Source: a virus
Direction: 5' to 3' (one strand)
DNA: 31,438 nt
IMG/VR virus record: IMGVR_UViG_3300045953_000016
Coordinates: 1-31,438 of that record
Below are positions 1 to 31,438 of this stretch, piece after piece. Both the position numbers and the translations under genes were made by a program. How positions within the stretch are numbered: the stretch's first letter is position 1; the number at the start of each line of letters is the position of its first letter. Under the pieces are notes generated by a model. That model saw only the letters and a program-made list of their open reading frames with translations. It ran no database searches and was not told where the DNA came from.

Positions 1-901
1 CTAATAGCATAGCCACCTTTAGAACACTATCTCCGAATCGGTTCATAGTCCCTGTTTCATCTTTATGCTCCGATGTTCTGAGAAGGTCTTTGAACCCTTC
101 ATACCAATCGTCGTATATCTGGCCTACTTCTGAGAACCAGATTTCTCTACCGAATTTGACTTTTCGATATCGACAATGGTCTGTTTTATCGAGCGATGCC
201 ATCGATTCAAACGGACCGCTAAGTTTACTAAGCTCTCTGAGATAGTCAGCAGAAGTTGTGTAGTTCGGAGGATTGCTAAGTGGAAATACAAGCGAGTTCG
301 TAGCATTACCCTCTTTTTCATAGACAATGAACGTTCTCGCAAAGTATCCCCCTTGTATTGCAGACTTAGTGAAGAAGTCCTCTGACATTGCTTCGTTAGT
401 CGCAGTGAGCATTGTAATCGTTGGGTCTTTTAACTCGAATGCTTCCATCTTCAACAACGAACGCCACTCACCTACGTTATACTGTCTATCGTATAGGTCC
501 GTCAGAATTTTCGTAGCTACCTTATCCTCTACTATCGAGGATGATAGCTCTGACGAACATATGAACGCGACAGACTTCATTGGAATCTTTCCGCCAGGTG
601 ATGTTTGGAAAGTTCCTAAGTCTTTAAGTATTCCCTGAATGGATGACCTACCACTGATGATTCTCGTGTTATTTACAGGCTTTACTAACTGTCTAGCCAT
701 CGACACGGGTGGCCCCTTCTTCAAGCCACTCTCAGCATGAAGCATGACATAGATGTTAGGGTAGAGCTTGTAAATCTGGCGGTCAATCCATATCTGGTCC
801 TTCATTACGGCTGATATTGCTGCGATTGCACTCCAATACCAGAACGAGAGTGGTGACTCAAGTTCCTTGTGTTGGTCCATTATTGACTGAAGCCAGTTCA
901 T
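1..901 (-). CDS. DUF3987-like primase/helicase-type ATPase, C-terminus cut by window edge
   Basis: This open frame runs leftward off the window edge with about 300 codons visible. The N-terminal layout (ESPLSFWYWSAIAAISAVM, then IWIDRQIYKLYPNIYVML) followed by a degenerate P-loop, AESGLKKGPP, near residues 56-65 is what I know from phage DUF3987-type replication ATPases, which usually stand in for a primase-helicase. The canonical P-loop GxxxxGK[ST] is altered: the glycine before the lysine is Lys and the residue after it is Gly. I chose ATG 901 because AGGA lies about 10 nt upstream and the encoded WLQSIMDQHKELESP fits the family start; ATG 880 is the alternative. The gene overlaps the upstream zinc-ribbon gene by 44 nt and ends the visible leftward operon. 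The missing C-terminus limits the call. Confidence 0.7.
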   Translation of the reverse strand, partial: MNWLQSIMDQHKELESPLSFWYWSAIAAISAVMKDQIWIDRQIYKLYPNIYVMLHAESGLKKGPPVSMARQLVKPVNNTRIISGRSSIQGILKDLGTFQTSPGGKIPMKSVAFICSSELSSSIVEDKVATKILTDLYDRQYNVGEWRSLLKMEAFELKDPTITMLTATNEAMSEDFFTKSAIQGGYFARTFIVYEKEGNATNSLVFPLSNPPNYTTSADYLRELSKLSGPFESMASLDKTDHCRYRKVKFGREIWFSEVGQIYDDWYEGFKDLLRTSEHKDETGTMNRFGDSVLKVAMLL

Positions 902-1055
902 TCCATTCGGTCCTAACTGCACCAACCTTGATTCTTGTAAGATGTGTGGAATCAATCTCACACACGTAAACGTCGCAATAGTCTTGTGCCCCGACTCGCG
1001 TGGACTTATTTCCACAGATAGGACACACGATATTCGGAACTGATTTGTCTGTCAT
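858..1055 (-). CDS. Small zinc-ribbon protein (65 aa)
   Basis: The 65-aa product has CPIC near residues 11-14 and a second pair in YCDVYVC, a probable four-cysteine zinc ribbon, then a hydrophilic tail. Its ATG overlaps the stop of the polymerase gene upstream (ATGA), and its end overlaps the start of the primase-like gene, so it sits in a translationally coupled chain. Small zinc ribbons recur through this arm. They could bind nucleic acid or act as protein adaptors, but nothing in the sequence decides which. No enzyme motif is visible. Confidence 0.7.
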   Translation of the reverse strand: MTDKSVPNIVCPICGNKSTRVGAQDYCDVYVCEIDSTHLTRIKVGAVRTEWNELASVNNGPTQGT

Positions 1056-3631
1056 GCGAGGAACTGCTCCGTTACTGTTAAGGGTCTATTAGTTAGTGGG
1101 ACTTTAGGTTCATTCGGAACAATAATCAAGTCCTTGAACTTCTTCAAGTCCTGATAGTTCTTGCCGACTTCAATGTCGCAAGGAATAATTAACTCATGTC
1201 GTGGAAGCGAACATCTACTGAAATCGATAGGGCGCTCCATTTCCCGTTTGATGATGGGTATCCACAGTGCTTTCTTAGAAACCGGAATACTAAATAGGAG
1301 TGCATCATGTGATTCCATAACAATTTTAATTGTGGGAATCTGGTGTCGGATTCGTAGTGCAGCGGCTTTAGTGTTATCTGACACCGCCCTTTGTGGAAGA
1401 TACGAGAATCCCATTCTGAATAGTTCATCTCCCATCCTTTCAAAGAAAGTTCTCCTACCACCCATAGATGCATCTACACCATATGGAAGTGGAGCGATTA
1501 GTTGACGGTTTCTTTTGAGGCAGTCGATGACTTGGGCTTGGAATACACCCTGGATTCGCGGAGACTTTGAATGGAAAACAAGTAGTGCCCGCTCCGCAAC
1601 CGCTTCCGTAATGCTAATAGGGATTTTATACTTACGTGCTTGGGTATTAAGCTCAGTTGCTGCTCTACGCTTTCCGGCCCCAAGATGACCAGCATGGCGA
1701 AGTGTCTTTCCAGCAAATCGTATAGGATGTTCATAACCCAGAGCCTTTTTGCTATAATCAAGTTCAGTGCCACCGAAAAACCAAGAAGCAGTGAGAGCGT
1801 GAATGTCGTGTTCGTCATACATCCTCAAGGTTCTCTCGTCATCAGCTAATAGTGCTACGACTCTAGCTTCAGCCTGAGAACTATCTGCTTGAACGAATTC
1901 TTCTTCTTCCTCTACTTCCGCTATGAAACCATCGATGAATACAATATGGTGGTCATCGGGGACATACATCGAACGCACGTCCTGTCCGATATCACCATGT
2001 TTGGTCATCGTCTGAAAGGCAGTGCCGAGAGGTTTGTCTTTCTTTTTTCCAAATTCATCATGGACTTCAACGACTGGTCGTATGGGTGGGTCTTGCTGTC
2101 CGGTTGATGTTCGTCCCGTATCAAGACAAGGAAAATAGGTAGTCCGCATCCTCTTATCATAGTCTGGCAAAGCCATAAGATAAGTAGATACCGTTTTGCG
2201 AACCCTTCTTCCTTCCAGAATAAGCTCACATACTCGTCTGTGGGTAGGGTTTTTGAGTGCAGTCTGCGAGTTAAGCAGAGCAGTAATATCTTCTTCTCCC
2301 GTAGTAGGCTTCGGAGGGAGCTTGAAATTATCCCACAGGAGCGACTTAATCTGCGTATGCGAGTTGACATTTATCTCAGCCCCTACTAGACTGAATAGTT
2401 CGTAACGGACGTTTTCATCCCACGCAATATACTTGCGAATAAGTCTCTCTCTAGCCTCTGCGTCAACACGAAAGCCCTGATTCTCGATTGACCAATACAA
2501 ATCGGGCAATCTGAGGAGGAAGTTTTCGTAAAATGGTCGCATTCCAAGTTCGTCGAGGTCACTGTCCATGTTCTCGTCAATTTCAATTGTGACACAGGCA
2601 TCCTTACCACATCCGTTGAATAGGTCTTGGATGGTTCCGTGATACATTCCCTCGTCTTTATAGAAGGGTTCTTCGGTAAAGATAGAGGTATTGAAAGCGA
2701 GGTTCTTGGGTAGTTCTGGGTTAATTGCGAACGATTTAAGAAGCGTATCAGAGGCGATTCGTCTAATAACAAATCCAAGCCTCTTGAGCTTATCACGGTC
2801 GTAATTAAAGTTCTGTCCAACAATGTCATTCTCCCATAGCATCTCAGCTAATATAATCCATATCTGAACCATATCAGCGGTTGGAATAGATGACAGACCA
2901 TCAGAGTTCCAGAGAGGAACTACTATCGCATGATGGCGGTCGAATGATAGTCCCATGCACACAGGTATACAGGTTCCATTAGCTTCAATGTCTACCGCCA
3001 TCCGTTTTTTCTTACCACGGTAGCGGTCGCGGAACGCTGCTAATTGTGCGGAGGACCGACAAATTTCAATGGTGCGCGAGGGGAGGTTTAATTCTCGGAA
3101 GGACGATTGATGTAAGGCTCGTTTGAAATCAAACAGAATAATCTGTCTATTCCAATATCCCTTGAACTCTACATCAGTAGCTTGCCATGACAGATGTTGT
3201 GGATTGTAAGTGGGAATAAACTTACGCCCCATGCCATGCATGATTGAGCCGCGATACTGGGTTATCTTATCCTTACCAGACAAGGCCCATAGCGCACCCT
3301 TACCAAGTGCGAGGATACAGTTAGGCTGCACCCCATTAATTTCTTCCTGTAGTTCTTTTAGTTGTTGGTCTATATCGATTCCCGCGTTCCTCGCTCTGAC
3401 GTGGAATGGAATCTTCTTACCAACTCCATTAGGTGGAACCTCGAATTTACTTACAGTAGATTGCCAACAATTCTCCTTACGAATGCCAGCATCCACTAAT
3501 AACTGATTAAGGTCGCCACTCTTAGCGAATGGTTTCCCCGCAATAGTATCGTGATGAGTCGGAGAGTCTCCGAGTATCATCATTTTGGCCCCACCGGGAC
3601 CGAAGCCAGGGATATACTTCTTATCGGTCAT
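1052..3631 (-). CDS. Family-A DNA polymerase with N-terminal uracil-DNA-glycosylase-like domain
   Basis: Likely the replicative polymerase, about 859 aa. An N-terminal domain of roughly 175 residues has family-4-like UDG motifs: GDSPTHHD with GKPFAKSG, and later NPQHLSW. A DnaQ-like 3'-5' exonuclease follows: VDIEANG (Exo I, D-x-E), GQNFNYDRDKL (Exo II) and CGKDAC (Exo III Asp). The polymerase domain has motif A QADSSQAEAR, motif B RFAGKTLRHAGHLGAGK and motif C ESHDALLF. In motif B the usual RxxxKxxxFxxxYG reads RxxxKxxxHxxxLG. A run of glutamates (VEEEEEF) precedes motif A. I prefer ATG 3631 over GTG 3670 because ATG 3631 lies inside the stop region of a 51-aa gene (11-nt overlap). UDG-polymerase fusions are known in some phages; SPO1 is my recollection. 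Confidence 0.93.
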   Translation of the reverse strand: MTDKKYIPGFGPGGAKMMILGDSPTHHDTIAGKPFAKSGDLNQLLVDAGIRKENCWQSTVSKFEVPPNGVGKKIPFHVRARNAGIDIDQQLKELQEEINGVQPNCILALGKGALWALSGKDKITQYRGSIMHGMGRKFIPTYNPQHLSWQATDVEFKGYWNRQIILFDFKRALHQSSFRELNLPSRTIEICRSSAQLAAFRDRYRGKKKRMAVDIEANGTCIPVCMGLSFDRHHAIVVPLWNSDGLSSIPTADMVQIWIILAEMLWENDIVGQNFNYDRDKLKRLGFVIRRIASDTLLKSFAINPELPKNLAFNTSIFTEEPFYKDEGMYHGTIQDLFNGCGKDACVTIEIDENMDSDLDELGMRPFYENFLLRLPDLYWSIENQGFRVDAEARERLIRKYIAWDENVRYELFSLVGAEINVNSHTQIKSLLWDNFKLPPKPTTGEEDITALLNSQTALKNPTHRRVCELILEGRRVRKTVSTYLMALPDYDKRMRTTYFPCLDTGRTSTGQQDPPIRPVVEVHDEFGKKKDKPLGTAFQTMTKHGDIGQDVRSMYVPDDHHIVFIDGFIAEVEEEEEFVQADSSQAEARVVALLADDERTLRMYDEHDIHALTASWFFGGTELDYSKKALGYEHPIRFAGKTLRHAGHLGAGKRRAATELNTQARKYKIPISITEAVAERALLVFHSKSPRIQGVFQAQVIDCLKRNRQLIAPLPYGVDASMGGRRTFFERMGDELFRMGFSYLPQRAVSDNTKAAALRIRHQIPTIKIVMESHDALLFSIPVSKKALWIPIIKREMERPIDFSRCSLPRHELIIPCDIEVGKNYQDLKKFKDLIIVPNEPKVPLTNRPLTVTEQFLA

Positions 3632-3776
3632 AGTCACGGATAATCCACTCGTAGAAGCCACCACGTTCACGCATCAATCTTTCTAGCGTGTCTCTAAATT
3701 CCTCCCACGATTTGACCGTAATCCTGAACGGCGGTTCGTTGTCGAATTTGATATGGAACTTATACACTTGCGGCAT
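3621..3776 (-). CDS. Small conserved-looking protein (51 aa)
   Basis: A short frame starting MPQVYKFHIKFDNEPPFRI and ending FYEWIIRDYDR. It looks like a beta strand pair followed by a helix rich in Glu and Arg (SWEEFRDTLERLMRERGG). It ends 11 nt inside the polymerase gene, which argues for translational coupling and for the polymerase ATG at 3631. I recognise no family. Its reading frame overlaps the second half of the upstream zinc-ribbon frame, so one of the two may be a shadow; the amino-acid make-up of this one looks the more natural. Confidence 0.65.
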   Translation of the reverse strand: MPQVYKFHIKFDNEPPFRITVKSWEEFRDTLERLMRERGGFYEWIIRDYDR

Positions 3777-3910
3777 AGTCTAGTCCTATGTAATAGCCCT
3801 GGAATTGAAGGAATATCCTGCCACGAATCTTTGCATCCGGGGCAGGTATTCCATGTTTGGTTGTCTTTTATTGGTGCTGTAACGTCAGGCTTCAAAGGCT
3901 CTAGTTGCAT
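3683..3910 (-). CDS. Possible zinc-ribbon protein (75 aa), overlapping frame
   Basis: The product carries CPGC at residues 23-26 and CRKC at 46-49, spaced like a zinc ribbon. After CRKC the sequence turns basic and Ser/Asn-rich, which is typical of a non-selected frame. The first 130 nt fill the gap between the HTH gene and the 51-aa gene, which otherwise would be non-coding in a very compact operon. The last 94 nt overlap the 51-aa gene in another frame, and the CRKC codons span that gene's start codon. It could be a true overlapping pair or a decayed ribbon gene. No strong ribosome site is seen. Confidence 0.45.
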   Translation of the reverse strand: MQLEPLKPDVTAPIKDNQTWNTCPGCKDSWQDIPSIPGLLHRTRLCRKCISSISNSTTNRRSGLRSNRGRNLETR

Positions 3911-4172
3911 GTCCGTTGAGCTTTTTCAAGGCTTCCTTTCTCGATTCACATTTGAGGATGTTCTCATTTTCGTGAATCGCATTCGCGAGTTTTAAGTTCT
4001 CGCATACTAGACCAGTGCTTACATGGAAGTATTGGGCAGTCTTGGTGATAGTCCAGTCCCCCCTATGTTTGACTGTCATGGCTAAGTGGAAAAGCTCCAC
4101 AATAGTAACTCTCCCATGCCATGTGGGTTCTGATGTGTAACGGTCTAGAAAGGTTATTCCTCGTTGCGCCAA
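3885..4172 (-). CDS. Small helix-turn-helix DNA-binding protein (95 aa)
   Basis: The middle of this protein, DWTITKTAQYFHVSTGLV followed by CENLKLANAI, reads as a helix-turn-helix of the ParB/KorB-like or small phage regulator type: a first helix ending at A-x-x-F, a turn, and a recognition helix with S-T-G-L-V. A Lys/Glu-rich helical tail follows (SRKEALKKL). The start is TTG at 4172, with GGGAG about 8 nt upstream, inside the end of the preceding gene (19-nt overlap). It may regulate transcription or assist replication initiation. No nuclease or ATPase motif is present. Confidence 0.65.
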   Translation of the reverse strand: MAQRGITFLDRYTSEPTWHGRVTIVELFHLAMTVKHRGDWTITKTAQYFHVSTGLVCENLKLANAIHENENILKCESRKEALKKLNGHATRAFEA

Positions 4173-4501
4173 TCGATGTCTCCCGGCTTGATGATAAGTG
4201 GAACAGTTACCTTCTTGCCTTTCTCCATATAGGAGAATGGAAACTCGATGTTCTTACCAGCTATCTCCACCTTACCACCCTCAAGACGCTGATAGAACAC
4301 ACTATCCCTCTCGAACATATCCTTGATGTGAGGGATGATTCGCTGTAGTTCTAGAGCTAGTATTGCGGCGTCCGATGGACGCACTATAGTAGTAGGAAGG
4401 AATATGGTCTTAGCTCCCGGAACCCAGAGTAGCCGGTCCACGTCTAAGGTGGAACCGACTACCCCTGAGGCCAGCAGCTTAAGTAGCTGCCTTCTGTTCA
4501 T
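4154..4501 (-). CDS. Tat-like leader joined to a segment homologous to the capsid protein N-terminus (115 aa)
   Basis: The protein starts MNRRQLLKLLASGVVGS, which fits a twin-arginine leader (RR, then a weakly hydrophobic stretch), followed by LLWVPGAKTIFLP. Residues 49-70 (ALELQRIIPHIKDMFERD and on to FY) align without gaps to residues 10-31 of the major capsid protein encoded at 26442-27692: 14 of 22 residues are identical and most others conservative. A weaker match continues through KVE and a proline. The capsid protein has about 350 further residues that this one lacks. It sits in the early leftward operon between a cold-shock gene and an HTH gene, overlapping both. It may be a fragmentary paralogue, an assembly modulator or a minor virion part; the role is unknown. 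Confidence 0.75.
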   Translation of the reverse strand: MNRRQLLKLLASGVVGSTLDVDRLLWVPGAKTIFLPTTIVRPSDAAILALELQRIIPHIKDMFERDSVFYQRLEGGKVEIAGKNIEFPFSYMEKGKKVTVPLIIKPGDIDWRNEE

Positions 4502-4796
4502 CCTGTATCACCTTAATCTTTATGGCACGAAAGCCCTTCCCCTCAACTTCCACAGGGGTGAACTCCACCTTCATACCATTCTTCAGGTCTTGGAATCGGA
4601 GTGTGTCCTGCTTTAGTGAAGTCCAATGAAAAAAGATTCGGGTGAACTTGATATCCTTTGAGGATATGAATCCCCAACCCTCATCGGATACCTTGATGAT
4701 TTTACCTGCTACCCTTTTGTCGTCGGGCTTAACAGGCGTAGTATCGGGAGTGGTAGGTTCCTCTCCCCCAAAGAACTGACGAAACGCAGTGTTCAT
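4479..4796 (-). CDS. Cold-shock-domain (OB-fold) nucleic-acid-binding protein
   Basis: About 105 aa. After a Pro/Thr-rich N-terminal stretch of some 28 residues, a cold-shock domain follows: VAGKIIKVSDEGWGFISS holds the RNP1-like motif (usually KGFGFI), and RIFFHWTSL matches RNP2 (usually VFVHFS). The domain ends VEGKGFRAIKIKVI, as cold-shock proteins do. Such proteins bind single-stranded RNA or DNA and melt structure. I took ATG 4796 rather than GTG 4799 immediately before it; GGGG lies upstream. It overlaps the next gene by 23 nt. Confidence 0.85.
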   Translation of the reverse strand: MNTAFRQFFGGEEPTTPDTTPVKPDDKRVAGKIIKVSDEGWGFISSKDIKFTRIFFHWTSLKQDTLRFQDLKNGMKVEFTPVEVEGKGFRAIKIKVIQDEQKAAT

Positions 4797-4871
4797 CACT
4801 TACCCCACAATTCACGGTTGAGGTTTAACATTGGAGCATACTGCCGCGATGCTCAGTATATGGGCAGTTAG

Positions 4872-5702
4872 TTATTCCAAGAGCTTGAGGAACTTTGATT
4901 TCAGTCCTCGCAACTTCTCGGTTTCCTTACGAACTTTTGGTAGATGTTCTTGCACCAGTTTCATGGCTGCAATAGCATCTACGATAAGTCGTTCTAGTTC
5001 TGCGAAATCATCGACTCCCGCTGTAGTGACGGTATCTTTTACGCGAGAGGCATGAGCAGCGATACCCTTCGTCTTGGTTCCTTCCAGATTCTTTCGGATA
5101 TAGAAGGATACGCCATTGACGAGGGATAGCTTAGTAGTGGGAACCTTTTCCTTCTGTGCGATATCCCAAAGACGCATTGCTTCCTTGGTCTTTGAACCTT
5201 TGACACTGTATTCCTTCGTAGTGTCGAGATTCTTAGCAATAAACGCAGTGAGGAATCCCATTTCACCTTTCTTAGTTGCTGGCATGGTAATAGTGTCCTT
5301 TACTGCCTCGTTCAAATCCAACGGAGGCTCAACAGTTTTGTTTACTTTCTCAATCTCCAACTCCAAATCAATCGGAGTTACAGGTTGAGGTTCCGCCTGT
5401 GCGATGTATGCGAGTAGTTCCCTTATTTCCCTAGGCCGTTGCATAGGGAATTTAATCGCCCTTAGTTGCTTTGCTGCAACATTGAGCTTGGCAACCAAAG
5501 AATGAGACACCCATCGATTGTAGATGATTACTCTGACATTCGATGGTATCTCCTTATTCAGAAGATTCTGTCTGGTATCGTCCCAGACAAGTATTTGGGG
5601 GTGTTCTATCAATTGGCGTGGCAGAGTTTCCATATCTCCGCCAACCAACAGAAGTCTACCACCTTGTTTCAGTATCGTTGCTACCAGTTCAGGACTATTC
5701 AT
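4872..5702 (-). CDS. Two-part protein with DUF2325-like N-terminus (276 aa), function unknown
   Basis: Residues 1-90 have an alternating beta/alpha pattern: GGRLLLVGGDMETLPRQL, a strand VRVIIYNRWVSHSL, then a helix and KFPM. This resembles DUF2325, where a GGD loop and a later SH motif mark the fold; I give it as a likely similarity, not a firm hit. The middle is helical with a possible winged-helix feel (EMGFLTAFIAKNLD, TKEAMRLWDIAQ). The C-terminus is a charged helix likely to form a coiled coil. A good ribosome site, GGAG seven nt before ATG 5702, follows a large inverted repeat. It heads a sub-block of the leftward operon. Confidence 0.6.
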   Translation of the reverse strand: MNSPELVATILKQGGRLLLVGGDMETLPRQLIEHPQILVWDDTRQNLLNKEIPSNVRVIIYNRWVSHSLVAKLNVAAKQLRAIKFPMQRPREIRELLAYIAQAEPQPVTPIDLELEIEKVNKTVEPPLDLNEAVKDTITMPATKKGEMGFLTAFIAKNLDTTKEYSVKGSKTKEAMRLWDIAQKEKVPTTKLSLVNGVSFYIRKNLEGTKTKGIAAHASRVKDTVTTAGVDDFAELERLIVDAIAAMKLVQEHLPKVRKETEKLRGLKSKFLKLLE

Positions 5703-5722
5703 TAGTAAACTCCAGTAAAGGC

Positions 5723-5772
5723 GGGACTCTCTACGTTATACGGCTGCTGTGAGCTACGTCGTAGAGAGTCCC
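5723..5772. repeat. 13-bp perfect inverted repeat in leader of the 4872-5702 gene
   Basis: GGGACTCTCTACG (5723-5735) is repeated as its exact reverse complement at 5760-5772 with a 24-nt loop. The loop side of the second arm also holds CTACG-T-CGTAG (5754-5764), so an alternative pairing is possible. It lies just upstream of the ribosome site of the leftward gene starting at 5702. There is no T-run after it in the leftward direction, so a simple terminator is unlikely; an RNA-level switch or processing site is possible. Confidence 0.7.
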
Positions 5773-5882
5773 TATCACTAATCAGTCTACGGCTGCATTT
5801 CCCTAACGTTGTGTTAGGTTGTCAAAACCCTGCGAAAGGTTAGCTGACGTGAAACACAGGATTCAACCAACTAGTGAATGTG
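5773..5882. other. Short non-coding stretch between gene blocks
   Basis: No convincing frame is seen. On the minus strand a TTGACA hexamer lies at about 5819-5824, but no good -10 box is found 16-18 bp further on. A small hairpin, CCTAAC-GTTGT-GTTAGG, spans 5802-5818. This stretch and the inverted repeat form the longest gap inside the leftward operon, a plausible place for a secondary promoter. Confidence 0.4.
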
Positions 5883-6047
5883 TTAGTTCCCTGACAGTTC
5901 CTCGTCATCATCCTCGTCTACTTCGGTATCTTCTCCCAAAGTAGCATCGGGTTCTGAGTCGGCAGATTCGTCGATATCGGACTTCTCTCGTGATTCCTCA
6001 CGGTTGAGTTCGTCCATATCAGTAACTTCATCATTCTGTGCAAACAT
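5883..6047 (-). CDS. Small very acidic protein (54 aa)
   Basis: A short frame starting MFAQNDEVTDMDELNREESR and ending in VDEDDDEELSGN. Nearly half of the residues are Asp or Glu, with almost no hydrophobics. AAAGGA lies about 8 nt before ATG 6047. Strongly acidic small phage proteins can mimic DNA or bind basic partners, but this is only a composition-based idea. It is isolated by non-coding stretches on both sides, unlike the overlapping genes around it. Confidence 0.65.
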   Translation of the reverse strand: MFAQNDEVTDMDELNREESREKSDIDESADSEPDATLGEDTEVDEDDDEELSGN

Positions 6048-6201
6048 CTCACACGTCCTTTCGGTTAGTTAAAAGTAGGATGAGGCTTCCGTCATTTTAC
6101 ATGCTTACCGCAAGCCTCAAGCATTCACATAACCTAGTCTATTATGAGCGGGCTAGGATGCTAGTAAGGGATGCTACCACCACGAAACATCCCTTTTATA
6201 T
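6048..6201. other. Intergenic stretch with hairpins
   Basis: It holds two notable dyads. One is AAGGGATG (6166-6173) with CATCCCTT (6188-6195), an 8-bp perfect inverted repeat just past the stop of the ssDNA-binding gene; its T-run lies on the plus strand, so it is not a clean leftward terminator. The other is GAGGCTT with AAGCCTC near 6084-6116. These may define an mRNA end or processing point between gene blocks. Confidence 0.5.
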
Positions 6202-6615
6202 TTAAGCCGCGGTGACTTCAGAACGCGGAGCGCGATACTTGTGATTCACCCTGTTGACAAGGCGATTCTGCCAAGTATCGTTCTCCACATACACGTCTAC
6301 TTCCCTACCCTCGGAGGACTTCAGGTCGAAACGAGTTCCGGCCTTAACGTCCACACCGAAAGCCTGGAGATATCCAACAGCAAAACCAATGGCCTTGCTA
6401 TTGAAGTTCCAATCCAAGGGAACGCCTGCAAACTCGCGGTCCCCATTGTCCCCGTTGAACAGAATAGTAGCTTCAACAGGGTAGTTAGTGGATGGCCCCT
6501 TTTCAGAGGCTTTGGCCGGAGCCTCACCCACACTCTCAATCTTCACGCGATACCAAGCCGGGGTAACAATCTTACCCCTGAGCAGGTCGCGCTCACCAAA
6601 CTGGATTACAGCCAT
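6202..6615 (-). CDS. DUF669-like ssDNA-binding protein
   Basis: The 137-aa product matches the layout of phage DUF669 proteins, often placed next to RecA-like ATPases and thought to bind single-stranded DNA. Features are an N-terminal segment LLRGKIVTPAWYRVKIESV, a central EATILFNGDNG strand pair, a helix IGFAVGYLQAFGV, and a C-terminal REVDVYVENDTWQNRLVN strand region ending near a proline. The ribosome site AAGGAG lies inside the end of the upstream ATPase gene, 6 nt away, so the two are likely co-translated. It probably protects ssDNA and helps recombination or replication. Confidence 0.75.
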   Translation of the reverse strand: MAVIQFGERDLLRGKIVTPAWYRVKIESVGEAPAKASEKGPSTNYPVEATILFNGDNGDREFAGVPLDWNFNSKAIGFAVGYLQAFGVDVKAGTRFDLKSSEGREVDVYVENDTWQNRLVNRVNHKYRAPRSEVTAA

Positions 6616-6621
6616 TTAGCA

Positions 6622-7473
6622 CTACTCCTTAACAAACGTGTTGGTTGGTGGTTTGTTGGTTGTTGGTTGTGGTTGTTGTGGTGGTATTCTTTCGACAGGT
6701 TTTTCTAGCTTCAACTTCAGAATCGCTGGAGCAATCCACTTCTCATACAGCGGCTGATTGTTGAAGATAATCTTCCTGTCTAATGGGAGAGAAGTGCGAG
6801 CATAATCATTACCAGTATGACTGGTGAATAGACCATACTCCCCTTCATCAGTTTCCGCGAAGCCGGGCTTCACATCGAAATGATATACCTCTTGCATTCC
6901 AGAGGCAATCTTTCCTGAGATTTTGTCCCCACCTGTGATGATGACTCTGCTATGGTGAGTTAGCTTATTCTTATCGTCGTCCTTACGCTGTCCTACAACG
7001 TGGGCGATAAGAATGATGTTGCACTTATGATAACCGTGGATATCTTTTAGGCATTGAAGCAGGTCTTGAAAGGCCGATGCTTCTGCATTGTATTCTTCTA
7101 GTCCTGACACGTTAATCGTGCCAATCATCTTACCTTCGCCTTTACCCTGTTTCTGCTTACGGGTCTGCGAGGTCATGTTATCGCCAATAGACGTTACACT
7201 ATCAACGATAATAGTCTTATACGGGCAATTGACTTGGAAGGACTTGAGCTTAGCGTATGGCTTATCCCAATCCTCATAGTCATCGTAGTGAACTTCCTTC
7301 ATATTGACTCCCCATCGTTTCGCGGGAAGCATTAGTGCCTGCATCTTACGGTCTGTTGATACCCAATACTGTGGCGTAGGAAAGGATAAGGCACACGTAG
7401 ACTTTCGTGTGCCTGGCTCCCCCTTGAGCATCACAAACAAACCGTCAAGGTTTACGAACTCAAGTGTTGGCAA
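6622..7473 (-). CDS. RecA-like phage ATPase (AAA_24 type)
   Basis: The 283-aa product has a P-loop GEPGTRKST at residues 18-26 and a Walker B strand KTIIVDS with Asp91, then a polar strand IILIAHVVGQ typical of RecA-fold sensors. The Gly that usually precedes the P-loop lysine is Arg23, which I have seen in phage ATPases of this group. A Pro/Gln/Thr-rich tail (residues ~262-283) is likely disordered. The start is TTG 7473 with GGAG six nt upstream, overlapping the previous gene by 14 nt. Paired with the ssDNA-binding protein downstream, it probably acts in strand annealing or recombination. Confidence 0.85.
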   Translation of the reverse strand: MPTLEFVNLDGLFVMLKGEPGTRKSTCALSFPTPQYWVSTDRKMQALMLPAKRWGVNMKEVHYDDYEDWDKPYAKLKSFQVNCPYKTIIVDSVTSIGDNMTSQTRKQKQGKGEGKMIGTINVSGLEEYNAEASAFQDLLQCLKDIHGYHKCNIILIAHVVGQRKDDDKNKLTHHSRVIITGGDKISGKIASGMQEVYHFDVKPGFAETDEGEYGLFTSHTGNDYARTSLPLDRKIIFNNQPLYEKWIAPAILKLKLEKPVERIPPQQPQPTTNKPPTNTFVKE

Positions 7474-7666
7474 CGTTTACTCCGTTAAGGATTTCGTTCA
7501 CTCTTGTCTGATGCTGTTCCATTAGTTGGACTAGCACACCTGAGTCTACAGTAGTTAATCCGACGTTGGCTGCTTGAACTACCAGATTAGCTACGTCTTG
7601 TAGGAATCTGTTTCGTTCTTGAACCATTCTTCGGATGGTTTGCAGTGAGTCGATGATATCTTCCAT
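7460..7666 (-). CDS. Small helical protein (68 aa), unknown
   Basis: An all-helical protein with two probable amphipathic helices (residues 1-32 and 42-60), suggesting a coiled-coil hairpin. A strong ribosome site, AAGGAG six nt before ATG 7666, supports it. Its end overlaps the TTG start of the ATPase by 14 nt, so it may tune or partner that protein. I do not recognise the family. Confidence 0.75.
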   Translation of the reverse strand: MEDIIDSLQTIRRMVQERNRFLQDVANLVVQAANVGLTTVDSGVLVQLMEQHQTRVNEILNGVNVANT

Positions 7667-7696
7667 GATTTCTCCTTAGTCACCATTGGTGTAAGT

Positions 7697-8008
7697 CTAA
7701 GCCTTATTTCCTTCCAGAAACGCAGCAATCGCATCCACAGCATCGGACCTCTTTCTTTTTACGCAGTCGTTACAATGAGGCTTAGTCATTGGACCACCGC
7801 TAGAATGCGTGAGAATGGCTTTAGTTAGGAGCATCGGATTGAAGCACCTATTACATTCACAAATAGTTCCCTCTGCAAGTGTCACAGGTAAATAATGAGA
7901 ACAAGCAGGTTTCTGACACTTGTAGACCCAGTAAGGCTTATCTTTGGTGTTGCTTAGATTTACCTTTTTGTATCGATGAACGTGGTTTGCGCTTTTTCTT
8001 TTTGCCAT
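7697..8008 (-). CDS. Cysteine-rich zinc-ribbon protein (103 aa)
   Basis: Three cysteine clusters are seen: CQKPAC, CECNRC and HCNDC, with HVHRY near the N-terminus. The order KC-x4-C-SHY ... C-x-C-x2-C is like small phage zinc ribbons seen beside replication genes. A helix of Asp and Ala ends the protein. The gene lies partly inside the 3' end of the upstream gene (71-nt overlap). Binding of nucleic acid is a reasonable guess; no catalytic motif is present. Confidence 0.75.
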   Translation of the reverse strand: MAKRKSANHVHRYKKVNLSNTKDKPYWVYKCQKPACSHYLPVTLAEGTICECNRCFNPMLLTKAILTHSSGGPMTKPHCNDCVKRKRSDAVDAIAAFLEGNKA

Positions 8009-8180
8009 GTTCTTTACCTTCTCCGAATACGACTGTCCTCTCTACCTTGACAACTCGCATCGGATATTTTTCGCCGACACGCTCGACCACACATTCTAAC
8101 GCGGCTCCATGACGTTTGAATGTCTCTACTAGTGTCCAGCGGTTATTGAGCCATATTTCAACGTAGTAGTCTTTCACCAT
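7938..8180 (-). CDS. Small basic-tailed protein (80 aa), unknown
   Basis: The first 52 residues look like a compact fold (YYVEIWLNNRWTLVETF, then a helix GAALECVVERVGE and a strand MRVVKVERTVVF). The last 28 residues are Lys/Arg-rich and overlap the next gene, so the tail may be partly a by-product of the overlap. Its ATG overlaps the stop of the upstream membrane protein. No family is recognised. Confidence 0.7.
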   Translation of the reverse strand: MVKDYYVEIWLNNRWTLVETFKRHGAALECVVERVGEKYPMRVVKVERTVVFGEGKEHGKKKKRKPRSSIQKGKSKQHQR

Positions 8181-8497
8181 TATCGTTCCACATTTCCGAC
8201 GGGTATAGGTGCATACGCAGCCTCTACATCACCGTCTTTTCTATTGCCGTATACCATACACTGCTGTGCCCAATGAGCAGGATGGTGTATCGGAACTACA
8301 GTAGTATACGTGCAATCCTTACCACACGTATTAGTATGAGTCTGAATCTCAGTCCATGCTTCCTTCCACACAGCTTGATACTTGATGCATGGATGGTTGT
8401 ATCGCCAGTAAAAGGCGTATCCAATTAGCGCGAGGACTCCGACTACTACAGTCACTCCGATAGCAGGATAGCCGTAATCTTCCCACCAGTCATTCAT
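8180..8497 (-). CDS. Single-pass membrane protein (105 aa)
   Basis: After the short acidic start MNDWWEDYG, residues 10-30 (PAIGVTVVVGVLALIGYAFY) form one transmembrane helix, followed by WRYNHPC and a soluble region with cysteines (C, CGKDC, C) that may form disulfides or bind metal. The arginine after the helix suggests N-out/C-in by the positive-inside rule, though this is weak. It overlaps a 29-aa membrane peptide gene upstream by 8 nt. The pair could be lysis- or superinfection-related, but position in the replication arm argues against a late lysis role. Confidence 0.75.
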   Translation of the reverse strand: MNDWWEDYGYPAIGVTVVVGVLALIGYAFYWRYNHPCIKYQAVWKEAWTEIQTHTNTCGKDCTYTTVVPIHHPAHWAQQCMVYGNRKDGDVEAAYAPIPVGNVER

Positions 8498-8579
8498 CGT
8501 CTTTCCAATCTTTGTGCATTAGTCCACTCTTGGCTAGAAGAATGGCTACAATTATGAGCGCAACTACAACCCATTCCAT
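8490..8579 (-). CDS. Membrane peptide (29 aa)
   Basis: ATG 8579 overlaps the stop of the nuclease gene (TAATG) and opens MEWVVVALIIVAILLAKSG, almost all of it one transmembrane helix, with a short charged tail KDWKDDE. Its stop overlaps the start of the next membrane protein by 8 nt. The perfect fit into the overlap chain and the coherent helix make it credible despite its size. The function is unknown. Confidence 0.65.
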   Translation of the reverse strand: MEWVVVALIIVAILLAKSGLMHKDWKDDE

Positions 8580-9628
8580 TACTCACCTACTTCATCGAAG
8601 GTGTCATTATCATTGACAGGATTCCATTCAGGACCAATGATGAATAGCTTCTTGATTTCTTCCTCACGCATGTTCGGATTAGCTTCACAAACAGGGAGGA
8701 ATGCACAGTTACCGTATTTGCCTTCACAGTGGTCGAAGTTCGGTGGAAAGTGTCCAGTCTCCGCATACATCAGGAGTAGCTTGCTATAGAATGGTAGAGT
8801 CTCGCCTTGCCATTCCAGCAGTCTATCTGCACTGTATGATACAGGTGGACGCTTAAACTTTTCCTCTGGCTTCAGTGTTTTCTGGAAGCCAATTTTATTC
8901 AGGAATACGTTTCGCGTGTCCATGATGAGACACTGTCCTATGAATTGGTTATTCATAGAGATAGTGTTTCTGTTTTGCTTCATGGTTTTATGGTCTACTG
9001 GATATATCCCTTGATTTGTATCGCAGGTTAGGTCCAGTTTGGCTTTCCACAGGACACGGATTTCATCGTCCTCGTAGAGAACCTTACCCTTTACTACTTC
9101 TACTTCCAGCGGAACCCAATGGTCATTCCGATAGAAGTTATAATACTGGTCAATGGTATCGAGAACCCACTGCCAACCAGTCTTATACTTCTCTCTAGGA
9201 TTCTGAGCATCAGGTTCTTTGGGCGTATTACGAACGCCCGGAAATTCAAAAGGTTTATGTCCACATGGAGGCTTAGGCCATTCCTCAGTAGGGACAAATA
9301 CAGCACAACCACGGCATCCTGAGATATACATCTCGGCAGCAGCGAGGCCATACTGGTGTGACGTTTCTCTTTTAAGGCCAGCTATGAGGTTACGATTGTA
9401 ATACTCCAAGTAGGTATGAACGATGGACCCACACTCTAGCGAATTACTCTTACCCGCGATAGACACGAAGTTATGATTAAAGCGGAAATCAGCCAGACGG
9501 GGACACCCCATAAGTGTGGTCAGTATTTGACTGTCCAGAATGATATTCGATTTACCACCCATCGGAGTATCTACAATCTCCTCAAGTGGTATCTCGTTAA
9601 TAGTCCGCTCGTCTGGCTGGATATCCAT
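8579..9628 (-). CDS. Cas4/AddB-like PD-(D/E)XK nuclease with probable Fe-S cluster
   Basis: The 349-aa product has the superfamily's order: Cys42 in MGCPRLADFRF, an early His in ECGSIVHTYLEY (His71), a later Asp in WKAKLDLTC, and the catalytic PVDHKTM (D-x-K). Three C-terminal cysteines (about 301, 308 and 314, in CEGKYGNC and LPVC) with Cys42 fit the 4Fe-4S cluster of Cas4, AddB and phage exonucleases. It probably resects DNA ends for recombination or packaging. It sits among replication genes rather than beside any CRISPR array, so a phage recombination role is favoured. Confidence 0.85.
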   Translation of the reverse strand: MDIQPDERTINEIPLEEIVDTPMGGKSNIILDSQILTTLMGCPRLADFRFNHNFVSIAGKSNSLECGSIVHTYLEYYNRNLIAGLKRETSHQYGLAAAEMYISGCRGCAVFVPTEEWPKPPCGHKPFEFPGVRNTPKEPDAQNPREKYKTGWQWVLDTIDQYYNFYRNDHWVPLEVEVVKGKVLYEDDEIRVLWKAKLDLTCDTNQGIYPVDHKTMKQNRNTISMNNQFIGQCLIMDTRNVFLNKIGFQKTLKPEEKFKRPPVSYSADRLLEWQGETLPFYSKLLLMYAETGHFPPNFDHCEGKYGNCAFLPVCEANPNMREEEIKKLFIIGPEWNPVNDNDTFDEVGE

Positions 9629-9837
9629 TATGGAATCACAATCTCGATTGCATCGTGGTCAAGTTTCCGCAGTTTCTCAATGCCATCAACGAGAACATAG
9701 ACGGGCATCCAACCGTTATTAGCTGCCTCGAATATGAACTTTCCAACAGCATCAGCCGCTTCTTCGGATTTGACCTCTTTTACAAAGCCTCTCCGAATGT
9801 TTAGTTCAGCGTGTTTGAATCCGATTTGGATTATCAT
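9628..9837 (-). CDS. Small protein (69 aa), unknown
   Basis: A compact alpha/beta product: strand MIIQIGFKHAEL, a helix SEEAADAVGKFIFEAANNG, a strand MPVYVLVDG, and a final strand AIEIVIP. It overlaps both neighbours (ATGA upstream, TAATG downstream), which supports translation. No family is recognised. Confidence 0.7.
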   Translation of the reverse strand: MIIQIGFKHAELNIRRGFVKEVKSEEAADAVGKFIFEAANNGWMPVYVLVDGIEKLRKLDHDAIEIVIP

Positions 9838-10124
9838 GACTTGGCTTTCACCAGTCCTTCCACACCACGAGTAATGAGGCCACGACGCTGAGCTTCAGCA
9901 ATCATTACCTCATATTGAATGGGCCATTGCAGGTAGTAGTTAGCCATTTCATTACGAGTAGCCTTGTCGAAAGCTCTCTCGTGATAAACTTCAGCGGCAG
10001 CTTGGAACCGCTTACGTTCAATGAAATGAATAGCTGCTAGGAGATGTGACGAGGCCATCGTCTTAATCTCCATTTGCTGGCCTTCAGCAGTAATCCACAC
10101 ATCCTTACTGATTATTGGCATCAT
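9834..10124 (-). CDS. Small phage protein (96 aa) of the 'W-T-x-x-G-x-x-M-x-x-x-M' type
   Basis: The frame is open from 10181, but ATG 10124 overlaps the upstream stop (ATGA), and the product then begins MMPIISKDVWITAEGQQMEI. The pattern of WITAEGQ followed by KTMASSHLLAAIHFIER is one I know from many small phage proteins of unknown role, in which a strand pair leads into a helix that starts at M-x-x-SHL. The rest is helical. A 115-aa version from 10181 is less likely because it would overlap its neighbour by 61 nt without a ribosome site. Confidence 0.75.
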   Translation of the reverse strand: MMPIISKDVWITAEGQQMEIKTMASSHLLAAIHFIERKRFQAAAEVYHERAFDKATRNEMANYYLQWPIQYEVMIAEAQRRGLITRGVEGLVKAKS

Positions 10125-10339
10125 TGCACCGTTAGTGAAACGACAACCACATGCTGAGACTCGGCTGTAATTGTATACCAATCCTCAGCTAATGGTTTGC
10201 CATCTTCTGTTGATAGTTCTGGCTTCCAGTGATGTTCATTGAAATATAGTGCGAATCCAATGCCCACCTTCTGGAAGCCATGATATACAGTGAGCCTAGT
10301 TAGCAGGCCCGTTGTTGTCCCCCTTAATTTCATCATCAT
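10121..10339 (-). CDS. Small protein (72 aa), start uncertain
   Basis: The central part, GIGFALYFNEHHWKPELS and EDWYTITAESQHVVVVSLTV, looks like a small beta-rich fold and is clearly protein-like. The first 15 residues overlap the preceding gene by 44 nt and lack a convincing ribosome site; GTG near residue 25 or a non-standard start after AAGGGGG are alternatives. Its stop overlaps the next start. The function is unknown. Confidence 0.6.
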   Translation of the reverse strand: MMMKLRGTTTGLLTRLTVYHGFQKVGIGFALYFNEHHWKPELSTEDGKPLAEDWYTITAESQHVVVVSLTVQ

Positions 10340-10598
10340 CCTCAGGAAATAGTTCGTTCCATTCTTCGCCAGTGATACCAGTCATGAGGAACTCACGTTC
10401 ATCAGCATTCAGAAAACGGAATGCATCCTGAACAAAATCCCCTCTCATGGTCCAACAATACCACGACTGGTTCATGGTTTCCAGAGGTTGATTCACAGTG
10501 ATAGTCTTATTCACTGTGAGGCAGTGAACCCTAGTTTTACCCTCCACTTCACAGAGGGTAAACTTCAGGCCGCGTGGATTTTCTCTTGTGAGAATCAT
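10296..10598 (-). CDS. Small protein (100 aa), unknown
   Basis: A beta-rich N-terminal half (GLKFTLCEVEGKTRVHCL, then TVNKTITVNQPL) is followed by a helical half DAFRFLNADEREFLMTGI and an acidic tail. AGGAG lies 5 nt before the ATG, within 10 nt of the end of the helicase gene. It follows that gene closely in the operon. No known domain is seen. Confidence 0.75.
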   Translation of the reverse strand: MILTRENPRGLKFTLCEVEGKTRVHCLTVNKTITVNQPLETMNQSWYCWTMRGDFVQDAFRFLNADEREFLMTGITGEEWNELFPEDDDEIKGDNNGPAN

Positions 10599-10606
10599 AG
10601 TTACTC

Positions 10607-12790
10607 CTATTTGAAAGTAGCGAGTTGCGTTACCTTAATGGGCTGCTTACCCTGAGCCTTCATCTTCTCAGCGAACTTCTTACAAATGGTGTTCGCTAGT
10701 TCACGCATTGCATCGTCTTGATTCCACGTCACAATCTCACCCTTATTGTGAACTACGTGGAAGTAACGACGCTTACGGTCAACCATCACATCCAGATATT
10801 CATCCGTTGTTCCGGCTGCTTCTGGATTGATAATGGTGATTTGTTTGGACGCCTGACCGATACGCTTGAAACGTCCCGGCGCGGCTTGGTCCTCATTCTG
10901 TGGATTCCACTGTCTCTCGTGGAGAATAGCAGTATCGCACGTCTGTAGATTGAGTCCCTCACCACAAGCTAGAGTCGAGGCAATCAGAATGCAACGCTTG
11001 GTAGCATTGAACTTATTCTGAATGTCAGTTCCTTCAGGCTTGCCAGTGTGTGCCGAGGTATATTGCATTACCTCGATACCCTCATCCTTTAACGCTTGTG
11101 CCAGCTCGTGCCAGTCCACGTTAGAAGATGCGTCAGTGTTAGTCAGCGCGTTAGCCATCAACACGCCAACATCACGATGATGCACGAATACTACAATCTT
11201 CTTATCTGATTCTTCAACCCAATCTTCCAGATAAGAGAGTGTAGCAGGAATCTTTGCGAGGCCACAGATATGACGCATCCGTGTGAGTTTCGCAATGATT
11301 TCCATTCCTGATGTGGATTCTTCCTCACCACCAATTACGATGTTATTCCACCATTCAACGAATGATGAAGTAGCATCATCATAGTTGGTCTGAGATAGCG
11401 CGTCCAGCTCCACAGGGAGTTTATCACGCTTAACCTCAGGATATTCATCCATTACCTCATCGTATTCACGACGGATAACGATGGACTCCACATACTTCTT
11501 GAACTTCTCTACGTTCTTGATACCGCCCATCTTACGCTTATTACCGTGCCAGTAGTATTCCACCCACGTATCGAGGAAGTGCTGATTCGAGTGGAACTTG
11601 ATGGGGTCGATAATGTTCAACGCAGGGAAGAACTCACTCCCACGATTTTTCCACGGTGTGCCGGACAATTCAATGACCTTGCACAGTGGATTGGCCGATA
11701 CCAGCTTACGCACTTCTTGTGTGCGTGCGCTATCGACATTCTTAATCTGCTGAACTTCATCGAGAATTACGAGGTCGATACCGAGCGCGTGGAGTTTCTC
11801 ACGCTTGAACCTACGCAGCATATCATACGAGATGATATACATATTGAGGTTCGGCATCAGGAAGTCTTTCGACGTTCTGATGATTTGCGCGAGATAATCA
11901 GGACCAAGCCAGTTAATACCAGCAGCGAACCACTGATACATAATGGCCGACTTGGTTACGACCATCGTTTTCTTGAACTTCTTCTTACCATGCTTGCCCA
12001 TGCCATAGAAGTAGAGAATCATGAGCGCCTGTATGGTCTTGCCGAGGCCCATCTCATCGAAAATCCCTACTCCCTTGCCCATAGACAAGGCAGATTCAGC
12101 GAATAGCGCGCCATCTACTTGGAACTTGAATGGCCTGAACTCTCCACATTCTAGGCACTGATTCTTATTCCACTTGTGATTGCACGCTGCAATCTCAGGC
12201 TTCCACCAATTTGAGACGATGGAATCGAAAGCCGTCCCGCGAGGAATGACCTTCTTGATAATGTGGAAGCATTCGAGAGTAATCAGTTTTACTTGATTAC
12301 CATGATGGTCCACACCATTGACAGAGAACTTCTCGACAGCAACCTTACCACACTCAGGGCACTTATCCTGTAGTCTGGTAACGACGTGCTTAACGTCACG
12401 AACTTTTGTGACTACTTCTCGTTCTTCCACGATAATCTCTACGCTATGTCCTGAGCGAATAGCGTCGATAACGTGTGCTGGCATTGACAATGTGGAGCAC
12501 GCTTCGGTATTGTCACAACCAATCTCACGCGCTTTTGTGGCCCATACAGGACCATGACCATATCCCGGCCCAACAAGAGCGTGGGCAATCTCGTGGAGTA
12601 TGGTGCAAATTACTTCAGACTGTGGATGGATATCGATATGATGACCATTGAGCATAATCACCTTATCTTTATACATGCACATTCCGAGGAATGGCAGATT
12701 GGGGTCAGATGTTACTCTAACTTTCCAATCTTTCAGGCCGTGGAGATTTAACTTCTCACGGCAAAAGTCTGTTGCGTCGCTTCTATTCAT
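10607..12790 (-). CDS. SprT-like zinc metalloprotease fused to SNF2-family helicase
   Basis: The 727-aa product joins two enzymes. Residues 1-100 are SprT/Spartan-like: HEIAH at 66-70, then GHGPVW at 78-83, the usual third zinc ligand region. Two cysteine groups follow (CPEC at 144-147; CNHKWNKNQCLEC at 203-215). From residue 220 comes a SNF2/DEAD helicase: DEMGLGKT (motif I), LDEVQQ (II), LSGTPWKNR (III), STLACGEGLNLQ (V) and WNPQNEDQAAPGRFKRIGQ (VI). Motif VI has one extra residue against the common form and Gln before WNP. SprT proteins cut DNA-protein crosslinks; SNF2 motors move along duplex DNA. The fusion suggests removal of proteins from phage DNA, which is inference. GAGAGAGG precedes ATG 12790. 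Confidence 0.92.
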   Translation of the reverse strand: MNRSDATDFCREKLNLHGLKDWKVRVTSDPNLPFLGMCMYKDKVIMLNGHHIDIHPQSEVICTILHEIAHALVGPGYGHGPVWATKAREIGCDNTEACSTLSMPAHVIDAIRSGHSVEIIVEEREVVTKVRDVKHVVTRLQDKCPECGKVAVEKFSVNGVDHHGNQVKLITLECFHIIKKVIPRGTAFDSIVSNWWKPEIAACNHKWNKNQCLECGEFRPFKFQVDGALFAESALSMGKGVGIFDEMGLGKTIQALMILYFYGMGKHGKKKFKKTMVVTKSAIMYQWFAAGINWLGPDYLAQIIRTSKDFLMPNLNMYIISYDMLRRFKREKLHALGIDLVILDEVQQIKNVDSARTQEVRKLVSANPLCKVIELSGTPWKNRGSEFFPALNIIDPIKFHSNQHFLDTWVEYYWHGNKRKMGGIKNVEKFKKYVESIVIRREYDEVMDEYPEVKRDKLPVELDALSQTNYDDATSSFVEWWNNIVIGGEEESTSGMEIIAKLTRMRHICGLAKIPATLSYLEDWVEESDKKIVVFVHHRDVGVLMANALTNTDASSNVDWHELAQALKDEGIEVMQYTSAHTGKPEGTDIQNKFNATKRCILIASTLACGEGLNLQTCDTAILHERQWNPQNEDQAAPGRFKRIGQASKQITIINPEAAGTTDEYLDVMVDRKRRYFHVVHNKGEIVTWNQDDAMRELANTICKKFAEKMKAQGKQPIKVTQLATFK

Positions 12791-12796
12791 GATTAG

Positions 12797-12976
12797 TTAC
12801 CTCTCTCCACGCTGCCATGCGTTGAGGTATACAGACTTGCATTTATCACAGAGTGGAACCTCATCAACGTGTCCAGTTTCACGCTCATGAGTATCCGCTA
12901 CCAGAACAATGTCAGCCTGTTCTGCACAGTTATAACATTTTTCGCCATCTTTTGCGGCGTGAATAGTGTATGTCAT
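12797..12976 (-). CDS. Small zinc-ribbon protein (59 aa)
   Basis: Two knuckles, CYNC and CDKC, are separated by about 29 residues with ERETGHVDEVP between them, a plausible zinc ribbon. I start at ATG 12976, which has GAGGAA six nt upstream; the frame is open further, to 13045, but that start would overlap its neighbour by 47 nt. It lies just ahead of the SprT-SNF2 gene, whose ribosome site is in this gene's last codons. Confidence 0.7.
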   Translation of the reverse strand: MTYTIHAAKDGEKCYNCAEQADIVLVADTHERETGHVDEVPLCDKCKSVYLNAWQRGER

Positions 12977-12998
12977 AGTAGTTTCCTCGTCGAGGATG

Positions 12999-13733
12999 TT
13001 ATTGGTTAGCAGCCGCACGCATTTTTGCCAACATAGTGCGGACAATCTCAGCCGCCTTTTCCGGTATCACACCTTGTGATACACAGATTTGCTGAATATG
13101 GAATTCTGGAACGCCCAATTCAGCAGCATACTTCTTAATAGATTCTTTATCCAGCTTCTGACGATGTGCTGGAACCTTAGACTGTCGCGTGCCTGTAGTC
13201 TTGACAGTCTTAACAGTGGGGGACTTAACAGGTTGAGGCTGATACTTGATATCAGCTAATCTGAGCTTTTCCCGTTCCTCAGACCTGAGGGAATTAGCCA
13301 GATTATTGAGGAATTGTTGAATGGCCTTCTGCTCGTTATTGGCATCCTTGATTTGTTCTCCAGCGTTAAAGATAACGCCGGTTAGATGCTCGAAACGAGT
13401 TTTCAAGGTTTCAGCCAGCTTGTATGGCTTATTGGTGATAGACTCGTCATTGTCTATCGCAGCCTTTAAGTCTAGGATGGCTGTAGTCTTGGCGTTGAAT
13501 ATGTCAGATGAGACTGTGATGCTGCTATCAATTTGCTGTGATAGCTTTACCACGTCCTGTTCAATCTGACGAGTAGATACAGCGTTAGCCGCGTCTACAC
13601 GCGCCTGCTGATTCGCGGGCGACATATTCTCGGCTTGTAATGCTTTTTCTTTCTCCCAACATTTATTGCACATCGGGAGATTGCCATAGCGGATATCGTC
13701 CGCATTGGCTGTTCTACAGGTTGCGCAAATCAT
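12999..13733 (-). CDS. Zinc-finger/helical protein (244 aa), unknown
   Basis: The first 25 residues hold CATC and CNKC, a probable zinc ribbon. Residues 30-150 are helical and polar, likely a coiled coil. A Pro/Thr/Lys linker (about 165-190) leads to a C-terminal helical domain (ESIKKYAAELGVPEFHIQQI, then EKAAEIVRTML). It is second in the leftward operon, a place often held by replication-accessory or host-takeover genes. It could bind the repeats in the central region, but no direct evidence links them. Confidence 0.65.
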   Translation of the reverse strand: MICATCRTANADDIRYGNLPMCNKCWEKEKALQAENMSPANQQARVDAANAVSTRQIEQDVVKLSQQIDSSITVSSDIFNAKTTAILDLKAAIDNDESITNKPYKLAETLKTRFEHLTGVIFNAGEQIKDANNEQKAIQQFLNNLANSLRSEEREKLRLADIKYQPQPVKSPTVKTVKTTGTRQSKVPAHRQKLDKESIKKYAAELGVPEFHIQQICVSQGVIPEKAAEIVRTMLAKMRAAANQ

Positions 13734-13978
13734 TAGTGTTTCACCATTCCCTTGGAGTCTGGCATAATCTGTTCATTCAGCGTGAGCGACCAGATGATGA
13801 TTGCACACATCATAGGCGAGATACCCATGAAGTAGTTCACAACGATGGAGCCTGCCATAGAGTAGGCCACATCGCTAGAACGATAGCCATACACCATGTT
13901 TGGATAGTCGAAAGATTCGAGTATCAGGAGAACCTCGTCCTGATATTCTGTGATAGTTTTTTCAGTGGTGATAGTCAT
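13733..13978 (-). CDS. First leftward gene: small protein with hydrophobic segment (81 aa)
   Basis: I start at ATG 13978 with GAGGA about 10 nt upstream; the frame is open to 14035 but the extra residues look unstructured. Residues 1-30 are polar (ITEYQDEVLLILESFDYPNM), then SMAGSIVVNYFMGISPMMCAIIIWSLTL could form one or two membrane-associated helices. Its stop overlaps the next start (TAATG). It lies nearest the central non-coding region, so it is likely among the first expressed leftward genes. Confidence 0.6.
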   Translation of the reverse strand: MTITTEKTITEYQDEVLLILESFDYPNMVYGYRSSDVAYSMAGSIVVNYFMGISPMMCAIIIWSLTLNEQIMPDSKGMVKH

Positions 13979-14237
13979 AATATTAGTGTCCTCGAAAGTG
14001 GACCGTGCGCTGCCTGACAATATTGCAAGTCTCATGCCGGAGCTAACCCCTTGCAGGTCAACAACTTACGTTTTTGAAAGTCGCCTAAATCACCGACTTC
14101 TGACCCTTTTGTCTACCAAATGACGGACTTCTCGTGTGTCCTCTCCAGGTGACACTTTTATTATCAAGTTCCGACGATACATTCAGAATTAAAATATTCA
14201 ATAGTTGTTGAACAATAACCGAAAATTCAGTTTACTT
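13979..14237. promoter_or_regulatory. Non-coding region upstream of the leftward operon
   Basis: No gene is supported here. A leftward promoter is expected but not clear: TTGAAT and TATCGT 16 bp apart on the minus strand, near 14175-14200, is the best weak match. Dyads include AAGTCG (14078-14083) with CGACTT (14094-14099), and TTGTTgAACAA (14205-14215). AAGTCG recurs in the 26-bp repeats further right, so it may be a protein-binding half-site. Confidence 0.4.
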
Positions 14238-14303
14238 CATACCTAAATCCGCCCTAAATCCCCCCTATATCTACCCTATATCCTCCCTAAATCCGCCCTG
14301 AAA
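14238..14303 (-). repeat. Left array of six 11-bp tandem repeats (iteron-like)
   Basis: Six contiguous 11-bp units follow one another, for example CCGCCCTAAAT (14249), CCCCCCTATAT (14260), CTACCCTATAT (14271) and CCTCCCTAAAT (14282); the outer two are degenerate. The consensus is roughly CCNCCCTAWAT. Read on the minus strand it becomes AGGGNGG plus an A/T trio, close to the units of the right array, so the arrays face each other. Eleven bp is about one helical turn, which places every unit on the same DNA face. Confidence 0.85.
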
Positions 14304-14321
14304 TTTCGGGCTTGACTTCGG

Positions 14322-14347
14322 CTAAGTCGCTCTGCCTGAGGCACTTA
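14322..14347. repeat. 26-bp direct repeat, left copy
   Basis: It begins CTAAGTCG and ends GAGGCACTTA, and matches the copy at 14559-14584 in 22 of 26 positions; the changes are one base in the left part and three in the centre. TAAGT and ACTTA form a short dyad inside the element. A second small hairpin, GACTT-CGGCT-AAGTC (14314-14328), overlaps its left end. Confidence 0.8.
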
Positions 14348-14436
14348 CGGCCCTTTAGGGCGAACCCCTCCCCCTCTGGCTATGTATATACCCACGGTAT
14401 GATAGTCCTATATAGTGGACAGGCAGGTGTGAGGGG

Positions 14437-14479
14437 ATTATAATATTATATAATAAAAAAAAAAAAAAAAAATAATAAA
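14437..14479. other. 43-bp uninterrupted A/T tract with A18 run
   Basis: All 43 bases are A or T, with A18 at 14455-14472. It lies between the two repeat arrays and is flanked by GTGTGAGGGG and CCCCACACAC in inverted order. It is a good candidate duplex-unwinding element. The homopolymer length may be affected by sequencing error. Confidence 0.75.
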
Positions 14480-14558
14480 GATATACCCAACCCCACACAC
14501 CCCTCCACAGGAGCCTAAAAAGGTGGGTATCGACATAGGGGGAGTAGGGGGGTTCCTC

Positions 14559-14584
14559 CTAAGTCGTTCTAACAGAGGCACTTA
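14559..14584. repeat. 26-bp direct repeat, right copy
   Basis: This is the second copy of the CTAAGTCG...GAGGCACTTA element, in the same orientation as the copy at 14322-14347 and with 22 of 26 identical bases. It lies between the A/T tract and the right 11-bp array, so each side of the core has one 26-bp element and one array. Confidence 0.8.
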
Positions 14585-14595
14585 GCCCGAAAAGT

Positions 14596-14650
14596 CAGGG
14601 GAGGATTAGGGAGGAACGAGGGGAGTTTCAGGGGAGAATGAGGGGAGAAT
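14596..14650 (+). repeat. Right array of five 11-bp tandem repeats (iteron-like)
   Basis: Five contiguous 11-bp units: CAGGGGAGGAT, TAGGGAGGAAC, GAGGGGAGTTT, CAGGGGAGAAT and GAGGGGAGAAT. The consensus is YAGGGGAGRAT. The reverse complement of the left-array unit (AGGGAGG plus ATTT) is close to it, so the two arrays are inverted relative to each other around the A/T tract. Confidence 0.85.
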
Positions 14651-14723
14651 CAGCTATGCAGATGCGATAATATTATGATTTTAAAAGTCTAAAAGTTTCT
14701 GACTGTAAAAAATATTATAATCA

Positions 14724-14818
14724 GGATTAGCTATTAAATACTTGCCGTAGGCAAACTATGTTGGATTAGCTAAGGGCGTGGCTTCGCAGCTCGGATTAGC
14801 TGACAAAGTGGATTAGCT
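14724..14818 (+). repeat. Four copies of GGATTAGCT
   Basis: Exact copies start at 14724, 14763, 14793 and 14810, with steps of 39, 30 and 17 bp. The irregular spacing excludes CRISPR and simple tandem duplication. They lie between the origin candidate and a leftward terminator, and could be binding sites for a phage regulator or initiator. Confidence 0.75.
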
Positions 14819-14834
14819 ATTGGGGGGACTTCCG

Positions 14835-14866
14835 AAAGGAAAAGACCGAGGGTTGACAACCCCCGG
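14835..14866 (-). terminator. Rho-independent terminator for the leftward small genes
   Basis: On the minus strand CCGGGGGTT-GTC-AACCCTCGG forms a 9-bp stem with one G-T pair and a 3-nt loop, followed by TCTTTTCCTTT. It lies 12 nt past the stop of the 57-aa gene. It would keep transcription from those genes out of the repeat region. Confidence 0.8.
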
Positions 14867-14877
14867 CCTGGGCGAGA

Positions 14878-15051
14878 CTAGCGAGCGACTTGGAACCCCT
14901 CGTAACGCCGCGCTTTGTTCTGGTGCGCGGTTACGATAATCTGAAGTGCATCCTCACGAGGGATACCAGCTCGGACCAGAACCGCGATAGCCTTACGCAG
15001 TGCGCGGTATTCCGAGAGTGACAGCGAAACGAGATAAACGCCATAGTCCAT
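14878..15051 (-). CDS. Small helical protein (57 aa) beside the origin candidate
   Basis: The product starts MDYGVYLVSLSLSEYRALRK and continues with a helix pair and basic tail (AGIPREDALQIIVTAHQNKA, RRYEGF). AGGAG lies 9 nt before ATG 15051, and a terminator follows the stop. G+C looks higher than in the large arms. It is the second gene of a separate two-gene leftward unit and may be an early regulator or DNA-binding protein; no family is recognised. Confidence 0.7.
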   Translation of the reverse strand: MDYGVYLVSLSLSEYRALRKAIAVLVRAGIPREDALQIIVTAHQNKARRYEGFQVAR

Positions 15052-15088
15052 TGTAGGATACTCCTGTTAGTGTGTTGAGTAGTAAGAC

Positions 15089-15109
15089 GGGGGGATATAC
15101 AGTCCCCCC
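15089..15109 (-). promoter_or_regulatory. Strong hairpin between the two small leftward genes
   Basis: GGGGGGA (15089-15095) and TCCCCCC (15103-15109) form a 7-bp stem with a 7-nt loop. No T-run follows on the minus strand. It could attenuate or process the mRNA between the 125-aa and 57-aa genes. Confidence 0.6.
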
Positions 15110-15125
15110 ATCTCAGTAGCGCCGA

Positions 15126-15503
15126 CTACGCCGAGGGTGCCGTTTCCGACTGTTCCGCCATTGCCGCGAGGGTGGACTCCACCTGTGCGCGAGCAATGTT
15201 CTCAGGGATACCCAGACGGATGTAATCCCGAATCATCCGTTCCTTGATATCTTCCTGAGGCACTTCAGACGGCTTGTGCGGAAGTAGCGCCGACTGATAT
15301 GCATTGGACCGGGCGTTAGCTTTCAACGCCTCATCCACCATATCTTTGAGGCTCCACTTCTTTTCCGTCATCACGGCCTGTGCTTCGATATCGTTCTCGG
15401 TTTCACGATACTCGAAAGCCTTTTCGACTTTCTTGCCGCGCTCCGACTCCACCGGCGAGTCATCGGGAACCTTGAACGTGAACTTGCCGACCAGTGTTTT
15501 CAT
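15126..15503 (-). CDS. Helical protein (125 aa), likely early or regulatory
   Basis: I start at ATG 15503 with AGAGG five nt upstream; a GTG two codons earlier is possible. The first 20 residues are a short strand pair (KTLVGKFTFKVPDDSP), the middle is charged and helical, and the C-terminus has IKERMIRDYIRLGIPENIAR, a pattern like a small three-helix domain. The last residues are Ala/Glu/Ser-rich. It has its own consensus promoter and lies next to the divergent late promoter, so it may regulate the switch; this is inference. Confidence 0.7.
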   Translation of the reverse strand: MKTLVGKFTFKVPDDSPVESERGKKVEKAFEYRETENDIEAQAVMTEKKWSLKDMVDEALKANARSNAYQSALLPHKPSEVPQEDIKERMIRDYIRLGIPENIARAQVESTLAAMAEQSETAPSA

Positions 15504-15547
15504 ACTCACCTCTGTTAGTCGCCCGCGTCATGCGAGCGTATGACCAT

Positions 15548-15575
15548 ACTATAGCAGGTGCCGTGCCAGTGTCAA
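15548..15575 (-). promoter_or_regulatory. Leftward sigma70-type promoter
   Basis: On the minus strand TTGACA (15575-15570) and TATAGT (15553-15548) are 16 bp apart. The start of transcription should fall near 15541, about 40 nt before the 125-aa gene. A short palindrome GTATG-AC-CATAC (15538-15549) covers the -10 edge and start point, a good position for a repressor. Confidence 0.75.
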
Positions 15576-15826
15576 GCCCTGTGAACATTGGGCTTTCGCA
15601 TGGTAGCTATACGAATAGTCCGCCTATCGTCAACCTTTAGTTTACTTTTCTCGTGTTTCGAGGGACTTCTCGTAAACCATTGATACGTAAGGGGATATAG
15701 TCCTCGTGGCGAGCCTCATAGCTGGCACGAAAATTGCGTGGTATCGTAATCATTTGTTTTTGTATAAGAATATAAATGGGTCCCCTATTTTGTGGAAGAA
15801 CCTAATATTATATACAAAAAGAAAAG
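15576..15826. other. Non-coding region between divergent promoters
   Basis: No gene is supported on either strand. The region includes A+T-rich pieces (about 15745-15825) upstream of the late promoter, which may act as an UP element. Nothing else definite is seen. Confidence 0.4.
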
Positions 15827-15877
15827 TTGACTTTCAGTCGAATCCATGCTATACTGATTCCATACGGGGCGACTGAA
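15827..15877 (+). promoter_or_regulatory. Strong rightward promoter of the late operon with 8-bp dyad
   Basis: TTGACT (15827-15832) and TATACT (15850-15855) are exactly 17 bp apart, with an A/T-rich upstream stretch. TTCAGTCG (15833-15840) in the spacer is repeated inverted as CGACTGAA (15870-15877), centred on the -10 box. This is a likely operator. Transcription should start near 15862 and read all late genes. Confidence 0.8.
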
Positions 15878-15915
15878 CTTTCAGATAATATTGAAAAATA
15901 TTATTGTCTGAGAGT
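15877..15915 (+). promoter_or_regulatory. Hairpin in the late mRNA leader
   Basis: TCAGATAATATT and AATATTATTGTCTGA pair around a GAAA loop, with a small bulge, and the stem extends weakly outward. It ends about 20 nt before the first late start codon and could stabilise the mRNA 5' end or modulate translation. Confidence 0.6.
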
Positions 15916-15935
15916 CCCTACAAGGGGAAAGGTGT

Positions 15936-16157
15936 ATGCCTACAGGAACAGCAACAATCACGGCTAAATCTGGACCGTCTATCCAGAATACTGCTCTCCC
16001 CTTAACGGGAGTAACACTAGTAACATATGACGTGGATAGAAACGTGCTGTTCGTTCAGCAGGGTTCTGCACGTCCTATCAAGGAATTTGATTTGACTGGT
16101 GTTACTACTGCAACTATCACCATTAGCGGTGGCAACTTCGCATTCGTGGTGTCGTAA
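15936..16157 (+). CDS. First late gene: small beta-rich protein (73 aa)
   Basis: The product is rich in Thr, Val, Ser and Gly with alternating strands (GTATITAKSG, GVTLVTYDV, NVLFVQQGS, ATITISGGNFAFVVS), like small capsid decoration proteins. GGGGAAAGG lies just upstream of ATG 15936. A structural gene ahead of the small terminase, at the strongest promoter, suggests high expression. Four other small late proteins (at 16730, 26072, 27720 and 28038) have similar composition, but I cannot claim homology. Confidence 0.7.
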   Translation: MPTGTATITAKSGPSIQNTALPLTGVTLVTYDVDRNVLFVQQGSARPIKEFDLTGVTTATITISGGNFAFVVS

Positions 16158-16162
16158 CTATC

Positions 16163-16729
16163 ATGCCGATGGGAATCGTATCGGACGAGGATTTCAAAAA
16201 GGAGAGGGATAATTCTTCTCCTGATAGACGTCCTCTGGAAAAACCATCGGCTGTAGTTGTCGATACAACTAGAGGACGAGGAGTCGGTAACGTAGAAGTC
16301 CCGGATAGTCTGCGAAAGATTATTGGAGAAACTTCCGTTACCGACGGTCCCGCTGAAGCTACACAGTTAGCTGCTAATTTCGGAATATCTCGTTCGTCTG
16401 TATCAGCGTATGCTAATGGTGCAACATCGACTGCATCTTACGATGATACACCGAACAAGAATATTATTAAAGAAGCGAGAGAGAAGATAAGCCGTAAGGC
16501 GCGTGGGAAATTAATGCTTGCTTTGCGAAGTCTTACTCCTGAAGCTATCGCTATGGCGAAGGCTAAGGATATCGCAGGCATTGCGAAAGATATGTCCGCT
16601 GTCATACGTTCGATGGAGGAGAAATCCTCTCACGATGATAGTGGACCTAAAGGTCCAACCTTCATATTCTATAGTCCTCAAACTCGTAAAGAAGAAACGT
16701 TTGACGTGGTGTTCACCAGAGAGGGATAG
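16163..16729 (+). CDS. Probable terminase small subunit
   Basis: The 188-aa product lies four genes before the large terminase. After a disordered Pro/Ser-rich start, a helix-turn-helix is seen near residues 68-82 (ATQLAANFGISRSSVSAYAN), then a long helical region (AREKISRKARGKLMLALRSL through SAVIRSMEEK) that would serve oligomerisation, and a strand tail FIFYSPQTRK that could contact the large subunit. Small terminases recognise phage DNA for packaging. Position and layout support the call; no signature motif exists. Confidence 0.75.
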   Translation: MPMGIVSDEDFKKERDNSSPDRRPLEKPSAVVVDTTRGRGVGNVEVPDSLRKIIGETSVTDGPAEATQLAANFGISRSSVSAYANGATSTASYDDTPNKNIIKEAREKISRKARGKLMLALRSLTPEAIAMAKAKDIAGIAKDMSAVIRSMEEKSSHDDSGPKGPTFIFYSPQTRKEETFDVVFTREG

Positions 16730-16963
16730 ATGCCCCTACTTGAAACGTTATCCCCTGGTCCGAACTACTCGTTGACACAGAATCAGGTATACTGTCTACC
16801 TGCATCAACTGTGTTCATCATTGCTAATGAAGCTATCGAGTTCTCAATGAATGTCGGTAGTGGATTCGCAGCAGTAGCGGCATCATCTACGGGATTCCAA
16901 AGCTCGTGGCCCTACTGTCGCGCAACGACTACAACGGCGAAGGTTTCAGTTAAGAGGTATTAA
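16730..16963 (+). CDS. Small beta-rich protein (77 aa)
   Basis: It begins at the base after the small-terminase stop (TAGATG). Strands such as QVYCLPASTVFIIANEAIEF and AKVSVKRY, with a Gly/Ala/Ser central part, suggest a small virion protein like the 73-aa product two genes upstream. No ribosome site stands out, so it may be translated by coupling. Confidence 0.65.
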   Translation: MPLLETLSPGPNYSLTQNQVYCLPASTVFIIANEAIEFSMNVGSGFAAVAASSTGFQSSWPYCRATTTTAKVSVKRY

Positions 16964-16964
16964 C

Positions 16965-17099
16965 ATGCTGACTCCCTTTAGCCTGCTTCTTCTAATCGTA
17001 GTCATCCTGGCAGTCTACGATTTGATTTACAACCCTGCGACTAAACTAGCTGACGTTTGTATTATTCTCCTCGTAGTCTTTCTGTTGTTGATGCGATGA
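16965..17099 (+). CDS. Two-helix membrane protein (44 aa)
   Basis: ATG 16965 has AGAGG seven nt upstream. The product is MLTPFSLLLLIVVILAVYDL, a short polar loop IYNPATKLADVC, and a second helix IILLVVFLLLMR. Its stop overlaps the lipoprotein start (ATGA). A small two-helix membrane protein next to a lipoprotein recalls holin plus o-spanin arrangements, but the holin role is only a hypothesis. Confidence 0.7.
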   Translation: MLTPFSLLLLIVVILAVYDLIYNPATKLADVCIILLVVFLLLMR

Positions 17100-17398
17100 G
17101 AATTATTCTTCTACTATCGCTTCTCGTGTCCGGTTGTGCAACCACATGGTCACAACTAGGATATGAGAAGGTCGGTCCAGTAGAAGCTGAGATATGGCGT
17201 AATAACAAGACCGGCTCCTGTGAGAGACGAGTCTATCTAGATTCAATGTATTTCCATACTGTGGTGAACTGTGATGATTACAAGGCGAGAATTACTCAAG
17301 ATGTTCGCGGCTACGCCTTTCCTAGTGACAAGCGCGAGGCCGAAACTAAGTCCATCTCCAGAAGTAATACAAGAACGATTTCAGATGGCATTCGATAA
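17096..17398 (+). CDS. Lipoprotein (100 aa), possible outer-membrane spanin-like
   Basis: From ATG 17096 the product begins MRIILLLSLLVSGCATTWSQ: a short charged start, a hydrophobic stretch and the lipobox LVSGC, so signal peptidase II would leave a lipidated Cys at residue 14. The mature part (~87 residues) has strands EIWRNNKTGSCERRVYL and YFHTVVNCDD. Two further cysteines may form a disulfide. Its last 128 nt overlap the large terminase frame. A frame starting at 17057 adds 13 residues that would spoil the signal. Spanin-like or superinfection roles are possible. Confidence 0.75.
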   Translation: MRIILLLSLLVSGCATTWSQLGYEKVGPVEAEIWRNNKTGSCERRVYLDSMYFHTVVNCDDYKARITQDVRGYAFPSDKREAETKSISRSNTRTISDGIR

Positions 17399-19088
17399 AG
17401 GGTTCTGGAAACCCAATAAGAAACAGGAACTATTCCTCTCCTTACCGAATTCCATCTTTGAGGGATTCTACGGAGGGGGTAACGCTTCTGGTAAGTCGGA
17501 CGTTCTACTAGTCTACGGACTAATACATCGTTGGCATGAGAACCCAAAGTTCAAACAGGTTTTCATGCGGCGAACTTATCCTGAACTAAAGAATGAAATA
17601 GTTCCCCGAAGTCAGGAGATATATCCGAAGTTCGGGGCAGTATTCAATAAGACTGATATGTGTTGGCGGTTTCCGCGTCCTGATGAGATTGGCGGTTCAG
17701 GCGCGAGGACTGGAGCACACATATTCTTAGGGCATTGCGAGACTGAAGATGATGCTCATAAATACGACTCAATGGAAATTAATCTCTTTACTCCCGACGA
17801 ACTTACGACCTTTACTGAATTTATATATCTACATATCGGATTCACCCGAGTCCGAACTAGCGACTCAAATCTTCCTGCAATCATTAGGGCCGCAGGAATG
17901 CCCGGAGGAATCGGGCACACATTTGTTAAGAAAAGATTCATTGCTCCCTACCCTGCTGGTGGAAAGGTTATTGTCGGAAAAGGAAACGTAAAGCGATTCT
18001 ACGTCCATTCGACAGTAAGTGATAACCCACACGCGGATAAGGAGTATAGCGCAAGACTTGATGGTATTCCTAGTGAGGCCGAACGAAAAGCGAGGAAGTT
18101 CGGTGATTGGGATGCTTATCAGGGTCAAGTATTCGATGAGTTCCGGGATAGACTATATCCTGATGAACCCGATAATGCGCTACACGTAATACAGCCGTTC
18201 GATATTCCATCGTGGTGGCCCCGAATGTTTATCGGAGATTGGGGCTTCGCTGCGATGACCTATATGGGATATTACGCTATATCCCCTGCTAAGCGAATGT
18301 TCCTGTATCGTGAACGTTACTGGCTCAAGACTAAGATTGAAACTTGGGCACCCGAAGTGAAGGCTGACATTGAGCGAGAACAACCAAGAGTTATCAAGTT
18401 CTGTCAGTCCGTCGGACAGGAACGCGGGCAGGAACACACTATACAACAACAAATCGAAACTGCAATTGGCAGACCTATCGAACTATCTGTTAATAGTCCT
18501 GGGTCAAGAATTAGCGGAAAGCTACTACTTCACGAATATCTCAGGTGGAAACCGAAGCCAATAGTTCCACCTTCTGATATGCCAGTATATTCGGAGGAAT
18601 ATGCCATGTGGCTACTCCGAAATAAAGGCATGATTGATTACAAGAATTATCTCGCACTATTCGACCCTCCTGAACCGGAGAGTAATATACCGAAATTGCA
18701 GATATTCCTGTGTGATGTTCACAAGATAAGTCACGAGGAATGTTCTAACTGTTGTCCGCTAATGATTGAATCTATTAAAGCCTGTAACTATGATAAGGCT
18801 ACTAAAGAAGGGAAGCCTGCTGAGGACGTTGCTCAGTTTGCTGGTGACGACCCTTACGATGATATTCGTTACGCTTGCGACTCAGCGGAACGATATTTTG
18901 AAACAGCAGCTCAAGAATTTGCAAAAGTTCAGAAGCAGGCTGAATTAACACAAGCACTAGCGAATAGTCAGGATTGGACAGCCTTCTATCGAAATGCAAG
19001 GAAACTAGAATCTACTGAAAGACCTATGCAAGCAGTTTCACGCTTTCATAGAGCAGGTAGTAATCGTTCTAGGAGATGGGGACGATAG
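17271..19088 (+). CDS. Terminase large subunit with Tat-like N-terminal extension
   Basis: The packaging motor, up to 605 aa. The ATPase has Walker A GGGNASGKS (residues 68-76) and an acidic DEL (176-178) after a hydrophobic stretch, as in Walker B of TerL. The nuclease domain shows FIGDWGF with Asp323, the first RNase-H-fold Asp, after the typical GDWDAYQGQVFDEF. From ATG 17271 the N-terminus reads MMITRRELLKMFAATPFLVT, a twin-arginine-like leader like that of the 115-aa early protein. ATG 17385 (567 aa) would avoid most of the 128-nt overlap with the lipoprotein gene. The tail is Arg/Ser-rich. Confidence 0.9.
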   Translation: MMITRRELLKMFAATPFLVTSARPKLSPSPEVIQERFQMAFDKGFWKPNKKQELFLSLPNSIFEGFYGGGNASGKSDVLLVYGLIHRWHENPKFKQVFMRRTYPELKNEIVPRSQEIYPKFGAVFNKTDMCWRFPRPDEIGGSGARTGAHIFLGHCETEDDAHKYDSMEINLFTPDELTTFTEFIYLHIGFTRVRTSDSNLPAIIRAAGMPGGIGHTFVKKRFIAPYPAGGKVIVGKGNVKRFYVHSTVSDNPHADKEYSARLDGIPSEAERKARKFGDWDAYQGQVFDEFRDRLYPDEPDNALHVIQPFDIPSWWPRMFIGDWGFAAMTYMGYYAISPAKRMFLYRERYWLKTKIETWAPEVKADIEREQPRVIKFCQSVGQERGQEHTIQQQIETAIGRPIELSVNSPGSRISGKLLLHEYLRWKPKPIVPPSDMPVYSEEYAMWLLRNKGMIDYKNYLALFDPPEPESNIPKLQIFLCDVHKISHEECSNCCPLMIESIKACNYDKATKEGKPAEDVAQFAGDDPYDDIRYACDSAERYFETAAQEFAKVQKQAELTQALANSQDWTAFYRNARKLESTERPMQAVSRFHRAGSNRSRRWGR

Positions 19089-21215
19089 ATGCCTAGATTA
19101 AACCAGCTTGGCGAAGTCGCAATGGGTATTGCTGGAATCCAGGGGTCTATTAATCTTCAGCTAATCCCAGATAGTTTTGGTCCATACTGGGTTACTAACG
19201 AAACCGCTATCTTTTTCCAGCCTTCCATAAACGCTCTTACTCTCTACGATAAAGTTTCTGGTGGTAGAAGTCCTGTTAATCCGCCTTGGCCCGCGAATGA
19301 TTATCGCGCCGGTGGAGGAAATTGGTGTGCATGGGCTAATCTACCAGGAATAGGATTGTTCGCTCCTAATCTTCATCTTCCAGAAGCAGGATTACTGGAT
19401 GTTGGACCTGATGGAGCAATAGGATATAAGCCTGTCTATCAATCTGATAGGGGCGGAGATGTCCTAGAACTAAATGGAGAGGTTTGGAACCTTACTCCAT
19501 CTGATGTAGTATACGATTTACAACTACTCGGCGGTAAGCGTGCAATCTACCGCAATGAATTTCATCAAATCAAGACAGTAAATATTCCTCCATGCATTCA
19601 AATCGGTTCAGTGTGGAGGCCAAGAGCTTCATTCATTAATGGTGAATGGTGGGTATGCTACTTCTCATCGGAGAAAGGCGTAATTCTCCATCCATTCAAT
19701 TCAACTGTTGGATATGTTATCGTTCCTCCGGGAATAGATGCATTCCAACACGATATGATTGCACTAGGAAATACTGCTAAAATCTGCTGGTCTGCGCGTG
19801 CAGGAGAATTGCCAGTAGATTATCGTGAAAGACTAATTGATGTAACTACTGAGCCAAGACAAGAACTCAAGGCTTCTACTGGAGTAATCGTTAGACTAGA
19901 TAGACCTCACTGGTTAGGTGGCTTTACTGGTAAACCTGGCGTTCTCGGTGGATGGGACACTAATGATGACCCTCCAGAATTTCGAGATGTTCATGCCCTA
20001 CCGGGAAATGGATATCTCGATGTTCCAACGTCTACGTTTTACAACAAAAGAGACCAACCCGTAGGTTCTTTTATTCACAGTCAGCCCGGATGGACTGTGG
20101 AAACAATGGAAGAAGCTGCTAGAAATAGTCAGTTTCCTCCTATTTGTTATTGGGACTCACGTAGATGGCCGCGTTGGCCTAATCTTCCTGCTAACTCTTG
20201 GCTGTGCATACAAGCATATTGTGGACGTAGTGAACCTTTCGCTGCTTTTGAAGCAGATATTAGGTCACTACTTTCAGAAATAACCCAACTTAAACCAAGT
20301 CAGTTGATTGCTCTCGTTGACCAGTCTTATTGGCAGACACCTACCAATAATCTGACCGACGATTTGAGCGCACTGATTCCAATTTTCTCACGATTGGCGA
20401 AGGACTATCCGAAAGTTATCGCCACTATTCCTTTTAACTTCAATGGACGATTCAATGGGATGCAAAATCATCCTGAGATTCGTCCGTTATGGGAACAATT
20501 CGCAGCCGGTATTACAGGAGAACCTAACGTGGCAAATCCACAGCTTCCTGCTGATGTTTGTGCTGCAATTCATGCCGAACGCGGTAAGTATGGTCCTTCT
20601 CCTAACAGTTCAGAACTGTGCAAAATTCTAAACGATGCTGCATGGTCCTGTGGTCAGGGTGCAGATATCGGAGTTAACCGTAAGGACTTTGGGAATCACG
20701 TAGAAAGTCCCGAACGTCCTGAAGTTGGCAAAATTGCCAGTGATATCATTCATCGCAAATCAGACAACATGATTTGGGATGTATTGGTAGCTGCTGGCGA
20801 TGGTGGCCCTGCTACTCCTAACTGTGGTGAAGCATTAGGAGAAATGACTGATTCTCGTAGGCCGTGGGTTAAACCACAACAGCCTCCTGATACACCTGAC
20901 CCAGAACCAGTAGGTGTTACTATTTTCTACAATGACCCTGTTGCAAGACGTTCAGACCCGTTCGGCTGTCTCATTAAGTTTGAGATAGCTAGTGCAAGAC
21001 CCATTACGAGAGCTGAATTTTATTGCGAGGGTAATGGAGAGAATCCCGTCGCTATTGAATACCCAGTGGGGCCGGGATTTGATGGTAGGTATATCCGTCA
21101 AATCGGTGTCAAATTCACTGTTAATGGCGTTTGGACCCTGAAAGTTAAGGGTTGGAACGACCAGGGACAGGTAGGAGAATCTGACGGAACTCATCGAGTA
21201 GAAGTAACATTCTAA
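19089..21215 (+). CDS. Multidomain virion protein (708 aa): propeller-like, TIM-barrel-like and Ig-like parts
   Basis: Residues 25-300 are beta-rich with Trp/Gly repeats (WCAWANLPGIGLFAPN, ASFINGEWWVCYF), propeller-like. Residues 350-475 alternate strands and helices (PPICYWDSRRW, WLCIQAYCG, LIALVDQSYW, VIATIPFNFNG), like a glycoside-hydrolase TIM barrel. Residues 490-590 form a unit ending WDVLVAAGDGG and RRPWVKP that I recall from uncultured phage proteins. After a Pro hinge, residues 607-708 look Ig-like. It probably binds or degrades cell-surface glycans as a spike or virion enzyme. Its place between terminase and portal is unusual for a fibre. No catalytic residues can be assigned. Confidence 0.65.
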   Translation: MPRLNQLGEVAMGIAGIQGSINLQLIPDSFGPYWVTNETAIFFQPSINALTLYDKVSGGRSPVNPPWPANDYRAGGGNWCAWANLPGIGLFAPNLHLPEAGLLDVGPDGAIGYKPVYQSDRGGDVLELNGEVWNLTPSDVVYDLQLLGGKRAIYRNEFHQIKTVNIPPCIQIGSVWRPRASFINGEWWVCYFSSEKGVILHPFNSTVGYVIVPPGIDAFQHDMIALGNTAKICWSARAGELPVDYRERLIDVTTEPRQELKASTGVIVRLDRPHWLGGFTGKPGVLGGWDTNDDPPEFRDVHALPGNGYLDVPTSTFYNKRDQPVGSFIHSQPGWTVETMEEAARNSQFPPICYWDSRRWPRWPNLPANSWLCIQAYCGRSEPFAAFEADIRSLLSEITQLKPSQLIALVDQSYWQTPTNNLTDDLSALIPIFSRLAKDYPKVIATIPFNFNGRFNGMQNHPEIRPLWEQFAAGITGEPNVANPQLPADVCAAIHAERGKYGPSPNSSELCKILNDAAWSCGQGADIGVNRKDFGNHVESPERPEVGKIASDIIHRKSDNMIWDVLVAAGDGGPATPNCGEALGEMTDSRRPWVKPQQPPDTPDPEPVGVTIFYNDPVARRSDPFGCLIKFEIASARPITRAEFYCEGNGENPVAIEYPVGPGFDGRYIRQIGVKFTVNGVWTLKVKGWNDQGQVGESDGTHRVEVTF

Positions 21216-21224
21216 GGAGAAATA

Positions 21225-21650
21225 ATGTTCGCATGGCTGAGAGAACTACTTGAAATACGATACGATAATAAATTAAGAAACTTGAGACTTAAGGAAGAAC
21301 TACAGGATAGAAGTAAGTTCTGTTCTTCCTGTGAAGTCTTGAGAATTGAACTAGAAAATTCCCATCGCGAAAGACGGGAACTAATGGGTAGGATTCTAAC
21401 TCCTCCCACTAAAGAGCCTGACCACATCGTGGCTCCTGAACCACAGAAATTGCCAATGGTAAGACGGCATATTCCGTGGACAGTTAAGCAACAAATGTTA
21501 GAAGCAGAAGATAGACAGAAAGCGGTAGCATTGAAAAATGCTGCTAAGCCTGATACTTCTGTTGAGGATTTGGAAAAAGAACTAAACATCGTTCAGCAGG
21601 AACGGGAGTCACAAAGTGGCCCGACAACAAACAGCAGCGGAAGCAGCTAA
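21225..21650 (+). CDS. Coiled-coil protein (141 aa)
   Basis: Strong ribosome site AAGGAG five nt before ATG 21225. The product opens MFAWLRELLEIRYDNKLRN with an amphipathic helix, has a CSSC pair in KFCSSCEVLRIELENS, a long charged coiled coil, and the phrase IPWTVKQQMLEAEDRQ that I have seen in uncultured phage proteins of unknown role. A Ser/Thr tail overlaps the next gene. It may be a portal-associated or internal virion protein. Confidence 0.7.
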   Translation: MFAWLRELLEIRYDNKLRNLRLKEELQDRSKFCSSCEVLRIELENSHRERRELMGRILTPPTKEPDHIVAPEPQKLPMVRRHIPWTVKQQMLEAEDRQKAVALKNAAKPDTSVEDLEKELNIVQQERESQSGPTTNSSGSS

Positions 21651-21879
21651 AGAAGGTGCCTCCCGTTTGGGAAGATTTGCGGGGGCTACTTCTGACGAAC
21701 AAAAGAAGAAGCAACCTGATATGGTTGGGCGTATCCAGAAATACGCTCAAGAAGAAGCAGAACGTCAGAAGAAAAAGAAAGCTGAAGATGAAGCCAAAAA
21801 GAAGGCTCCGGTTAATACGGCGCCTCAAGATGGTTTCCTCACTAGAATGTATAAGAAATACGTAAGCGGGGAGAAGTAA
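21616..21879 (+). CDS. Lys/Ala/Glu-rich helical protein (87 aa)
   Basis: GTG start at 21616, with GGGAG six nt upstream, within the end of the preceding gene (35-nt overlap). The product is mostly charged helix (YAQEEAERQKKKKAEDEAKK) and ends FLTRMYKKYVSGEK. It is probably a small DNA-binding or internal head protein. No known domain is seen. Confidence 0.65.
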   Translation: MARQQTAAEAAKEGASRLGRFAGATSDEQKKKQPDMVGRIQKYAQEEAERQKKKKAEDEAKKKAPVNTAPQDGFLTRMYKKYVSGEK

Positions 21880-21880
21880 C

Positions 21881-22366
21881 ATGGCAGGAATCAATGTAGG
21901 TCCGGGATTCATGGGCAGACTTGGCGGTCAGATGCCAGGTGCATTGAATGCCTTGGGCCAAAAATATGGTGGCTCGATGTCTGGACCTGCCAAGGCATCA
22001 GCTTCACTACTTGGTAAACAGCGAACACCATCAAGACCTAAGGTAACTAGTGGCATGGGTAAGCAACAGCTACCCGGTCAACAGATACCAATTCAAGCAC
22101 CAGGATTACAGGCAGCACCACAAGAAATTCAGGCTCAGATGCCTGCTGCCGTTAATACTGCACCTTCACCGCAATTATTTCAGAATCCCTATGCAAACAT
22201 ATTTGGTGGAAGTTCCGGATACGGTTCTAGTGGGAACACTGGAATCGCTGGTGGACTATTTAACAGACCACCCGGATACGAACGCCCTAATATGGGTGCT
22301 GCAGGCACTGATATTGGAGGAATGTTCGGAGCTTACAACCGCTTTAGTCGGCCACAAAGCTACTAG
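21881..22366 (+). CDS. Gly/Pro/Gln-rich low-complexity protein (161 aa)
   Basis: Begins one base after the preceding stop, with GGGGAG close upstream. The product is dominated by Gly, Pro, Gln, Ala and Ser with few hydrophobic clusters, and ends FGAYNRFSRPQSY. It is likely disordered and a virion component near the portal. The function is unknown. Confidence 0.7.
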   Translation: MAGINVGPGFMGRLGGQMPGALNALGQKYGGSMSGPAKASASLLGKQRTPSRPKVTSGMGKQQLPGQQIPIQAPGLQAAPQEIQAQMPAAVNTAPSPQLFQNPYANIFGGSSGYGSSGNTGIAGGLFNRPPGYERPNMGAAGTDIGGMFGAYNRFSRPQSY

Positions 22367-22372
22367 GGAATC

Positions 22373-24766
22373 ATGAAACCCGAAATTCCAGAGGATGTGC
22401 GAAAACTTCTTAAAGAAGTGGTAGACCACTTCGATAAGGAGGATGTCGCAATACGCGAGCGTCAACTTCGGACGTGGAGGCGTCTGAAACTCATGTGGGA
22501 AGGGTTTCAGCGTGCATGGTATTCTGAAGTGGCTCACGACTGGAGAATTTGGGACTTTGATAACGAAAGTTCTGATACTGACCAATCTTATTATGATAAG
22601 CCAATTAATGTTTTCAGAGCTTATCTGGAATCGATTATTGCTGCTCTTAGTGTCACTGTTCCTCCTGTTAAATGCTACCCTGACGATGCTGATAATAATC
22701 TTGACCTCTCTACGGCCAAAGCCGGAGACAAGATTGCACAACTCATTTATCGTCATAATAACGTCCCTCTACTGTGGGTCCATGCTCTATTTATCTATTG
22801 CACTGAGGGTATGGTAGCGTGCTACTCATATCCTAAGTCTGACGAGAAATACGGAACCTACGAGGAAAAGAAATACAAGTCTGAAGAAGAAGGTCATCAA
22901 TATACTAAGTGTCCGAACTGTGGATTCATTATTGATGACCAAATGATGGACCCTGCGATGATGGCTCAGACTAATCCTGAAGCCGCCATGCAGTTGGATA
23001 TGCTAGGACAAAAGGCTACTCAGGCTGAAGATGAATACATGCCTGATGATACTGATGTTGCTGTCCAAGATGCGGTCCAGAATGCTACTGCTGAACTCTG
23101 TCCTAACTGTCTACAATTGATTGCTCCAGAACTCTCACAAGAAACACTGATTGTCGAGAGATTAGTGGGCATCACCAATAAACCAAAATCTAGAATGTGC
23201 CTTGAAGCATACGGTGGTCTGTATGTGAAGGTGCCGAACTATGCTCGTAGACAGGAAGATTGTCCTTACCTAATTTATGAATATGAAACTCATTACGCCA
23301 ACGTCATCGAAAGATACGCTTCATTACACGGACAACTTAACCCTCAAAAAGTTAAAGCCTCAGCAGGGGCTGTCCGTGACCCATATGCGGAATGGGCCAG
23401 ACTTAATCCTCAATATCAGGGAGAATACCCTCAGAATGTTGTTACTGTCCGAAATGCTTGGCTTAGGCCAGCGGCCTTCAATGTTCTAGCCGAACAAGAG
23501 GATATTGACGAACTAAAGAAAAGATTTCCAAATGGTTGCAAAGTAATTTTCGCAAATGATTGCTTTGCGGATGCTGAAAATGAATCTCTTGACGATTGTT
23601 GGACGATTACTCATAACCCACTCTCAGACTACATCCACTCTGACCCAATCGGATTGCTACTTGTTTCTATTCAAGAAATCACCAACGACCTTATTTCCCT
23701 CATCCTTCAAACTATCGAACATGGAATTGGACAAACCTTCGCCGACCCCGGAGTATTGAATTTCAATGCCTATCGGCAGATGGAATCTACTCCCGGTGGT
23801 ATCTATGAAGCTACTCCAAAATCTGGAAAGAGTGTGGGAGACGCATTCCACGAAGTCAAAACGGCAACTCTTTCCGCAGAAGTAATGCCGTTTGCACAAA
23901 ACATTCAAAGTCTTGCACAGCTAGTTTCGGGGGCTTTGCCCTCATTGTTTGGAGGTTCTTTAGAAGGCAGTGAGACAGCTTCTCAATACTCAATGAGCCG
24001 TGCTCAAGCCTTACAGCGCCTCCAAAATACTTGGAAAATCTTTACTACTTGGTGGAAAGAAATCTTTGGCAAAACGATTCCCATGTTCATCAAAGAAACG
24101 CGCTATGATGAGCGTGATGTTCAGCGTGACAAAGATGGGAATTTCATCAACATATTCATTCGCAAAGCCGAGTTGGAAGGAAAACTTGGTAAGGTTGAAC
24201 TTGAGGCGAATGAGAATCTTCCGATTACGTGGTCACAGCAGAAAGACGTAATCATGCAATTGTTGCAGGCATCTAATCCACAGATTCTTGCAATTCTGGC
24301 TGCTCCTGAGAATCTTCCAATTATTCGTGACGCGATTGGTCTTACTGATTTCATTGTTCCTGGTGAAAAGGACCGGAATAAGCAATACGATGAAATCAAG
24401 TTGCTGTTGAATTCTGAACCCATTGTAATGCCACCAGACCCGATGATGGTAATGCAGGGTGCTCCTCCAGAACCTATGGAGATGCCGTCTATTGAAGTTG
24501 AACCTGACTTTGATGACCATCAGATTCAATACGATATCTGTCGTGAATGGATAATTGGCGAGGCCGGTAGACAAGCCAAAGTAGAGAATGAAGCTGGTTA
24601 CAAGAACGTCCTGCTACATGCTAAGATGCACTTGCAATTCGTGCAGATGGCACAAATGCAGGAACAACAAGCAGCACAAGAATCAGGTGAAGAAGGTTCT
24701 GAAGTAACTGAACAGGACCAAGAAGCACCAATAATGGGAGAAGAAAATGTCGCTACTGTTCAGTAA
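22373..24766 (+). CDS. Portal protein (797 aa) with inserted zinc ribbon
   Basis: Position before scaffold and capsid genes, length and features fit the P22-like portal class: a helical N-terminus (REVAHDW-like segment WYSEVAHDWRIWD), DKPINVFRAYLESIIAAL, and a C-terminal helical barrel region rich in Gln/Met. Residues ~175-250 hold KCPNCG and, about 60 residues later, LCPNCLQ, a probable zinc ribbon with a long acidic insert between its halves. The C-terminal tail is Gln/Glu-rich. The portal forms the ring through which DNA is packaged. The gene overlaps the scaffold gene by 20 nt. Confidence 0.85.
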   Translation: MKPEIPEDVRKLLKEVVDHFDKEDVAIRERQLRTWRRLKLMWEGFQRAWYSEVAHDWRIWDFDNESSDTDQSYYDKPINVFRAYLESIIAALSVTVPPVKCYPDDADNNLDLSTAKAGDKIAQLIYRHNNVPLLWVHALFIYCTEGMVACYSYPKSDEKYGTYEEKKYKSEEEGHQYTKCPNCGFIIDDQMMDPAMMAQTNPEAAMQLDMLGQKATQAEDEYMPDDTDVAVQDAVQNATAELCPNCLQLIAPELSQETLIVERLVGITNKPKSRMCLEAYGGLYVKVPNYARRQEDCPYLIYEYETHYANVIERYASLHGQLNPQKVKASAGAVRDPYAEWARLNPQYQGEYPQNVVTVRNAWLRPAAFNVLAEQEDIDELKKRFPNGCKVIFANDCFADAENESLDDCWTITHNPLSDYIHSDPIGLLLVSIQEITNDLISLILQTIEHGIGQTFADPGVLNFNAYRQMESTPGGIYEATPKSGKSVGDAFHEVKTATLSAEVMPFAQNIQSLAQLVSGALPSLFGGSLEGSETASQYSMSRAQALQRLQNTWKIFTTWWKEIFGKTIPMFIKETRYDERDVQRDKDGNFINIFIRKAELEGKLGKVELEANENLPITWSQQKDVIMQLLQASNPQILAILAAPENLPIIRDAIGLTDFIVPGEKDRNKQYDEIKLLLNSEPIVMPPDPMMVMQGAPPEPMEMPSIEVEPDFDDHQIQYDICREWIIGEAGRQAKVENEAGYKNVLLHAKMHLQFVQMAQMQEQQAAQESGEEGSEVTEQDQEAPIMGEENVATVQ

Positions 24767-26054
24767 GATTCCTCAATTCTTTTCGCCTGACACACCCGCG
24801 CCTACTGGCGGGGGAAAAGCACCTGTTGAATCAAAATCAATGGGTGTAGAAGATGCTATTGAGTTTTTAGGCGCAGATGAAGAACCTCCAGAAACGCTTG
24901 AACTTGATAGAACACCGCCAAAGGGTGGAAAGAGCAAGGATGAAACTCCTCCAGAGGGAGAAGAAGAAACTCCTGAAGGAGAAGAACAAGAAGAAGTAGA
25001 CGAACTAGCAGAAATCGAAGCTGAGTTAGAAGGTCCACCTGAAGATAAGCTGGAACTTGTAACTCCGGTTCGCCGTAAGGAAATTCTTGCCAAGTATCCA
25101 AACTTGTTCAAGGATTTTCCGATGCTAGAGAACTCCTATTACCGTGACCAGCAATTCACGGAAATGTTTGGCACCGTAAAGGATGCTCAAGTAGTCGCTG
25201 AAAAGGCTGAAACTCTCGATAGATTCGAGAATGAAATAATGAGTGGTGATATCACCAATATTCTGAAAGCTGTTAAGGCTGAAAATCCTAACGGCTTCCT
25301 GAAAATTGCTGATAATTACATGAATATGCTTGCGCAAGCAGACGAAAGAGCATATTCACATATTCTCGGAAATATTGGTCGATTCACTATCAAAGCGATG
25401 GTGAAGGAATCACGTTCCAGCAATAATAAGGCACTCGAAAGTGCTGCACAAATCCTCAATCAGTTTCTATTCGGAAGTAGTGACTTCACTCAGCCATTCA
25501 ATCTATCTCGTGAGAATCCACAGGAAGCACAACAGAATACAGAGCAGACGGAGAGGGAACAAGCCTTCATTCGTCAGCAATATGAAGTTGCTCATAATAG
25601 TGTTAATACTCGGGTTAACAATGTTATTCGTAATACTATCGAATCGCATATCGACCCTAAAGGGTCTATGCAGGAATACGTTAAGAAAAACGCAGTCAAA
25701 GATGCTATCGAGACTCTCGCGAATCTGATGGAGAAAGATACCAGATTCAAGGGGTTGACCGATAAACTCTGGGAAACAGTTTTCAAGGAAAACTTCTCAG
25801 ATTCGTCTCAGGAACGGGTAAGGCGTGCCTTTCTCAGCAGAGCAAAAACACTGTTGCCTTCAGTCATTAAAAAGGCTCGTAACGATGCTTTGCGAGGAAC
25901 GGGACATCGTGTAAGGGAGATGGAGGAAGAAACGACTCCGCAAAGGGGTCCAATTCCGTCAGGTAAGCCGAGAGCCACAAGTCCCGGCAAGATTCGTAAC
26001 GCGAAGGACATTCCTAAGGGAATGAGTTCACTGGAATTTCTTAACTCCGATTAG
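24747..26054 (+). CDS. Scaffolding protein
   Basis: The 435-aa product lies between portal and capsid genes. The first 110 residues are very acidic and low-complexity (GEEETPEGEEQEEVDELAE), the rest helical, with a basic C-terminal part (KARNDALRGTGHRVREM, then a Pro/Lys/Arg stretch). Basic C-termini of scaffolds often bind the coat protein. GGGAGAAGAAA precedes the ATG within the portal end. No protease motif is visible, so it is probably not an autoprotease. It has no family signature; the call rests on position and composition. Confidence 0.75.
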   Translation: MSLLFSKIPQFFSPDTPAPTGGGKAPVESKSMGVEDAIEFLGADEEPPETLELDRTPPKGGKSKDETPPEGEEETPEGEEQEEVDELAEIEAELEGPPEDKLELVTPVRRKEILAKYPNLFKDFPMLENSYYRDQQFTEMFGTVKDAQVVAEKAETLDRFENEIMSGDITNILKAVKAENPNGFLKIADNYMNMLAQADERAYSHILGNIGRFTIKAMVKESRSSNNKALESAAQILNQFLFGSSDFTQPFNLSRENPQEAQQNTEQTEREQAFIRQQYEVAHNSVNTRVNNVIRNTIESHIDPKGSMQEYVKKNAVKDAIETLANLMEKDTRFKGLTDKLWETVFKENFSDSSQERVRRAFLSRAKTLLPSVIKKARNDALRGTGHRVREMEEETTPQRGPIPSGKPRATSPGKIRNAKDIPKGMSSLEFLNSD

Positions 26055-26071
26055 CTCCAAGGTAGAGGATT

Positions 26072-26431
26072 ATGGCTGTTACGTCAGTTAGGACGATTGC
26101 TATCACCTTCAGTGGTGATATTAACGCCACTAATTCTCTGCCCTCAGCGCCGAGTGGTGTTTCACCCGGTAGTATAACGATTCATTCGTTAGCTCCGGGT
26201 GATAATACTATTGCGCTACCAACGGGTGGGAGCACCCCTGTAGGAGCCACGATTATTCCTCCTTCTGGTAATCCTAACGCACTAACTTTGAAAGGTGTGG
26301 GCGGCGACACAGGAATCAGATTAGGTAAGACTGACCCTACTAGCTTAGCCTTCGACACAACTGCATTACCAGCAAATATCGTCATAAATGCTGCGACCAC
26401 CACTACTGGTGTTCGTATCATTTGGACGTAA
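26072..26431 (+). CDS. Small beta-rich virion protein (119 aa)
   Basis: Thr/Gly/Ser/Pro-rich with regular short strands (TIAITFSGDI, GSITIHSLAPGDNTIALP, NALTLKGVGGD, IVINAATTTTGVRIIW). It ends just before the capsid gene, and the capsid ribosome site overlaps its stop. It is likely a capsid decoration or head-fibre protein. GAGGA lies upstream of the ATG. Confidence 0.7.
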   Translation: MAVTSVRTIAITFSGDINATNSLPSAPSGVSPGSITIHSLAPGDNTIALPTGGSTPVGATIIPPSGNPNALTLKGVGGDTGIRLGKTDPTSLAFDTTALPANIVINAATTTTGVRIIWT

Positions 26432-26441
26432 GGAGTTACCT

Positions 26442-27692
26442 GTGGCTGTTGTAGAATCCCAGGTAGCGGCACTGGAACTCGAAAGAGTTATTCCAAAAAT
26501 CCGCGTTCTGTTTGAGCGGGACGATAAATTCTACGCCAACATCAAGAAGCGTGACGTAGAAAAAATCTCCAACAGACAGATGAGGGTTCCATTGGAATTG
26601 CGTCCCGGTGGTTCGTTTGGATATTTCAATCCAGACGGTGGCGACCTTGGACGTGGTGGTGGCCCTACTTTTGACAAAGCTGTTTTGACTTCTGTATTCG
26701 TGTCCGAGAACATTGAATACACTAAGCTCACTCAGTGGTCCACTGATGATGAGCGGAAGGCTATTACTAACGGTGTCCGTCGTCTTACGGCTACCGCACT
26801 TGATGAACTGCGCAGACAGTTGGATTCTCAGATGATGCAGCCCGGTAACGGTGTTATCGGAACTGTCACCACTGACACCCCTGCTGGCGGTTCTAACGTG
26901 ATTACGCTGACTACTGATGGTTTCGGTGCGCGGTTGATGAGATTTGGACAGACTGTCCAGGTTTTCAACGCTGCTCTTACCGTGAACCGTGGTAGCGGTG
27001 TTATCACTCAGTGGGATGTGGAGAATAAGACTATCTCCATTACCCCACAGATTGCTGGCGTTATCGCCACTGACGTGATTGTCACGAATGGTATTAGCTC
27101 GCCTACTAGCCTTCCGGCTCTGTATGGTGTGCCGTATCATCACAGTAACGCCAGCACTGGCACTTGGCTCGGCTTCTCGCGTGCAGCTACGCCTGAAATC
27201 AGAGCAAATCGTGTTAACGCGAATTCCAATCCCCTCTCATTGCCTTTCCCCCGACTGGCGATGAATAAGATTGGAAATCGTGTTGGAATTGACAATACGT
27301 TCAAGCCCAAGGCTTGGATGCATCCTTGTCAGGAACAGGCTTACGAGGAAATCGGACAGCTTGTTTCCATTATTCAGAAGGTTGCCAAGGACGAGAAACT
27401 CAACATGTATTTCGGCGGCGACAAGCAGATGGCTGGCGCTGACGTTACATGCTCGTTCAACTGGAACCAGACTCGTATTGACTTTGTAGTAGATGAAGTT
27501 TGGGGTCGTGGAGAAATCCTCCCCATCGGATTCTACACTACTGATGGACGTAGAATCTTCGAGATTCGCGCTCCTTCAGGTGGTGTCATGACTGCTGACA
27601 TCTTCTATATGGTCAATGGTATGCAGACGTTCGTGTCGAATCCTGCTGCCTGCGCCTATATCGATGTGTTGGCTGTCCCGGCTGGATACTAA
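26442..27692 (+). CDS. Major capsid protein (416 aa)
   Basis: Called from its place after portal, scaffold and a small beta protein, its length and its composition. The start is GTG 26442, with AAGGAG at 26430-26435 six nt upstream; a longer frame from 26388 adds 18 unlikely residues. Residues 1-35 (ALELERVIPKIRVLFERD) look like the N-arm. A Gly-rich loop (FGYFNPDGGDLGRGGG) and KAWMHPCQEQAYEEIGQL follow; the C-terminus ends SNPAACAYIDVLAVPAGY. The N-arm is copied in the early protein at 4154-4501. Homologues in uncultured phages, as I recall them, share the PYHHSNASTG and NRVNA phrases. Fold class is not settled. Confidence 0.85.
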   Translation: MAVVESQVAALELERVIPKIRVLFERDDKFYANIKKRDVEKISNRQMRVPLELRPGGSFGYFNPDGGDLGRGGGPTFDKAVLTSVFVSENIEYTKLTQWSTDDERKAITNGVRRLTATALDELRRQLDSQMMQPGNGVIGTVTTDTPAGGSNVITLTTDGFGARLMRFGQTVQVFNAALTVNRGSGVITQWDVENKTISITPQIAGVIATDVIVTNGISSPTSLPALYGVPYHHSNASTGTWLGFSRAATPEIRANRVNANSNPLSLPFPRLAMNKIGNRVGIDNTFKPKAWMHPCQEQAYEEIGQLVSIIQKVAKDEKLNMYFGGDKQMAGADVTCSFNWNQTRIDFVVDEVWGRGEILPIGFYTTDGRRIFEIRAPSGGVMTADIFYMVNGMQTFVSNPAACAYIDVLAVPAGY

Positions 27693-27719
27693 TCATCTCA
27701 AGGGTGGATTGGAGGCGAG

Positions 27720-28022
27720 ATGATTCCTGGTTCGGTATCTAAGCTGTCTGAGGTATCGGTATCACTAACGAATAGTGTCATTCAACGGAGTGACATTCTT
27801 CGTATTAGTTCTACCGCTACTACGACAGTCCTAGTTACACTAACTCCCGCTTTCGGGGTTAATTTCCCTGTGTTTTGCACCATCGTGAATAGTAGTGGCG
27901 CCGCTGTCACTGCTACTACCGCAGGAAATATCGCAACTACAGTTTCTATTCCAAACGGAAATATGTGCGTGCTGGTCTTTTCAAAAGCCAGCGGCAAGTG
28001 GCATCCAGATAAGACCACGTAG
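27720..28022 (+). CDS. Small beta-rich virion protein (100 aa)
   Basis: GGAGGCGAG lies before ATG 27720. Val/Thr/Ser-rich strands (SVSLTNSVIQRSD, TTTVLVTLTP, CTIVNSSGAAVTATTAG, NMCVLVFSKASGKWH) suggest a decoration or head-tail protein. It follows the capsid gene by 27 nt. Confidence 0.7.
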   Translation: MIPGSVSKLSEVSVSLTNSVIQRSDILRISSTATTTVLVTLTPAFGVNFPVFCTIVNSSGAAVTATTAGNIATTVSIPNGNMCVLVFSKASGKWHPDKTT

Positions 28023-28037
28023 TAGCAGGAGAAAACA

Positions 28038-28355
28038 ATGGCAGATATCGACTTCCAGAACTTTAGCACAGTTCAGTCGAATTTGCAGCCTCAGCCTGTT
28101 ACGGTGGCTGCATCTACGACCCTTGCCCCAACTACTTTTCTGACGTTCATTACCGGAACAACGGCTGTGAACCAGATTACTCCGCCAGTGTCCGGAACAC
28201 ACTTGTTGGCCCTCGCATTCACTGCAACCAACCCAGGTGCATTCGGAACCACTGGTAATATTGATGTCACCGCCGTGACTACGCCTGCAACCAACAGCCG
28301 TATCACGTTCCTGGTGTTCAATCCTGTTACTGCTAAGTATTTCCCACACGTCTAG
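28038..28355 (+). CDS. Small beta-rich virion protein (105 aa)
   Basis: AGCAGGAG lies before ATG 28038. The Thr/Ala/Pro-rich product (VAASTTLAPTTFLTFITGTT, LLALAFTATNPGAFG, ITFLVFNPVTAKYFP) resembles the preceding gene in composition. It is the last gene before a strong terminator, so it closes the capsid block. Confidence 0.7.
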   Translation: MADIDFQNFSTVQSNLQPQPVTVAASTTLAPTTFLTFITGTTAVNQITPPVSGTHLLALAFTATNPGAFGTTGNIDVTAVTTPATNSRITFLVFNPVTAKYFPHV

Positions 28356-28362
28356 GGAAATC

Positions 28363-28395
28363 GGGGGCTACTCATTGTGGGTAGCCCCCTCTTTT
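28363..28395 (+). terminator. Rho-independent terminator after the capsid block
   Basis: GGGGGCTAC (28363-28371) pairs perfectly with GTAGCCCCC (28381-28389) over a 9-nt loop, followed by TCTTTT. The next gene starts only 10 nt later, so genes downstream need read-through, giving lower levels than capsid genes. Confidence 0.9.
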
Positions 28396-28404
28396 GGAGG
28401 GACT

Positions 28405-28941
28405 GTGTTGATTAACTTATCTAATGCCGTAAATATCAAGGGCTATATGTTTGAAAACGAGCTAGAGTGGTTAGCTCGAACTGCTAAGAAATCAAAGTGC
28501 ATCGTAGAAATCGGCACATACTATGGAAGGAGTGCTAGAGCACTTGCAGACAACACAGACGGAAAAGTCTATTGTATCGACCCCTATCCAGGGGTTGTAT
28601 TCTACCAGAATGGGGTCAGTGCTATCTCGTCTGGGTCATACGTTTATCGTCAGGCTCAGAAGAATCTCGCTGAACACATATCATCTGGCAAGGTTCTTAT
28701 TCATAGGGGAACCATAGAGGATTTCCCGCACTTCATTGACCCAGACTTCATCTTTATTGATGGCGACCATTGTGAGGAAGCCGTCAGAAAAGATGTGGAT
28801 TGGGCTAAAAGAATGGTATCGAAAGGTATCATCTCCGGCCATGACTATGAAAACATAGGCTGGCCCTGTGTAAAACAAGTAGTCGATGAAAATTTCCCAA
28901 CTATTGGGAGGGAAGGATTTATCTGGTGGACACAAAAGTAA
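28405..28941 (+). CDS. SAM-dependent methyltransferase (class I)
   Basis: GGAGG lies 5 nt before GTG 28405; an earlier frame would run through the terminator hairpin. The product (178 aa) has motif I IVEIGTYYGRSARAL, motif II KVYCIDPYPG, and FIFIDGDHCEEAVRKD (motif IV-like), then a late GIISGHDY. This is the layout of Methyltransf_24-type enzymes, often acting on sugars or small molecules. The length is near the family minimum. It overlaps the glycosyltransferase gene by 16 nt, suggesting joint action on a glycan. Confidence 0.85.
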   Translation: MLINLSNAVNIKGYMFENELEWLARTAKKSKCIVEIGTYYGRSARALADNTDGKVYCIDPYPGVVFYQNGVSAISSGSYVYRQAQKNLAEHISSGKVLIHRGTIEDFPHFIDPDFIFIDGDHCEEAVRKDVDWAKRMVSKGIISGHDYENIGWPCVKQVVDENFPTIGREGFIWWTQK

Positions 28942-29762
28942 TGATTGCGGTGCCAACCTGTGAAATGGCGAAGCACTCAGCATTCTACGACTATTTCAAT
29001 CTACTTCAAAAGCCCGAGGGAACTGTTGTAACTCTTTCACATGGTCAGTCTCCAGCATCGGGACGAAATACTTGCATTGAACAGGCATTGGAGCATGATT
29101 GCACACATATCCTGTTCATCGATGATGATATGGTGTTTCCACCGGATGCACTTTATCGTCTACTGAAGCATGATGTAGATATCGTAAGTGGATACTATCT
29201 CATGCGTCAGTATCCTCATCAGGGACTTATCTTCGACCAAGCGGAACCATCTGGTGAATGCCGCTGGTATGAAGTAGAAGATAACGAATCTGGTCTGCGT
29301 GAAGTTGTAGCCGCTGGACTAGGATTCGTTCTATTCAGAACCTCAGTTTTTGAGGCACTAGAAAAACCCTACGTTCGATTGGGTGAATTGGAATCTTGCA
29401 GAGATGGCTGGTGTGATGATATCGGCCTCTTTAAGCGCGTGCGCGAGGCAGGATTCAAAATTCATATGGATTTGGACCTTCGTATTGGTCACATTTCCAG
29501 TATGGTGGTTACACCAATGCATAAGGACGGTTTCTGGTATGTAGAAATCGGAACCTTTACTCCTGAAACTGTAGCATTTCCAATGGTTCGGAAGCCTAAA
29601 CCTGCTGCAAAGGAAATGACTATTGAAGATATCTCCAAGCGTTTAGGGGAGATTATTCAGAATTACGGTGGTATGGAGTCGAATATTCCTGTGGACTTGT
29701 TGAATCCACATGAATACTGGACTCTCAAACGACAACTGACCGCAATGATGGCACCTAAATAA
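28926..29762 (+). CDS. GT-A-fold glycosyltransferase
   Basis: The 278-aa product has the GT2-like opening KVMIAVPTCEMAKHSAFYDYF in two parts, a nucleotide-binding region SGRNTCIEQALEHDCTHILF, and the DxD metal/sugar-nucleotide motif in FIDDDMVFPPDAL. A later CRDGWCDDIGLFKRVREAGF matches the catalytic ED-like segment of the family. GTG 28926 with AAGGA nine nt upstream is preferred; ATG 28941 overlapping the previous stop is an alternative. It may decorate virion proteins or the host surface. The C-terminal 70 residues are extra and helical. Confidence 0.85.
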   Translation: MDTKVMIAVPTCEMAKHSAFYDYFNLLQKPEGTVVTLSHGQSPASGRNTCIEQALEHDCTHILFIDDDMVFPPDALYRLLKHDVDIVSGYYLMRQYPHQGLIFDQAEPSGECRWYEVEDNESGLREVVAAGLGFVLFRTSVFEALEKPYVRLGELESCRDGWCDDIGLFKRVREAGFKIHMDLDLRIGHISSMVVTPMHKDGFWYVEIGTFTPETVAFPMVRKPKPAAKEMTIEDISKRLGEIIQNYGGMESNIPVDLLNPHEYWTLKRQLTAMMAPK

Positions 29763-30346
29763 TGGATTATCCTGTTCTGCCATCGGATATTCAGGAAATC
29801 AATCGCCAACTTCGTGAGACGTATGGCATTGATACTGAAACATCTGACCCCATGTGGCGAGTTTCGTGGGCAGCAGACCAATTTGAAATGCGGGTGGATG
29901 ATGTAACACCTTCAGGGGTGAGACTATTGTTCCCCGAAATGATGAAATGCCCGAAATATTCATGGATTAAGGACATGTGGATTCTTGAGAATCTCGTCCT
30001 TGTTCCAATTCAACACGATAATGAGCTTGCAGGACTTAAAAAGTCTTATGAGTGCATTTGGAAGTTTCATGACAGGTTTAAGAAGCCTGTTGCACCTGAA
30101 TTTTGGGCTTGCCAGTTCGTAATTGACGGTGTTCAAGCCGTTAAATCTGGAAATCCCATGAATGTTCGTAAATATTTTGACCCTGACGTCAGTTCTGACC
30201 CAGAGGAGCAAAAATTAATCAATAAACGACGTATCGACCTGCTAGTAGAGCAACTTTTCGGAGATGAATCAGATTTAATGCTCCGAACTGTTACTGGAGA
30301 GGCAGTTGTAGTGCCTCGAAACTATCCTGAACAGGAGACAACGTAA
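29762..30346 (+). CDS. Uncharacterised protein (194 aa)
   Basis: The ATG overlaps the glycosyltransferase stop (TAATGG). The middle is Trp-rich and amphipathic (MWRVSWAADQFEMRVDDV, MWILENLVLVPI, FWACQFVIDGVQAVKSG), and the C-terminus is a charged helix plus DLMLRTVTGEAVVVPR. Placed before probable connector genes, it is likely a virion assembly protein. I do not recognise the family. Confidence 0.7.
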   Translation: MDYPVLPSDIQEINRQLRETYGIDTETSDPMWRVSWAADQFEMRVDDVTPSGVRLLFPEMMKCPKYSWIKDMWILENLVLVPIQHDNELAGLKKSYECIWKFHDRFKKPVAPEFWACQFVIDGVQAVKSGNPMNVRKYFDPDVSSDPEEQKLINKRRIDLLVEQLFGDESDLMLRTVTGEAVVVPRNYPEQETT

Positions 30347-31086
30347 TGCCACTACCCGGATTTGATTTCAGGGAGCTTCGTCGTAGAACGATTAAGCAAC
30401 CTGTAAATCCTATGGATAAGGCTACCGTCGTTAGCATTTATCCTAAGCCAATCGAAGAACGGAAATACACTATCGAACCCGGATTGTTCAATATTCCCGC
30501 AGGGAGTTTGGAAGCTCCGGGTATTTGTGTAGTAGGCCCATCCTCGTGGTGGAGAGAAATTGACGAGGAGATGCCACTACTTGAAATTCCTACCAGTAGC
30601 ATTCAGATTGCTGAGTCTATTGTTAGGGATTACCAGAATGGACTGGTAAACTTTGTTCCTGAACAAGCTGGACCGGGATTGTTCTATACTCCTGGTTGTG
30701 TTCAGGATTCAAAGGGAGAACCTGACATTGCATTGACTCAGGAATGGGTCAAAACTAATTTCAAAGGTCAGCTTGAAAAAGCTGCTGCAAGACAGAAAAA
30801 GTGGTATGAGAGTCTCGTCTTAATGGCGGATTCTCTGTGGGCACGCTCAAACGGCAATCCTCTGACAGTAAGTGAAGATATGAGGTGCGCCGCACGAGAA
30901 TTGGGAGTTTCCGGCTCGAAAGACTGGATGAAGATGTTCGTTGCTGTAAGCATGGTTCGTTGCAAGGCTTGCGGCACACTCAAGAATCCAGACTTCCCAA
31001 TTTGTGCTACTTGTCATTTCCCTGACCCTGACCATCCAATGACTAAACAGTTGTTGGCTGTTAAGGCTCAGCTACCTAAGGGATAA
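30346..31086 (+). CDS. Uncharacterised protein with C-terminal zinc ribbon (246 aa)
   Basis: The ATG overlaps the previous stop (TAATG). The first part holds strand-rich segments (VVSIYPKPIEERKYTIEPG, GICVVGPSSWWREI), then a helical region around WVKTNFKGQLEKAAARQKK and WYESLVLMADSLWARSNG. Near the C-terminus RCKACGTLKNPDFPICATC is a probable zinc ribbon (C-x2-C...C-x2-C). It may be a late assembly or virion protein. No function is assigned. Confidence 0.7.
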   Translation: MPLPGFDFRELRRRTIKQPVNPMDKATVVSIYPKPIEERKYTIEPGLFNIPAGSLEAPGICVVGPSSWWREIDEEMPLLEIPTSSIQIAESIVRDYQNGLVNFVPEQAGPGLFYTPGCVQDSKGEPDIALTQEWVKTNFKGQLEKAAARQKKWYESLVLMADSLWARSNGNPLTVSEDMRCAARELGVSGSKDWMKMFVAVSMVRCKACGTLKNPDFPICATCHFPDPDHPMTKQLLAVKAQLPKG

Positions 31087-31087
31087 C

Positions 31088-31438
31088 ATGGCTACTGTAG
31101 ACCTTCTGGCAGGGACTGTTATGGACAAGGCAGCGTCCTTAATGAATGACTCTGCCAGAACGGTCTATACTTATGCTTCGCAAGTTCCTTACCTTAATAT
31201 CGCACTACAGGAGTTACAAGAACAGTTTGAACTCCACGCAGTGCCTGTTACCGAGGAGGTTTCCGCGGTTATTAATATGCCTGCCGGTTCAACTGTTATT
31301 GTTTTCAACGGAGTTGGAGTCCCTGCCCTTCCATCGGATATGGTAGAACCCCAACAACTATGGGAACGAAATGAAGGAATTGACCCTTACGTTCCAATGA
31401 CTAAACGTGACTATCTTCCTCATAATCTAGAAGGGCAG
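31088..31438 (+). CDS. Probable head-tail connector (P22 gp4-like) protein, 3' end cut
   Basis: The frame is open to the right edge (117 codons visible). It starts MATVDLLAGTVMDKAASLMN and continues ARTVYTYASQVPYLNIALQE, a pattern I associate with head-tail adaptor proteins just downstream of capsid genes in uncultured phages. The LNIALQELQEQFELHAVPV helix and following strands fit the fold. ATG 31088 lies two nt after the previous stop. With only the N-terminus, the call rests on position and recollection. Confidence 0.6.
   Translation, partial: MATVDLLAGTVMDKAASLMNDSARTVYTYASQVPYLNIALQELQEQFELHAVPVTEEVSAVINMPAGSTVIVFNGVGVPALPSDMVEPQQLWERNEGIDPYVPMTKRDYLPHNLEGQ

Follow-up and report, generated by a model that had tools for sequence, protein, structure and literature searches.

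The window, i.e., the whole stretch of 31,438 nucleotides of viral DNA analyzed here, carries a gene for a 115-aa protein in which a conserved Tat-like leader is fused to a piece of the phage's own major capsid protein, in this case the N-arm (Table 1). As a module, the leader turns up repeatedly in uncultured phages, ahead of pieces from four capsid families. It is somewhat probable that such genes represent a new class, in which a constant Tat-like leader is combined with an interchangeable body copying, and in some cases joining, pieces of the phage's own capsid protein, as a selected mimic used in conflict with host sensors or rivals. To our knowledge, no phage making selected mimics of its own capsid parts has been described.

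Table 1. Positions of the leader gene, its parts, its neighbors, and the imitated capsid gene in the window
Feature	Position	Strand	Basis
Leader plus capsid N-arm mimic, whole gene (115 aa, ATG start)	4154–4501	-	ORF, homology searches, profile comparison
Leader module, residues 1–36, MNRRQLLKLLASGVVGSTLDVDRLLWVPGAKTIFLP	4394–4501	-	Same module present in 55 genes
Twin arginine, residues 3–4	4490–4495	-	RR in 55/55 leaders
Conserved tail WVPGAKTIFLP, residues 26–36	4394–4426	-	W 55/55, PG 54/55
Capsid N-arm-like segment, residues 43–95	4217–4375	-	hhalign to capsid residues 4–57; 14/22 core
Probable ribosome-binding site AAGGTG	4509–4514	-	Sequence, 7 nt before ATG
Cold-shock-domain gene, overlapping the leader-gene start; conserved neighbor	4479–4799	-	PF00313, E 7.5e-10
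Small gene downstream of the leader gene	3885–4172	-	Adjoins the cold-shock gene directly in G057 and G061, both without a leader gene
Major capsid protein, GTG start	26442–27692	+	phrog_14242, E 1e-9; RBS AAGGAG
Capsid N-arm, residues 4–57 (the part imitated)	26451–26612	+	hhalign

The capsid-like part of the 115-aa protein

The original prediction paired residues 49–70 of the leader protein with capsid residues 10–31 through 14 of 22 ungapped identities, and this match was reproduced, the residue pairing following from GTG 26442 as the capsid start. In an all-against-all scan of ORFs in the window that were 60 aa or longer and did not overlap, it was the best 22-residue ungapped match, and the runner-up had 11 identities. 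Within the phage's own record, the leader protein matched the capsid gene by tblastn (E 1.4e-7), and phmmer with the leader removed found, besides the protein itself, only the capsid protein (E 2.9e-7). When profiles of eight leader proteins and seven capsid proteins were compared by hhalign, the two families aligned over 54 columns, with a probability of 97.5% and an E value of 6.7e-12. The weak similarity originally noted beyond the core was also present, as VPLIIKPG paired with VPLELRPG of the capsid protein past a 12-residue insertion. The homology of the 115-aa protein to the phage's own capsid N-arm was confirmed by these sequence comparisons.

As originally noted, the leader gene and the capsid gene are approximately 22 kb apart on opposite strands, and most of the capsid protein is absent from the 115-aa protein (about 360 residues by our count, against the ~350 first given). 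The whole 115-aa protein had no significant match to any PHROGs or Pfam family, and its capsid-like part of ~50 residues falls short of the full length and fold of a capsid subunit. DNA identity had been described as visibly lower than protein identity; the direction was right, and the difference was only marginal, with 40/66 nucleotides (61%) and 14/22 amino acids (64%) identical in the core. The codon positions were more informative, since third positions were identical in 9/22 codons and second positions in 18/22, which is the pattern of an old, protein-selected relation and agrees with the old, selected event originally suggested.

A generic helix that is alike by chance, or a truncated duplicate in decay, would be a very improbable explanation. 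The N-arm is a short helix, and the AlphaFold2 model of the 115-aa protein contains a helix at residues 44–75; however, the profile match, shuffled sequences, the recurrence of non-helical capsid pieces elsewhere, and purifying selection all oppose such an origin, and chance and a generic helix were rejected. The profile-level relation, whose failure had been named in advance as the refuting outcome, was upheld, and the same leader bears pieces of three other capsid families. The AlphaFold2 models had a pLDDT of 57 for the 115-aa protein and 41.5 for the capsid protein, which is too poor for fold comparison.

Two observations concern the window as a whole. Rfam and tRNA scans over its entire length found nothing. 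Positions 14346–31438 are 99.98% identical to IMGVR_UViG_3300045967_000012 (G071), which is the same phage from another sample and extends past the window.

The recurring leader and its changing bodies

Approximately 60 leader genes were found in some 50 uncultured phage contigs, in line with the original suggestion that the leader is shared with other phages. The leader set of 55 genes from ~50 records was obtained by searching viral contigs with the protein, the leader alignment, and leader variants. The leader comprises 36 residues, with an invariant twin arginine and a D-x-E-R-L-L-W-V-P-G-x-K-T-I-F-L-P tail. The tail, D-[PVIL]-[ED]-[RK]-[LA]-L-W-[VI]-P-G-x-K-T-I-[FS]-[LI]-P, was nearly invariant in the set (D and W in 55/55, G in 54/55), partly by selection because part of it was a search pattern. 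The twin arginine was present in all 55 leaders, and KR, which the pattern also admitted, was not seen among them. A hydrophobic stretch was present, and F stood at +4 in 48 of the 55.

The leader had been called Tat-like, and the Tat signal model TIGR01409 was matched by 9 of 13 related leaders (best 2.3e-6), while the window leader scored 12.6 bits, under the curated cut-off of 16.7. By eye, the window protein has no AxA cleavage site at the expected place; the conserved D-x-[ED]-[RK]-LLWVPG follows the hydrophobic stretch instead. On the whole, "Tat-like" is a fair description of the window leader. The leader was not found in INPHARED (cultured phages), PLSDB (plasmids), or two GTDB genome scans, these scans being weak on short diverged sequences. 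An NCBIfam search of the leaders and a Pfam and PHROGs search of the protein yielded no entry for a family of leaders with capsid fragments, and no description of Tat-like leaders on phage capsid proteins was found in the open-access literature searched. One record (G066) has two leader genes in which 34/36 leader residues but only 17/36 third codon positions are alike and the bodies are unrelated; thus, the leader is conserved as a protein and the body is the changing part.

The window large terminase (17271–19088, +) also has an RR leader of its own at its start, MMITRRELLKMFAATPFLVTSA, as does that of G001, unlike the terminases of G003, G015, G016, and G044. The start of the window terminase overlaps a small ORF in another frame (17057–17398).

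Roughly half of the leader-gene bodies are pieces of major capsid proteins, and about half have no detectable capsid similarity. The pieces come from four sequence-unrelated capsid families (phrog_14242, phrog_283, PF25209, and phrog_212) and from different regions, namely, the N-arm, the P22-type I-domain, a middle loop, and C-terminal strands. When bodies with the leader removed were compared with every ORF of their own record at E<1e-3, every match was a capsid protein. Window-type capsid pieces were the N-arm in G000, G001, G003, G015, and G016 and residues of about 220–270 in G044. P22-type coat pieces were the N-arm in G005, G019, and G049, the I-domain region in G010 and G011, and, again in G019, the C-terminal strands. 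The body of G028 represents the third family, confirmed as PF25209 (Phage_capsid_4), and that of G043 the fourth, the phrog_212 major head protein (E 3.5e-9). A PHROGs search of 23 non-matching bodies added this fourth family only. Three bodies were compared with cultured phages as well, and nearly all matches were annotated as coat or major capsid proteins; the remainder lacked names and occupied the corresponding positions in related phages. The idea that a body would match the capsid protein of its own phage best of all was rejected, as the capsid proteins of relatives score about alike.

The association was also evaluated against shuffled sequences and from the capsid side. A capsid HMM segment at i-E<0.02 was found in 39 of 67 candidate proteins, a number that takes in extra short ORFs matching capsid HMMs, and in 29 of 1340 shuffled sequences. 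Two separate capsid pieces were found in the proteins of G006, G019, G023, and G070 (the last without an RR leader) and in 0/1340 shuffles. When all six-frame ORFs of at least 40 aa were searched with capsid HMMs, 21 of the 22 short ORFs (60–250 aa) matching at E<0.003 had an RR leader; 18 of these leaders were recognized automatically (Fisher p 3e-25 on those 18) and three by eye. The counts rest on leader-selected records, except in the capsid-first survey; there, G070 and, weakly, G055 yielded capsid pieces that lack an RR leader, so that carriers other than the leader may exist. Records G013, G027, G070, and G072 were covered in part, and G052, G074–G076, and G078–G080 by profile search only.

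The original prediction had suggested that the protein would be the preserved N-terminus of a leader-bearing capsid protein, with capsid proteins of related uncultured phages starting with such a leader and WVPGxKTIF. This was not supported, as none of the 55 surveyed leader genes encodes a full-length capsid protein, and the bodies elsewhere are middle, I-domain, C-terminal, or joined pieces. On the sequence evidence, the 115-aa protein is a capsid-fragment fusion and not an N-terminal remnant.

Several individual genes were observed in addition. In G037 and G038, one of two adjacent RR-leader genes carries a capsid N-arm and its neighbor a capsid C-terminal piece (i-E 0.001). A leader-borne body that is conserved but has no likeness to capsid proteins, LSDQEYRLLVDRGRKILAYR, occurs in G005 (3187–3618, +), G045 (5081, -), and G013 (30053, +); G005 and G045 each also have a leader gene with a capsid N-arm. 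The body at G022:10061 (+) weakly resembles its own head-tail-adaptor-like protein (9/20 identities); this is a single such case, and if the resemblance is real, capsid proteins are not the sole source of bodies. Among ORFs without the leader, a 125-aa ORF in G003 (15755–16132, -) holds a middle capsid piece, LYGLPYYESLGEFTWLGIERHS, and a 109-aa ORF in G070 (17837–18166, -) joins capsid pieces 62–77 and 363–394. In G055 (75–317, -), a cysteine-rich, zinc-ribbon-like N-terminus without an RR leader precedes a capsid N-arm motif, LTNMFERDDAFYRQLEKK, whose match is weak (E 0.2) and near the contig end.

Distribution, selection, and candidate functions

Among 29 relatives with a 78–100% identical capsid protein, some of which are partial records, the leader gene was found in three, namely, G001, G066 (two genes), and G077, whose body has no capsid match. 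In G057 and G061, the site is empty, the two genes that flank it in the window being immediate neighbors there. With this patchiness and the empty sites, the gene has the behavior of a single-gene accessory. Its place in the window-type group is next to the cold-shock-domain gene, close to the DNA polymerase and within the replication block, and the cold-shock neighbor is kept in G000, G001, G002, G003, G015, and G016. P22-type phages often have it next to terminase and portal, within the late head block. In the phage collection, four P22-like records had no leader-type capsid fragment, apart from one split capsid gene. In two P22-like phages of the collection, a gene that by eye looks like an acetyltransferase sits in the terminase–portal slot that leader genes occupy in the uncultured group (L349:26084–26428 and L350:30844–31236).

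Position in the head block bears on whether the protein assists the phage in assembling its own head or is a minor component of the virion, with the leader anchoring it at the membrane or portal and the body docking into the shell. We regard this as unlikely. The frequent place of the P22-type leader gene between terminase and portal and the RR leaders of the G000 and G001 terminases would suit such a helper; however, the gene is absent from most close relatives, lies in the replication block in the window group, and carries differing capsid segments. The patchiness of the gene likewise speaks against its being essential for assembly.

The leader and the body were both shown to be under purifying selection. 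G001, the closest relative, has a gene order collinear with that of the window; the capsid proteins of the two are 97% identical, but the leader proteins are 63% identical. Between the window and G001, dN was 0.05 and dS 0.39 for the leader, dN was 0.39 with dS saturated for the body, and dN/dS was 0.23 for the whole protein; the bodies of G010 and G011 gave dN 0.033 and dS 0.395. The excess of synonymous changes was significant for the G000/G001 and the G010/G011 bodies (p about 1e-9 each). These values also bear on the idea that the function resides in the leader and that recombination supplied the body as filler, frequently from the abundant capsid gene. The absence of capsid likeness in about half of the bodies and the stronger conservation of the leader agree with this idea, but we give it a low probability, because bodies are under purifying selection, the N-arm was retained across window-type records whose capsid proteins are only about 51% identical, and the recognized sources are almost all capsid genes.

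That the same leader occurs with four capsid families and with different segments suggests a shared pressure, exerted by something that recognizes the capsid protein. In the proposed mechanism, the leader would take the capsid mimic to the membrane or the Tat translocase, and the body would bind whatever normally binds the imitated segment, candidates being the scaffold, neighboring capsid subunits, and host sensors that recognize the capsid (CapRel, Thoeris). The bound complex would then be held at the membrane or Tat, or carried away through a hitchhiker effect. We infer that the likeliest partner would be a host capsid-sensing defense protein, the mimic acting as bait that blunts abortive infection, and that the assembly machinery of co-infecting relatives would be the second candidate. 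The switching of capsid segments between phages would track whichever epitope or interface is important in the host concerned.

Since patchiness, body change, and segment switching are more easily reconciled with a conflict than with an assembly step that is essential, a bait that counters capsid sensing by the host is tentatively favored over all rivals. The homology of the body to the phage's own capsid protein, protein-level selection on the bodies, the invariant twin arginine with the TIGR01409 matches, and the patchiness of the gene are consistent with a bait. Moreover, Tat moves bound partners along by "hitchhiker" co-export (PMC4273604), and capsid-sensing defenses exist in CapRel (PMC9712102) and Thoeris (PMC11312562). 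However, export, binding, and target are all putative, the window Tat score lies under the cut-off with no AxA-type cleavage site following, and the bodies that lack capsid similarity and the late head-block position of P22-type leader genes count against a bait, as does the about equal similarity of bodies to own and relatives' capsid proteins. In addition, CapRel contacts the P-domain sheet and spine helix of the capsid protein, not the N-arm (PMC9712102), and a capsid fragment might activate a sensor instead of blocking it.

The similarity to relatives' capsid proteins would instead be expected of trans-dominant interference, in which the fragment joins or caps the capsids of co-infecting relatives or titrates their scaffold, like Ty1 p22 acting on Gag. 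This alternative is possible but rather doubtful. The patchy accessory distribution and the dominance of N-arm pieces agree with it; the P22 N-arm binds the scaffold gp8 through D14, E15, and E18 (PMC9965877), and capsid-fragment inhibitors exist in Ty1 (PMC4599808). On the other hand, the phage's own assembly would also be threatened, and the leader would have no obvious role. A further point against interference is that we know of no dominant-negative precedent for middle and C-terminal capsid pieces.

The functions first suggested for the protein, i.e., assembly modulation, a decoy or poison, or a minor virion part, may each be possible. If the partner is a host sensor, the genes amount to a natural catalog of the capsid epitopes that bacteria sense, as well as a new kind of counter-defense; if it is assembly, they are natural inhibitors of capsid assembly. 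Either reading is testable with small proteins.

Comparison with known systems

The nearest working analogue is p22 of Ty1, a restriction factor produced from an alternative transcript of gag and identical to the C-terminal half of Gag (PMC4599808). As with p22/p18, the phage protein is a fragment of the element's own capsid protein that is encoded by the element (PMC4599808). Unlike p22, the phage mimic is a separate gene far away on the other strand and is homologous and diverged rather than identical; the phage genes also draw on several capsid families and segments and bear a foreign leader, whereas p22 has no targeting leader. Assembly inhibition by the phage mimic is putative.

Compared with Tat signal peptides (TIGR01409, PF10518), the leaders share the invariant twin arginine, mostly F at +4, and the hydrophobic stretch. 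They differ in having the conserved tail in place of an AxA site and a capsid fragment as cargo, along with the low score in the window. Relative to the major capsid proteins of the four families, each body is homologous to a short part, but at roughly 15–65 residues it makes no capsid subunit, and the leader is foreign to these proteins. Finally, the sequestering logic proposed for the mimic would resemble that of the sponge-like anti-defense proteins of phages, Tad1, Tad2, and Acb2 (PMC12043709). Whereas those proteins bind second messengers (PMC12043709), the mimic would imitate the phage's own sensed protein.

Follow-up and report, generated by a model that had tools for sequence, protein, structure and literature searches.

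The window analysed here is an IMG/VR virus record of 31,438 bases, linear, in which two blocks of genes point away from each other. The leftward genes form a replication block (UDG-PolA, Sak4-like, exonuclease-like and SprT-SNF2), and the rightward genes comprise the terminase large subunit (TerL) and the structural block. Between them, in non-coding DNA left of the gene c1, lies a symmetric repeat structure (Table 1); c0 follows about 1.7 kb downstream of it and TerL about 2.8 kb downstream. Judged by its position, c0 may be a small-terminase-like protein. The three proteins adjoining the site—a 57-aa protein (14878-15051), the 127-aa c1 and the 244-aa c10—carry, by eye, short helical motifs of similar appearance (GIP/VIP...A...V) close to the C-terminus.

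Table 1. Genes and sequence elements at and around the symmetric site (window coordinates)
Feature	Position	Strand	Evidence or remark
UDG-PolA DNA polymerase	1052..3670	-	part of the replication module with which the architecture is found
Sak4-like gene	6622-7473		leftward block
Exonuclease-like gene	8579-9628		leftward block
SprT-SNF2 helicase-like protein	10607..12790	-	
c10, 244 aa	12999..13733	-	adjoins the site on the left; predicted to have a zinc-ribbon-like start, a coiled coil and C-terminal helices
GTGTCC...GGTGACAC site	14136-14155		related to the GTCC-N8-GGAC palindrome
Left 11-bp array, 5.6 units, CCTAAATCCGC type	14242..14304		Tandem Repeats Finder, period 11, score 75; 0/500 shuffles
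Left 26-nt imperfect dyad element (CTAAGT...ACTTA)	14322..14347		repeat search; also in relatives
C-rich block	14355..14383		inverted-pair search; inverted partner of 14529-14562
GTCC-N8-GGAC palindrome	14405..14420		read from the sequence; similar sites in relatives
Promoter-like TGGACA-17-TATAAT, runs into the A/T core	14416..14444	+	consensus match only, seen in the window
A/T core, 43 bp, with A18 at 14455-14472	14437..14479	+	least stable 50 bp of the window falls here
G-rich block	14529..14562		inverted-pair search; inverted partner of 14355-14383
Right 26-nt element	14559..14584		repeat search, 85% identity to the left element; also in relatives
Right 11-bp array, opposed, 5.4 units	14595..14653		Tandem Repeats Finder, period 11; 0/500 shuffles
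c1, 127 aa	15126..15509	-	right neighbour of the site in 22/22 sources
c0, 188 aa	16163..16729	+	weak HTH match; directly upstream of TerL
Terminase large subunit (TerL)	17271..19088	+	

Read from the outside in, the site is built of opposed 11-bp arrays, 26-nt dyad elements, inverted C-rich and G-rich blocks, a GTCC/GGAC palindrome and an A/T core. The first-pass annotation had described arrays of six and five units, duplicated 26-bp elements and a 43-bp core with A18, all of which were recovered here by independent searches or located directly in the sequence. It had also listed a 9-of-10 inverted repeat, for which the inverted pairs 14355-14368/14549-14562 (86%) and 14368-14383/14529-14544 (81%) are the candidates. 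A repeat search placed the opposed arms at 14235-14312 and 14584-14661, i.e., 78 nt with 72% complementarity, 271 nt apart. Match scores at lag 11 reached 36 and 29 of 44 in the two arrays, the best value elsewhere in the window being 26 (mean 11.0, sd 2.9); over lags 8-24, only 11 and 22 stood out in both arrays, and 0/500 dinucleotide shuffles of either 200-bp flank matched the observed score. The proposal that the 11-bp period keeps the units on one helical face holds inside each array but not between them, because the length of the A-run varies among relatives (about A15 to A28) and the phase between the two arrays is therefore not fixed. Four GGATTAGCT copies lie right of the right array at 14724-14821 (14724, 14763, 14793 and 14810), and similar CGATTAGC motifs occur on the right side of the core in some relatives, e.g., L015. 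In the genomes scanned, most occurrences of the palindrome ATAATATTAT (window 14668-14679) fell less than 1 kb from the core.

We collected relatives of the locus from IMG/VR—80 loci by the window terminase, 64 by c1 and 34 by c10, in overlapping sets. The A-run lies left of c1 in all 22 sources and right of c10 wherever the left flank is present; c1 and c0 occurred in 22/22 sources and c2 in 21/22, while c10 was found in 12. Each contig in the set examined that holds the core has a single run of at least 11 A, with the exception of G012, which has one at both of its overlapping ends, and contigs that break at the core have no run of this length. In G012 (L108-L110), the runs at the two ends differ by one base, A21 against A20, which suggests either slippage during sequencing or a population in which run length varies. 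Across 21 loci (L060 being omitted), 31 of 34 arrays (13 left, 21 right) had scores reached by 0/500 dinucleotide shuffles, the remaining three being equalled by 1, 2 and 4. At 26 further loci, some of which represent the same virus twice, 0/200 shuffles were as good for 14/14 left and 21/26 right arrays; no clear right array was seen in L163 (where the chosen run is possibly not the core), L153, L156 and L158, and that of L129 was weak (9/200).

Clear arrays are missing in some relatives (L060/L153, L156/L215, which is G021, L158 and L163). The first three of these kept the A-run while at least one side was without clear 11-bp arrays, and such relatives are a natural set for tracing the array binder. 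Pooled units (235, taken from 58 arrays in 37 cores and restricted to arrays scoring at least 27) read TTC[C/T] followed by genome-specific letters, with C preferred at the eighth place, the TTC being favoured by construction because the units were phased on it. Relatives thus keep the architecture while the letters of the repeats change. Absence of the repeats from relatives with the same gene order had been named at the outset as evidence against an origin; what we found is that architecture and gene order recur together. A DNA search of phage records returned only short, mostly A/T matches, and a search of bacterial genomes with the window TerL returned no relative.

The two arrays change jointly. 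In 24 cores with both arrays—excluding L163 (poor) and the duplicates L180 and L206—the unit profile of the left array was set against that of the right one at the best phase, and removal of the near-duplicates L031, G009 and L191 left 21. Here, the mean distance between the left and right arrays of the same genome was 0.352 vs. 0.487 (sd 0.014) after permutation, with 0/100,000 permutations as low. The matching is imperfect: eleven foreign right arrays were equally close for L142, and four each for L013, G009, G002, G010 and L131. This same-genome match implies either that one protein reads both arrays or that the arrays exchange sequence, and therefore a joint function of both.

The stability of 50-bp stretches was calculated from nearest-neighbour energies. 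The core contained the least stable 50 bp in seven of the ten complete or near-complete relatives (G009, G012, G002, G010, G021, G022 and G026), ranking second in G023, 7th in G024 and 11th in G025, the contig of which ends near the core. A-run and weak core are retained in G021, where clear arrays are missing, and in the four maps examined the core falls within the largest or near-largest intergenic gap. The minimum of the detrended cumulative GC skew was located within 3 kb of the A-run in 10/10 of these contigs and within 130 bp in 4/10, at −78 in G009, +2562 in G012, −50 in G002 and +1738 in G010, and at distances of about 2.1 kb in G021, 0.12 kb in G022, 1.4 kb in G023, 1.5 kb in G024, 2.9 kb in G025 and 0.04 kb in G026. 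The maximum lay 17-18 kb left of the A-run, near a convergent gene switch (maps of G009, G012, G002 and G010). A skew turning point, suggested earlier as a check on the origin, is thus present near the core, but it coincides with the switch in gene strand. Codon-position skew gave no separate replication signal: coding-strand GC3 skew of the minus genes just right of the core was +0.256, +0.242, 0.0 and +0.023, reversed in 0/4 maps, so gene orientation is enough to explain the turn. We therefore rejected GC skew as independent proof of an origin, since it tracks the gene strand.

The comparison also covered more distant phages. The window polymerase matched 27 phage records, all below 60% identity, of which 8 were examined, together with 4 of 712 terminase relatives and all 4 relatives by DUF3987, three of which were already included. 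By BLASTP of the G009 genes, UDG-PolA and DUF3987 were common to LS06, Mel-JY34, MW202489, MW202554, Kuura, vir526 and ABTNL-3, the further matches being two more genes in Mel-JY34, TerL in MW202489 and one capsid-region gene in MW202554. MW202455 matched by the polymerase only, EBPR podovirus 3 (EBPR3, a partial record) by DUF3987 only, and phiM6, MW202701, CRP-1 and HTVC033P by TerL only. Under a strict definition, the best inverted arms of a genome had to be centred within 150 bp of its least stable 50 bp; these scans of arms and stability were designed after LS06, the first distant example, had been seen. Strict coincidence was found in four of the seven phages with both polymerase and DUF3987 (Desulfofustis LS06, Mel-JY34, MW202489 and MW202554) and in 0/4 TerL-only relatives, and was absent in MW202455, Kuura, vir526, ABTNL-3 and EBPR3. 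In the window's own family, the window itself, G002, G010 and G008 showed it and G009 and G012 did not.

A rank test, which counted the other centres whose arm score was as high or higher, gave 0/504 in the window, 0/1021 in G008, 4/797 in G009, 0/747 in G012, 0/773 in G002 and 0/751 in G010. The four distant phages with strict coincidence scored 0/722 (LS06), 0/727 (Mel-JY34), 0/651 (MW202489) and 0/720 (MW202554), and of the other phages with both genes, two more stood out by rank, vir526 (2/718) and Kuura (12/711), ABTNL-3 being weak (25/706). Single-module phages gave 4/631 (EBPR3, DUF3987 only) and 241/721 (MW202455, polymerase only), and TerL-only phages 0/1117 (phiM6), 891/893 (MW202701), 225/798 (CRP-1) and 319/799 (HTVC033P), the last two as 49-kb stretches of longer records. 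The architecture is therefore associated with the UDG-PolA and DUF3987 module in phages that share little else. Its form varies: short opposed repeats plus three 17-bp direct repeats surround an A17 run in LS06, GGGCAGTT repeats are opposed across A12 in Kuura, TTTTTGCA-type repeats occur in vir526, and A/T-rich opposed arms (40661-40801) in ABTNL-3. An exception to a clean split by module is phiM6, whose high-ranking arms are CCTTAAGG-type palindromes, unlike the repeats described above. They cluster at the least stable point (L227:6198-6333, about 55.2-55.3 kb of the record), and the cluster is possibly phiM6's own origin or control region.

The first-pass annotation had recognised no initiator, and none was found here either: among the proteins scanned, no cognate initiator for the repeats was recognised. 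The genes c0, c1 and c10 are present in 10/10 complete or near-complete relatives, and presence or absence singles out no binder because the array-less G021 has them too. Two genes, c3 and one of 132 aa, are absent from G021 and present in the other nine, except that c3 is missing from G025 as well; this comparison involves a single array-less genome. Spearman coefficients between right-array and protein distances, with no phylogenetic correction, were 0.25 for c0, 0.04 for c1, 0.15 for c10 and 0.38 for TerL. The predicted structure of c10 (pTM 0.29) had no PDB fold match at E ≤ 0.001 and weak UBA-like matches, that of c0 (pTM 0.27) showed an HTH and helices only, and PDB and PHROG searches with c0, c1 and c10 gave no convincing match. 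A DnaA-dependent, oriC-like origin was rejected, as the strict DnaA box TTATNCACA was absent within 260 bp at 47/47 core entries. In the distant phage MW202554, a perfect DnaA box TTATCCACA stands beside the A/T core (L223:35925-35934), one of two strict matches in that genome.

Two hallmarks of an iteron-type theta origin—helically phased tandem repeats and an adjacent A/T-rich element of low stability—are present at the site. We consider it likely that the site is a replication origin, most likely theta-type and one per genome, of a tailed-phage family with genomes of about 45-49 kb, and we favour this reading over a terminus, a regulatory hub or a partition site. The initial designation as a candidate origin is the best-supported one, while the first reading as a whole is partly supported, the skew not being independent evidence. 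The location between the replication block and the structural block also counts in favour of an origin. Building on the anatomy, its recurrence, the matched change of the arrays, the weak core and the polymerase/primase association, we infer a series of binding, melting, helicase loading and bidirectional synthesis. A phage-encoded initiator would bind one 11-bp unit per helical turn and build two short filaments facing each other over about 300 bp, while other factors might occupy the paired 26-nt dyads and the GTCC/GGAC palindromes. The bound proteins would jointly bend the DNA and strain the A/T core until it melts, allowing the DUF3987 primase/helicase and the UDG-PolA polymerase to be loaded, possibly with one fork per side; the promoter-like match in the core could supply transcriptional activation.

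A role in packaging deserves the closest comparison with the origin reading. On this view, the small terminase would bind the phased arrays, and a cut in or near the core would leave the genome with either cohesive ends or one edge of a terminal repeat. The strongest evidence for such a role comes from Kuura, for which 606-bp direct terminal repeats are reported on the basis of PhageTerm (PMC9959647). The right copy starts at 43208, inside Kuura's symmetric site, between A12 (43141-43152) and the right arm (from 43219), and one region could serve both roles. The position upstream of c0 and TerL fits packaging as well, and contig ends gather at the A-run in 22/64 c1 loci and 7/34 c10 loci (counted by eye). 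The family's contig ends, however, lie scattered on both sides of the A-run, between about 140 bp to its left and about 50 bp to its right, and several contigs continue across it; such scatter is what a homopolymer assembly break would be expected to produce and argues against a terminus as the whole explanation, as do the unequal runs at the two ends of G012. Moreover, c0 shows strong conservation of its HTH region while the arrays change, and the design is also seen alongside terminases whose BLAST comparison with that of the window gives no meaningful match. Nor does it follow the terminase lineage: strict coincidence was seen in 0/4 TerL-only relatives, with phiM6 a partial exception by rank. 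On balance, packaging is an unlikely function of the site, which keeps some probability because of the Kuura repeat start. Telomeric or hairpin ends of the protelomerase telRL kind were rejected, the centre being an A-run on one strand that is not self-complementary and has no perfect central palindrome.

Transcription control is less probable still. In that case, the repeats would serve as operators from which early and late transcription diverge, with the core as a promoter, in keeping with the location between leftward and rightward blocks, the promoter-like match, and a GTCC-type palindrome that is also present upstream of leftward genes. Yet the promoter would point into the minus-strand c1, the true divergence lies about 1 kb to the right, and a run of A15-A28 where the genome is weakest is not something that an operator requires; taken together, we regard a regulatory hub as improbable. 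A centromere-like partition site has the least to recommend it. Plasmid R1 parC has two sets of five phased repeats (PMC4949242), and the phage site likewise has two sets of about five phased units, but its arrays are opposed and enclose an A/T core, and no partition NTPase was found among the part of the proteins scanned, which makes partitioning very hard to credit.

Known origins share individual traits with the site. Iteron origins such as the RctB-controlled chromosome 2, lambda O and iteron plasmids are generally one-sided or lie within or near the initiator gene. They also place repeats next to an A/T-rich element, whereas the phage site is mirror-symmetric, with no recognised initiator nearby. 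In herpes simplex oriS (Box 1/AT-rich spacer/Box 2), inversely oriented binding sites lie on either side of an AT-rich spacer, which binding may destabilise (PMC12543377); there, the boxes are single and the binder is of a known helicase type, while the phage site consists of 11-bp arrays, each of five to six units, that are separated by about 300 bp and have no known binder. The non-coding origin of the PLE satellite has iterons of RepA_N type with inverted sub-repeats converging on a poly-A tract (PMC7145576). The inversion there is inside each short iteron, in contrast to whole arrays opposed around one A-run, and no RepA_N protein was seen among the window-family proteins scanned. The description of the site as a new type is fair for the architecture, but opposed binding sites around an A/T spacer are already represented by oriS. 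A description of a mirror-symmetric origin architecture was not recognised in the open-access literature searched, which is no proof of absence. In kind, the site is most likely an origin that combines phased sites with an unwinding element in a mirror-symmetric layout.

More tentatively, such sites may constitute a distinct class of phage origins, defined by mirror symmetry and not by sequence, in which two opposed arrays that change together flank the genome's weakest point, and which travels with UDG-PolA and DUF3987 and is read by undescribed, fast-diversifying initiators—a proposal about which we are marginally more doubtful than convinced. For most uncultured tailed phages, origins are unknown and sequence similarity cannot find them; the present design is detectable without it, by inverted arms that coincide with the DNA of lowest stability. 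It singles out one position in each genome and directs attention to an undescribed initiator. In addition, the family is a natural series in which the recognition sequence has changed many times, with both arrays altered together, and co-variation across this series should help to identify the binder. A laboratory test is within reach in the cultured Caulobacter phage Kuura, where a version of the site is plausible, if weaker. Apart from the site, the locus L083 encodes a protein of unusual size (1692 aa; L083:7145-12223) at the end of the structural block, with a GHKL ATPase domain and weak similarity to rIIA.
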